Source: Polymyxa betae (taxonomy: Eukaryota; Endomyxa; Phytomyxea; Plasmodiophorida; Plasmodiophoridae). Taken from it: a DNA stretch of 64,000 nt. The stretch's first letter is position 1; the number at the start of each line of letters is the position of its first letter. The position numbers were made by a program, and so were the translations under genes. The notes below the pieces were generated by a model that was not told where the DNA came from, ran no database searches, and worked only from the letters and a program-made list of their open reading frames with translations. The stretch is taken from assembly GCA_003693705.1 (NCBI GenBank), contig RBZT01000771.1:43592-107591 (forward strand), given 5' to 3'. Of this stretch, positions 1-64,000 are shown piece after piece.

Positions 1-660
1 CTCCAGTCAGTATTGGAATGGGCTTTTGACCTTTTTGTTGAGCATTTCATAGCGAAAGGTGTTATTATCTATTTCCGCTCTGGCATTAATGACAAAATCT
101 ACGAACGTCGTCATTCCGCGTCCCAGGACCAGCCAACGAGGCCGCATTGGATCGGTCGTGTCGAAGATCTCAGCTCATCGCCCAAATCGAAACTCGACTC
201 GAGCGCGATGAGGACGATTTGATGACTCTGAAGTCTCAACAAGACGAGTTGCTTCAGACCGACACGGAATCAAGGTCAAGAGCGGCGAAGACAGCTTTCG
301 ACACCCAAAATTCGGGCCCTGACACAACGAGTCGGAGCCGCCCAAGAAAGAGCGACAGAGCAGTCGTTGGCTTTTCTGAAGCGGCCGCGTCCATCGCAGG
401 TTGTCTTACTGGCCGCATCCATCGGTCCCGCAAGCGACATCGGCACTGGTGGCACCGTCGTACTCGGCAAGACTCCGGCTGGTCGGCCACGAGCCTGGAG
501 CGGTCGACGTTCACTTCTCCGAGTTTCCCCGACGCCCACCACTATCTAGGTAATCGGGTATTCTTAACCGATGAACCGTGTAGTTTGTGCAACCTCGTCA
601 TTAGTCTGTCCAAAAACGGGTATTTATAGAGCAGGCTGATGGGCTGGCCGCCGCTCCCAG
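1..660 (+). other. Possible 3' part of an unrecognised gene, or decayed coding sequence
   Basis: No family is recognisable. A plus-strand reading frame (about 147-560) gives a charged, coiled-coil-like stretch (residues like LIAQIETRLERDEDDL), and a second frame from about 290 to 549 also looks coding-like (VVLLAASIGPASDIGTGGT). The two frames can be joined only by a frameshift or an unidentified short intron. The piece could be the end of a gene starting left of the window, or a relic like the RGS fragment that follows. Nothing downstream to 880 looks coding. Confidence 0.25.
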
Positions 661-888
661 ATGACGCCCTATTCCATCGAGGTCATTTTTTGTCCTTGCA
701 AATTTGAGAGGTTTCGGCTGCGTTGCTCCTTTATCCCGTATATAGAACGACAGGTTCGTTTCTTGTTGAATGATCTATTGAAGGCTATGATTCTTCGCCC
801 AAGAAGTGAAGCTTCGCCACGCGGGGTAGGCGTTAAGTCACTTAAGTGACGGCATAGCTATTGATAGCAATACGTGCAGACTCGATTA

Positions 889-1012
889 GCTCTGGGCGAT
901 TTGGCCGCATGCTCAAGACGGATCCGCCATCATGGAAGCGCTTTGCAAAGAGAAGATGGTCATTGATCAAATCGATGAGCTGATGACAGTTTGCTCAAGA
1001 AGACGGGAATCA
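889..1012 (+). pseudogene. Relic of a 7TM-RGS gene (C-terminal end of RGS domain)
   Basis: One frame reads GRMLKTDPPSW, and after a frame change the next reads EALCKEKMVIDQIDEL. In the four full-length RGS genes of this window the same place reads like FLRTNPPSW then FRALCEERMVANQVDEL. The join lacks the residues between PSW and ALC and is out of frame. Upstream, only a few residues (a possible DS, then RF) can be followed. It is therefore a broken C-terminal fragment, 0.5 kb upstream of an intact paralogue on the same strand. The similarity is direct and colinear; the date and mechanism of decay cannot be read. Confidence 0.75.
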
Positions 1013-1201
1013 GGCGTTAGCACTCGTATCTGGAGCGATCATGGTGTTTGACACACTTGAGACCCATTGATATATTTTATCTTTATAGCAATCTGCTTGT
1101 CTGCTTGTTGTCGGATGCCTTCATGATAGTTTTGGAACTTCACCAAAGCGCCCAAAAACATCCTGTGATGAAGATTGCAGCACAGCCCGTTGAATTTATT
1201 A

Positions 1202-1215
1202 CCCCCCCCCCCCCC
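1202..1215. repeat. Poly-C tract of 14 bases
   Basis: Uninterrupted run of 14 C on the plus strand, immediately before a 60-bp tandem duplication. Length may be subject to assembly error. Confidence 0.9.
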
Positions 1216-1218
1216 AAA

Positions 1219-1338
1219 GAGGCCGCTCCATTCCATCTGCTTGTTCGCGATGAAACGTGATCATCGTCGGTGTCGAACGAGGCCGCTCCATTCCATCTGC
1301 TTGCTCGTAATGAAACGTGATCGTCGTTGATATCAGCA
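1219..1338. repeat. Two-copy 60-bp tandem repeat
   Basis: Copies 1219-1278 and 1279-1338 both start GAGGCCGCTCCATTCCATCT and contain TGAAACGTGATC. They differ at a handful of positions. The pair lies about 210 bp upstream of the start codon of the first 7TM-RGS gene, so it could be promoter sequence, but no function is shown by the sequence. Confidence 0.9.
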
Positions 1339-1550
1339 GAGGAAGTAAAGTTACCCGGCGCAGTCAATGTAAATCATTTTCATTTTCAGTAAAATTCATT
1401 GTCGATTGTGTCTTTCCACACGACCGACGTTCGGTTGGAGGACGGAAGTTCGCGAGGCGTGGCTTCGATGCAGACGCGGGAAACCGTATTGGCCATGGCT
1501 GTGGGCGCAATTCTTCCGGCTATTAATGTTGTTCACATCTATGATTAATC

Positions 1551-2921
1551 ATGGCGAGCTCGCTGTCGACTATCTTTTGGGCCGTCCTCAGTGTCCTGCA
1601 TCTGCCCATTTTTGCAATTCCGGTCCTGTATTGGCGTAGGCGGAACCTCGATCCGATCAATGTGAGACGGCCGCGAATTCTCATCATCCCCTTGGTGACT
1701 CTTGTCATCGCCATCTGGCACATCCTGCTTCGAGCCCTGTTCCACCTATCATCGAAATCCTGGCTGAACATTATTATCCTATCTGTTCTGCTTGTGACAT
1801 CATCCGAATCGTTCTTCGTCTTTGCCTTATCGCTCTATATCGCCTACAACAAGATGAAACTGCAGATCGCTATGTATCAAGAGAGTCAGAAATCCTCGGA
1901 CATGGAAAGCTTGAAAACGTTCCTCGAATCGATCAGAATGATTTCTTGGCTGCTGAGCGAAAAATTCGCATACGCCTGGGTCGTCGGGCACGTTCTGCTA
2001 TGGACCATGATCGTCTTGATCTACATCGGAACCCGGATTGGGTTCCCGAATTGTTTAACTCCGTTGAGTGATATCTCAGAGCAAGCTGCCCATCATGTCT
2101 TAATCATGGTCTATGGACGGAGCTTGTTGACGGTCATTTGCTGGATTGTCTTGTCTTTCAAACTGCGTCTGATGCAAGATGCATTCGGCACCAAATCGTT
2201 GCTGAAAAAGACCGGCCTGATCGGCGCCACTTGTCTTTGTTATCATTTCTTTTTAGAGAAGACGGTGGCTGAAATTTCGGTGCTCCGCTTGCACGACTTA
2301 TGCACTTTAGTGCTCGTTGATGCAGCTTTTATCATTTCATTCATCATTCCGTTATTGCAGACACGCAAGATTGCGAATCGGACACCGTCCACAAGCTATT
2401 CTTCTGGCACCTCGGCAAGGCCGTCGGATTTTGAATTGTTCTTGCACACGGCTGATGGCTTTGCAGCATTCAAACGGCATTTAGAGAAGGAGTTCGCTGT
2501 CGAGAATCTGCTCTTCTGGAAAGATGTGAATTTGTTTCGTGAAAAGTGTGATGCCGACGATGCAGGCCGACTGAGCTGTAAAAGCATTATTCTGTCCTGG
2601 GCAATATTCGACAAGTATCTTTGCAGCTCGGCGCCTCTGGAAATCAACCTACCATTCCAGCTGTCAATGAAGTTCAGGAATATATTCGCGAATCGGATGG
2701 GCGGAAGCCCAGCAATTACAGCGGCGATCTTCGATGAGGCAGCGAATCAAGTCCTTCAGCTTATCGAAGTGGATTCTCTACCAAGGTTCCTGAGGACTAA
2801 CCCACCATCTTGGAATCAGTTCAGGGCTCTATGCGAAGAGAGGATGGTCGCCAATCAGGTCGATGAACTCGGCAAGGCGCGAATATCTCGCGAACGTACA
2901 AGCGACAGTTGCGATTGCTAG
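1551..2921 (+). CDS. Seven-transmembrane protein with C-terminal RGS domain (paralogue 1)
   Basis: The 456-residue product is read from a single intronless frame. About seven hydrophobic segments occupy residues 8-275 (for example TIFWAVLSVLHLPIFAIPVL near the N-terminus), followed by an RGS domain at about 295-440. The RGS domain shows the usual signature FELFL...GFAAFKRHLEKEF..ENLLFWKDV and the terminal helices FDEAANQVLQLIEVDSLPRFL. Known 7TM-RGS proteins (plant AtRGS1, fungal GprK type) sit in the plasma membrane and speed GTP hydrolysis by G-alpha. That role is inferred here. Three paralogues lie at 44.4-53.2 kb on the other strand, all intronless, whereas nearly every other gene in the window is intron-rich. 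Start: the first ATG of the frame, with hydrophobic sequence beginning right after it. Confidence 0.9.
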   Translation: MASSLSTIFWAVLSVLHLPIFAIPVLYWRRRNLDPINVRRPRILIIPLVTLVIAIWHILLRALFHLSSKSWLNIIILSVLLVTSSESFFVFALSLYIAYNKMKLQIAMYQESQKSSDMESLKTFLESIRMISWLLSEKFAYAWVVGHVLLWTMIVLIYIGTRIGFPNCLTPLSDISEQAAHHVLIMVYGRSLLTVICWIVLSFKLRLMQDAFGTKSLLKKTGLIGATCLCYHFFLEKTVAEISVLRLHDLCTLVLVDAAFIISFIIPLLQTRKIANRTPSTSYSSGTSARPSDFELFLHTADGFAAFKRHLEKEFAVENLLFWKDVNLFREKCDADDAGRLSCKSIILSWAIFDKYLCSSAPLEINLPFQLSMKFRNIFANRMGGSPAITAAIFDEAANQVLQLIEVDSLPRFLRTNPPSWNQFRALCEERMVANQVDELGKARISRERTSDSCDC

Positions 2922-4177
2922 AACCAATTGTATCTGTTAAATGATATTATTATTATTAAGGCAAGGGGGGTTGTTCTCCAAGTAGGAGACGTTCTCAGAC
3001 GTTTAATACCACTACTTGATTCTGAACCAGGTTGCAAAAAAAAATACTTGTTATTTAAAAATCAGGTGATCTAGTCGAAATGACTCCGGCTTTTAGCCAA
3101 ATCTTTTAGAGACCGACTGTTTGCCAGAGGCGTTCCTCGAAGCCAGTCGAGGAGAATTGACGGCAATGTGGCCTTCCTCGCTACAATATAGGCATAATTG
3201 ATTATCAATACGCCTCTGCCGTCAAGGACCATGGTAGAGCGCCGCCTGTTGACCAAAATCAACGAACTAGAATAATCCAATCCAATCCAATCAAGGACCA
3301 TGGGATCAGAAGCTGGAGAGCTTCCCGGATGAAAAATGATGCTGTACGATTTCCAGGATTCATTCGATGATCGCGTTCAATGGCATCATTGGTAGCAGAC
3401 TCAAGTAGTAGGCGTCGACTGCGACAATAGCAGTTGCTGAACTTCGTTGTTAAGTCCGCAATGGTGATTATCAATACATTTTTGCAGAATCGTTCTAATC
3501 TACATCGGGTGCGATAAGACGAAATATAGAGGTATGTGCAAGTTGGTTTGCGACCTTGCTGAAGGGGTCCTATTCTTGGCGAAGCTGTATTGATGCGATC
3601 CGGATCGCCAAAAACTTATCTAACAACTGTATAACAACATTGGCATCAGGGAGTCGAACATCTTTAGATTCCAATAAGAAAGGAAACCATTGTAGAGCTG
3701 TCCCCTTCAAAAAATGTTCCGAGGGGGCAACTTTACAGAATTTGCAGCAAATGTTGCGGCTGAAACTTCCAAATAAGTCTAAGCAGATTGAGAAAGCCTC
3801 TCAATTTGCTTAAATCGACATCGAATGGGTCTGGATGAAGAACATTTGGTTTAGATAACATACTTCCAAAATGGTTGAACTACTAATCCGTTCACAGGCG
3901 TTCGCTGCTTCTGCTGATGGTACAGCTATTGATGTTGGAGCTGCTCGATCTGCGCTCACATGCCATCAGTTTGTAGCTGATAACTATTTTGCTGTTCCAG
4001 AAGATCTGAAGTCGGAGGTGAGAGTAGCAGATCTGGGCCCAAAACCAAACAAAACTGAACAAAACTGAATAAAGCAGAGCTAGAACGAAGACTGGAGACT
4101 GAACTAAAATTTAATTGAGATAAACAGATAAACTGAAGAGAGATTAGTTAGAACCAGAATAAGAGGTGTGATGTTGA
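2922..4177. other. Gene-poor stretch with short unrecognised frames
   Basis: No supportable gene. A short CCAAT/TCCAA-type microsatellite occurs near 3277-3292, and the phrase TCAAGGACCATGG appears twice (about 3223 and 3291), suggesting small duplications. Frames at 3556-3813 and 3871-4068 (86 and 66 codons) resemble decayed coding sequence but match nothing I know. The stretch from 4040 to 4140 is rich in AACTGAA/AAACAGA-like motifs. Confidence 0.6.
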
Positions 4178-4180
4178 TTA

Positions 4181-4538
4181 GAGCGCGTCTGGAGGTGACC
4201 GTGTTTCAAAACTCCGTTACGGCAAAACGCCGTTACGACTATTTGAGAAAACGGCGTTTTGCCGAAACGGCATTTTGATGGGCTTGGAACCTCCAGACAC
4301 CCAAGACAAAACGCCGTTTGCGCAGAATCCTGTGCGTCAGGAAGGTGCGGCGACACGCAAAACGGTGTCAAAACGGAGGTCGGACCTCCGTTTTGAAAAC
4401 GCCGTTTCACGGAGATAAAGCTGCGTTGTCGGATGAGGCTCCGTTTTGACTCCAGACAGTCGCAACTCAGTTTCAAAACGGCGTTTTGCCCAAAACGGAG
4501 GTGAAACGGCGTTTTCAGCCTGCCTCCAGACGCACTCT
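4181..4538. mobile_element. MITE-like DNA transposon with 15-bp terminal inverted repeats
   Basis: The left end GAGCGCGTCTGGAGG (4181-4195) is the reverse complement of the right end CCTCCAGACGCACTC (4523-4537) apart from one base. TTA lies directly outside the left end (4178-4180) and one base outside the right end (4539-4541), consistent with a 3-bp target duplication as in PIF/Harbinger elements. The interior holds many copies in both orientations of a palindromic motif AAAACGGCGTTTT and of CTCCAGAC/AACGGAGG, like subterminal transposase-binding arrays. There is no transposase, so it would be non-autonomous. An open frame across it on the minus strand is a by-product of the repeats. Confidence 0.75.
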
Positions 4539-4715
4539 TTAGCTGCACGGACTCCGTACGAGGTCTGATGCTCAGACTCAGTCAAGCTTTTGACAATTTT
4601 TTGCTGAAAATCTTGCGCATTTCTACGTTTGCATGGCCAAACATTTTGATGAAAACCCTCAACTTTTTCAAACCTTGACCTGGGACACCGTTGATCAGTT
4701 CCAACAGCTATTTTA

Positions 4716-5456
4716 ATGCTGGTTTGGATAAGAATTCTAGTGATCGCGAGTCTACTGGCTGTGATACACGCCGGTAGACCTGTTTCACTCCTCACCGAAC
4801 ATACCGTGTCGGTGAAACGTTCGTATTGGGATTATCGTCCTTGGGATGACCTGCTTAAGAACATCTGGATTGTCTTTCAATGCCGCGAACCTTCCCTTTG
4901 CTATAAACTGACTGTTGTCATGGGCGACCAGACAATCATGAGGAACTGCCTCGCGTCCCGCAGCGCCGACGATTTGCCGAATGAACTCAGTACAAAGCTG
5001 TCAACAACATCAGAAGCTTTCCAGTTCTTCATGAGAAACTACAACAAGCCCACTGCTGCTGTAGGCGTCTTGACTTTTGCCATATTCGTCGCTGATTCTT
5101 GCCCTGGACAGTTTATAGTTGAATATAATCAATTTGATGTTGAAGGAATTCGTGTCTATTTCGATCACGGTCTGGAGCGTAATGCTGATTTTGTGGACGA
5201 AAGGATTCGTGTCGAATTGGATTTGTTAGAGCGCCAAGTCGATGTGCCCGAGATTCCAGCTCCCGTGAATACCGAAAGCGAGTCCGACGAACCTGAAGAA
5301 GCAGATGCTCAAGAACCTGCGACAGTCCAGTCCCAGCGCAATCTTGCTATTCAGCGTGTCCAGGTAGAGAACCCGTTCGATGCGGAGCTGAGGGCAGCCG
5401 TCGACCGACTTTTCATTGGATCGAGAAACAGATGGAATGACTCTGATTCTGATTAA
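4716..5456 (+). CDS. Secreted orphan protein with acidic C-terminus
   Basis: A 246-residue single-exon frame. Residues 1-19 form a clear signal peptide (VWIRILVIASLLAVIHA, then GR). The mature part has four cysteines (FQCREPSLCYK, MRNCLAS, DSCPGQ) that could form two disulfides. A Glu/Asp-rich linker at about 185-205 and a final DSDSD complete it. No domain is recognised. It sits 175 bp downstream of the MITE-like element and before the methyltransferase gene. A role outside the cell or in the secretory pathway is inferred from the signal peptide only. Confidence 0.7.
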   Translation: MLVWIRILVIASLLAVIHAGRPVSLLTEHTVSVKRSYWDYRPWDDLLKNIWIVFQCREPSLCYKLTVVMGDQTIMRNCLASRSADDLPNELSTKLSTTSEAFQFFMRNYNKPTAAVGVLTFAIFVADSCPGQFIVEYNQFDVEGIRVYFDHGLERNADFVDERIRVELDLLERQVDVPEIPAPVNTESESDEPEEADAQEPATVQSQRNLAIQRVQVENPFDAELRAAVDRLFIGSRNRWNDSDSD

Positions 5457-5722
5457 ATAAACCAACTTGTCTAACTGTTATTAAGAATTTTCATCAATTC
5501 TCTGAGATTTAAGGGGAAACTATTCAAAAGTTCGAAATAGGATTCGTGCGCTTGTAAAGAGGCGCCAGATGGACTGCGGTGCCAGAAGTACTAGGTCGTA
5601 CTTAATAGAGACAATCCACACAAGAAGGAAAGTTCTTTCGGAATGCGAACCACATTCTTAACGCCTTCTTACGGATATCGATATTCACCACTTTCGAACC
5701 CCAAAGAAACGAGCAAAGAACC

Positions 5723-6745
5723 ATGGAGTCGGAACCGTCAGCGTATTATCGGCACTCGAGAGATGAGCCCTCTAGTCATGATCAGATGGTCGACCGTGTG
5801 AAATCTCAGAATCTGTTTCGCTCCGGTAGGGCCGAGAAATGCATGAGACTGGTCGATCGTCGTCGTTTCATTCCAGTTGAATGTCATTCTCCTTATGCGG
5901 ATCAAAGCGTCCAGATAGGTTAGAATCGATTTCAGCCTTGGGTTGGCAAGCTTCCATAACAGCATGCTTTGCGTTCATGGACGTCGCGAATCTGAAAACG
6001 TGGATAGGATATGGGGCTTGGATAGCGGCGCCTTCCATCCAGGCATTTTGTCTTGATAGACTTACTGAACATCTTGAGCCAGTAAGAAATCCGAGGTCAT
6101 AAATGCCACCTTTGATAGATGGATCAGGGATCGACAGTTCTGGATATCGGCAGTGGGACTGGCTATCTAGCAGCGGTCATGGCCCTCATGCTGCAAGGCG
6201 ATACAAGACCAGGTCAAGAGAGCGGCCGTGTCTTTGCTGTGGAGCATATTCCAGGTAAGAGCGTCACTGCATTGAACGTGCCGTTCTTTAAAGATAGTCA
6301 GAGCTGGTGGCAACTAATAAAGAGATTATCAAGCGATATTATCCAGATCTGCAGAAGGTGATTGAGATTGTTGCTGGTGATGGAAGGCAAGGGCTGCCAG
6401 AACATGGTCCATATGATTGGTAACAAATTTCGATTTTCTGGAATCCATCACAAGCCAAATCGTTTCGAAGCATCAATGTCGGTGCCGCTTCCGAACAGCT
6501 GCCAAGCGCGTTACTCGACCAGTTGAAACCTGGAGGTAAATTGTGGTCAACGTTTGTGCCGCAGCGGCTGACGTCGGTGACCAGGTCGAATGATATGTCC
6601 TGTGGGGATCGGCTACTCGCAGCAGCTCCTGGTCGTCGACAAGCGCCCGGACGGCTCCATCGACGAGCGAGTCGAATATGAAGGTGTCGAATTTCCCCCT
6701 CTAACAAGTGTGAGCTGTCAGCTCGATACTGAAACCTTTGATTGA
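5723..6745 (+). CDS. PCMT1: Protein-L-isoaspartate O-methyltransferase
   Basis: Six exons (5723-5918, 6008-6081, 6128-6254, 6302-6419, 6471-6535, 6585-6745) join in frame to 246 residues, normal for the family. Signature elements appear in order: VQIGYGAWIAAPSIQAFCL (substrate loop), STVLDIGSGTGYLAAVMAL (SAM motif I), VIEIVAGDGRQGLP, PYDCINVGAA and LLDQLKPGGRMICPVG. The enzyme methylates damaged isoaspartyl residues with S-adenosylmethionine to start their repair, in the cytosol. Introns are 46-89 nt. The last about ten residues and the stop codon lie inside the first unit of a minisatellite, so the C-terminal tail has been shaped by the repeat. Confidence 0.93.
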
Positions 6746-6962
6746 AACGTTACTAATGTGTCAGCTCGATAATGAAACCTTTGATTGAAACGTTACTAAT
6801 GTGTCAGTTTGATAATGAAACCTTTGACATTACTAATGTGTTAGCTCGATAATGAAACCTTGGATTGAAACGTTACTAATGTGTCAGTTTGATAATGAAA
6901 CCTTTGACATTACTAATGTGTCAGCTCGATAATGAAACCTTTGATTGAAACGTTACTAATGT
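6717..6962. repeat. Minisatellite of six 43/37-bp units overlapping a stop codon
   Basis: Units begin GTCAGCTCGATAATGAAACC or GTCAGTTTGATAATGAAACC and end TTACTAATGT. The order is 43-43-37-43-37-43 bp. The 37-bp form lacks the TTGAAACG segment. The first unit encodes the final residues and stop of the isoaspartate methyltransferase. The rest is 3' flank, ending 126 bp before the TSC2 start. Confidence 0.93.
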
Positions 6963-7088
6963 TCCTCCGCTGTATAAACCCTAAATAGACTCTACTCTCT
7001 CATTCAATCTCATTTAGTATAAAATGTCTTCATTTTCATTGCGAGAAGTTTAAGAGGCGCGCGGCGGAGTCGAGCAATCTGCTCATAG

Positions 7089-10000
7089 ATGCAGAGTCTG
7101 CTGGACCGGGCAGCGAATGATCCAGCCTGTGTCACCGAACTGTTGGCGTCGGTGACGTCGGTGTCGTCGGTGCCTCGAGAACTGCTTCCTAAGGTGCTGG
7201 ATTTCCTTGCGACCGAGGCGGCGCCGCTCCAGACTCGGCAGAACGTGTTCGTTGTCGTGACGGCCGAATGCGATCCGAATTTGGTGCCCGCCTGCGATGC
7301 TGCCCGAACTCTCACCAGTTTGTTGAAGCAGACGACAACAGCTGGTGTGCAATTTTGTGACAATAACGCCCTATTCCGTTGTCTGCTGTCATTGGTTTCC
7401 ACCCCTTCGCCTTTGGTACCAGCTTCTTCGGAATTCGACGAACTCGTCATTGCTGTTTGTAGCTACCATCGGGTGGTTTCGCTGCAATTTATTGATGTAG
7501 GCGATACTCTACTTTTACGCTGCCTCTTTCTTGCTTCGTTTGTTTTTGCTTTCTCATCTTTGTTAATAAATTTAGTCATGTTGATAACAGGCATGTTCGA
7601 AACTGCAATTGATTTCGGCTAAAGTGCTACCTGATGTGTTGGCCATGCTCTGTTCTTGCAGTTTGGATTCGAGTCAGCCGTATAGAATCGTGAGTATCAT
7701 TCTATCTGGGGCTCTCCGCCAGCAATGCATCAGCACCATTTTAGAATATTCTGGCGCTGCTTCCCAACCAGAGCGCTGTAGTGGAGCGATTTCATTGTTG
7801 GCGGCGGCATTATGGGGGCCTAATTGCACTCACGATCTATCAGCAGCGACAGATTCAGCACTAAATCAGATCGCATTGCTAGTTCAACGTGGCATCATCG
7901 ATAACAGGATTGCCACAGAAGTATGTCTTGCATTGGAGCTTTTTGTTAACACTCTTCAAGCAGAATGCGTATCTGAGCTTGATCAACTTGTCGATATAGT
8001 TCGAGATTTAGGTCCAGCTCTGCAAACAGATTCGAAACCTCGGCTGACAAACATTCTTCTTGTCATTCTAAAGTTATCAAACTCACCAACTGTGCTCGAT
8101 ATGGCGCTTTGCTATGTCGATTCTTTAAAGGATGACAATCCCGTTCTGGATTGCCTATTGACCCATCAGAAAGCCAAAGTTCATCCTTCAGATCCGTCCT
8201 GGTTGGAGCACTTAACCGATTTGATGAGGTCCTTCTTCGTCAACGTCAATCTCCCGGAGCCTATTCGTCACTCTGCTTTTCTATTCGCTCTCGAACTGGT
8301 CTCCCGTTATCGATTCTTATTTGCCGACGATATCCTACGGCGCTGCATTTTGCCATTCTGCAGCTCGCTGCCCTCGCTCAGCGAAGCTGTACAAATCTCT
8401 GTCTACACCGAACTGGAGAAGATTGCTAGCTCTACCGCTATGGAGACGTTCTCCGACCTGATCGAAGTCCTTCGATGCTGTACTGATTCTCAATATGACA
8501 GCGTTCGGGATCTGACTGTTGTAATGTTACGCAACCTGCTCAGTCAGAAGCTGCCCCATCCATCATACGAGCACTCCATTCTCCTATTCAATGTTCTCGT
8601 TCAGCTCATATCACACTCGCTGCGAAGACTTCGTCAGCAGGCGATCCAGGCGCTGGCTAAGATTGGCGCCAACCGCGATGGCACTGTCAAATTCGTCGCC
8701 GACGACGCTGTCGTTACCAGCTCATATGTGTTTATCGGGTCCCGGTACTATGATGAACGAACGTCGACCGTTTTGCCTCTTTCTTCATTTGTGGATGCTT
8801 TGACTGAAGTGATTACAACTGATCGCGATCCACATTCTTTCGAATCAGCGATTCAAGCAATTCGAGGTCTTTGTTCAGGTGATTCGGTGGCTTTGCGCTC
8901 ATTTGCTTTTATATTCACCGACTGATATTTGCTTAGATGTCATCATGTCGTCAGAAATTGATGTCGGTCAGCTGTGCTCTCTGTTTAGGTCCGATTGCAT
9001 ATTGCACCAGCATAACTGTTTATTCGTGATTTAGTACCTACCTAAAATGCAACCATCTCGGTGAACAAATGCAAGTTGTTACAAGTGAATGGGCTTCAAG
9101 ATGTCTCTCAGCCTACGAGATTTTTGGTATTTTGCTGTCGTATCGCCACCGTTTTGACGAGAACCGGTATAACCTTGTTGTTGATGCTATCGTCACTGGA
9201 CTTGATGTCCATGTACATTATTTCTCCGGTGCGAATTGTCATCGGATACGCGTTTTGTATCTCATCGTTTTTTTGTAGAGCTTGCCACAAGTCGTCAAAT
9301 TGTTGCTGTCTGTTTACGTGCTCTAATCTTGCTGGCACTGGAGAGGCCCGAATTGATCGCGCTTCACATATCCAAGGTATTCGCTTCACGACGTGATTCG
9401 AATGCTAATAGCGTGTAGATTTTGTTGTGCTTCAATCGCATACGAGATCAGTCATTTGACCGGAAGTTGATACAGTTCTTGCACAGTTTTCTCAGCGGCA
9501 TCCGTGAAAAAAAGCTGTCTCAAGTAAACTGGAAAGCTCTCCATGGTGTGTTTGTTAAGATGATTTATTAGAATGGACAAGAATGGTCGCCTTCGTCTAC
9601 TGACATGTTCCTGGTGTTCAAATCAGTACTTCATTCATTGTCTGGACCTAATCTTGACGCTTTTAAAATCCGACTGTCATACCGCTGCTTGCGATTTTGC
9701 TTCATGCTTTGCATTTCCAACGATCGGTTATTGTGCTTTGATCACGTAAGTTCAATGGATCTTGATGAGTATGTACAGATTGGTAACAATCGCTAACCAG
9801 GCTAAGAGAGTATCGAAATCGGATGATGTCGAAATGCTGTGCTTATTGGGTTTCATGCATCGACATCTTCACTCGGACTCCTCCTCTATGCCAGGCCATT
9901 CTGAAAATGTTGATTTCGGCTCTGTTACTGATAGCAAAATTGACCTCAGTCGTTCCTGGATCACTCCCTCATCAATAATTACGATTTCAACATCGAACAA

Positions 10001-11224
10001 GGAAGGCTGCACGTATATAACTTTACGCTGTGCAAGTGCCCCGAATTCATCGTATATTCTACGTTCTGCTGATCCGTTCTATTCTGGTAAAACACTTTCA
10101 CTGTTTTCTTGTACCTAATCAACCTTTGCTAGATTCCAGTAAAACTTCCGAAAGTACCGGCACATCGAGTCCTGACGGAATCGTGGACCTACTTAAAATT
10201 TTGTCGGGTTCTGAAAACTGCAGCTGTATCCAACGTAATATAACATCGAGCATTTTTCCCGTTTTCTGATGATTTTCAGCGCTGGACGATGGAGAACAAT
10301 TGGAGCGGTCCTTGGCTATTTTGGATCAGATCTCCCATCAGGAAACAATGAAAATCGGGGTAGTTTATGTAGGGCCAGATCAAGTTGACGAACATGACAT
10401 CCTTAACAATGTTATCGGCTCATTGCGTTATCATCAAGTAGGCTCTAACAATATGGAGGCAGCGGTCTCCTTAGTTTGATGGCAACAGATGCTAATGTAC
10501 TTGGGCGAATCTTTGGTTTTAAGAGGAACCAAATCATATACGGGAGGGCTTGACCGGCACAATGACAACGATGGTCGTTTGACTTTAACATGGCTTGATT
10601 CATGTACACAGATCTGTTTTCATATAGCCACCATGATTCCGAATCGTTCTTCTGCTGCACGAGTATTTTTAAATCTCGGTTTGCGCTTCAAGTTTTTCAC
10701 AATTGCTCTGTAGGGAGAACACAAAAAGCGGCATATTGGCAACGATTTTGTCAATATTATCTACAACGACAACATCGACTTCAATTATGATCCGGATACT
10801 CTCTCTAGCCAGCTAAATTTCGTACAGATTATTGTAGAGCACGTTGGTGACGAACAATTTTCAATCAGTTTAAATATAAAGCCACATGTACCCGACTTCT
10901 GGTAGGCGAACTATTCCGGATTATGCTCAGCCGTGTGAAAGTTCATAATCAGGTTTCTTCATGAATGTCGAACGTTTCACATATCTACTCTCGGGCGTGT
11001 ATTAAGACAGCTTATCATCCAAGCACAGATTGCATGCTGGGTTATGCAGGTCTGTGTTTAGTTTGACTAAATGTCGCTGAACAGAATATAACTTTTCTAT
11101 TTAGCCTCAAAAGCTGCAAGAGACAGCTTGGCAGGTTCGATATCAGCAAATCCAACGTATTGCTGGCCGTCATGCTCTACGACCCGTATCGTCATCCATA
11201 GATCCTGCAATTGTTCCAACATGA
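7089..11224 (+). CDS. TSC2: Tuberin (TSC2), Rheb GTPase-activating protein, multi-exon
   Basis: The first two exons (about 7089-7496 and 7591-8891) encode helical, HEAT-like sequence typical of the tuberin N-terminal region. The C-terminal exons form the RapGAP-type domain: 10280-10437 (MKIGVVYVGPDQVDEHDILN), 10489-10662 (GGLDRHNDNDGRLTLTW then FHIATMIPN) and 10714 onward (KKRHIGNDFVNIIYND). The catalytic asparagine thumb, N in GNDFV, is present. The final exon reads LQETAWQVRYQQIQRIAGRH, like the tuberin tail. Tuberin with TSC1 converts Rheb-GTP to GDP and restrains TORC1. Exon borders between 8.9 and 10.3 kb are only partly worked out, and several introns are 45-95 nt. It is shorter than the human protein because the long phospho-regulatory linker is nearly absent. 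No TSC1 gene is seen here. Confidence 0.88.
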
Positions 11225-11367
11225 CATAATTCCATTATTTATAATAATACATTCAGTAATATATTGCATTGTTCAAATAGTCACGTAATGAAACTAATGG
11301 AACTCTTGGAAAGTATCATACTGTTATATGAGGTTATGATATAGTCTCCGGGGCTTTATAGAGATTG

Positions 11368-13914
11368 ATGTTGTTGCCTGAGAGAATAGGTCAACTTGAG
11401 CGATGCATTGCGGCTGTAGATCGAGCCCATTCTCTTCATAGCCGCCTACTGACTGTCAGCGAATCATATCACGACCTCTATCCAATATGTATGCAGATAG
11501 CAGGGTCTGGCCAGCTCGCGCGCTAATGAATGTCATAGATAAGCAGATCCAACCGTATGTCCTCAATAAAGATTGGAATGTATCGCCGACTGAAATCGCC
11601 GACTTCATTCACGATGGCCTCGACAAAGTTCGAAACGCCTCGGGCAACTTAGAAATGCTCTCTTCGCTTCAAGGTCAGTCGAACAGAATCTGGTAGATTA
11701 TTATCGAAATGCGTCATGTAGAATTTGCATCAGAAGACCTGAAAAGATTGCAATCGAAACAGCTAACCGATCGTCTGGTGGCATTAGAGAAGGCTGTTCG
11801 CCTGCGAAAGAAACGAATCGCTGATCTCGTAGAACGGGTGGAAAACGTCGCACAAACATACTACGATGGGGTCTGGTTTCGCCTTTTTAGCTTTTGAATT
11901 GTCGCTCTAATATTCATTTAGATCCATCAGATATCTCGTAAACTCGTTGATCTTAGTGAAAGCACTCGATCGTTAGAACTAAATACAAAGCCCTTGAGCA
12001 GGTCTTCCTACTTATTCGACTCATGTCGCTGACAAACAATTTTGAAATCATCGCGTTTGCTTCCGAGCGCCTCATATCTATCGTGGCGAGCGCGTGCCAA
12101 CGATCTTTCATTCGATCAGCGAGGTCGCCCTTGATCGACCGGGGCGCCACGCCGATGGAAGGGTCGCTGGAAAAGCTGACCAATAATAAGCTCGGCCTGA
12201 ACTACTATCAAAAACGCCATTTCCGCCTGGAATGGTCGAAACTCAAATATTACGCCAGGCCGGAAGACGACCAGGAGAAGGGTTCTATCAACCTGGCTGA
12301 GATGCATGGCGCCTATCTATCCGATGAGGACTCCCAGCGGAAGACCATCGTCTTGCTATTCGGGAATCGCAGCATCTTCTTGCTGGCTCCGGATCCGGAA
12401 GAAGCTGCCGCTTGGGTCTATAATCTTCGTAGCTATACGAAACGGGTGTCGCCCAGCGATCCGATTCCCATGCCACGACATATCGCCAGATCTCTTCTCG
12501 TCCTCATTAACTCCTGCAAAAACCAAGGCGGGACTAAACAAGAGGGGTAGAAAGCATTGTCGAGGCGTTCGGCGATCGCGTCTCTGAAATGGCTGCGTAG
12601 GCTGTTTCGCGTTCCCGGAAGGGCGTCGGAAATCAAATCGATTTGTCGGTCGGTGTATCTGAATCGGACCACGATTCTAACACAGGAAGAGGCTCGAGAT
12701 GTGGAATCCACAGCTGGTGCTATCAAGCGGCTGCTGTGGTGTCTTCCGGAACCGCTCTTCACGAAGACTCGCGTTGAGCCTATGATTAAGTCACAAAATC
12801 CAGAGAAGATACGCGAGCTGATTCTGGTTTGAACAAGTTTTTGTGTTTCACGACGATTTCGTTGTTTGGGGATGCCTCGTTTCTTGGAATTAGACTTGAT
12901 TGCGTTTGTTTTTTATAAAAGCGTTTCTTTAGTGATTGCAAGTTAATATTCGCTTCTTTACAGGAGATGCCGTTAGACAATCGTGTAGTGTCGAACAACC
13001 TATTCGGTCTGCTGAAGGAAGTCTGTGATAACACAGCCTCGACAAAGATGACGCCACTATCGCTGGGCATGTGCTTCTCGCCCTGCCTATCCGGAGCCGA
13101 GACCGGTGCCATCTTCGAGATGAAGGCGCTGTTCACGCTCATCATCAACGACTACGCCGATATCTTCAGAGATATCCCTCTTACTTTAGAATCCGACGAA
13201 TCGCTCACAACCAACATTGTCGATTGCCTATCGAAAACGTCGTCGGCGCGCGCCATCACCGCCGTACTGGCCGAAAACGGCGGAGACATTCAGGCCACGT
13301 TGAAACGCAAATCGCAGTTCGTCTGGGATTCGATTCGGCCGCGGGTCTCGACGGCCGCCACGTCCAAGCCGCAATCGATGAAGCCGAGGCCGTCCATACC
13401 GAATTTCGTCGAAACGAAACCGGAGCCGTTCAAAGGTGCTCCGGGGGCAACAACGAGCATGGCTTTGGCGTCCGCAGCGTTCCCATCGTTATCGAACGTT
13501 CATGACGACAACGACGATGGGAAAGTGTCACCGAAAATCCAGCAGCAGCTCGATCATCTACGAAATCGGGTTCACGAGCTCGAAGAGCGCTGCGCATATT
13601 GGCGGAATAAAGCGGAGGCGGCGGAAGCGGCCTTGGCGGCTGTGAAGACGTCGCCGATGCAGGCGTTGCCGAGGAAGTCGGTGAAATCAGCCACGGCCAA
13701 CAACCTCGTGATCAGGACGTCGATTCCGGCAAGGCAGGCGCCACAATCGGATGATGAGATCTCCAGCGAGGACGGCCTCACGACCGACGATGACGCCTAT
13801 CGAACAGCAATGCCGGAAATCAGCAACGAATCGAAGACTGACGAGGAGATCAGCGATCTGAGCGATGAAGACAGCTCGATCGTGGCGCCGCCGATTTCTG
13901 TGGCGCCATCATGA
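11368..13914 (+). CDS. BAR-like, PH and RhoGAP domain protein (GRAF/oligophrenin-like layout)
   Basis: Seven exons (11368-11488, 11539-11673, 11722-11870, 11922-11955, 11991-12546, 12601-12826, 12964-13914) join in frame to 723 residues. Order: helical coiled-coil N-terminus compatible with a BAR domain (1-190), PH domain (about 200-310: MEGSLEKLTNNKL to AAAWVYNLRSY), RhoGAP domain (about 330-500) with arginine finger in GLFRVPGR and the KMTPLSLGMCFSPCLSG motif, then a low-complexity linker, a coiled coil (QQQLDHLRNRVHELEERCAY) and an acidic Ser/Asp tail. It should switch off a Rho/Rac/Cdc42 GTPase at membranes. Introns run 35-54 nt except the last (137 nt). The 35-nt intron 11956-11990 is among the shortest here. 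Confidence 0.88.
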
Positions 13915-13966
13915 TATACAACAAATAACTAACACGAACGAGCCATGAAATAAACTCGTCGAGCGT

Positions 13967-14413
13967 TTATGCAGCAGCTTGAGGCGTTTCCGTTTCGGTT
14001 GGTGGCTCTGGTTGGGCGGACTCCCAGGGCTTCCAATCGGCCATAGTTGGAATCAGGTTAAGCTCAGCCTCGGCCTGCTCGATGAGTTCCTCAACCTGGC
14101 CATCATTGATTAAGGCCTCGATCTTGTTGCAATCGTCGTTCTCCTGGACGACCTTCAGGCGGAAGTTCGAGATCTGCTCGACGCCTTGCCGATATTGGGC
14201 GCTCTCAGGGATAACCTAAACCTATCGGATTCATTCCAATGATATTGAAGCGGCAGGGTTTAAGCCGCCGACCTTGATCTCTTCCAGGGTTTTGGCGTAC
14301 AGACCGAGCAGCACCTCACGAGCATTGGCGACAACGGGGACGCCTTTCAACCCAGTGGTTGATTTGATATTGGCGGAGAATGGCCGAATCACGGCCCGAC
14401 TAAGACGAAGCAT
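13967..14413 (-). CDS. NDUFA5: NADH:ubiquinone oxidoreductase subunit A5 (complex I B13)
   Basis: Two exons (14413-14273 and 14215-13967; 57-nt intron) give 129 residues. Matching landmarks are STTGLKGVPVVANAREVLL..LYAKTLEEI, then VEQISNFRLKVVQEN and VEELIEQAEAELNLIPTM followed by WKPWE, the LYR-associated helical subunit pattern of B13. It is an accessory subunit of the matrix arm of mitochondrial complex I. It ends 52 bp from the convergent RhoGAP gene. With NDUFB3 at 28.7 kb it shows the organism keeps a complete respiratory complex I. Confidence 0.9.
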
Positions 14414-14669
14414 CCACTAATAGACGAGCGAAAGACCTCGGAAAGATAATGAGCTTAAACGATAAAGCGTCACTGTTCAAGTTAAATCAAATAACACATC
14501 TGAAATTTGAAAATTGCGCCACTGAGAACTCTTTCACGCACTTTATTTAGTCACATGGTGCAAGGAAACTACGCACATTTTTAGTAAGTGTAGCAAGATG
14601 TTGGAGGAATTTGCTGTTTGAGAAAGGTTCATGATATAAACAAACAACTCTAAAAAAATATATTTATGA

Positions 14670-17600
14670 TTATGTAGCGATGGCGGACTCATCGAGGTTG
14701 TTGTTGTTGTTGTTGCTGGTATCGACATTGGAGCTGTCGTTGGATTGGAACAGAGCGGCGGCCAGCTCCATCTTCTGGGCCTGGTTCAGATCCGGTCGTT
14801 GCAGAATCTGCACAAGACGCGCCTTCATGTGCGGCTGCTTTTGAACCAGTTGTCTGAGCAAGAACATATTGCCCTGGTCGATCTCACCGTTAACCTGGTC
14901 GAGATCGTGGCTGCTATTAGAGACCGCTATAGCAGGCGGGATGCTTTCAGGAGGTGCCATCATAACAGGCGACATCGCTAATGGAACTGAGGCAGCTCGC
15001 ATCAATGGTGTTGTTACTGTTGGAGGCATCTTCGTCCCGCGAACTGATGGCGATGTGATTTGTTGTGGTGGCGCCATCGCCGACATCTTCTTGGATTCGT
15101 GCGTTCGATCACGAAGAGCACGAAGCTCGACAATTTGCCTAGGACTTAGAGTCGATCCAATATTCGCATGCGGAATCATCAGCCCTGAACACATTTTAAG
15201 TTTCAGCAATGTCAAACGAAAAAAAGCTGCCACGTTTGTGTCCGGCGGTGAGGGCAGCTGCATGAGAAGCATGTGATCGCATCAGTGCCTCCTTGAAAGC
15301 TTCTGCCGGGATGCCACTAAGCGGCGTTCTTAAAGCTAATTTACATTGGATATGGTTTTGCATGATGACTGAGGCTGATTTAGAATTCTGTTAGTTTGGC
15401 CACTGAACGACACTTACTTCGAACGGCGCCGGAGATGACTTCGAATGACTTCTCAGCAGTGGCTTTGTTTCGGATCTGGCTACGATATCTGAGCCATTCC
15501 AAAGCCGATCGGTAAGCCATCTGCGGGTCGGCATTCGGCAGCGGAGGGACTGAAACAAGACGTTGGACGAATTCAAGCGACCAGAAAAACCCACGAACCT
15601 GGAGTGCCAGGATTGCTGATGGCTTGAAGTTTCTCCCAAAGACGCGGCCCGATTTCCTTGGCCTTTCGAACAAGGAGCGAGAAGCGGTCCGAACACATTT
15701 TCGGCGTCCTGAGCCGTCCACGAACAACCAGATCGGATTCTGCAATCGCAGTTAGCAACTAGAATGGAAACTTGAGCGAGGCAACCGACCCAGAAAGTTG
15801 GACGCTATCTGGAAATTGGGCCCGAATAGAATCGCCGAACAGACAATGAGCGCATCCTGGCAGATGATCAATACGAAGGCGAAATAGTGATCGAAAGGAG
15901 GGAAACCTCTTCGTCGCTGAACGGAACTGGATGCGACATGGCGATCGGTTTCGGAAGAGCGCTTGGCGCCATTGATACAACAGGTTCATCAGCACGAGGC
16001 CGCTTGATTGCAGGACCTTCGGTGGGAACTTCGTCGCTCTTGCGTTTGGTTGGGACAAGCTGCTTTTTCGCGATTCGAATGCGCATCGTTCCGCTGACGT
16101 CGTCCACGATGATGGTGGCAAGACGAGGCCCACGACGCCGTAGTTTCTTCTTCTTCTTTCGTGGCAGCCCTGTTCGAGTACGGAACATCTGCGCCTGAGA
16201 TTCGGCGGAGGCGAACAAACCCCATCTATAGGGATCATTCGGATCGTCTTCTGATTGCAAAGGCGTCGCAAACATCTCCGACTACAGACGTCAGCGATAG
16301 ATACAGAGCCCATTGATAAACGTACTGCTGAGAGAGGCGCAGGTGGGCACTTCACAATCGGGTCATACACGAGCTTGTGACGAAGGGCGAAATTGCGAAG
16401 CTGTGCCTCCATGGGCATCAGCTTTGATCTCCTGTAGAAAAGAGCCGGTTGTGACGAGGTCGAAATGAGACTTCCGGCGGCGATTACGACTCCATGCGGC
16501 AAGACGTCGTTTTGCTGATTGATGATAAGGAATTCATAGAGGCGAACATCGCTGAATCTTACATCAGCAGGCGGCTTGTATTTGCTTCGAATTGTAGACA
16601 GAGCCAACTTTGTATCATGCGGAAGTGGATTCGGAAACGACGCCTGTGTCCTGGGAGCCGTCTCCCCAATCGCATTCGAAAGCGACAGTATCCTAACCGG
16701 ATCCACGATGATGGATGGCGCATCCGGCAAAATCTCCGATGGATTCCTCTTCAATGCCCAGAGCTGAACCCATATTAGAGCCATACAGAGAAGGAGAATA
16801 TCAACGGTGTACTTCGAATGGTCTTAAGAGATAGGACAAACCCGTCCCGATCTGAGGGATGGACTGGGTTAAAGCATCCGAATCACCCTCGATCTGGGAT
16901 CTGAATCTTCTCCATATCTATACGACTTGTTATCGAATGACAGATAGACGCGCCCAAAAACCATACACTTAAAGCGACCGTGTCGATGGGGGTTTCCGCA
17001 CGAGTGATGATGGCTTCGGCTTCGTTCTGATTCTAGAATTGACAATGAATAGATAACTTTGAGAGATGGAATGGCGTACAGATTCGATTGCAGAAGCCTC
17101 CGAGAAAGGACCGAACAGGAGCTGGTCGAAGTCCATCTGAGAGAAGGCCACCTGGGTCGACGTTAGCAAAGAACACTCAAACCAAAGCCAAGCTCGACTA
17201 CATTGGCAAATCGGTAGGCGTATTCGTCAAAGGTATCTTTGACGATGAAGCGAGATAGCTGAAAATCGCCAAGACGGGCAGATCGCGAAAGACATTGCTC
17301 CATCTAAGACGCAATTAGGGCCATATTAGTGGACAGAGCTAATGCACACCAGTTGTCGTGAGGTCGGGTTCCAGTCGTGTTCGAACACAATTACGGATGA
17401 GAACAGCGACAAGCTCGGATACGAAAACACCGACATCGTTCTAGAGGATGTTAAGTAGATGAAAGGCGCCTGTTCCGACACATAGTCCAATGCGAATCGC
17501 CCGATGGATGGATTGGTTGGAATCGGAAGTTCGCGAATCTACAGTGAATTTAGCGAAAGGAAGAGAGCAATAGGTCGACATACATAGCGGAAACGATGAC

Positions 17601-20425
17601 GTCCCAGAAAGCGTTGGATGACATCCAGAGTCTGACAGCTACAAGCTATAATGACAATACGAGCCGAGGGCCTATATTGCTCTCGTAACATGTCGTATAA
17701 AGCCCGAAGTTTGCCCGAGTCGCCAACCAGAAAACGAGGCTCGCCAATATCCAGATATCCGTCCTAAGGAACAATCAGAAAAGCAAAAAGTGAAATCCAA
17801 AAAATGAAATGCAAATCTCATAATGACGAAACTGAAGAAAAAGGAAATGTACTTTGTGATCGGAGTGCAAATCAAGCGAAGAGATTCGAGCAATAGCAGC
17901 TGGAACAAAAACATTTCTGGAAAGCTGAATCGATGGTGAATCGCGATAGGTGTCAACCACAGTTGAGTCGAGATCGGCAATGAGCCCTGGCAAAGCGACA
18001 GAGAGCCACCTCGGGAACGTCACCGATTGATGATGCGGATCGAGCGCGGATTCCAGACAACATCGAAGTGCATTGGCGGACCTCGAAAACTTCGCACCAT
18101 CCAGTCTTCTGGGCAGAAGGCGCTCAATAAAACATTGCATGAGCTGCCTAGAAACAGCACGGAGCGGGTCCCTTTGAACGAATAGACGTTGCGCATAAGC
18201 CGGACCAATCTCGAAAAGAATGCTATGCCTGGAATACACGGGTCTGAACAAATCAGGATGCGTACAGATCTGATGCATTCATCAGAAACCAAAATCAATG
18301 TGGTTCAATTAAAGTACAGAATGCAATCGGGTAACAGCGCGAACGAGATCTGGCAGAGTGGTGAGAGATTCAACAGGAGCGACTTCGTCATAGAGAAGCG
18401 ATTGCCTTTCAGACAAGCTGAGCGGAATGACATATTCATTCAGGCAGGGCAGCTGTCCTTGAACTAAAAAGATTCAGCAAGATTTAACAAACGGGAAACT
18501 GGTTACCATCGGTGAGAGTCCTGCGTAAACAAAACGCATTCAGAAAGTCGTGACCGAGAATGCCTTCACAGCGCAATGGTTTCTGATTGCCCAATGATTC
18601 CTAAAACAATATTGAGTGATGTTTGAGGTTGAAGCTTGAGGGCGAACATATAGTTGGGAGAGATCGCGGAACGTCCTGGGAGCAATGAAGTTCAGCAACG
18701 ACAACTGACTCCTTTGCAGATCGGTCTGCAGTGACGCCAAATGACGGAACAGCAGAATCCGAACGCATGCATTGAGCTTGGTTAAGCTCGACCAGCGAGC
18801 GGATGTGAAATCAATCGCGGAATCTTCGGGAGAATCAATGGCGATGCATTTCCACGACTGCGACATGAGATGGACATCATCAAGTGGCATCTCGAACGAT
18901 GTTATAACAACAGAGTTCGGAGGCAGCTCCGACGGCCATGACTCCCTGGAGCTGTTTTAAGCATTGCTAGCAAAACACAAACAATGAAACGGCACCTATT
19001 TGTATAAACGAAAGCGTTCGAGTTCGGATATCGGCATTTGAGTTCAGAGTCCCATCGTAGCAGATTCAAAGGCGTTGTGATGACCAAATGGGGTGCGGAT
19101 TCTAACGACATCCACGCCATCACCGATATGCGCTTACCCAGACCTAGAATCTGTCAGAACATGAAACGATGCGTTCCATGGAACGTCAACCTTGATCATC
19201 AGCAATGATGAAACTCGCAGGAGAGATCAGAGTGCTAACGGCCTCCAGCCAGGCAACGCATTGCCTTTGGTGTTGGTGCAAAGACGTGTTGCTTAGAGGG
19301 TCGCCGAAATCTGCAATCGGTTCGCCGAACCTTAAGCGAACCATGGCGTCGCGTTGAGCCACGAGCTGATTCAAATAGGGTTCCCGCCATTCTAACAAGC
19401 ACCGCCATCAGTCGATATCAGAAGACTCAGCCTGATAATAACCTTCATCCAGACCGCTAACAGATTTCTGCGACAGCATGCTGCAGGAACGGAAATATTC
19501 CTGACAAAGGTCAAAACACGAACAAATCTTGATAGGCAGCGATTCTCACATTGATCGGGTTGGTATCGATGGCGAGGTCGTTGTAAATGCCCCTCGCATA
19601 TTGATCAGATCGTTGTACGACCAGATCGAGCGGCGCCCGATTGCGCTGCATACTCTGCAGTCGGCGGATGGTGGACCAGAACTCGGAGATCATCTGGGAC
19701 GCTCTTCTGGCTTGCGTCCACCTCTGAATCTCCACGACTCGTTCGTTCATGCGGACCGCCTTCTCCTTGCGCTCCAGTAACGATTTCGTCTGTTTGGCGA
19801 CCGACAGCGCCAACGTCCGTTTCCACGTATCTTCGTGCATGAAATCGGCCGCCATCCAGCGCATCTCCTCAAGAACGCAATCCCAATTCGTTCGAAGACG
19901 AGGCGGTTCTTTCTGCGGCGGGAGGCGTTTGCCAGCGCGTTGCTGGAACTGAACGATCTTCTCCTGAATGGCAGCGCGTTCCTTCACCAATTCGTTCAGA
20001 TCAGCACGCTGGGTTCCCTTCAAGTAAAGCTGCTGCAATCTTGAATAAACAAAATCGGGTTTCTTGGCCGCAGAAGGCGCCTTGGACGTGTCTGCGTTCT
20101 TGGCAATCGCACCGTTTGGGCCCTCAGCATTATTCGCATCAGTTTCATCTGGTGTAATACCAGCCGCTGTTCCCTCTTCTGTCGACTGGGCAGCAGCTTC
20201 GCCCATCTCGGCAAGAAGCAGAGTCAACTCCTGGTTTAATAGCCCGCGCCTTCACAAACGTATTAAATCTACCGGAAAAACAAAAACGAAATTGAAAAAC
20301 CTGGTACGAAGCTTAGCGAGGGCATTTCGAAGTTGAGCGGCAATAGCAATCCGACTGCGATCGCTTCCAAAGTCGATCCCAACCAAACGACTTGTCACAT
20401 CGACGGCAAGTCTACCCGGCTCCAT
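14670..20425 (-). CDS. EP400/Eaf1-type HSA-SNF2-SANT protein with degenerate ATPase motifs
   Basis: Multi-exon gene starting MEPGRLAVDV at 20425. Order: HSA domain (around 19.83-19.90 kb, WDCVLEEMRWMAADF), SNF2 N-lobe (QHQRQCVAWLEAV onward), C-lobe, basic linker, SANT-like domain (about 15.6-15.9 kb, RGRLRTPKMCSDRF) and a Gln/Asn-rich tail (ARLVQILQRPDLNQAQKM). The layout and the phrase ICTHPDLFRPVYSRHS match the EP400/Domino family and, without the motor, fungal Eaf1/Vid21, scaffold of the NuA4 histone acetyltransferase. The motor is damaged: Walker A reads DDQGLGKR instead of DEMGLGKT, motif II DSPED instead of DEGH/DEAH, motif III LFRHLASLQ instead of LTGTPLQN, and motif VI lacks the arginine pattern. 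It is therefore probably a scaffold without ATPase activity. Several exon borders in 15.3-18.5 kb are approximate. Confidence 0.85.
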
Positions 20426-20453
20426 CTTTTACAGATAAAAAATCAATAAAAGG

Positions 20454-20966
20454 ATGCGATTAGGCGATCAATATCCGTATGCCATGCACATCCAGACCCA
20501 GAGCCGGGCGCTTATTGGACCGGGCAGATTCCGGCCGTATGGGGTGCAAACAGTCGTCCTAGATCCGACCGGACGTGACGCGACGACGCCCCTGGTTCGG
20601 TAAGGACCGGGTTGAGAATGCCGATTGACACCTTATAGCCGCCGTCTCTTGGTGTTATCGGTGCCCAATATCGCGCTACAACAGCGCACCGCGGGAAACC
20701 GCCAGAATTTCCGTAAAAACTTTCAAACTTTCACATCGAAAATTCATCCAAGGCCTGTTTCTGATCTCATGATAAAGTCATCGTATAAAGCATTAATATC
20801 ATGGATACATCGCTTGGATAGAATGCACTGGATCCATCCTGGGAAACAAGTGAAAATGAGAAAAAAGCCAAGTGCGAAGATCGTGGCAAGCCATCATGCC
20901 TCTGATCATCCCCAACAAACACCTTCAGGCGCTCCTATGTGGACACGAAGGAAATTTCCTGCATAG
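20454..20966 (+). CDS. Small basic protein, unrecognised
   Basis: Two exons (20454-20599 and 20639-20966, 39-nt intron with GTAAGG donor and TTATAG acceptor) join in frame to about 157 residues, rich in Arg and Lys. The N-terminal part reads ALIGPGRFRPYGVQTVVLD. I do not recognise the family. A small ribosomal or mitoribosomal protein would fit the size and charge but is a guess. Its ATG lies only 28 bp from the start codon of the EP400-like gene on the opposite strand, so the two must share promoter sequence or overlap at their 5' ends. Confidence 0.45.
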
Positions 20967-21119
20967 TTTCTGCTCGAGCCACGGGCGACCCATGGCGAAA
21001 CTCGTCTCAAATATAAAGAAGAGTTCTTCATGATTTGAAAAATGCCGTTCACAATGAAGGCGCAGCCACTTTCAAATTCATTTTGATTTCAGTATCAATA
21101 ACGCGGCCCTGATTCGGTC

Positions 21120-22370
21120 ATGTCGTCGCCCTCGTCAGCGCCAATGGCCGTCGATCTAACCGTTGAGCCCAAAGTTCAATCGTCGAGGCCAGCTTTACCG
21201 CCTGGATCCATGGAGCAACCTTGGCTGGAGAAATATCGCCCAATGGTTCTGGATGATGTTGTCGGCAATGAACCCACTATCAAACGGTTAAAGGTTTGTT
21301 GGCGGTCGGCGGTTACCTTGGTCTGTTTACAAGATGATTTAGGTCATTGCTGGCGATGGAAACCTGCCGAATATTATTATCGCTGGGCCGCCAGGTACAG
21401 GAAAAACAACCAGCATTATGTGTCTAGCTCGACAATTGCTTGGCGATGCGATGAAGAACGCTGTCCTGGAATTGAATGCTTCAGATGAACGGTATAAGCT
21501 GGTAGCTATCAAACAGTATCGCGTTAATCCTACTTTAGAGGTATTGACGTTGTTCGGAATTCGATCAAACAGTTCGCACAGCAACGTGTCGCTGGTCTGC
21601 CACCGAATCGTCATAAAATCATCATTCTTGATGAAGCGGATAGCATGACCGTCGGTGCTCAGCAGGCTCTGAGGCGGACCATGGAAATCTACTCGGATAC
21701 TACACGATTTGCATTAGCATGTAATATTTCCAGTAAAATCATCGAACCCATCCAGAGTCTGAAAATTATTCTGCTAAATTTAAAAAATTAATCAAGTTTA
21801 GGTCGATGCGCAATCGTTAGGTTTAACCGTTTGTCTGATGAAGAGATATTGGCGCGATTGCTTTCTGTTCTTGAAACGGAAGGCATAACAACGTTCACGA
21901 ACGATGGTCTCGAGGCCATTCTTTTTACAGCTGAAGGAGATATGCGAAACGCAATCAACAATTTGCAATCGACTTATGCTGGCTTCGGCTTGATCAACGC
22001 CGACAATGTTTTCAAGGTCTGCGATCAACCTCATCCAAAGGTGTTGCAGTACCTGCTATCTCAGTGCCAGCAAGCAGCAATTCGGCAAGCGCTGGCTGCA
22101 TTTCAAGGTGACGATCAGTTCGGAATCCCTTGAGTGCGTTTTAAACAATGAATAGGTCTGTGGTTGCAAGGGTACTCAGCCATTGATATCGTTTCGACTC
22201 TGTTTCGAGTATGTAAAACTGCCGATATGGAACCATCGCTTAAGCTTAATTTTATTCGAGAAATCGGATTCGTGCATCTACGAATTGCCAATGGCCTCGA
22301 CACAAATCTGCAGCTTTGTGGACTCATTTCGAAGCTATGCCTGCTTGCTGCTGGCAAGTCTTTTGACTAA
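21120..22370 (+). CDS. RFC2: Replication factor C subunit (human RFC2 / yeast Rfc4)
   Basis: Five exons (21120-21293, 21343-21491, 21539-21756, 21802-22107, 22156-22370; introns 45-49 nt) join in frame to 353 residues, the usual size. Motifs seen: Walker [11 protein letters not shown], Walker [10 protein letters not shown], the arginine-finger region ending EPIQSRCAIVRF, and the subunit-specific phrases [21 protein letters not shown] and [16 protein letters not shown]. This is a small AAA+ subunit of the clamp loader that places PCNA on primed DNA in the nucleus. All catalytic residues look intact. Confidence 0.96.
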
Positions 22371-22584
22371 AAATGTCTGTATATGTAAAAATCATATTCT
22401 ATTCCAAGCTATCCAATGTTAGCCATTAGCCGCATCAGATGTTATGAAGCGTTCGTGATGAGATGTCGGCTTGTCCTACGTTTCAAACCTCAATCTATTG
22501 CACAATGCATCACGCATTAGCTTTCTTCAATAATCAGCGGAAGCACAAAAATAAGATCGATTATTGGTACAGTTGCCCAAAACA

Positions 22585-25500
22585 ATGTCTACAGTAGCCA
22601 TGAACTTGTTTGACGACCGATTTTTGCAGCTTTCTTTAAAATCCTATCCAGAACAGGTTTTATCAATTCGCTCATGTATAGAGAGCTTACAAGATTCTTC
22701 ACAAATCACTGCGTTTTTACAGAATAGCGACTTTCTTGTCTCTATTATGAAGCTGATCTGCAATGGCGATGTGAACGTTAAAAAAAACACACTGGATCTT
22801 CTGATTGGCATTTTGAGCCAGTGTCGAGCTAATATCAGTATATTTTTCAAGAAAGCTCGTTCGAGTTTGGATATGATGGGTAAAGTTCTTTTGGAGTCCC
22901 TCAATGATTTAGAGTGCGATGGACCTAGCGCAACGATCCCTGAGCTATTGACTTCCGTAATCTTGATGTATTTCGAATCGAAATTTGGACCATATTTGAG
23001 TGTTAAGTTGAGATTAGGTTAGCTCAACTGAACCCATCGGCAATCTTAGCTAAGCTGGCTCCTGTATTGTCGGCCGTCTATGAATCACAGTCGAAGGTGA
23101 ATCTACCTAATTTGCTTCGACTCAACATGGCTCGCATCTTGATTGAGATTATTACCCGTTTTGATCTTGACGGGCATATTTCCGTGCTGTTGCAGTCGGG
23201 AGCAGCATCTGCTTCCGTTACCAAAGATCTTATCAGGGCTTGCGAGGAGTTCTCGGAGACACCTGAGGAATCAGTAATTGAACGGGTTCAGGTAAGAGGA
23301 CAAATTCGCTGATCTTCCATATCCAATTTCTCGCAGTGTTATTCTAGATGTCTAATAGCAATAGCGGCAGCACGATGGCCGCTAAACGAACTGATTGAGT
23401 CGCACGAAAAGCTGGTTGTCGTATTGGCGCACGATACGGGAGGACCAGCTCATCCACATCTCGTTGCCCTGCTGGGCTTGTTCTATAACGACACAGACTC
23501 TGTTCCTTCAGAATCGTTGCAAGACGATCTAAAGACCTTCAAGCAAATTGAAGCATGCTGCACTGATATCTGGTCAAACATCGGAAACGAAGACGTAATC
23601 AGCGCCAATCTGCAGGAATTAGCTGGATTGTTAGGGTAAGATGCATAGTTCTACTCATTGCGGATTCTGATAGTCTCAGAACGAAACCTGGAGCCGTCGA
23701 CATCGCATCGTGTATTTCAGATTTCGTCCAGCTACTAATCCAATGCCTCGGCAATATCGACGAACAGGTCATGATGGCCGCATTGAACGCGACCTATGCC
23801 CTGCTGCTGTATTGCCCGGACGTGATCCATACTCAGTTCATGAACCGTGGCGGGTTCGACGCCCTCGCCGACTGCCTTCACGACTACAACGTGGTAATTA
23901 GAGCGTCTGTATCTAGACGGATGTGAATAAGAGGCGACTGTCATCAGGCTATACGCGTAACGACGCTGGAGATTCTGAGTGTCACAGTGGCCCATCGAGA
24001 GGAGATGCGGATTACGTTACAGACCTCTGGCATTCTCAAATACATCATCGATCTGGTTGCTGAATATGGTCGCGATGATGATATCGAGGAGCGAATCGTG
24101 GAGGCGGCTGCTGGGGTTATCAGCCTGGCTCTGACCGACTCCATCGATAACCAAATGTATTTGATCGGTCAGCGCGGAGTCCAGATTCTGATTTCGACCA
24201 TCGATCTGTGTGTATCTTTGCAGGCCTCCGATTCTACTATCGAGGCCCTCCTGCTGACATTAAGCAATTTGGTCTATCGTAATCGTCGATCTCAAGATGA
24301 ATTCGCAAAGTATTCTGGGTTTGCAATGACGTTCCGATTATTTGACCATATGTCGACTGTGTCAACTTTGCAATCGGTACTTTGGCTCTGAACGCGGGCA
24401 CCTCCACTGCTCCCTAACCTAAATTTTAGGCATTGACTTTGATTGTGAATGCTGTAGACACGTGCGAACCAAATCAAGACGCTTTTGGGGAATGGGCCGG
24501 GATCGTCGAGCGAATTGGGCACCTTTTGAACAGCGATTGCGATATTGCATCGCTCGGTTGCCTGTTACTATCTCATGCGACGTGGAATCACCCAAGCAAT
24601 CAGGCGCTGTTCTCGGTCCCTGAAGTTATCAAGCGAGTTCTTCAATGGGTTCATAATCCCAAAACAAGCGTTTTCGCTTTAATGGGGCTATCGAATCTCT
24701 CATACCAGAATCGCAATGTCCAGGAAATGGTTAGCAGCGTCGACGGAATTGCTGTGGTCTACAGTGCACTGGTTGAAGCAGATGATGTCGCATTTATTGC
24801 CATCACGACCACTTTGAGCAATCTCGTCAATGGCGATGATGGCAATGCTGAGACACTGGCACGACTGGGAGGCGTGGAATTGCTTTTGTCATGCATCACT
24901 GACGACGATGACGATGAAATCAGCAAGCGTGCTTTCTCGACAATTGTCCAAATGGGTCCGGCTGCCATTCGCCACATCGTTAGTGCACTAAGTCAATTTC
25001 GCGATCATGATGCACTCGAGACGTTAAAACCATATCTGACTGCACTTAATGGAGTCGTGTATCTTAGCTCATCGATTGAACCAGAGCTCGCTATGTCGGT
25101 AATTCATGCGCTAATACCACTGCTGATGGAGGATTCCTTCCAAGAATTAATGGGGTAAGCTACTCACTTATTAAGCTTTGTTGTTCTTAGCTTGACGAAA
25201 AGGTACGCTCTGTTCACTATGGTTAACATAACGGTGTCGCATCAAAAGTTCATCCAAACTAAAGCTAGATTTTCTGGTGTTTTTGATGCTATCGAGTCAT
25301 GTATGAAAAGATTGGCGTTTATCAAAGGAGACCTCGATTCGTTCACCGTTAAGGACATTCGTGATGTGATTTATCAGTTACTTGATAATTTACTGACCGG
25401 CAATGTTGCATGCATCAATGACATTGCTAAACGGAGTTGGATGATCGATCAAATGCTGGAAGATTGCCAAGGCGATGTCAAGGACATCCAAGAGCCGGTT

Positions 25501-25656
25501 GAAGTTGTTTTGACTCTCTGTGAGCATAACTCAGCTATCAAGCTGATCGGAGCTGAACGCATGCGACCATTGATAGAAAGGCTAAAAAGCCAAGGCTCAT
25601 CTCAGATCGTGCAAGCGAAAGCATTGCAAATCGTTAATCGCTTAAATAGGATATAA
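22585..25656 (+). CDS. Large armadillo-repeat protein, family not identified
   Basis: At least seven exons on the plus strand with short introns (for example about 22996-23050 and 24380-24429) encode an all-helical protein of roughly 900 residues. Repeating armadillo units are visible, such as ALNATYALLLYCPD, LLLTLSNLVYRNRRSQDEF, ALMGLSNLSYQNRNVQEM and AITTTLSNLVNGDDGNAETL, each with the usual LSNL and N at the concave face. There is no membrane segment or catalytic motif. It should be a protein-binding scaffold, but the partner cannot be inferred. It ends 43 bp from the convergent zeta-COP gene. Confidence 0.75.
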
Positions 25657-25699
25657 ACTGGAGAATCATACTGCTTCAAAACGAAAGTCACATTGTGAT

Positions 25700-26335
25700 T
25701 TATCGAAACGTTTTGGCAAATGTTTCTCTTGCCGTTTGAAAGGCTTGAGCTAATGATTGTTCAGTAATTGGGGCGTCTTTATCGGCACCCTTCATTGTGA
25801 CTCCATCGATAACGGTTTGACTTTCGTTTTCTAAGATGATGCCATCATCAATAATTTCATCGACAGTTAGAAGCAGAAGATCCAAGTTGTCGATCAATAA
25901 TGGGCGATCAATTGGAGCTCGAAGGAGTGCTGCGAGGCTCTCCTCGAGACACATCAAAACTTGAGCAAGTACAATCTCATTCTCATCATCAGATCCAATC
26001 ACATATAATAATGCATCAGAGCAGAAATGGAAAACTGCTACATAGCCATCAAACATGACAACTTCCGCTAGATTTCCACATTAGTCATCAAACCATTAGT
26101 ATGACACACAAAACATACAATCTTTTCTGGCATTGAGTATTTTACTAGTCTTAGCAAACAGAGACTTTTCTAGAGCGTGCTGGGAGTCCAGCGACATTAG
26201 ATTTGGATCGAAGTATTTGACACCAATTCGAGCACCATCGGCGTCCAACACTATAACCGCTTTCACCAAAGTCTGGACCTAGGTTGACATCGACATCAGC
26301 GAATGGTCCAGCACTGGCGACGCGACTGCTACCAT
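25700..26335 (-). CDS. COPZ1: Coatomer subunit zeta
   Basis: Three exons (26335-26315, 26278-26119, 26067-25700; introns 36 and 51 nt) join in frame to 182 residues, the family length. The longin-type core is clear: KAVIVLDADGARIGVKYF, HALEKSLFAKT, FCSDALLYVIGSDDENEIVL and LTVDEIIDDGIILENES. Zeta-COP is the small partner of gamma-COP in the F-subcomplex of COPI, which coats Golgi-to-ER vesicles. The first exon codes only seven residues. Its ATG overlaps by two bases the proposed ATG of the gene on the other strand. Confidence 0.93.
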
Positions 26336-26911
26336 GTCAACGTATACCGACAACCCAGCGACGACGACCCAAGTAATTATGCGTGCGACGAAGCTCTTGC
26401 TGTCTCTCACTACGAGACGCTTCGCGATGACAGCGATGAGGCCGAATGGGGTCTGTCTCGAAATGGGCTGCGTTCACAACAAGAAGTGATCAGTGATTTT
26501 CTTCTTGGCTCGGCCACCTGTACTGTGTAGTAGTGTAACTTCTTACCTCTCATTTGTCAATGTTGGTTGTCAATCTTCATCTTGGCATTCCAGGCAGACT
26601 GAAGCAGCTTCGAGGTCATGGCATTGATGACATCGTTGGTTTCGAATATTTAGTATTTTGCCAACATTATCAGTTGCTATCGTACGAGATCTTTTACTTT
26701 ATGCTGACATGAAATCTTGGGCTTGACTTCAGCATCTATAGAAATACACAATTCTCATTGGGTTTGGGTACTATACTGCTTAATTCAGTTTATAACAACA
26801 AGCTTCATTTCGTCTGCTTCTGAGATACAGCTCTTTGCGTTTCAATGTTTCTTAGCGAATCTAGCTCATCAAGAATTACAATCTTACTTTATTGAGACAA
26901 ATTGCCAATAG
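26334..26911 (+). CDS. Small multi-exon gene, unrecognised
   Basis: A first exon 26334-26372 (MSTYTDNPATTTQ) can be spliced in phase to TLRDDSDEAEWGLSRNGL onward, and then, after an intron with acceptor CATTCCAG near 26595, to CRLKQLRGHGIDDIV. A third exon may read ASIEIHNSHW and continue to the stop at 26911 (LANLAHQELQSYF). The total would be about 130-150 residues. I do not recognise it. The frames are protein-like and the splice phases fit, but the 3' half is uncertain. Confidence 0.4.
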
Positions 26912-27074
26912 CATCGTTATCACTTTCGAATCAACATCAGTGCTGCTTTAATGAGCTCTATTATCAGCTTCTATCTTCTGTTCTTTCAACGTCCCTGTTA
27001 AGAACTTTCGTGAATGATATTGCTTTCACAATAGCGTCTTGCTCTTGGTAATTGCATATCGAACAACACTTAAT

Positions 27075-28371
27075 CTAAACAGTCCTATAACGCTGCGCTG
27101 TATTATTATTTTGAAAATCGTTCAGAGTCGATTCAATCGCGTTCATGGCGCACTGCAGCAATTTCAAATCAGTTTCCTCGAAGCCCATATGGGCTACTCG
27201 GAATATTCGATCACCGATATGTTCGAGATGATCACCAACATCAACGTCAAATTTGGTGAGCAGGGTCCTACGAAATTCGGTACCGCATATCTTTGTAGGA
27301 ACCTTAAAAACGGTGCCCGTTGGAGACGAGCACAATGGCGACGATACAAACAGCTCCAGCCCCAATGCAGCACCTCGTTGGATGACATAGTCTTTAGCTC
27401 GAGCGTGACGTTCGATGAGATTGTTTTCGGAAAGCAGACGCTGAAGGCTTATATACAGATCCAATAGGCCCGGCCGCCAATGCTTGTAAGGGATTGCATG
27501 GTCTCGAGTTCGATAAGCATAACGCCATTCTAACAGGCTATCATAACCGTAATATTTCACCTGATCGATTCGGCTCCAGGCTCGTTCAGATACCATCACT
27601 ATCGACTGCACCGGAGGCAATCCCAGAGCCTGTTGAAGGTTTGAAAGATTTCGAAAAAAAACATTCAAACTAGACCTGTTCCACACCAAGACAGGCGATA
27701 TCAGCTCTCCAGCTGGCAAGATCGATAGCTGTGCTGCCAGCGCTGGAAATCACATCGATCACATAGAGGGCGTTGACTTCATCAGCGATCTGTCCGATGC
27801 CAGCCATAATTTCATTGCTATTAATCAATCCTGTAGCGACTTCGCAATGAACGACAGTGATAATCTCAGGGCGGAAAGCTCGGGCCGCCGAACAGACCGA
27901 ACTGAGGTCGATCGGCGAGTTGAAAGGGAACGCCAGCTCTGAGATCGCCAACAGATCCCCGAACGATTCAGCCAGGCGGACGAAATGATCGCCGCCAAAC
28001 CCATTCACAACGCAGAGGATCTTCGTTCGACAGCAGATCGACGATCCTGCTGCATACGGCGACGCGATTGAAGATGGAAGAAGCGACTTCAGGGCGCTCC
28101 AGGGACCCATCGTCACCGCCCCAATCTTACAATCCATCAGATTATCATTTGTTAATGGAGAAATTCTAACCTGAATAACAGGAGTCATTGTAGCAGGCGC
28201 TTTCAGCAGCTGACGAATAAGATTCTGAGAGCCGGTGTAGAGAGAGGGGAAATCTAAGCCACGCCCTGCGCCAGACGCCTCAGAGCCGGGTTCCTCGGGA
28301 TTTGGGGTTTCATGGATCCGAAACGAATCGGGATCCGTTTTCTGGCGATCGCCGCCGCTATTGACCGTCAT
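27075..28371 (-). CDS. Class-V aminotransferase-like protein lacking the PLP lysine (AGXT-like)
   Basis: Two exons (28371 to about 27693, and 27631-27075; donor GTCTAG, acceptor CAACAG) give about 410 residues, the length of alanine-glyoxylate/serine-pyruvate aminotransferases. The family frame is plain: VVNGFGGDHF, HCEVATGLIN, YVIDVISSAGSTAIDL (the PLP-ring aspartate is kept) and SIVMVSERAWSRI. Where the family has SGSQKALNAPPG with the lysine that binds PLP, this protein reads LGVEQALGLPP, so the lysine is glutamine. The glycine-rich phosphate loop (SGSGT in relatives) reads MGPWSALK. It is probably catalytically dead as a transaminase. A regulatory or moonlighting role is inference. Confidence 0.85.
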
Positions 28372-28694
28372 TTGTCGCGCTCTTCATGGATAATGAGGCC
28401 GATCGCAATCGGAAACACCGACTGGACAATATTGTGTCTCTGGTTACCTCGCCCTTGCAATTTGTAAAATCGCTTTGCGAACTGTAAGATCGATTGCGTC
28501 ACAATTCTTTTAAGAATTCGTCGTTATTGGGAATACAATTTGAGTAAATTACGCTCTCATACGAACATCTGTCTGCTATAGCTGGAGCCACATTCTATGC
28601 TGCTATGTAACATTATCACGGTAAGTTCAAAAGGTTTTCTCTTCAACTGCGTGATAGCCTTTATTGATTGCAATCGATTCGGCTCGTTCTAGCT
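28372..28694. promoter_or_regulatory. Shared divergent promoter region, AGXT-like / NDUFB3
   Basis: Noncoding stretch of 323 bp between two divergent start codons. No motif stands out. Possible 5' UTR introns exist (GTAAGT at 28621), ending before the NDUFB3 ATG. Confidence 0.4.
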
Positions 28695-29034
28695 ATGGCT
28701 GAAGCCTGGCGGAAGCATCCCCTGCTTACCAATATCATCAACAGCAAACATGTTTTTCCGGGATGGAAGTTAGGAGTCGGCGCCTTCCTCCTTTACTGGG
28801 CTTACGAAGGCGCTCAAAGCGCAGTATGTTTTCTGGTTCATGCTGAAAACGATATAAATCTTATTGTTATAGATTGAAAGGCAGAAGGCTTTCGAGGCCG
28901 CGAAAGCAAGCGGGAAACCTGTTGCTGACCATGGAGCGCGCCATCATGAACCAGCAACACCTAAATGGATTATTACGAAGAAGTTAGGCGATAGAGTTGA
29001 AGTCGAACGCAACCCCGATTACGTCGAGGATTAA
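28695..29034 (+). CDS. NDUFB3: NADH:ubiquinone oxidoreductase subunit B3 (complex I B12)
   Basis: Two exons (28695-28823, 28873-29034; 49-nt intron) encode 96 residues. The N-terminal half, AEAWRKHPLLTN..KHVFPGWKLGVGAFLLYWAYEG, matches the B12 pattern of an amphipathic RNEAWRY-type start followed by one transmembrane helix. The C-terminal half is charged and soluble, longer than in mammals. It is an accessory subunit of the membrane arm of mitochondrial complex I. Confidence 0.85.
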
Positions 29035-29661
29035 GAGTTGTTGCAAACTGATCGATCCATTAGAACAGTTTATCTAAACGTTCGCATTGGTGTCTCGAAA
29101 ATTCGCTCTAAACCAAATTCGTTGATTATCGCTCCCAGTTATTTCGCGTTGAGGCAATCTCTACACGAGGACTGGCAATTAGCCTTACATGGCTCAGATG
29201 CTCTAATTTGAGGTCACGCTTGCTTAACCGATTTGGCTGAAAGGCAAGGCAGGGGGCTCCCTAATTACAGGCGTTGGCCACGTGCTTATGTTTTGCAACG
29301 CTTTTTGTTAATATTCAGTGTGGTTCGTCCGACCTGGTCTTGGTAGCGCTTGGCTCTTTCTTGCGCAGGCTACAACAACTTGGTCATTACGCGGGATAGG
29401 ACTTCTATCGTGAAAACCCTCATCATTCGGTCAAGATATTGTCATATAATCCATGAAAACAGCCATCGCTTTAGCTACTGTAGATAGGTTGCACTTTCGC
29501 GATGTGGAATGCAAAGTATATCATTGAAGCAAGTTGGGCCAACATTTGAAACGGCGATATTGCAATGACAATATTTATGTCAGTTTAGCACACTTGCAAT
29601 TCGGAAATTACGTCCATTGCAGTAGGTATCGTTTATGAACAGTGATTTTAAGCAGAGTGTT
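29035..29661. other. Intergenic, nothing recognised
   Basis: 627 bp between the 3' ends of NDUFB3 and the aminopeptidase gene. Stops are frequent in all frames. No repeat or RNA gene was recognised. Confidence 0.5.
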
Positions 29662-31720
<2,059 letters not shown>

Positions 31721-31918
31721 TGATTGCAGTAGCTTGATGGTATCTGATAGGATGATGCGCACATTAGCTACAACTTGAAGGGAGTCCAATTTTCAAAATG
31801 ATAACGTAAGCTCACCTTGAAGGTAAACCAATTTTCAAAATGATAACGTAAACTCTCTATTAGACAAGGTAGCAGTTGGAATAGATTTTAATGGGAGAGT
31901 TATTCACAGATAAAAAGG

Positions 31919-32670
31919 TTAATCTTCGGCATATACAGCTAGAAATGCCTGTAAAGGGTTCGTCCAAAGGCCTTCTCGAATGACATCGGCGACGACGTCG
32001 TCGGCGGTGGTGGATTCCTCCGAGAACCAATCCACGAACCAGGAACTGGGGTGGCTTTCAGGCAGCTGTGGGTCGTTCCATGCAATTTGAGTAGGCACGA
32101 TCGTGGTTTCACCTAATTTTGAAATCAATTGCGATGTTTGACGACTCAAATGTGATACCTTCGTCGCTAAATTGGAACGATTTGGATAGACAGCTATTAT
32201 GAAAATATGGATTCTCTTTGAAAAAGAGGCTAATTGTGTATCCTGATTTGATATCTTCACTTTCGTCAACCCGAAGTTCGGTCAAATACTGTAAAATGTC
32301 CCTATCAATCGATTCGAGTAAATGCTGCAAAGTCTCATGATGACAGAACTGAGATCGCATTTAGTCCAGATAATGAGATGAGAAACACCTCGACAGACCG
32401 CTTGAGACCAAAAATTTGGAATTTCGTCGATTAATTCCTGGCGACTTTTATAAATAGGCTTCCTTTTTAAATTATATTCTCTCTCGATTTGCAAAATTTT
32501 CGAGGCTACCTGGACAAAAAATTAGAGAACGGCTGCCAGCGAGGCCTATCGCCCCTGACCTCGTCTTGGTATTGCTCCAGCGTGTTCTGCAAATCATCAA
32601 GCCTCTCGATCGGATCAGTGCTGTCCCCAACCTTGCGTCTCTTGCTGAACGGTTCACCATTACTATTCAT
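31919..32670 (-). CDS. SET: SET/NAP-family histone chaperone
   Basis: Spliced gene starting MNSNGEPFSKRRKV at 32670. The dimerisation helix DDLQNTLEQYQDEVASKILQ spans the first intron, followed by YNLKRKPIYKSRQELIDEIP and NFWSQAV, then LTELRVDESEDIKSGYTISL and FFKENPYF, and finally SSWFVDWFSEE and LWTNPLQAFLAVYAED. These are the SET (I2PP2A, yeast Vps75-like) hallmarks. SET binds histones H3-H4, assists nucleosome assembly and inhibits PP2A. The long acidic tail of animal SET is almost absent: the protein ends within a few residues of the core. Confidence 0.9.
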
Positions 32671-32965
32671 CTGGTCAACGCCGTGCAATCGCCTCTAAAA
32701 TAGGAAATGTCGGACTGCGCTTTTCATCTCCCACAAGAATCCAACTTTATACAGCCTTCACCAACACCGTTCTAAATGCTTTTAAACATCAACACGAGCA
32801 AGAAAGCGCAAATGTAAAAATGAATCAAATGGGATGAGGTTGCGCCGCTCTGTCAGACAGATCCTTTCACGAAGCTGAAGATGTCTCCTACTGTGCCATT
32901 TCCTTCTGTGACTCCAGCCAGCCTTAGTCATCTTCGTTCCATCTCGCGCCGTTCAGCGGCCGCCG

Positions 32966-34644
32966 ATGAACAACCTGAGAAATTACCTGAATCGGATCTC
33001 GAGCAGGAATCCATCGATTGGTGACGCTGCTGCTCTTCAACCAGCGCCGCCAGAAACGCCTACCAGAAGTCACAAATATGACGACAGGTAAATCATTAGA
33101 AATGTTTCTAGCGTATTAGTTTATTCAATGCCAATCAAGGCTGTCGGATTTTGAGAGATGTCTTCGTGGTCCTGTAATCCCGCTTCATATTTGTAGAATG
33201 CTGTGCTTCGGTGGAATCCCTGATTGCAAGGGCTTACGCTCTCTATGTTGGAAGGTGTGAGCTGTATGCAACCCATAAGCAATATGTAATTTGATGTTAG
33301 ATCCTGCTAGGGTATCTGCCTACAGATAGGAACTTATGGCCAGAAGTTCTTGAAAAAAGACGAGCGGAATATGAAAAAATAGCTTCCGCGATCTTGGTTA
33401 ACCCTTTTCAAGTGGACCAACAAGAGAATGCTGTAAATAGCCATGTACGAGGAGTCGAAGTGAATCCTTTACCTGAAGTGAATGCTGCCGATGTCACCGA
33501 AGACGTAATCGACAATCCGCTGCTTATTCCTGGAACTAATGCAAAAGAGACTACATGGGGGAGGTTTTTTGATAATAATCATCTACGAGGCGAAATTGCA
33601 AAAGATGTTCAAAGGCGAGTTGGACGGTGTCGCTACTTCTAATAGCCCTGCTGAACTCAGATTGTGTTTAGGACTCACTCCGGAATGCACTTTTTCACAC
33701 AAAAACTGGATTACTCTGAATCGTATTCCAAATTGAAATCCGGCGATGTTAAAGCGCAATTCGAGACTCATCATGACGTCATGGCTCGTATTCTCTTCCT
33801 GTTTGCTAAAGTAGGACGCTCGTGACTGCGCTCCCACAATTATGATTCAATGGCATGTAGTTAAACCCTGGGGTGCGTTATGTTCAAGGCATGAATGAGC
33901 TTCTTGCTCCAATTTATTATGTCTTCGCCCAGGATCCTGATGATTCTTTTCGTCAGTGTGCTGAAGCTGACGCTTTCTTCTGTTTCACTGGTGTAATGGG
34001 AGAGCTGAAGGTAGTTTAACACAGTGTGCAGCATAATCTACTTACCTGTATTAGGATCGTTTTATTGCTAGTCTAGATTCTTCAGATACAGGAATTAGCT
34101 CTTGTATTGAGGAATTCAGGGATCTTCTGAGAAAAGCGGACCCAGAGCTCTACTTGCATTTAGAAAAACAGTCGGTTGATGCGAGATATTACAGCTTAAG
34201 GTCACTTCATTATCGGTACCTGCGAATCGAGAACTTATCGTCAGCATAGGTGGTTGACTCTGCTCTGCAGTCAGGAGTTCCGATTACCAGATGTGCTGCG
34301 TTTATGGGATTCGCTATTTTCCGATCCTTTAAGATTTGAATTTCTGCAATACTGCTGTTGCTCAATGTTAATGTAAACAATTGTCCAAATTTGTTATGTT
34401 TCTGAGCCGACACTGCCCTCTCAGATGTATTCGTTCGCAATTGTTGTCAATGGACTATATCGGCATCCTCCAGATGCTCCAATCATATCCTGATGCGGGT
34501 ACATTGTAAAATGTGTCGCCAGAACCCCTGGGCTAACTTATGGCCACAGATCTAATCAACATTCTGAATGGAGCAGAAGAACTAATGCAGAGGATAACGG
34601 GTCGCCCGCTAACCTTTGCTGAAACTGATGTTTATACAACTTGA
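32966..34644 (+). CDS. TBC1D13-like Rab GTPase-activating protein
   Basis: Multi-exon TBC-domain protein starting MNNLRNYLNRISSR. Motifs: GIPDCKGLRSLCWKILLGYL, the arginine-finger motif IAKDVQRT created across an intron, the glutamine-finger motif YVQGMNELLAPIYYVFAQ, then EADAFFCFTGVMGEL and PDVLRLWDSLFSDP. The long insert between the first TBC motif and the arginine finger (VNPLPEVNAADVTEDVIDNP) is as in TBC1D13. It accelerates GTP hydrolysis by a Rab in endosomal/plasma-membrane traffic. The intron 33615-33671 begins GCGAGT, a GC-AG intron required to make the arginine-finger motif. Confidence 0.9.
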
Positions 34645-34973
34645 TTATGCAAATGCTGGTAGACCAGCGGTTTTTAAATTATAAGGATAGTTTACTAAAG
34701 AAATTACATCGGCACCGATTGTTTGCAGATTTTTTTCTATGCACAGTACAACTGTGGGCAGTGTATTATAAGGATGCTTTCCAGGTCCAGCCATTGAGGC
34801 ATACGGCGTGCACGTATTGTCCTGTCATGTGTTGTAAAAGATCTGGAATGAGCAGAAAAACTAGCGCGGAGGATGATGGGCCGACAATCGACCATTAATG
34901 CTTAAACTGATGCCAATAACACTTGATTATGTAAATGTTGATATGCAGTGCTATATTAAGACATTTCAGAATT
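34645..34973. other. Intergenic, nothing recognised
   Basis: About 330 bp between the convergent 3' ends of the TBC gene and SDA1. No motif or repeat seen. Confidence 0.5.
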
Positions 34974-37651
34974 TTAATATCGGCGCCGTTTCTTCTTATG
35001 GGAATTTTTGGCAGATTTTCTCGTTTTTGCAAAATGATTCCCGCTGCGTACTTGTTTTGAAAGCTGCGAATCTCTTTGCTTTTCTCTGACCGCTTGGCTG
35101 TGCTTCGTAAGCATAAACGGTTTGAGCCTCTTCTTTTCCTCATTGGTGGCACTGTTGCCTCCCTTCTTTCCACCAGGCATAAACGTTTGTTTGCGCTGCA
35201 ACGAATTAGAGCGGCCTGGAACAGTGAGCACAGTATTACCTCTTCCTGGTTAGCTTTGATCAACTCCAATCTTTCTTCGAGACGCTTCCGCTTGCGCTTA
35301 GATGAAGCCTCCAGATCCATTGGATTGACAGAAGTTCCTTCTTCCGAATACGATCTTTTCTTGGATAAGCCAGCAGCTTGCTTCTCCTTTTCCAATTTTT
35401 CAAGAAGCTCGAAATCTTTTGGAGTAAGAATCTCAACAGCACCCAGAGGAAGTGATGACTGCTTTTCCAAGGCCTCGGCAGCAGCAATTTTCTCGTGAAA
35501 ATCAGCAGCTTCTTCTTCATCTAATAGAGAAGGAACAGATTCCTCACCATCTGTATCATTATTAAACAATTGGTTAACCCAGTACAAGATCTAGATACCG
35601 CTATCCTCATCGCTGTCATCGTCCGAGTTTTCAGACATGCTCTCATCTTGATCCCATTCATCGTTCTCAGAATGTTCTCCTTTCTCAACATGCAATAAAT
35701 GAACACCAGGAACATCAGCTGGAATTTGCTCCTCTCCATATTCTTGCTGGACCTAAGATACAAATAAGCGCTGAGCATTCCTCAAATACAGATAGCACTA
35801 CGGGGATTCCTTCAGGAAGACGACCGCGATCCTTCTTTTGTAAGAGCAAAGGGTTCACCTGCCGGAACAGAGTAATGAGAGACCTGGCAGCCATCACAAC
35901 CTGAGGATGACATTAGAGATCGGGGTCTGTGAGACAAGGTAGGCACGAACACTCTTATCGCGATGATCTTTGTACTGAGACAGATCATGAAGCAAAATGG
36001 CGTTCATACAAAGAGGTTGACGAGCACAAATAGCTCTTTAAAAAACGTCAGAGCTGGCGATTTTTCAGAAACATTGCAGGCATTACCGGATAGAATTGAT
36101 TCCGACCGCCATGGCTTCCGGACGGCTGCGATCATTAACGAACTGATCAGCGATCGCTTTGACGATCGGTTCGAGGACGTCCGGAGGAATCTTGCTGTGA
36201 CAGGATTGCACCAAGAACGACATGATCGTTGTCACATTCTTAACATGAGCTTGCAGATAGCGCTAGACAGATCAAATAAGCAATAAAATGGAATTGACTA
36301 TTAACTTAACGCACCTGTAAGAAAGGATAGAGATTCAGCAGGAACAAGCAGTGTTCATTAACAAGCCTCGAGATGACATTCATCATAAGCTGGCGAACAG
36401 AAAACGCCTGCCGCTTATTAGACATTGTAAATGCTTTCATCAGTTTCAGCATACCTCCTTCGTCGTTCGCAGCTTGGAGAACAATCGCTCAGCGAATGTC
36501 TGCGGATCATAAATCATGGAGATCGGACCCTGCTCGATCTTTGGTCCGAGCTCTTGTTTCTTTTCGGCTTTCTTCAACTTCTCTTTGGCTCTGATAAGAC
36601 TCTAAGATGATAGCAACGACCACAAATAAAACCTGCTACCGTTCAATGGCACGTTCGCGCTTCTTCTTTTTCGAGCTGACATTGGCACCGCACGCGTTCT
36701 CACGAATCATCTTCATAGCCATGCGAATCGACTGGCCCAGCTTCTCGCCACCTTCTTCATCGGCGTCATCGGTAAACGAATCGCACAGCAAAAACCTTTG
36801 ATCAAAAAATCAGTCTCAAGAGTCATGGCATCACGAAACAACCTCAGGGCTGCGGTCGTCATCTTCGACGACGTCGAAAACACCGCCTCGGCCATGATAT
36901 TGGCGGTCTTGTCATTCCTCCAGACATTCTTGCGGAACAGCTCAACAGCCGCACCCAGCGCCTTTAAACTCTGAACCTCAGACCTCTCTGTAGCACCCTC
37001 TATAAGCGCAATTAGTGACCCCAGCAGAGCCACCCCATCACCCCATTCTATACCATTCTGCCCTCTCTTATCACTAATCAGCTCATAGACGAAACAGCGA
37101 TGGGCGCGCTGCTCAAGGCCGGTGCCCTTCTCCTCGACCCGAACGATGTTCGAGACCAGATCGCCGAACACCAGCAGTCGCAGCGCCTTATCGGGGATCT
37201 CGAACAGCGAGAACCAAACCGGCAGCAGATCCAGCGACGCCTGGACGCCTCGGTTCCTGAGCAAAGCCAGCGCCTGCACCGTCGCTTTTCGTAGCGGCGG
37301 CGACATCGTCGATGCCCGATCACGAAGCATCTTTAGTAAGAGGCCCGGCAGGTCTTTGACGCCGTCCAGCGAGCCCCAATAGAGAGGCAGGCAGTGCGAC
37401 ACGAATTCGATAACGTCGGCAAAATGGTGATCATGTTGGCTCTGGGCGCGAGCCGCTCCCGGGTCGCCGCCTTGGTTTTGGACGTGGCCGGTGATGGCGG
37501 TCAGATCGACGAGATTGGTGGCGATCAAGGAGCGCAGATGCGACGCCTGCTGTTGGAATTCGGCAACATAGGCGCCCGGGTCTCGTTTCAGAAGGTTTCG
37601 AAGCGAGAGTAGATTGGAGCAGTCTGACGCCAGGTACTGCTTGGTGGCCAT
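34974..37651 (-). CDS. SDA1: SDA1, 60S ribosome biogenesis and export factor
   Basis: The first exon (37651 to about 36777) reads SDCSNLLSLRNLLKRDPGAY, QALALLRNRGVQ and AAVELFRKNVWRNDKTANIM, the NUC130/SDA1 N-terminal HEAT-like domain. Internal exons (36.7-35.6 kb) continue helical sequence. The 3' exons carry the acidic DGEESVPSLLDEEEAADFHE and the SDA1 box TPKDFELLEKLEKEKQ, then the conserved basic end GGNSATNEEKKRLKPFMLTK with VREKQ and a Lys/Arg-rich nuclear signal. Sda1 acts in the nucleolus and nucleus on pre-60S particles and is needed for G1 progression in yeast. It stands in a cluster with RRS1 and NSUN, also ribosome/RNA-modification genes. Confidence 0.9.
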
Positions 37652-39054
37652 GGCGACAGGATTCCCCCGATCGAACTGCCTCAGACTCCGTCACGGACTC
37701 CGATTTTCCAATTTCGATGACTGATTGGCTGCAATTTTGCCAATTTCGGTGCCTTTTTCCTGATTTTCTTTTGATTCGATCAGCTCGAATTCGTTTTTTC
37801 ACTGATTGAATCATTGACTAATTTAAAATGAACCGAATGCAAACTTGGCTCAATAGATGTAATGGCAACAGATGATGCACAATCTGTTTCATACAGGGAG
37901 AAAGATTAGAGTGGAACCTGCTCAAGATCCATTAACTAATATTCGTAAACAGTGAGACACAAGGGCTGCCCTTTCTTCGGTTTTCCAGAACTTTTTGACT
38001 ATATGTCTGTATTGTTTTCTCTTTTAGCGAAACAGTAGGTAGGAATCTGCCCACAGCTCCAGGCTTATTTTATCGAAGCTCGACGAAAACGTTGCTAACC
38101 TCACAGTTGGTAGAATGGATTCCTGATACCGTGCTTAGATTGTTGTCTGGCTGTTGCTCAGACATTAGCAATTAGAATATGATCACTTTCGGTCCACCGG
38201 CTAGAGAGAAGTTCATCGACCGATCAATCGCTCAAACGTTGATAAAGAATCCAAACAATTAAGCATATGACGCGCTACTAACAATCAAAGAGAGAGTTTC
38301 ATTGTAATACAAAACCTAATCAACACGATCGTTTTCAATAAAAAAAACTTGAAATTAGCTACAAAATAATGCCCGCATTGATTCCAATAGAATGTCATGA
38401 GGTCCAGCAATTTTTTGTAAGATCTGGCCGCCATTAAGGTTGATGGATTATAGACATTTGTATGCGTCGATGGTTATTGATTAAGAGCGCGTGTCCTTGT
38501 ATAGGACAATCTGCTTGCCAGCATTGCCTTCAAAACAGATGGCATTGGTACTGAACCTATTCCTGCTGGTATAATAGCATGAAATTCACTATTGCAGATC
38601 ACGCCCTCACTATCCTCGCTATGAAATGGGAGTACGTCATTGTACTCCGCTGGTGGGAAGCCAGCCAGTAAGACAGAGTGGAATGGGACGGATCCGTGTT
38701 GACTGGCTGCGAGGCCGCGATCGTGCCGCAACGGCGCGGTGCCTGGTGCGGCATGCGGGGCCCGTCGCCGAAGGCCGTCAGCGTCGGAGCGAGAAGGGAC
38801 GAGCGGGGCCATGGGACCCACCCCGCCGATTAATCCCTCCGCGATCGATCTGGGCATGAGTCACGCAGTTTCCGTCGGACGGAGTCACGCAAAGTTTGCT
38901 CCCGACATAGAGAAGGGAGCGCAGTTTTCCAAATCTCCCGATATGGGGACGGAATCTCGATTGTCAATTCGAATTCCACTCCTGGAATCGAGCTTCGTTC
39001 CGATCCGCCGCCGTGGTCGCCAAGCTGCCGCTCACGGACGACACCCCGGCTGAG
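37652..39054. other. Long divergent intergenic region SDA1 / CDCA7-like
   Basis: 1.4 kb between two divergent genes, AT-rich until about 38500 and then GC-rich. A 127-codon frame (38857-38474, minus) is listed separately as doubtful. The rest shows no coding pattern. Confidence 0.5.
38474..38857 (-). CDS. Doubtful small protein
   Basis: A 127-codon ATG frame. The second half (FHSVLLAGFPPAEYNDVLPF and IIPAGIGSVPMPSVLKAML) looks protein-like, the first half is compositionally biased. No family match comes to mind. It may be a by-product of the GC-rich promoter of the CDCA7-like gene. Confidence 0.25.
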   Translation of the reverse strand: MPRSIAEGLIGGVGPMAPLVPSRSDADGLRRRAPHAAPGTAPLRHDRGLAASQHGSVPFHSVLLAGFPPAEYNDVLPFHSEDSEGVICNSEFHAIIPAGIGSVPMPSVLKAMLASRLSYTRTRALNQ

Positions 39055-40521
39055 ATGTCCGGCCAGAAGCGCAAGCGTCTGACGCCGGGCCTCAGCGGCT
39101 TCACTAAAGTCGGGACCAGTGATGTTAGTGGGCCGGCCCGGTCGCCCCACGACCCCATTGAAAATGTCGCGCAGGGACTGAACCCGCCCGGCGTCGATCC
39201 CCTGTCCATGTCGTTCGCCGGCGCTGGCGCCGGATTCTCCTGTGAGACGCCCACCATGGCGCCCGTATCGACGCCGGCCACCGGGCCGCCGGCCACCGCG
39301 AAAATGTTCCGATTTAGCCCGCGGCTGTCGGCGTCGTCCGGCATCTTCAATTCGCCCAGTGCGTACCCGGCCCAGTCGTTTGCGTTACCCATTGTAACCT
39401 TGCCTCTGTTCAGTGTTCAGCGTTCAAACTCCGGTCTTCGAGTATCAGTCGGCGCCGAACGTTTTCCATAATTCGTTGCTGTCGCATGGCGGCGCGGGAT
39501 CCGGCGCTGTGGCACCGCACTTCGGCGCGACGTCCGCCATGGGAGGTGGAGCGCCGCAGCAGTCGCAGCAACATTCCGGTCTGATGTCGCCGATCCCGTT
39601 CATGGAATCACCCACGACAATGTATAGCCACGATCTGCAACAGCATTCGTTAACGATGGACAACCCGCCGGGTCTCTCGCTAGCAGGGTAACTGTAAAAC
39701 CCTAAAACCCTAGCCGGGGACTGATCTCTCGTGCAGGACGCAGCCACAGAATTCGGTTCTGGAGCGATTCAAGAAGTTCTTCGATAATCAGCGTATGCCG
39801 GCGGATTTCGGGAGCCCTTCAATGTCTGTAGGAGGTTCCTCCATAAACGATTCCTTCTCTCTTGGGATGCCATTTCAATCGCGAGATTCGCCCTCGAACA
39901 AACCACCAATACCTCTCTCTGACAATCAGCAATCCGTACCAACACCTGCCGCTGACGACGATGAGATCTCTTCCGGCGATTCTCACGAACTATTAAGTAA
40001 GCGGCTGTCCTCTCAGCTTCATGCGTTCTCAAAGGCGATCAGGTCCAGGGACGAACCCGGAGCTGGCCGAATCGCTGCTGCGATCTGGCAGCAGCTGCCA
40101 TCAGTGTAAAAGCCGCCGAATGCAGGGCTACCTATCGTTCTGTTCCGGGGCGAAATCCAAGCGCAAATCGTGTCGAAAGAAGTATTGTGATGCGTGTTTA
40201 GCGAAGTTCTATCAGATGGCTCCATCCAGGAATAGATCTGCACGAGAACAGACCGTATGGTCGTGTCCATCGTGTCAAGGAATCTGCTGCTGTGCGGCAT
40301 GCCGACGATCGAAAATCCAGCAGAATCAGGCGTCCAGAATGCAGATGCAGCAGCAGTACGCGAAGACGCCCGAGCTGTACTCGCCCGCCACATCGATGGC
40401 CGTCGGCCTCGTGTATTTCGGCGATTTCGACCTGCTGGATGGATCGATACCGATCCAGCTGCCACCACCCGCGATGTCCTCCAGGCAACCGGAGCCGTTG
40501 GCCTTCGCATCACTGCAATAA
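39055..40521 (+). CDS. CDCA7-type zf-4CXXC_R1 zinc-finger protein
   Basis: Four exons (39055-39358, 39414-39687, 39737-39996, 40043-40521; introns 46-55 nt) join in frame to 438 residues. The N-terminal 280 residues are Pro/Ser/Gly-rich and look disordered. The C-terminal Cys cluster is SSCHQCKSRRMQ, SFCSG, KKYCDACLAKFY, WSCPSCQGICCCAACRR, the zf-4CXXC_R1 domain of CDCA7 and related proteins. Class I CDCA7 works with the remodeller HELLS in heterochromatin DNA methylation. Here the RNRYGE segment after CL is replaced by AKFYQM, so it belongs to a divergent class. A nuclear, DNA- or chromatin-binding role is inferred. Intron 2 (39688-39736) contains AAACCCTAAAACCCTA, a telomere-like box. Confidence 0.85.
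39688..39736. promoter_or_regulatory. Telomere-like box inside intron 2 of the CDCA7-like gene
   Basis: The 49-nt intron holds AAACCCTAAAACCCTA, i.e. two interstitial TTTAGGG-type units on the complementary strand. It may be a leftover of telomere-repeat insertion or a binding site for a telobox protein. Confidence 0.7.
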
Positions 40522-40823
40522 TAATTTATTCGAGTACTGGACCAACATACACACTGCTCGCATGCGTTATCTCATGCGTGCTACACACAAATATGGCGTC
40601 AATATATTAATAAACGGCGCTAACAAACATCTTAATGAGACAGGTTGTTGTCCCCGTGTCAGATAGAACGTAAATTGTAACAAATTGCAGCAGGATCAGC
40701 TGTCAATTGGAAGCGGAATGGCATCCGAATTGCGAATGAGATCCGTTTGTGAGCGATGGTAGGACGGGGATAATAGACGATAGAGCGTCACGGACTGCGC
40801 TACGGACCACATTTCCTTGATTA
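40522..40823. promoter_or_regulatory. 3' flank of the CDCA7-like gene and RRS1 promoter
   Basis: 302 bp. An ATATTAATAAAC stretch at 40602-40613 could serve as a polyadenylation region. No other recognised signal. Confidence 0.4.
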
Positions 40824-41768
40824 ATGGCATCGTCGTCGTTCGAACTGGACGCCGGCCTGCTGGCCGTCTCCCAGCTCGGCCCGCTTCAGCCCGCGTCGCT
40901 CGCCACGAATGGCGCCGATCGTGACGCGTACCTGCACGGCCTCGTCAGCGACGGCGTCCAGGCCTTGATGAAGGCGCTCTTCGAGCTGCCCGTCGAACCC
41001 TCCGACGAGGGCCGCGTCGTCGCCCTGCCGCCGGCCGCCACGCTCCATCTACCCCGTGAGAAGCCGGTACATAGGCGACGACGTACTGGTCCCCGGCCGC
41101 GTTTACTGACTGTTGTTGCGTAGCTGCCGAAGAAGAAGGAGATGACGACCTGGGAGAAGTTCGCCCAGCGCAAGGGGATCCGATCGCAGAAACGCGACCG
41201 GCTCCAGTACGACGACGTGAACCAGGACTGGAGGCCGCGTTTCGGTCGCAATCGCGCCAACGACAACGAGGCCCAATGGTGCTGTGAGCATAAGGACGGA
41301 GTGACGACCGGCGCGGATCCCTGGGCGGATCTGAAGGCTGCGAAGAAGGCGCGCGTCGCCAAGAACCAGGGACAGCAGGAGAGGAACTTGACCGGCGCGA
41401 AAGGCAATCGTCTGCCGGGCACGATCGATCTGGCGTCGGCAACGCAGCGCAAGGTGAAAGGTGTCGCCAAGGATAAGAAGGGTCATGTTGATGTCGCGTA
41501 CAATATCGCGGCGGCTTCGACGGCGTCCATGGGCGTGTTCGATAAGAAGGCGAATTCGCTGGAGCCGGTTAAAGACAAATCGAAGGCGAAGCTGCATTCC
41601 GCCAAGAAGCAGAACCGTATCGATATGAAGGCGGAGAAGAGCGCCAACATGGCTCTGCTGAACAAGATTCTGGGTGGTACCAAGGCCGGCCCGAAGATTG
41701 ATAAAGATAAGGCCGCCAATCTGCACAAGGCCAGATCCGAGAAGAAAGTCCATCGTGCGAAGAAATAA
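40824..41768 (+). CDS. RRS1: RRS1, ribosome biogenesis regulatory protein
   Basis: Two exons (40824-41066, 41124-41768; 57-nt intron) join in frame to 295 residues. The N-terminal part has FELDAGLLAVSQLGPL and the conserved LPPAATLHLPREKPLPKKKE across the intron, then MTTWEKFAQRKGIRSQKRDR, WRPRFGRNRANDN, DPWADLKAAKKARVAKNQ and a Lys-rich tail. Rrs1 with Rpf2 brings 5S rRNA, L5 and L11 into pre-60S particles in the nucleolus. The gene is GC-rich, with codon use like the neighbouring CDCA7-like and NSUN genes. It ends 8 bp before the convergent NSUN stop. Confidence 0.95.
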
Positions 41769-41776
41769 ATATTTAA

Positions 41777-42852
41777 CTAATGATGAGATAGTTTGGTGAT
41801 TTTAGCAATGAATAGAGCGCTCGTATTGGAATGGATCGGATCCAGACGCCGAGCTAGAGGCATCTCTACACCCGGATTCGATTTCGAACACGATTCCGAG
41901 CTCAAGGCGACCAGATTGGCGCTCGGATATCGATCCAGCAGATACCGTACAATCTCTTCGTTCTGAGACATACAGAAACTACAAAGAGGTTGGATTTGAT
42001 AGAAACTCCGATGACGATTATGAGCTCTACCTGCAAGTTGAATAGATCATGACGCCACCTTCATTGAGATGGCGGAACCCATTACTGATTAACCGTCGCT
42101 GCAATTCAGTGATGCGATCAATGCGAGCGGGATCCAGGAACCGCTTCTCGAACGAATCCCATCCCCAGGATGAGAATTTCACGATGTGCTGGCACAACCA
42201 CTGATTCATCAGTGTGGAGAAACCCTAAACCCTAACCAACCTTCAGCGACCCATCATGCGTGCATTCAGCATCAACCAGGACGCGATCGAATCGCCGGCC
42301 AAGGTCGACCTGAGCGCCATTGGCGCAGTTCAGCTGCAGCTGGAGCCTGTCGGGGGCCGGTACGTCCCCGAACCCGTATTTCGCCACGATCTGGCGCCGT
42401 GTCACGTTCAATCGTTCATCGCTGACGTCGACGCCGACCACGGAGCCGGTACGGCCGATGCGATCGCAGATCATGGCGAGTTTGGCGCCCGGCGCACAGC
42501 ACAGATCGAGGACGGTCTGGCCGGGCTCCAGATCGAGGTTGTCGACGGCGATCCCGGAGGCCAGATCGACGCCGTAGAACTGGCCCCATCGATACGATTC
42601 GGAGGCGGCGATTTTAACGTGGCCGGGCAGCGCGAAAAAGTCGGCCAGATCAGTGGCCTGGATGTGGCAGTTCAGAGCGGCGCCCAGCTGGCCCAGGTCC
42701 GGTACGGCGAACGGGTTCAGGCGAATGAACCGCGGCACTTCGATATCGAGCTGGTGGTTGTACGTCGATAAGTCGACATGGTTCTGCAGGAGGAAGCGCA
42801 GGAAGGACGGCGGCAGCGCTGCCGGCCGTCCTGGACCTGCCTCGCCGGTCAT
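41777..42852 (-). CDS. NOL1/NOP2/Sun (NSUN) family RNA m5C methyltransferase
   Basis: Three exons: 42852-42241, 42200 to about 42034, then the remainder to 41777. SAM-binding and catalytic motifs: WGQFYGVDLASGIAV, GQTVLDLCCAPGAKLAMI, GSVVGVDVSDERL, RVLVDAECTHDGSLK (motif IV, catalytic-pair cysteine) and GGVMIYSTC with the second cysteine, the intron falling right after it. The phrase DAECTHDGS departs from the DAPCSG of NOP2 and marks a subfamily I cannot name surely. It methylates cytosine C5 in tRNA or rRNA. The first intron (42201-42240) is only 40 nt and half of it is telomere repeat (GGTTAGGGTTTAGGGTTT). A second box lies upstream of the start. Confidence 0.88.
42201..42240. promoter_or_regulatory. 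Telomere-like repeat in NSUN intron 1
   Basis: Plus-strand AAACCCTAAACCCTAACC occupies about half of a 40-nt intron, next to the donor site (minus-strand intron begins GTTGGTTAGGGTTTAGGG). Confidence 0.85.
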
Positions 42853-42903
42853 GCAAGCGATTGTCGGGAAAACTGCGGCAAGAATCCGACCGAGGTTTAA
42901 ACA

Positions 42904-42923
42904 GGTTAGGGTTTAGGGTTTAT
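42904..42923. promoter_or_regulatory. Telomere-like box between NSUN and gamma-glutamyl hydrolase genes
   Basis: Plus-strand GGTTAGGGTTTAGGGTTT lies about 52 bp upstream of the NSUN start codon (as AAACCCTAAACCCTAACC on the gene strand), where a promoter or 5' UTR is expected. Confidence 0.8.
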
Positions 42924-42961
42924 CAACAAGAACCAACACGGAAACGTCCAGGTGAACTTAT

Positions 42962-44112
42962 CTAAGCTGGACTAATGGTTGGCACATAACGAGCTGGTGT
43001 GATAAAGTAGATCTGTTCGAAATAGCCGTTTTCGGCACCTGTGTAGACCGGTTTGTAATTGTAGATCAACTGCTGGTCCTCCTCTGTAAAGCTGGCGAAC
43101 GATCGGGTAGATTTCCGGGCCACGTCCACGAACACATCGGCGAAAAAACGGTTAGCGAAGATGGCGTTGCTGCTGTGAGAGATATTATAATTACGGGGCC
43201 ATTCATATCTGCAGATCGTTTCAATTTTTAGCGTTTTAAGATCGCTGCTTACATTTGTTTTTCGGGATGGAAAACGAGAGAAAAAATTGGTGCTTCTTTA
43301 CCCTCAAATGCTGACACGAACTGCTTGTCAGATCGATCATCGTTAACTGCAACCAAACGGAAATCTTTCGCCAACAATCTCCGGAAGTCATCGGGGCTGA
43401 CCCCGCGTGAATGTTGGTGGAACGTGATCGGCTTGGTCGCCAGCAGGTTGTAGACGTGCGACCATTCCGATCGCGAATCAGGGAACAACTGGCTGCTGGC
43501 TCCCCCGAACACGAAATCTAGAGGCAGCGATAGATTTCGAGCATCGAAACGCTTCAAAATCGAAGTCCCGCCCACAACCGAAGCAATGGCTTCAAACCCT
43601 GACGTTTTTGCCGTTAATACCTATCAGGAGAAAACCTTTGACGTCACCTTGACAGATGCCAAGAAGAGGGAAGACTTCGCCCTTTTGATTCGATTCGAGT
43701 GTAAAATTGTATATTGTGGTCAGAGCATCGAAGAATGGTGTGTTTTCTTGCAGATAGATTCCTCCTCCAGTCAGTAGAACACCATTGATTTTTGATAGCA
43801 AATCCCGGAGCTCGGCTTGGTTCAGATCATACTGGCACAAGCCGTTTCAACTTTCGGCTTGCGTATGGCGATAGGTTCGTACCGGTATGGGCACTACCCG
43901 AGCTCCAGCTTGCTCGACGAACTTCACATAGCCGGCGACGATACACTGCCCGAAATCGTATTTCTTGCTGCATCGCGGCAGGGTCAGGATCCCTGAGCCT
44001 GCCTCAGCAAGGGCAATAATATGCTAGTGGACGTACCAACAATGGGACGATCATCAGCGATCGACAGTCCAACAGCACAGACGACGACGAAGATGAAGAT
44101 CAATGAAGGCAT
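42962..44112 (-). CDS. GGH: Gamma-glutamyl hydrolase, secreted or lysosomal
   Basis: Five or so exons, start at 44112. Signal peptide MPSLIFIFVVVCAVGLSIA, then DDRPIVGILTLPR (made across an intron), YVKFVEQAGARVVPI, LLSKINGVLLTGGG, FPLLGICQG with the catalytic cysteine, ITFHQHSRGVSP, IFSLVFHPEKQ with the catalytic histidine, and a conserved C-terminal part YNISHSSNAIFANRFFADVF. The enzyme trims poly-gamma-glutamate chains from folates. Residues of the class-I glutamine-amidotransferase-like triad are intact. It runs head-to-tail before NSUN with a 109-bp gap. Confidence 0.92.
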
Positions 44113-44399
44113 CCTCTTATGCCTTGTGTGCTGTTACCAAGCAGGCCGCCCAACTATACTTCCTGACACGCTGTAACAGAACAACGGGTCGAGCCCCTGA
44201 CTGCTACTACAGTCAGCGCATCCCCATGATAGACACTGTGCCGAACCAGACAGAGGCAGACAAGATCAGATGCAGGTCTCCATTCGGTTATTCTCACTAT
44301 ATTCAGCTCCTGCGTTGGATTCCTCAGGCGGATTAGCTGGCAAGATCTGCCAGATACAGTTGAGAATGGTTTGAATATTATGATGTTTTGTGTTTATGA

Positions 44400-45797
44400 T
44401 CAGTGCATAGAACGGTAGGTTTCGAATTCGTTAGATTCGTGCCAACTCAGTGGCGCTTTTACCAATTTATCGACTTGATGAGCCACCATGGATTCTTCGT
44501 TCAATGCCAAGAACTGCCTCCATGCTGGTGGGTCGGTGTTCAGGAAGCGTTTTAATGAATCCACTTCCATTAGGAATAGAATCTGTTTCGCTGATTTATC
44601 GAAAATCGACGCTGTAATGGCGGAATTGTCGCCAGAACGATCGACAAAAATCTCCTCTCTGAATTTGATCAAATGCTCGCTTGGTAAGTTTACTTCCAGA
44701 GGCGCCGATTTTGAGAGATACTTGTCAAATATCTTCCATTCTAGATTGATGCTGTGATCACTTCGATAGCCCGATGGAAATGAATCGCAACATTCCCGAA
44801 ATAAAGTCACATCTTTCCAGAAGAGCAGATTCTCCAGAGAGAACTCTTTCTCTAAATGCGATTTGAACGCCTCGAACCCTTCCTCTGTCAGGAGAAATGA
44901 CTCGAAATTCGACCTCGTCGGATTGCAATCTTGAACTTCGCAACCAATAACAGCTCGAAGACGGGTGTCTCCTCGCGCCCGATATAAAGGGACGATGAAG
45001 GCAATAGCAAAAGCTGTATCTGCAAGTAATATCGTGATTACATCATTTAGGGCTAGATTTGATAATGCTAATATTCTTTGATCCAGAACTATTAGATAGA
45101 TTACACTGACAATAGCTATGAAGCCACATTTTTTCAGCAACGCCTTCGTCCCAAATGCATCTTGGACTAAACGCAATCGCCACGATAAAACAAACAGCCA
45201 GAAAGCGGTGAACAGGCATCGGCAGAAGATGAACATCGCGGCCTGATCTCCAGCACTTAATGCGTTTTCGTCCAATTGGCTCCAAGAAGTCATCAAATTA
45301 GCAAAGCCAACCTGGTACCACAAATAACTCAGGACGACTGTTGTCCATAACAAGGTATTTCCAATAATCCAGGTGTAGGCGAACTGTTCGCTTAACAGAA
45401 AAGAAGACAGATGGATGGATCTGATGGTCTTGTTAATCCTTTCAGTATCCGTTGAATCGCGAACCGCTTGGTACAGATTCAGTTGTTCCTTGGTCTTATT
45501 ATATGCAATGTATAAGGTTAAAGCGAAGACGAAGAACGCCTCGCATACATAACTCAAGAAAAAACATATAATTATAAGGTCAAGAGCGCAATAGGAAGGA
45601 ACTCCGAGTAGATTACGAATCAAAATGTACCATATGCTTGTATAAAGGGACAGAAGCGCTGCGATAAAGATTCGCGGGCGTCTCACCTTGATTGGATCCT
45701 GGTGTCTTTTCCGCCAATAAAGCCAAGGAACAGGAAGAATGGGTAAATGAAGCACATTGATGACCGCCCAGAAGACAGTCCGTGACAAATTAACCAT
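44400..45797 (-). CDS. Seven-transmembrane protein with C-terminal RGS domain (paralogue 2)
   Basis: Intronless, 465 residues, complete. The N-terminal membrane part starts VNLSRTVFWAVINVLHLPIL. The loop after TM3 reads FALTLYIAYNKTKEQLNLYQ. The RGS domain is at about 305-450 (NFESFLLTEEGFEAFKSHLE, ENLLFWKDVTLF, WKIFDKYLSKSAPLEVNLPS, VDSLKRFLNTDPPAWRQF). It is more similar to the frameshifted paralogue 3 next to it than to paralogue 1, including in upstream noncoding sequence, so the two arose by tandem duplication. Likely a membrane-bound regulator of G-alpha signalling. Confidence 0.92.
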   Translation of the reverse strand: MVNLSRTVFWAVINVLHLPILPVPWLYWRKRHQDPIKVRRPRIFIAALLSLYTSIWYILIRNLLGVPSYCALDLIIICFFLSYVCEAFFVFALTLYIAYNKTKEQLNLYQAVRDSTDTERINKTIRSIHLSSFLLSEQFAYTWIIGNTLLWTTVVLSYLWYQVGFANLMTSWSQLDENALSAGDQAAMFIFCRCLFTAFWLFVLSWRLRLVQDAFGTKALLKKCGFIAIVSVIYLIVLDQRILALSNLALNDVITILLADTAFAIAFIVPLYRARGDTRLRAVIGCEVQDCNPTRSNFESFLLTEEGFEAFKSHLEKEFSLENLLFWKDVTLFRECCDSFPSGYRSDHSINLEWKIFDKYLSKSAPLEVNLPSEHLIKFREEIFVDRSGDNSAITASIFDKSAKQILFLMEVDSLKRFLNTDPPAWRQFLALNEESMVAHQVDKLVKAPLSWHESNEFETYRSMH

Positions 45798-46285
45798 GGC
45801 TGGACATCAAGCAGCAAGGCCAAAATCGCAGCGTGGATTGTCGATCATAGATATTCTGAAAGGTTCAGTCCCTGATTGCAGGTACCGTCTATCCTGATTT
45901 CCAGCTTGTATCAGCCCTCAACGTTCTATCAAAGGAGCAATAATTAGCTATGTACTAGTACAGAGCTCACCATAATTGCAGCCTAATACCGTATTGAGTT
46001 CTCCGTTCGCCTTTTCAATCACCGTATAGGAAGCGATCGTATGACGAATCCGATCCATCCAAGGACGGATACCGAACACGTTTTAGTCGAATGAGCTGGC
46101 ATCGGTCAATGCCTGGCTGCAACAAGTCCTTCCAGCGGCATTGACCTTGATGGCCAGCGTCCATACATTAACGGAAGCGAATCTAGCAATTTTGGCCTTT
46201 CAAAATGCTCAAGTGCTAACAATACAGTCTTATTGTTTTAATCATTGAGCCTCTATTTGGCCCTGATTGTAGTTGGTTCAATTAT
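45798..46285. other. Upstream region of paralogue 2, duplicated with that of paralogue 3
   Basis: No intact gene. Scattered similarity (for example CAATACCGT at about 45988 and a GACGAATCC stretch near 46039) to the region upstream of the paralogue 3 gene (about 47960-48170) shows that the duplication included about 250 bp of 5' flank. Confidence 0.5.
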
Positions 46286-46470
46286 AGGAGCCGTTGGACC
46301 TGGAGCCAGCTTTTGGTGATACGGTCTCCTCCTAAGGACGTTGCAAACCTCTAGGCAAGATAACGCTTGATGTTGGTGCCAGCGACAAAAAGCAGGTTCG
46401 GGTTGTGCAGACGGATCGGCAGGGTGCTGCTCGAGGTACTCGTCGTGCTACCTCTTTCGGCGCTTTCCAG
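46286..46470 (-). pseudogene. Argonaute relic (PAZ region fragment)
   Basis: Read on the minus strand in three frames: IRLHNPNLLFVAGTNIKRYL, then LEVCNVL, then GGDRITK and KLAPGPTAP. The intact argonaute in this window has RLRYPNLPLLVVGSKQKPTY, LPIEVCNVLGGERI and NKLAPAQTAS at the same place. Nucleotide similarity is also visible (CTCCTCCTAAGGACGTTGCA here, CTCCTCCTAGGACATTGCAG at 50087 on the plus strand). It is broken by frameshifts and lacks N-terminal, MID and PIWI parts. Its place between two RGS genes mirrors the intact argonaute. Confidence 0.82.
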
Positions 46471-46514
46471 ATCGGTCGATGATATTCGCTCAGATCTGTG
46501 GTACTGTTGGTATA

Positions 46515-47907
46515 TTATGGTTTACGATCGATGTTTGGAAGGACAGGTTTCGAGTTCAGAAAATTCACCAATCTATCGACGTGATTCGCGACCATCGTCT
46601 CTTCGTGCATGGCCAGAAACTGCCTCCATGTTGGTGGATCCGTTTTCAGGAATCTCTTCAGTGAGTTGATTTCCATTAACAACAGAATTTGATTCACGGA
46701 TTCATCAAAGATCGTTGCTGTAATGGTCGAGTTGTCGCCGGAACGATTCACGAAGATCTCGTTCCTGAATATGATCAACTGCTCGCTTGGTAAGTTTACT
46801 TCCAGAGGCGCCGATTTTGAGAGATATTTATCGAAGATCTTCCATGCTAGATCGATACTTGGAATACCTCGATTGCCTGCTGAATTCAAATCGCAACACT
46901 CCCGAAATATTGTCACATCTTTCCAGAACAGCAAATTCTCCACAGAGAACTCTCTCTCTAGATGCGACTTGAACGCCTCAAACCCGTCTTCTGTCAAAAG
47001 AAATGACTCGAAACTTGATCGTCTCAGCTTGCAATCATGAACTTCCCAACCGATTACAGTTCGGAGACGGGCGCTGGCGCTCCTTCGCGCCCGAAATGCG
47101 GGAATGGCGAATGCCATAGTAAAAGCTGTGTCCATAAGTGATAGCGTAAACACATCGTTTAGGCGAAGATCTGACAATCCCAGGATCATCTTGTCCAGAA
47201 ATAACAGAAAGCAGAGACAAGCAACGCCAATGCAGCCACATTTCTTCAGCAACGCTTTCGTCCCGAATGCATCCTGGACCAAACGCAATCTCCATGAAAC
47301 AAAAGCCAGGCCCAATACGGTAACAAGGCCACGGCTGAAGATCAGCATCGCCAGCTGCTCAACAGTTCTTGCTGTGTTTTCATCCATCTGATTCAATGGA
47401 GTCAACCACAGAGAAAACTCAATCGTGATCCCGATGTAAAGCGCGACGATTATCGTCCATAACAACGTATGCCCAATAATCCAGGTGTAGGCGAATCTTT
47501 CGCTTAATAGGACAGTACAACCTGATGGATCTGATATTTTTCTCAATGCTGTCAGTATCATCTGATTTGCGAATGGCCTGGTACAGAACCATTTGTTCTT
47601 TGGTCTTATCATACGCGATATACAGAGCGAGAGCAAAGATGAACCACGCCTCACATACAGAAATCATCAAAGGACATAGTATTAGAATGTCGAGCAAACA
47701 GTAAGAGGACATTCCGAATAGATTACGAAGCAGAATGTGCAGAAAGTTCGCAAGCAGGGTCAAAAGCGCTGGCATGAAGATTCGCGGGCGTCTCACCTTG
47801 ATCGGACCATGGTTTCTCTTCTGCCAATAAACCCATGGAACAGAAAGCAGCGGTAGATGAAGCATACCGATGATCGCCCAGAAGATGGTCAACGACAAAT
47901 CGGTCAT
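46515..47907 (-). pseudogene. 7TM-RGS paralogue 3, broken by a frameshift
   Basis: The frame starts at 47907 (TDLSLTIFWAIIGMLHLPLL) and runs to ENIRSIRL-like sequence near 47517. The rest (LLSERFAYTWIIGHTLLW onward, with complete RGS domain to 46515) is in another frame. The total length of 1393 nt is two short of a multiple of three, and paralogues have one more codon exactly there (HLSSFLLSE), so a 2-bp deletion at about 47512-47520 explains it. No splice signals fit. It is either a young pseudogene or a sequencing error. Everything else, including RGS residues ENLLFWKDVTIF, is intact. Confidence 0.85.
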
Positions 47908-48548
47908 GGCTGGCCCCTAAAGCACAGCGGCGCATGCAATGCTGTAGGGAAGATATTCTTATAATCACAGGGTACCCTCTACCGACGTTCACCTCCCCAT
48001 AAGCCCAAGCCCATACAGCTGCATAAGCAGACCGTATATATGCAAGTGCTTTTGATGGACAGGTTGATGCCAATACCGTGATTCGGTCCAGAATTTGTTG
48101 CCATCAATCAACTCGACGCTTCGAAAGAGTAGAATATGAAGGCAGTACGAGCGTGACGAATCCTCAACAACCATAGTTGGTGGCGGGATTCGTCACGACG
48201 AGCACTAGCTATCAATGCCCAAGTACATCATGATCGCACAGAATATTGTTGACGACCGATTTGGAGCTCGTATTGTAAGGTTCACTTCCTAATTACTACA
48301 GAGTTACAAATACAATATCAGCAGCAACTTTGTCTACCTATCAGGTAACTAGTCGATAGAGTTGCACTACTCTTCTACGGCGTAGAAACGCAAGAAAGCT
48401 CGAATAAATGCAAATGCTGTTAATGCTTAACTGACAAGAGCAAATGTGACGTCAATAAAGTGATATTGTCAAGGACCCTGTCATTAGAATGTACAGCATA
48501 TCGAACCTCGAGGAAGTAAACCTGTGATAGTTCGGTAGAATCAAGATT
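47908..48548. other. Intergenic between argonaute and paralogue 3
   Basis: 640 bp. The part nearest the RGS gene resembles the upstream region of paralogue 2. The remainder to the argonaute stop is AT-rich with no recognised gene. Confidence 0.5.
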
Positions 48549-51053
48549 TCAGATGAAGTACATCTGGGAAGCAGTACGGGCCCTAACAGTGGGAATGGCA
48601 CCGAAAGTAGGCGACGCTTCAGAGATAGAGCCAGACATGGCTTCTAATTCATCAGCCTTGGAATGATAGCGGGCACGGAAAGCAGCGAGATGAGCATAGT
48701 AAGCGGCCGGTACAAGTGAAACCGAACGGGTACAGCGGGCGTACAAGTAGCACATTCGGTTGGTGAGATCTTGCAGGAAGTCGGCGGTGAAGTTATTCTC
48801 GTCGAATATACAATGATAGTGAGTTGGTCGCGAAGTTCCCTGAATTCCACCATGAGCTACCAGGTAGAAATCGAATTGACGGGGATGAACGACGTTAGTA
48901 TCGACCACAGTGCCAGCCGGGACGTTACCAGAGCGATCAGCTTCACGAGAAGAAGCGCCGTTGACAAAAAATCGAGCATGATGACGCTTTTGAACAATGA
49001 CGAAGGTGATCTTTGGCGAGTAATTGGCCTCCAGTTCACTGCAAGCGGTTCGAAGGGCGTTCAATTCGTGTTTGAGGACATATTCGAACTGGCCTTCCGA
49101 AACACCATCTCGATAGAACAGAATTCGTTCAGGTTTCTTGCCCTTGGTAGATATGTGAAAGCGTTTCAACAGGTTCATGGCCATGGACTTCAAGTCTTCA
49201 ATAATTTCTTGACGACTTCTTTGAACCCGGGTCTCGACCTCATAACGGAATGGAAAAGCATCCATTGAAGCCACCACAGCCGCAAGAGATGGCAATTTCG
49301 AAAATGGCGCAGCGTGTGATACATCGGCACCAAAAACAATGGCAGGTTTGGAGAACAGGAAATCGGACGATGGAGACGGGCTCAGAATATTGTTAACGCC
49401 ACCAGTACGAGCGTTAATTTTGAGAAGCAGGTTACGGGCGTACATCGGATTGGCTCTCTGCATATTCTTCGACTGCATACATTGAGATGGAACATCAAGA
49501 ACGGTGTCACAGACGCGTTTGATTTCTCCATAAGCCGATGGATCACCAAATGGTAAGATGATCAGCAGAAGCTGAGGCTGGCCCTTCGTTGTCTGTTGAA
49601 CTTGCTGGATAGCACGCATGATAATCTCGCGATAATCAGGTGCAGAGCGACGTTGAGGGCGATGAGGAATCAGGACGGGTCGCTGGAAGGCGACACCATG
49701 CTCTTTGCCGGCACCATTCAAAACCTTAAGAAAATTCATAACCTCTTGCTCACGAGCACGGGTTTCTATAACCAAACAGCCCCAATGGTTGATTGGGTTC
49801 GAGACATACATCTGGGCATCGCGTGGCTGCAAGACGCCCACGTTCGGCTTAACAGCCTTGTTACGAGAGGTCGGCTTGTAAGTGATGGTTGGAGGTTCGA
49901 GAACACGGCCATCGATATGCAGAAGCTGCTGGTTGACGCGAATGCCGAAGTCCTTCAAAGCAGGATCGCGATCGTAGAATCGCTCGTTGATAGCGTTCTG
50001 GACGTGCTGCAGACGGACCGTTAGATTCGTAGCTGTTTTCTTGATCATGGAGGCGGTTTGAGCCGGAGCCAGTTTGTTGATACGTTCTCCTCCTAGGACA
50101 TTGCAGACCTCTATAGGAAGGTATGTTGGTTTCTGCTTAGAGCCAACCACCAATAAGGGCAGGTTCGGATACCGCAGGCGGACCTGATAACGCTCTAGAA
50201 AGTATTCGGCAACATTAGTTCGGCGAGCACCGTCGTCAACATCAAAATGGGCTTGGAGAGCGTTCTCTTTGGCGATATCGCGAATGATGTAGCGGCGCTT
50301 GAATTCATTACGGTGGGTGACGAAGACCTTGACACCAACCAATTCAGCACGTAAGGCACCACGATTGACATCGAGGATCTGGCCCAGGGGATTCTTCGTC
50401 ACACTGGCAACCAATTCCATGACAGGCTGCGGCTTGCGAAAACAGGAAGCGGCAATATCGAGGTTCACCAACAGGCGACCATGCGCAGGACGAAGCGATT
50501 GATGGTAGCCGAACCAGATTTCAGCTCCAGCATCAAGAGGAACAGTGTTCTTGCCGGAGAAAAAGGATGACCCAATAGTGGTGCAGGTGGCAATCGGTGT
50601 CGTACGAAGGACGACGTCCAAGGCTTGGATCGCATCCTGTGGAATGTCGATATCTTGACCGTCCAAGAAGGCAAGGAGTGTGGACATGCTGACAACGGCA
50701 ACATGCTCGATTTTGACAGTGAACTTATCACGACGATCGGGAAGCTCAACAATCTCGACACGGCTGCTCCATGACATACGCTTAGGATAGTAAAGCGACG
50801 CTTCACCGTCATAAGCTGGGGTCAGGTTGCCTTCGAATAGATCGTGACTGCTGCTGCGAAGGTGGACTATAATCATACGATTGATGGGTTTTGGAACGTT
50901 CGGCGTGATCTGAACATTATACATGTGCAGGTCGGCAGACGGGACGACTGGGATTTCGAAAAAGTTCGTGACAAGTTGGATGCGACGGCCGCGAGTGCCT
51001 GCACCAGGGCGTTTTGGCATGAAGGCAGGGTTAGATATCACGAGTTCAGTCAT
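48549..51053 (-). CDS. AGO: Argonaute, catalytically complete
   Basis: Intronless, 834 residues, usual length. N domain, linker, PAZ (RLRYPNLPLLVVGSKQKPTY, EVCNVLGGERINKL), MID, and PIWI. The slicer tetrad is all present: D in VFGADVSHAAP, the glutamate-finger E in QRSRQEIIEDL, D in LFYRDGVSEGQFEYVL, and H in GTSRPTHYHCIFDEN. The end ARTASQMYFI is typical. It binds small RNAs and cleaves complementary transcripts, so RNA interference probably operates in this organism. It lies between RGS paralogues 3 and 4 on the same strand. A fossil copy occupies the next RGS-RGS gap. The absence of introns contrasts with the rest of the window. Confidence 0.96.
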   Translation of the reverse strand: MTELVISNPAFMPKRPGAGTRGRRIQLVTNFFEIPVVPSADLHMYNVQITPNVPKPINRMIIVHLRSSSHDLFEGNLTPAYDGEASLYYPKRMSWSSRVEIVELPDRRDKFTVKIEHVAVVSMSTLLAFLDGQDIDIPQDAIQALDVVLRTTPIATCTTIGSSFFSGKNTVPLDAGAEIWFGYHQSLRPAHGRLLVNLDIAASCFRKPQPVMELVASVTKNPLGQILDVNRGALRAELVGVKVFVTHRNEFKRRYIIRDIAKENALQAHFDVDDGARRTNVAEYFLERYQVRLRYPNLPLLVVGSKQKPTYLPIEVCNVLGGERINKLAPAQTASMIKKTATNLTVRLQHVQNAINERFYDRDPALKDFGIRVNQQLLHIDGRVLEPPTITYKPTSRNKAVKPNVGVLQPRDAQMYVSNPINHWGCLVIETRAREQEVMNFLKVLNGAGKEHGVAFQRPVLIPHRPQRRSAPDYREIIMRAIQQVQQTTKGQPQLLLIILPFGDPSAYGEIKRVCDTVLDVPSQCMQSKNMQRANPMYARNLLLKINARTGGVNNILSPSPSSDFLFSKPAIVFGADVSHAAPFSKLPSLAAVVASMDAFPFRYEVETRVQRSRQEIIEDLKSMAMNLLKRFHISTKGKKPERILFYRDGVSEGQFEYVLKHELNALRTACSELEANYSPKITFVIVQKRHHARFFVNGASSREADRSGNVPAGTVVDTNVVHPRQFDFYLVAHGGIQGTSRPTHYHCIFDENNFTADFLQDLTNRMCYLYARCTRSVSLVPAAYYAHLAAFRARYHSKADELEAMSGSISEASPTFGAIPTVRARTASQMYFI

Positions 51054-51771
51054 GATTGAAGACGGATAAATAGATTAGAGAGCTGCACACTTCGACCAGC
51101 TCATGTACAGACACAAAAGGCAATGAGGGCTACTTAAGAGATAAAGTTGACTCCGGCCCGATCTTATTGGTGCATTTCTTCCCACTTGTATGAAGCTGAA
51201 ATTAGTTTCTGTGGAAACCAAATCGGCCGAGTCTTTCCACAAAATTCATGCATCTTGAATAAGCGTTTGATTGGTATCAAATCAAACATAATGATGTCTA
51301 AACTATGTAATCGTTATACCGTCCTCTTCTTAGATCAGGTTAGTCTAGACGACATGTTGTTGGATGAAAGGTCGTGATACTTCTTCGAGATCAGTCAAGT
51401 TCTGGTAGCTGACAGGCTCGAGACGCGACATTGTTCGCATTGACCAGGGCGTCCTAATTTCTGGGACGATGTAGGCTTTGACTGATGAGACGACTCGTGA
51501 CCATCATGATTCATGAAGAGACGAAAACCACTTTAAGGCTTTGAACCTGAAACACTCCTGAGGCCGCGCCCACCTTGCCAGTTACATCAATCTCAGTGCG
51601 ATTCGTGACATGATACAATTTTGAGCGAGAGTCCTTCATTGAGTGCCAAACTCTAGGCCCTGCTCTTCCCATTAACCAATGAAATGAATCCATAGAGCAT
51701 GGCAGACGGATCCACAGCCTCTCAGCCGCGACCAGCAACACCCAATAGCGACTTTGCTCATGATAATTGGT
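51054..51771. other. Intergenic between paralogue 4 and argonaute
   Basis: 718 bp with short frames only (best: 51741-51511 minus, ending TGKVGAASGVFQVQSLKVVF, unrecognised). No argonaute or RGS remnants were found here. Confidence 0.5.
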
Positions 51772-53193
51772 TTATTTAGATGCTGTAGAGGTAAGCTGAT
51801 GTATTGAGATATGGACGTCATCTTGCGCTTCTGAATCCGGTCGTTTTGTCCTAATTTTCGCGAACGTATCGACATTGTGCACAACCCTTTTCTCTTCACA
51901 TAACGCCTTGAAATGCTGCCACGATGGGTGATTCGTCCGAAGAAACCGCCCTAACGAATTGGTTTCCATCAACAGTAATATTTGAGCTGCGGACTCGTCG
52001 AACATGGTAGCCGTGATCATTGTATTCTCGCCTGACCGGTCCTTGAAGATGTCCCGGAAATGCTTCGATAGCTCGCTTGGTAGGTTGACTTCCAGAGGTG
52101 ACGAACTGGAAAGATACTTGTCAAAGATCTTCCAGGCCAGGCCGACGATTTCAGTGTTTGGACTGGCTCCGTCAGCAGTCCCGCATCCGGCGCGAAATGA
52201 GGTCACGTCTTTCCAGAATAGGAGATTCTCGACAGAGAACTCCCTCTCTAAATGTGCTTTGAATGCCTCAAATCCCTCCTCTGTAAGAAGGAATTCCTCA
52301 AAATCCGATTTCTGCCCGTTTCCACCTGCGTCGTTGCCTTCAATCACAGTTTGCAGACGGGCTCGCTTTCGTGTCTGGAACAGCGGCATGACAAAAGCAA
52401 TTATAAAGGCGCTATCAATAAGCAAGAGAGTGCAAAAGTCTTGCAGATTCAAGGTTGACAAGGCAGCGATTCGTTTTTCCAGCAACATATTGCAGCATAA
52501 GGTGATGATGCCGATTAAACCGATCTTTTTCAGCAACTTCTTGGTGCCGAAAGCATCTTGGACTAATCGTAATCGCCAGGACAGAACGAACAGCCAGAAA
52601 ACCGTGATCAGGCCTCGTCCATAGATAAGAACGAGCGCCATCTGTCCTGCTTGTGCTGTGTTCTCATCGATTTCGCTGAGAGGTGTCAAGACATCTGTGA
52701 CACTGATTTGGCTGTAGAAATAAAGAATGACGACTGGTGGCCAGATCACAGTCTGGACAATCACCCAGGTATAGGCGAACTTCTCACTCAATAGGAACGA
52801 GAACATTTGCATCGATCTGATGAACTTATTGGCGCTTTCGACATCTGTCGAATTTTGGATCGCTTGATAGATCATCATTTGCTCTTTGGTCTTGTTGTAT
52901 GCGATATATAACGATAGAGCAAAAACAAAGAACGACTCGCATACTGGATTGATGAGGGCGCTTGAAATTACAATGTCCAAATATGAGCTTGCCGATAATC
53001 CAAACAGATTTCGAAGCAATACGTGCCAAATATTGACCCATAGAGCTATCAATGGAATCATGAAGATTCTTGGCCTTCTCACATTGATGGGATCGCGATC
53101 CCTGTTCTGCCAATACAGGAATGGGACAGCAAGCAAAGGCAGATGAAGCACGTTTGCAACAGCCCAAATAGCAATCGCGGACGAATTTGCCAT
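51772..53193 (-). CDS. Seven-transmembrane protein with C-terminal RGS domain (paralogue 4)
   Basis: Intronless, 473 residues, intact. Same layout as paralogues 1-3: ANSSAIAIWAVANVLHLPLL at the start, VRRPRIFMIPLIALWVNIWH, the FALSLYIAYNKTKEQ loop, WRLRLVQDAFGTKKLLKKIG before TM6, and RGS domain at about 300-445 (DFEEFLLTEEGFEAFKAHLE, ENLLFWKDVTSF, SPLEVNLPSEL, TNSLGRFLRTNHPSW). Strongly conserved blocks are the cytosolic helix VQDAFGTK and the RGS core; the extramembrane loops vary. Likely a receptor-like GAP for G-alpha. Confidence 0.92.
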   Translation of the reverse strand: MANSSAIAIWAVANVLHLPLLAVPFLYWQNRDRDPINVRRPRIFMIPLIALWVNIWHVLLRNLFGLSASSYLDIVISSALINPVCESFFVFALSLYIAYNKTKEQMMIYQAIQNSTDVESANKFIRSMQMFSFLLSEKFAYTWVIVQTVIWPPVVILYFYSQISVTDVLTPLSEIDENTAQAGQMALVLIYGRGLITVFWLFVLSWRLRLVQDAFGTKKLLKKIGLIGIITLCCNMLLEKRIAALSTLNLQDFCTLLLIDSAFIIAFVMPLFQTRKRARLQTVIEGNDAGGNGQKSDFEEFLLTEEGFEAFKAHLEREFSVENLLFWKDVTSFRAGCGTADGASPNTEIVGLAWKIFDKYLSSSSPLEVNLPSELSKHFRDIFKDRSGENTMITATMFDESAAQILLLMETNSLGRFLRTNHPSWQHFKALCEEKRVVHNVDTFAKIRTKRPDSEAQDDVHISIHQLTSTASK

Positions 53194-53907
53194 CAGACTG
53201 CCGAGAGAGTAAAATGAAAACCAAGACGGTTACGATATGAGAATTTAAGATATTTAATCAATATCTTGTAAAAATCGCCCTGGAGAGCTTTCTCTACCGT
53301 GAGACAATCAGGAAAAGCGATCTTATCATTTACTCTCCGACAACAATAAGATTGTCATATCGAAGAGCAAGAATCGGCATCCATTACGGCAGGATGTATA
53401 ACACTTGACTGCAAACGACAGCACGGTTCCTGATGTCCGGAACGGGACTTCAATCTTGGCGATTAACGCCAGACAGTAATTGCGGGATTGGTCCCATCTT
53501 CTTGACGAGCTCGACATAGCTCCAGATGACTAGCCTAGCAATTGAAATGTTCCTTGTTTAACGAGAGAGACAGATGAATTTGTCTTAGACTAATAAGAAT
53601 CATTATAATGATGTTTCAGTTTGATATGTCTCTGCATCGTCTATAGCAATATGAACCGTTAGTAAACCCTATCCCATCTAATCCAAAATTGAGAAAGTAC
53701 TCTGAGAAACTCAGAAGGAATGTTCGAAGTCAGAGGACGGATGACACGCAAGCAAAAGATAATCGGCAATGGCGCAATAAAAAGTGCGTCGTCTAAGTTC
53801 GGGTTGCGGGGACTCTCTCTCTCCTCCCGGGTAAAGCGGCATTCTGAACACACTGTCGTCTGACAAAACCTTCGGCTGTGATCGTCTGACATTAGGCATC
53901 AAGCCAG
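53194..53907. other. Divergent intergenic region paralogue 4 / HYOU1
   Basis: 714 bp between divergent start codons. No gene or repeat recognised. Confidence 0.5.
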
Positions 53908-56900
53908 ATGAAGGTCGTCGTTGCTGCCGCCCTCCTGCTCTTCTTTGCGCTAAATGCGTCTGCTTCGGTCATTGGGGTCGATTTCGGATCGCAGTATATC
54001 AAAGCGGTGGCGATCAAGCCGGGAATGCCGTTTTTCACGGTTTTAGATGAAGCATCTAAGCGAAAATCACTGTCACTTGTATGAGCTCTATCACCGTGTT
54101 GTGTCGTGCTTAACATGTCGTAGGTGTCGTTTGATACAAACCAGAGACTACTTGGAAACGCGGGCGAAGCTTTGGCGGTGAAATTCCCCAATGCTGCGTT
54201 CATGTGGACACATCGACTTCTTGGGAAGCCATTTGGATGTCAAATCCAACAGGAACTACTCGACGCTGGTTATCCCTATACATTCTCCCCGACCCCAAGA
54301 GGCACAATTGGTAATCTTATTCCTCAACCAGTCTGCCATCGCTTAAATTTTGTCAAGCTATGGACGTCGACGGTTCGAAATATTCGGTCGAAGAGTTGGT
54401 TGCGATGCAATTGCGCATGATCCGACATAATGCTTTCGTTCAAAGCGGTGTCCCCATTAATCAAGTTGTCATCACTGTCCCGCCGTATTTCAGGTAGAGT
54501 AAACTGCTCTGGCATTGTCATTTTACTTATTTCTGTCAGTCAAACGGAACGTCAGGCTGTTTATGACGCGGCGGCAATTGCTGACTTAAAAGTTCTTTCA
54601 TTGATTAACGACAATAGCGCTGCTGCCATTGAATACGGCCGTGAGCGTACCTACAGCTTAAATGAGACACACACAGCTTGCATCTTTAACGTTGGCGCTT
54701 CATCGACAACAGCAACTGTTGTCAAGTATTCTGCGTATCCCATAAAGAATGGTTTGTGCTTTCGGCTTCTGGTTTTCGTTTTTGTTTTTGACAAGTTATA
54801 GGATTAGTCAACGTTCCCTCTGGCCAGATGGAGGTCATTGGCAATGGCTTTGATGACAGACTTGGTGGCAACCCGTTTGACATTCGTCTGGCATTATATC
54901 TTGCCGACCAGTTCCAGGTATTATCGTGTTGGCTTCGCCTATGAAGATTTACATTTCGCAGGAACAAGTGAACAAAGCTGGATTCAATGTTGATGTCCGA
55001 ACTTTACCTCGCGTGATGGCACGTCTTCGCGGTGCTGCTCAAAAAGCCAAAGAAGTATTGAGTGCCAACCAAGAGTGCATAGTAATGCTCCCATTAGAGC
55101 TTATGGTTTGAGTTCTAAACCGCTTTAGGTTCGTGTTGAAAGTCTTTACGAAGAATTGGACTTCAAACATCTTCTCAACCGTGATATTTTCCACGACATC
55201 TCCAAAGATCTGTTTGATCGGTTTACCCCGGTTATCATGCGTGCTTTGGATGATGCCAAGGTTTCTGCTGAAGACGTCAATGCTTTCGTTCTTGTTGGTG
55301 GCGGCTCTCGTATCCCTCGTATTCAGGTAATGGTTCTTGATTAACGTCATTCACACTTCTGAAAGCGGTTCTTTAGGAAATTTTAAAGAATTCTACCGGC
55401 GGCAATGAATTAGACCAAAGCTTGAACGCCGATGAGGCGATTTCGTTCGGCGCTGCCCTTTACGCTGCTAATAACAGTGTGTCATTCCGAGTTCGTAAGT
55501 TTGGATATATCGATCGGCTCCAATATCCCGTTGGGGTTCGGCTTGTGGAGTTATCGGGCAAGGATGGAAATGAGCCACGATCAAAACGTGCTAGCGTGTA
55601 CTCCAAGTAAATATTTAACTGCTGCTTTTTATGCATTTTCTGATGTAAGTCAAGGCATGCTCGCGTTGATTCTCAGCGACATATCGAAGTTCCTTGGGAA
55701 TCTGATGTTCGTGTTGAGCTTCATTATGATGAAAAGAAGTTACCCTCTTGTATCGATCAGAAAATCTCTCAGTATGAGGTCACCGGAATCTCAGAGGCCT
55801 GCTCTGAATACAAGGTTCTATATCAGCATATTGATAGATCGATTTTTTACAGTCTTCTCAGAAACATGGAACTCCGTCTGTTCAGCTCACGTTTGATTTA
55901 AAGCCTGATGGGATGGTGCAGTTGGTGTCTGGTGAAGTATCAGTTACTTACACTGAAATGGAGCCAGTCCCTCCGAAGAAGTCCAAGGCAAAGGTTGACT
56001 CGATTTACTTCTCGCAATCGCCATTGATGTTTCTGTCTTTTAGAAGGATGATGAATCTTCAGAGCAAGATTCAGAACCCGAGATGCGCCCTGTAAGCAAG
56101 ACGCTGCAGACCCCTGTAAATATCATAAAGAAATCGTTTGGGAACATTCACTTCCTCGATGACGACGGCCTGAAGGCTTCTAAAGCCGCCATCGACGCTC
56201 TCGATAAACGTGACCAACACGTCAAGGTAAACTTTCACCATGCCTTCCAGGCTTCAATCGAACTCTGCTGACAGGATCTTGCTGCTGCTCGTAATCGTCT
56301 TGAAGCGCACATATATGAAACCCGTTCAAAGATGGACGATGACCTTGTCAAGAAGTATTCCACTCCAAAGCAGCAGGAACAGATTTCGGAAAGTTTAGAT
56401 TCTGCTGAACTGTGGCTGGAGGATAATTTCGAATCGGATCAAGTTTCGTTGTTTACGGACAAGTTGGCCGAGCTGAAGGCTTTGTCGGATGATATCTTCT
56501 TCCGTATCAAAGAGGCAGGGCTTCGTACAGATTCCTTGGCGGATCTCGACGCTGCTGTTGCCAGTACGTGTTAATCCTGGTTAACTATCTCATAATGCTA
56601 ATTTGAAACAGGTGCATCTAAATCGTTGAAGAAAATCCGGGAAAAAATGGATTGGGTTCCACAGGAAATGATCCAGTCTCACGAGAAGTTGCTGACTGAA
56701 ACTATGGAGTGGCTGGCAAGCAAGACTGCCGAACACAATTCCATGGTTTGATGATTCTGTTAATGTTAGATGAGAGCTGATACTGTTTCTATAGGATCCT
56801 GTCGAGAATCCCAAATTTTTAGCAAGTGACGTAGATAAGCAGAAAAAACAGCTTGTTGACCGTACTGCTCTACTTCAGCGCTACCCCAAACCGCCTCCCA

Positions 56901-57184
56901 AACCGGCTGACACTAAGAAAAAGAACGCCACTGAACCAGGCAAAGCTAAGAGCTCCGGCAATTCGGAATCTTCTGCTGAGCCGTCAACGGATTCATCGAA
57001 GGAAGCCTCTAACGAGTCGTTTAATGAACCATCTGTAGAGTCATCTAATGAATCATCAACTGAATCTTCAAACGAGGATCCAGCAAAATCTGGAGAAGTT
57101 CCAGAGAGTACACCTGAAGAAAGCGGCGAGTCCGAGCCCCAAGATGTTGAGAACTCCCACGATACAGGAAAAGACGAACTGTGA
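53908..57184 (+). CDS. HYOU1: ER-lumen Hsp110-type chaperone (HYOU1/GRP170/Lhs1)
   Basis: Starts with signal peptide KVVVAAALLLFFALNASA, then the ATPase domain: VIGVDFGSQYIKAVAIKPG, VSFDTNQRLLGNAGEAL, VPINQVVITVPPYF, LSLINDNSAAAIEYG, NADEAISFGAALYAA and the signature FVLVGGGSRIPRIQ. A beta and helical domain follow, then a Ser/Glu-rich tail and the exact C-terminal KDEL, an ER-retention signal. At least eight introns of about 45-60 nt. GRP170 proteins are nucleotide-exchange factors for BiP and holdases in the ER. The phosphate-2 region reads NVGASSTTATVV, as loosely conserved in this subfamily. Confidence 0.93.
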
Positions 57185-57545
57185 ATGCGAATGCATGTCG
57201 TTACCGATTGCAATCAATAAATTGTACCTATCTTTGGATGGATTCTGGGTGTTGATAAAAAACTTATAAATTTTGAGCAAACGATTGGATCACGAGTTGA
57301 TTCTTCATTCAATGGTATGCTTGCTTCCTTATGTGCTGTCTCTGAAGCTTTTGTATCTGGAATCCGCCGATGAGAGTTTCCCAAAGAACCAAGGTTAGGG
57401 TTAGGGTTTGTTATCGGCCATAAGGGGGCTGCTCCAATTCTACTGATGAAATGTTGGCAGGGTGCACCGACCATACTTAGCGAGCGCTTCGGTTCTTACG
57501 TACACCCGTACATTCATATTAACGATCCTAGTTCAAAATCCGTTT
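57185..57545. promoter_or_regulatory. Intergenic with interstitial telomere repeat
   Basis: 361 bp between HYOU1 stop and the next start. At about 57395-57410 it holds GGTTAGGGTTAGGGTTTG, three telomere-type units, about 135 bp upstream of the ankyrin-FYVE start. Confidence 0.75.
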
Positions 57546-59310
57546 ATGACCAACGAGTTTGCATGCCCGGTCACTGTCGGTTTTCCAAAACCCGGTTCTT
57601 CGCTTCAATGTGACTGCAAAGTCAGCTCGGAATCGATCAGTTTCTCAGCTGCTCAAGCAAAACCCATACCACTAACAACCAGTTTATATCTCGATGAGTT
57701 CGGTCAAACGAATGGATTCGCTATTTGGAACGATGATGGGATTCAGGCTGTGATATCAAGCAATCCAGATAATCAACTGAATCTGGTGTGTGGTTTTGAG
57801 GGAAGTTGAACTGGTCTTTGATTTGCCCTATTCAGATGAATGCAATCATCGATCATCTCTGGGAACCTATCGGTCGTGTGAGTTCAGAACCCATCGACCA
57901 AATGGAATGGCGTCATTCGGTATTCTGGCTTCTTAACCTCGCATCGAGTTCTCATACCATTTAGGTTCACAGAGGAAGTTTACATTCTGCTTGTGTTCTT
58001 GGAGACAAGGAACGTTTTGAAAAGCTTATCTCAGAAATGGCGTCCTTCTCAGTCGATCGGCAGTAAGTCAAGCGAAAACAGTTTACGACTGCTTTCAAAG
58101 TTGATTTTGAAGGGACTCTTCCGGGCGTACAGCACTTTATTATGCTTGCAGCCGCGACTTCAAACATGGCGTTGAATCACTTGTGAAAGCAGGTGCTGAT
58201 CCAGCATATGGCGATAATGAAGGCGTTACGCCACTACACGTCTCGTCACGATTGGGGCATGCCAACACGACTCAATTCCTTTTGACATCAGGAACCGGTG
58301 TCATCGTTGCTGAATTCGAAGGTGATCAGACCTCTCCAGTCTGGTTGGCCGCTTGCAGTAACAACCCTCGAGCTGCTGCATGCTTGAAAGCTTTGTTAGC
58401 GCATGGGTTTTCTGCCGATCTTACATACGAAGGCAAACATTTGCTACATGTCGCTTGTATTCAGAACCAAACGGAGGTGGTTGAAACTCTTCTCGTAGAA
58501 GGGAAACTCGACCCTAATATCATTTCTAGCGAGGGACTCGGTCCTTTACATTATGCTGTTCGTGAGAACGCCACGAATGAGCCCACGTTGGTGAAAGATC
58601 TGCTATGGGCGGGAGCCTATGCTAACTATCCCACTGACGACGACCTCAAGAATACCCCTCTTCATTTATGCAGGCAAGAAGACGTCGCGATGGCGTTGGT
58701 TCAGCATGGCGCCCGACTAGACATATTGAACGCATCTGGACAAGCAGCGACCTATCATCTATCAGAAGACTTCGTCAAACGTCTTTCATCGACCAGTTTA
58801 GTTAGATGGAAGCTAAAACGAGAAGTCGCGATTCTGTTCTGCCCGAACGCTGCCTATCTGGATGGGTCGACATGCCGCCTATGCAAGTACGCTTTCTTGC
58901 CACTCATTGGCAGAAAGCATCATTGTCGGATCTGTGGCAGTTTAGTCTGCGAATCGTGCTCACTGAAACGCGTCACGTTCTCAAGCCAGGCTTATCGTGC
59001 ATGCGATGGTTGCTTCAACCGTGCCATCGAGGCCAAGGTCGCATTCCAAATGCTCCCGAACGCGATTCCTGCTGTGCCTGATAGTCCCCCGGGTGAGCTA
59101 TTAGACTCCCCTGAGCTGTCACCGACGTCCCGGCCAGCCGCCTTGGACCTCTCTGATAATGAGACGGCTATAGCTCGACCCATAGCCGCCCTTCAAGAAA
59201 GGAGCCAGGCTCTGGATGAGCTGGGCAACAGATCGGATGCCCTTCGCAACGATGCCGAACAGTTCGCCAGTCTGGCCGACAAGCTGGCAGCGAAATTCGG
59301 TGCCAAATGA
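57546..59310 (+). CDS. Ankyrin repeat - FYVE - R-SNARE-like fusion protein
   Basis: At least four exons. The N-terminus has no known domain. From about 57960 on come ankyrin repeats (NEGVTPLHVSSRLGHANTTQ, GKHLLHVACIQNQTEVVETL, GLGPLHYAVRENA, NTPLHLCRQED). Then a FYVE zinc finger: CRLCKYAFLPLIGRKHHCRI followed by CGSLVCESCS and ACDGC, with RKHHCRICG matching the PI3P-binding R(R/K)HHCR motif. The last 40 residues, RPIAALQERSQALDELGNRS then DALRNDAEQFASLADKLAAK, closely follow the C-terminal half of the synaptobrevin SNARE motif, with arginine at the zero layer (LQERSQ) but no membrane anchor. A PI3P-tethered endosomal fusion factor is inferred. Confidence 0.85.
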
Positions 59311-59384
59311 TGCCTATCTATTAAATACAACATACAGACAAGTTATGACATAGTACTGGTAGTATCGATCTCTTAGTATGTATC

Positions 59385-62270
59385 ATGTCGTCATTCAGTC
59401 ATGTCCAGATAGCCTACTTTAGGCGCCTTTATGATACATACCGGTCTAAGAGTGCCGGCATAAATCATAACGATTTAGTGCTGATATTGGTAGAGTCCCT
59501 AGTAGGGTGTGTGTCGTCGGTCGCCATGCTGAAACTGGATCCAGAGGCATCTTGGACCAGATATCCCGCTGGCCGTCGCCAAGCTCAAGATTCGTGATTA
59601 CTCCAAGAGCGGCGACTTCATCAAATTCGATGATTTCTGTCGCCTGCTGGCTGCTTACCAGAATGAGCTTCCGGATCTTCAGATGGAGTTCGTCAAGGCA
59701 TTGCAGTATTTCTTGAAGGTAAGGTTTCGTGGGTCGCTGTTCGAGTTTCTCTCACATACTAGGCAGAAAAGGACGAAAGCCATGACCTTTGGTATCACCG
59801 AAGGGAATGGACTGAATCGCAACGATCTGATTAATATTCTGTTATCTGGTAGTCAGCCTCTTTCCATCACCGAAGCCAATGCTGTCTGTGCCAGCTGCTA
59901 CTGCAAAACTAATGCTGAGTTTGGGCGCTAATAGGCGGTCGATGACATCCTTGCTGGCCACACCACAATATCCACGAAACGGATTCTGAAGAAGATTAAC
60001 CACAATGGGGCGTTATGGGCGTCGATCTCGTATGATCATAAATATATCTGTATTTGTTTAAGCCCACAGAGCATCAAAGATCTGATTCCAATGTGCAGCC
60101 TATCCTCCAAAGATTATGCTGAAAATCTGCCTGACTGAAATCAGCGATCTGTCCATGCTTCGAAGAGTCAAATTCCGGCCTGGGCAAGGCATCGCTTTCA
60201 ATGCCTTAGATCCGTTCATTCGCATTCGATTCTGCAATTCTGTTTTAACAACCACAGTGAGATTTAACCTACTTTCTGCGTTTCGATTTAGTTTATAACT
60301 TTCGAAAAGATACGACAAGCTGAATCGGGGAACTTTTGGCCTCGGACGTTAATGCTGCCGATACAGATTCCCTCTGTGTCCCTGGATTATATTCAATCGA
60401 AGGTACCGGTTTGATAATTCGCTATTCGCTTGCCGACCTTTTTAGATTGGGTTTCGCAACTCGGTGATAATCGATCTGATGGACAGCCAGCGTACTAGTC
60501 GCAGCTCGGTCTATGCAGAATGGATTGGATCCGGACGGCTGCGATTAACTACAGTTATGAGGCAGTCTATTGGTGTAGTGCCATACGAGGTTCTGCTTAG
60601 AAAGTTCCGATCCCTTAAATGACAGCTGTTCTCAGGTGTCGTTCGATTGTCAGAATTCCAGCTCCAATTTAAGGCTTCGCTTAACGATCGAGCTGATTGG
60701 TCTGATATGGACATCTAGGTAACCCGGTCTAAAATCGTGTTCAGGTCCCTCGTTAGGATCGATATTCGATTCTATAGACGACCTGATTCTAACCAACCAT
60801 TATGTGAAATTGGCCAAAGACGTCAATCCAGCTCCTGCTAAACCACTAGCTGGTATTTGGATAAACTCGCTTTGTGCTCTGATAAGCTGATAAAAGGAAT
60901 AGGAAAGAGAGAAGTTACTTTACCGGGATCTATCAAAACTGCAACAATTGCGACCAAAGACGGCCATTCTAAAAATCTGCTTGATCGCGTTATCCAGATT
61001 TACGAGCGGGTCGAGGCTCAGGTCCCCCGACGCAACGTTCGCCTATTCGGGCGTGACTACAACGATAATTTCGCCCTGATTGTCCAGTTCGTGACCAAAT
61101 GCCAAATACCACCGTCGTATCAGAATCCTCAAAAACTTGCCGAGTCGTTCTGTTTTCTCAAAGGAAATCCAGCACATTCGTGTGAACCCGAAAATACCGA
61201 ACTCGTAACCGATACTGAGGTTCCTTAAATTCAGGTCCTTAACTGACACCAGGACGCCGATATCGTTCTACCCCCCGATTTCTTCATTCGTCGTGGATTC
61301 GTCTCCATGCTGGACCGAAGTTTATTCCTTTGTGGGCTATTCAATGCATGTGGATTAAATGCATATGTTGTGACTGGAAATGATGGCCTATATGAATGTG
61401 TTTGGGTAATCGATATTGACCAAAATGGCACAGTTCGACATTGGTAGAATCTAATTCTATGAAGCATCAGGCTGTGTAATGATATTGATTGTAGGGATAC
61501 GCTAACCGGTAAATACAGCTACAGCAGCTCCTATGTTCCTGGAGCGGTCTGGAACAGCCGACAGTTCTATTTCAATGTCTGCTCGGATGATCGTCCAGAT
61601 TTGGACTGGAATCTCTCCGACATGTCGTCATGGAAGCCGTTACTGCTAGAAACCGATGTATTACCATCACGATACCGATATAACTTAGTATGACTCCCCT
61701 CCATATGTTGTAGTGATCCTTTTCAATACAAGTTGCAGGTCATGACGCCAATGCAATTGTCGAATGATTCGACTTCCACGAACTTGATTGTGAGCGGTTC
61801 TGTGGGCGATACTTCAGTTTGTATTCAATTTGTTGCAGGTTGCAGGAATCCAGTCGTACCGTCAGGCCCGCCTGGGCTTAACAACTCCATTCTACTGGCC
61901 GATTTGCGAAGCGTTTCATTCGTTGTTGAGCTCTACCGATCTGACTACCGTCATGACCAACCGATATCTTCAAGATTATGCTCGACAGCACTTGTTTCCA
62001 AACACGCTGTCATCGTTTCGCCAAATTGTCTTTAAGTATACGGGATCTTAGACAATACTTTTAGACAACTGAAAAATGTGTAGATGTTGCCCTGAAAACA
62101 TCATAGTTCAAGAGCTGATTTGGATGGGTCTACTGGACTGTACAGCTCCTGATACAGTATTTGGTATTGGAGTTAATACCAGATCACATGGTCTAGGCCT
62201 AACAACAACCAACGTCATCATTGGATATATCATCAACCTGAATTCCATATTATTAAATTCAATAGAATAG
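59385..62270 (+). CDS. CEP76: CEP76-type centriolar protein (C2 plus transglutaminase-like domain)
   Basis: Multi-exon. The C-terminal half matches CEP76: VSMLDRSLFLCGLFNACGLN then AYVVTGNDGLYECVWVIDID, FYFNVCSDDRPDLDWNLSDM with SSWKPLL, and YRQARLGLTTPFYWPICEAF (CEP76 has HRKDLGLTTVWEDQL). A C2-like segment precedes (LRRVKFRPGQGIAFNALDPF then IRIRFCNSV, about 60150-60250). The 5' part (59385-60020) encodes EF-hand-like helices (INHNDLVLIL, GDFIKFDDFCRLLAAYQ, GLNRNDLINILLSG) and could be the N-terminus or a separate small gene. One exon phase there is not resolved. CEP76 restrains centriole duplication and occurs in organisms with centrioles, so its presence argues for a flagellate life stage. 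The catalytic His of true transglutaminases is not conserved. Confidence 0.7.
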
Positions 62271-62330
62271 TTGCCGCAATGACTCCAAATCGGTCAAGAC
62301 CCGTCGGAGAATCTCACCGCGGATGGCGTT

Positions 62331-62833
62331 ATGAGCTCGTCTGGCATCACCTATTACGAGATCATTGGTGTCGCCGCCGACGCCACCGAACACGAAATCC
62401 GGTCGGCCTATCTTCGGAAGGCGCTGCAGCATCATCCAGATAAGTCGGAGGGTGGCCACGAATCCGAGCATTTTTTGGCGCTGCAGGCTGCTTGGGAGAC
62501 GCTACGCGATCCCATCGCCCGAGCCAGATATGATGCGGGCGTTCGAGGTACATTCTGGCCCACGTTTGGTCTTGTGGTCGTAGCGAAGTTGACGCCTTGG
62601 TAGACACGAGATTGAAATCGAGATCGTCTAACAATGGGCCGATTTACCTGATTGTTGGGCTTGATGAATGCACGGCGGTGTCGACCGACCCGGATCGCCC
62701 TGACATCATCGATGCCTATCTGTACCAATGCCGATGCGGCGATGATTATTTCGTGGAGGTGGGCGCCTTCCAGCACGACCAGCAGATCGTCCAATGCAGC
62801 AGCTGCTCGTTGCGGATACAAGTTAATAGATAA
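62331..62833 (+). CDS. DPH4: DPH4 (DNAJC24/Jjj3), diphthamide synthesis J-protein
   Basis: Two exons (62331-62547, 62604-62833; 56-nt intron) join to 148 residues. J domain: YYEIIGVAADATEHEIRSAY, HPD motif in LQHHPDKSEGG, AWETLRDPIARARYD. The C-terminal CSL zinc finger has YQCRCGDDYFVEV and VQCSSCSLRIQV, with the four zinc cysteines (CxC, CxxC). Dph4 supplies electrons/iron to Dph1-Dph2 in the first step of diphthamide formation on elongation factor 2 and stimulates Hsp70. Its stop lies 9 bp from the convergent ZPR1-like stop. Confidence 0.93.
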
Positions 62834-62842
62834 GCAAATAAT

Positions 62843-63568
62843 TTATTGGGAGAAGGAATCGTCCTCGGTCCTGGCGTAGTCTTGTACTGAGATATTGGGG
62901 GCGTTCAGACCCGAGACTAAGCTACGCCCGCAAGGGTCGTCGATCACGACAGAGAAATCCGACGCCGAATCCAATCGTGATCGGAACCCCTGCATGAAGG
63001 CCTCGAACTCTTCGCGATTATTGGTCATGAGCAGGCGCTGCGGATCGTCGAGATTGGCGTAGATCTCGTCGAGCAGCGTCCCGACTTTGGTGAACTGACA
63101 GCCCAGCTGACCTCTGCCCAGATCCAGACCGATTTCTGGAATAGATAACGACGCCGTCGACGACTGTGTTGGAATTAGGGATTTGTGATGAAAAACGAAC
63201 ATTCAACATACGATGGCGGCGTCCCTTTGCAGATCCATCTCCGATTGAACGGAAAGCGTTAAGATTCGGCCCAGGGAGCGAACCGGGCCAGATTCATCGA
63301 CGGCGATCTTGCGATAGCCACAGTGCTGGCATTGATCAATCAGCAAACTGATATCCAGGAAGCCGTCCTGCAGCGATCTCCCGACGTACTGCTGCAGGGC
63401 CGAGAGACAGCGCGGGCAGGGGTGTGACGCCAGACGGGATTCGGCGATCTGAATCACGAGTCCGACCGAGTTCGAGACGACGGTCTCGTCCTGGGCAGTT
63501 TCTGGCTCCGCTTCGGTGTCTAACGTGGTTTGATCGGGAGTCGGTTCCGCTGGATTGCCTTTACACAT
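62843..63568 (-). CDS. ZPR1 zinc-finger protein with a single module
   Basis: Two exons (63568-63212, 63163-62843; 48-nt intron) join in frame to 225 residues. One ZPR1 module is visible: zinc finger HPCPRCLSALQQ...DQCQHCGYRK, LGRILTLSVQSEMDLQRDAA, the intron-spanning TASLSIPEIGLDLGRGQLGC, QFTKVGTLLDEI, and SVVIDDPCGRSLVSGLNAP. Ordinary ZPR1, an eEF1A-folding chaperone, has two such modules (about 450 residues). Here the N-terminus is a short acidic segment in place of the first module. It is either a half-size paralogue or a truncated descendant. The gene is the last clear one before the telomere. Confidence 0.85.
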
Positions 63569-63614
63569 GATCGGCGATGGGAAAAGCGAAAATCGCGAAA
63601 ATAAAACACAAACA

Positions 63615-63740
63615 ATGGCTGAACAGCGGGCCACGGACTTTTTTTTCGGATTTTTGTCTAGAAAGCTCTTCGATTTGCCGATTGGCGTTCAACTTGGTAC
63701 CTACACAGACTTATTAGAAGTAACAATACAGATGGACTGA
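63615..63740 (+). CDS. Short frame or truncated gene next to the telomere
   Basis: A 41-codon ATG frame (MAEQRATDFFFGFLSRKLFD, continuing PIGVQLGTYTDLLEVTIQMD), divergent from the ZPR1-like gene by 46 bp. The segment GVQLGTYTDLLEVTIQMD faintly recalls the start of an Sm/LSM fold, too weak to name. The frame stops just before the repetitive subtelomere, so this may be a gene cut short by chromosome-end formation. Confidence 0.3.
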   Translation: MAEQRATDFFFGFLSRKLFDLPIGVQLGTYTDLLEVTIQMD

Positions 63741-63927
63741 TGATCGCCTAAACGGGCATAATCTCGTCAGGTGAGACGTATTACATCTGTGGAGTACTTA
63801 AAAACAGATAAGAAAGCAGAATGGAAGATACAAGACACAGATGATAGAGAGATGTGAATGTATAATAAAAAAGATAGAAGATGTATGAATGGAGATGTGA
63901 CAGAGATGGGAGGTGTTGCACATTTAT
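63741..63927. other. Purine-rich subtelomeric spacer
   Basis: About 190 bp, strongly A/G-rich on the plus strand (GATAGAGAGATGTG, GGAGATGTGACAGAGATGGG). No gene. It leads directly into telomeric repeats. Confidence 0.7.
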
Positions 63928-64000
63928 TAGGGTTTAGGGGGTATTTAGGGTTAGGGTTAGGGTTAGGGTTTAGGGTTTAGGGTTTTGGTTAGGGTTAGGG
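63928..64000 (+). repeat. Telomeric repeat array at the chromosome end
   Basis: Starts TTAGGGTTTAGGGGG and continues with TTAGGG units mixed with TTTAGGG and one TTTTGG variant to the last base. The G-rich strand runs 5'-3' toward the window end, as required for a right-hand telomere. The mixed 6- and 7-base units point to slippage by the telomerase or to a degenerate proximal telomere. Confidence 0.95.

Follow-up and report, generated by a model that had tools for sequence, protein, structure and literature searches.

Described relatives of the protein

H2A.Z is a histone variant that is normally installed by motors of the EP400/SWR1 type, and the yeast protein Eaf1 is not known to have remodelling activity. 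According to PMC7239659, the acetyltransferase complex in which Drosophila DOM-A acts works independently of ATP, and the DOM ATPase is tolerated by yeast Eaf1 when placed between its HSA and SANT domains. With respect to EP400, TRRAP is bound by both its SANT domain and its HD (PMC11995519).

The gene described here lies in the window (the whole stretch of 64,000 nucleotides that was analysed) and encodes a protein in which the SNF2 fold is kept and the catalytic residues are degenerate in five motifs. We read it as belonging to the EP400/SWR1 family and as having been kept, in a plasmodiophorid, as a pseudo-ATPase scaffold of NuA4, and put the probability of this at roughly 0.6. Among the matches listed from the open-licence literature, no report of a dead EP400 motor or of the H2A.Z status of plasmodiophorids was recognised.

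Gene model and domain architecture

The gene (14670..20425) is on the minus strand, as are all the features given below, and runs from an ATG at 20425 to a stop codon ending at 14670, such that the coordinates of the earlier note are right. The predicted model contains 23 exons and 22 introns and encodes 1555 amino acids. Its exon junctions were chosen by hand to keep the frame, and the open frame of the predicted spliced coding sequence (4668 nt, ATG to TAA, stop-free) is therefore partly a matter of construction; likewise, all 22 introns are GT-AG, having been selected for it. Intron length is 43-51 nt in 21 of the 22 and 89 nt in the remaining one, the GC content is 52.2% in exons against 41.1% in introns, and in 17 of the 23 exons the reading frame of the model has the highest codon score of the three.

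An HSA domain (residues 155-218; 19721..19912; PF07529, E 1.5e-7) precedes the motor and is the only match above cut-off when the whole genome is searched with PF07529. The SNF2 N-lobe (residues 335-595, exons 4-9; 18255..19272) is recognised both by PF00176 (E 3.6e-11) and by alignment with SRCAP. The C-lobe (residues 739-886, exons 10-12; 17202..17736) aligns with SRCAP and SWR1 and gives no match to the Helicase_C profile. Further along the chain, residues about 1235-1290 (exons 17-19; 15654..15921) probably form a SANT domain, for which the PF00249 match is weak (E 0.013, 16 bits, below the cut-off of 24.4) and the pairwise score is equalled by 5 of 500 shuffles in the case of moth Domino and by 49 of 500 in that of human EP400. 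After it comes a possible counterpart of the hydrophobic TRRAP-binding segment of EP400 (residues 1392-1411; 15105..15164); its pairwise score is weak, being matched by 28 of 500 shuffles against EP400 and by 225 of 500 against Domino. A PDB search with the C-terminal 206 residues gave no match, and the SANT region has none either. The earlier description of an EP400/Eaf1-like protein with a dead SNF2 motor stands as regards the altered motifs, the SNF2 fold and the HSA domain, and the SANT domain is left as a weak match.

Family placement

The best relatives in the PDB are SRCAP (2e-33), SWR1 (5.5e-24) and EP400 (8e-22), followed by INO80 (7.3e-16). Identity over the motor is 32.2% to SRCAP, 32.8% to moth Domino and 27.3% to the INO80 of the same genome, and only 26.3% to human EP400. 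The best tree position of the motor is within the SWR1/SRCAP/EP400 group, whose split from INO80 and others is supported at 94, 88 and 95% by three tree runs on both lobes. The branch of the motor is very long, at 2.4-3.1 substitutions per site. A tree that moved the protein into another SNF2 family, as the earlier note had envisaged, is not the best placement; nevertheless, placement with INO80 or elsewhere gives p values of 0.08-0.33 in AU tests, and such alternatives are not rejected.

A whole-protein search, in which 7991 candidates were scored, returned 42 matches, all at or below 30% identity; the three that were inspected (P0001, P0005 and P0006) carry intact motors. A search with the HSA region gave no match among 298 candidates. 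Neither search found a close relative of the protein.

Chromatin genes elsewhere in the assembly

The genome searched is an assembly of 24.4 Mb in 541 contigs, the completeness of which is not established, and this weakens every absence that follows. A separate active SWR1 in the same genome, for which the earlier note proposed to look, was sought: across 21 SNF2 loci, spread over 18 contigs, the pieces that align with SRCAP contain no active SWR1/SRCAP. Two candidates were rejected: the gene at C345 is INO80 (9e-95, motifs intact), and that at C188, with segments of 59-62% identity, reads as a BRM/SNF2 gene. All 18 histone-fold matches were inspected and comprise H3 or H3-like proteins, one H2B, one H2A, which is canonical, and five others that look, by reading, like NF-Y-type or other histone-fold proteins. 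H2A.Z was not found among these 18, and H4 is missing from them too, such that the search is incomplete for all histones. ARP6 was not found, as judged from PF00022 matches only, C458 having been rejected on its best PDB matches (ARP1, then actin). Searches of the assembly, run without a positive control, found neither YL1, which is common to TIP60 and SRCAP, nor the NuA4 subunit EPL1, and these two absences count against a NuA4 scaffold. COX1 is likewise not in the assembly. What the assembly does contain is ARP5 (C316), ARP4 and ARP8 (by reading of matches), exons of a MYST-type acetyltransferase (C166) and two Tra1-like genes (C409 and C364).

These results bear on a rival explanation, in which the dead protein is a paralogue of Eaf1 type and an active SWR1 and H2A.Z exist in missing or overlooked sequence. 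In its favour, the assembly searched is smaller than that of Polymyxa betae, which has 27.1 Mb and belongs to a genome put at 29.4 Mb (PMC6328671), and the PF00176 genome search overlooked the window gene itself. Yet all four items linked to SWR1 and H2A.Z (active ATPase, H2A.Z, ARP6 and YL1) are absent together, within the limits just given for YL1 and ARP6, from an assembly in which INO80, ARP5, MYST, Tra1 and, by reading, ARP4 and ARP8 were all found. We consider this explanation unlikely, if still a serious contender.

Degenerate catalytic motifs

Alignment with SRCAP locates the five degenerate motifs. Walker A (residues 358-366; 19130..19203, split by intron 4 at 19190-19144) is ADDQGLGKR, the counterpart of ADEMGLGKT in SRCAP. 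Motif II (residues 449-454; 18822..18839) is IDSPED where SRCAP has LDEAQ, the motif III region (residues 477-486; 18726..18755) is LLFRHLASLQ where SRCAP has LLTGTPLQ, and motif V (residues 820-829; 17419..17448) is SSRTMSVFSY where SRCAP has STRSGGVGVN. Motif VI (residues 853-865; 17265..17303) is MEQCLSRSARLGD, with one arginine left, where SRCAP has QDRCHRIGQTRD. The earlier claim of changes in motifs I, II, III and VI is borne out by this alignment, with motif V to be added; its use of DEGH as the reference for motif II was a mistake, the sequence being DEAQ in SRCAP and DEAH in yeast SWR1. As for alternative splicing that might restore GKT or DEAH, on the gene's strand GK followed by S or T is absent from all three frames at Walker A, and canonical strings of motif I, II, III or VI occur in no frame.

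It is improbable that the motor still hydrolyses ATP through these unusual motifs. In favour of activity, some residues persist, namely the lysine of Walker A, the leading aspartate of motif II and one arginine of motif VI (the second, if one inserted residue is allowed). There are also two precedents: Drosophila SUUR, predicted to be inactive, proved to be a strong ATPase (PMC9917439), and the human TIP60 complex exchanges H2A.Z even though motifs III, V and VI of EP400 are altered (PMC11995519). Against this, five motifs are altered at once: Walker A in its threonine, motif II in its glutamate, motif III in its TGTP, motif V in its core, and motif VI in its first arginine and its GQ. The genome's own INO80 keeps the same motifs intact. 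A decaying pseudogene, to which the long branch and the lack of a close relative might point, is very improbable given 4668 nt over 23 exons without a stop (in a frame that is partly constructed), short uniform introns and the exon/intron contrast in GC.

A proposed scaffold parallel to Eaf1

If the protein is indeed a pseudo-ATPase scaffold, its HSA domain would bind actin, ARP4 and DMAP1, the two SNF2 lobes would persist as a folded platform without ATP hydrolysis, and the SANT domain with the segment after it would hold Tra1/TRRAP. By delivering a MYST acetyltransferase to chromatin, the protein could then act as a NuA4 that needs no ATP. As active SWR1, H2A.Z, ARP6 and YL1 were not found, the SWR1/H2A.Z exchange pathway may have been lost, and its loss would have removed the need for a motor. 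The best reading is then that the only EP400/SWR1-family protein found would survive as an ATP-independent NuA4 scaffold, the SWR1/H2A.Z pathway being gone.

With regard to ancestry, the window's Argonaute is 73% and 70% identical to Plasmodiophora brassicae in the nearest named matches, two other matches being closer (86 and 75%). The 73% identity implies that the host is no fungus and is probably a plasmodiophorid (Rhizaria), a parasite of plant roots whose lineage is distant from both fungi and animals; this similarity and the taxonomy together rule out an early-fungal origin. Of the earlier proposal that a NuA4 scaffold lost remodelling before losing the domain, the scaffold is kept as the likelier reading, and the role of precursor to fungal Eaf1 falls, since the host is no fungus. 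The dead-motor scaffold is best read as a parallel to fungal Eaf1 rather than its forerunner. More tentatively, plasmodiophorids may have lost SWR1/H2A.Z exchange, their single EP400/SWR1-family gene becoming a pseudo-ATPase that serves only as a NuA4 scaffold, independently of Eaf1. If true, evolution would here have uncoupled the scaffold function from the motor.

Comparison with known systems

The order of HSA domain, SNF2 lobes with a long insertion and SANT domain (weak here) is shared with human EP400 and Drosophila DOM-A (PMC7239659, PMC11995519), and the genome contains both MYST-type acetyltransferase exons and Tra1-like genes. Motifs III (LLIDSPLHN), V (THSRTTGINL) and VI (QEWCDRIGRCKD) of human EP400 are likewise non-canonical. 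SWR1 and SRCAP provide the best sequence matches to the motor, and SRCAP also matches the HSA region. Unlike them, however, the present protein has degenerate catalytic motifs, with GKR and DSPE where an active SWR1/SRCAP remodeller has an intact Walker A and motif II, and a probable SANT domain; moreover, its H2A.Z partner and substrate was not found (one H2A, canonical, in an assembly of unestablished completeness). A different gene of this genome is INO80, and SRCAP gives the window protein a better score than INO80 does, although AU tests do not reject placement with INO80. Drosophila SUUR resembles it in being SNF2-like and long thought inactive, but differs in having been shown to be an active ATPase, for which the Walker A lysine mutant was the control (PMC9917439); it stands as a warning. 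With yeast Eaf1 there is a common HSA and SANT scaffold, the SANT being probable here (PMC7239659), although fungal Eaf1 is without a SNF2 domain, as the same paper implies, in contrast to about 555 SNF2 residues in this protein.

Gene structure and domain architecture

The EP400-like gene lies on the minus strand of the window at 20425-14670 and comprises 23 exons encoding 1555 residues, with a stop-free coding sequence of 4668 nt. Its junctions are GT-AG and were picked by reading frame and similarity; those of exons 7-8 and 12-15 may be in error by some residues, and the motif-bearing stretches are independent of them. In the spliced model 21 of the 22 introns measure 43-51 nt and the other 89 nt, a regularity that was not imposed by the choice of junctions. 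Moreover, GC content is 52.2% in exons vs 41.1% in introns, and the codon score is highest in the modelled frame, of three, for 17 of the 23 exons.

In a Pfam search of the whole protein two domains exceed their cut-offs, HSA with an E-value of 1.5e-7 and the SNF2 N-lobe with 3.6e-11, and no other is found. The C-lobe has no Helicase_C match, its top Pfam match being HDA2-3 below threshold (E 0.021), and its residues 739-886 can be aligned to SRCAP and SWR1. A SANT domain is probable, the sequence match itself being weak (PF00249, E 0.013); the score of its local alignment is equalled by 5 of 500 shuffles for moth Domino and by 49 of 500 for human EP400. The presence of an EP400-like segment after SANT is only suggestive, since its score is reached by 28 of 500 shuffles (EP400) and 225 of 500 (Domino). 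A 206-residue C-terminal piece has no PDB match.

The gene is neighboured by an NDUFA5-like complex I subunit (13970-14215, minus; PF04716, E 3.2e-13) and by what we read as an RFC-like clamp loader gene (21102-22133, plus), one piece of which has a sub-threshold Pfam match only. The window also encodes four RGS-domain proteins (E 3e-13 to 2e-16), at 1545-2918 (plus), 44403-45806, 46518-47663 and 51775-53229 (all minus), the RGS domains being preceded by what appear to us to be transmembrane stretches. The four form a local gene family, three of its members lying within 9 kb.

Family placement

The top PDB relatives of the protein are SRCAP (2e-33), SWR1 (5.5e-24) and EP400 (8e-22), followed by INO80 (7.3e-16) and then ISWI-type proteins from 4.8e-14. 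Identity over the motor is 32.8% to moth Domino, 32.2% to SRCAP, 27.3% to the INO80 of the same genome and 26.3% to human EP400. For maximum-likelihood trees, 16 of 42 similarity-search proteins and nine loci of the genome itself were entered; nine rows (four own loci and five proteins) were left out as redundant, too short in coverage or affected by intron artefacts, and a hand-joined INO80 took the place of one of these loci. The trees hold 23 rows, or 24 with human EP400. In these trees the protein falls within the SWR1/SRCAP/EP400 group, whose separation from INO80 and the remaining SNF2 proteins has 71% support in the N-lobe-only tree and 94, 88 and 95% in two-lobe trees. When human EP400 is added, the protein pairs with it at 78% support, a pairing that long branches alone could produce. 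AU tests favour the SWR1/SRCAP/EP400 group, though neither a position with INO80 (p 0.08, 0.14, 0.20) nor one with the other SNF2 proteins (p 0.115, 0.22, 0.33) is rejected.

Catalytic motifs

The degeneracy of the SNF2 catalytic motifs, originally noted for motifs I, II, III and VI, is borne out by comparison with SRCAP and extends to motif V. Walker A reads GKR where SRCAP has GKT, motif II DSPE where SRCAP has DEAQ, motif V SRTMSVFSY where SRCAP has TRSGGVGVN, and motif VI MEQCLSRSARLGD where SRCAP has QDRCHRIGQTRD; motif III is altered and lacks TGTP. The Walker A lysine and the first motif II aspartate are kept, as is the second motif VI arginine if one inserted residue is allowed. As an internal control, the INO80 of the same genome keeps GKT, DEAQ, TGTP, a normal motif V and RIGQ. 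Recovery of canonical motifs I, II, III and VI through alternative splicing is unlikely, since a three-frame scan of the coding strand for these four motifs, as contiguous genomic strings and not as strings formed across a splice junction, found no GK-S/T, DE-x-H/Q, S/T-GTP or RIGQ.

The SWR1 and H2A.Z pathway

The earlier note had also proposed a search for a separate, active SWR1. The genome holds at least 46 PF00176 matches on 18 contigs, and the 21 SNF2 loci inspected are spread over all 18 contigs; that on contig C188 was read as full translations and the rest as SRCAP-aligned pieces, some short (for example C137). None of the pieces seen carries the SRCAP-type DEAQNIKN signature. The locus on C345 is INO80 (PDB search: INO80 9e-95 vs SRCAP 2.5e-65), and we read the others as BRM, ISWI, CHD, CSB, RAD54 and others. 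At E 0.001 PF00176 does not pick up the EP400-like gene itself, which a SRCAP query does (1e-4). Another strongly diverged copy could therefore be overlooked; an active SWR1 should not be. HSA matches at E up to 1 number two, in the EP400-like gene and, sub-threshold, just upstream of INO80, in a search that is not exhaustive since the HSA of a BRM-like gene went undetected.

A human H2A.Z query finds a single match, 60% identical, whose sequence reads as canonical H2A; its best 60 of 200 PDB matches are named H2A, H2A.X, H2A.J or plant H2A types, with no H2A.Z name among them. Nor does H2A.Z occur among all 18 histone-fold matches in the genome, a set with gaps, since H4 is missing from it. 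Two further H3 observations were made. On C381, H3-like fragments with two internal stops (58497-58815, minus) lie close to an intact H3-like gene (60132-60512) and may be a disrupted copy or else a variant that contains an intron; on C19, an H3 at 100503-100859 (plus) is diverged, differs in its N-terminal tail and is possibly the centromeric H3.

Actin-family matches number 14, on eight contigs, and include two conventional actins; the other genes we read as ARP2, ARP3, ARP4, ARP1-like, ARP5 and ARP8, with the ARP1-like and ARP5 identities supported by PDB searches. The gene that we read as ARP4-like shares its contig with the EP400-like gene (C167, 13880-15659, minus); the ARP4 fragment matches ACTL6A with 113.9 bits and actin with 114.4. 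No ARP6-like protein is found among the 14 matches, and a YL1 search of the genome gave no match, the control genomes, which are prokaryotes, being likewise silent. The more surprising result is that active SWR1, H2A.Z, ARP6 and YL1 are missing together, and it is this that most needs a second genome.

Candidate NuA4 components

Exons of a MYST acetyltransferase are found in a single place (C166, 17096-17787; three matches). The 11 Tra1-ring matches fall on C409, by far the stronger, and C364, in two Tra1/TRRAP-like genes (C409, 6240-12696, minus; C364, 15239-21230, plus). Possibly one of the two serves NuA4 and the other SAGA in this small genome; fission yeast has a separate Tra1 for each. 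An EPL1 search of the genome gave no match, and its control was likewise silent.

Lineage and comparison with EP400

The window encodes a complete, single-exon Argonaute (48552-51053, minus), the closest matches of which are two metagenome proteins (86 and 75%), followed by its nearest named relatives, two Plasmodiophora brassicae proteins (73 and 70%). Window GC is 47.5%, and the assembled genome amounts to 24.4 Mb on 541 contigs; published GC is 45.1% for Polymyxa betae, 45.7% for Spongospora subterranea and 58.5% for P. brassicae (PMC6328671). Together, this one gene, the assembly size and the GC content point to a plasmodiophorid, not an early fungus. In other words, of the proposed EP400/Eaf1-like intermediate from an early fungal lineage, the kind of protein stands and the lineage does not. 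In human EP400 (PDB 8qr1_A, 9cae_A), too, motifs III, V and VI depart from the canonical form, as they do in the protein described here; its Walker A and motif II, by contrast, are intact.
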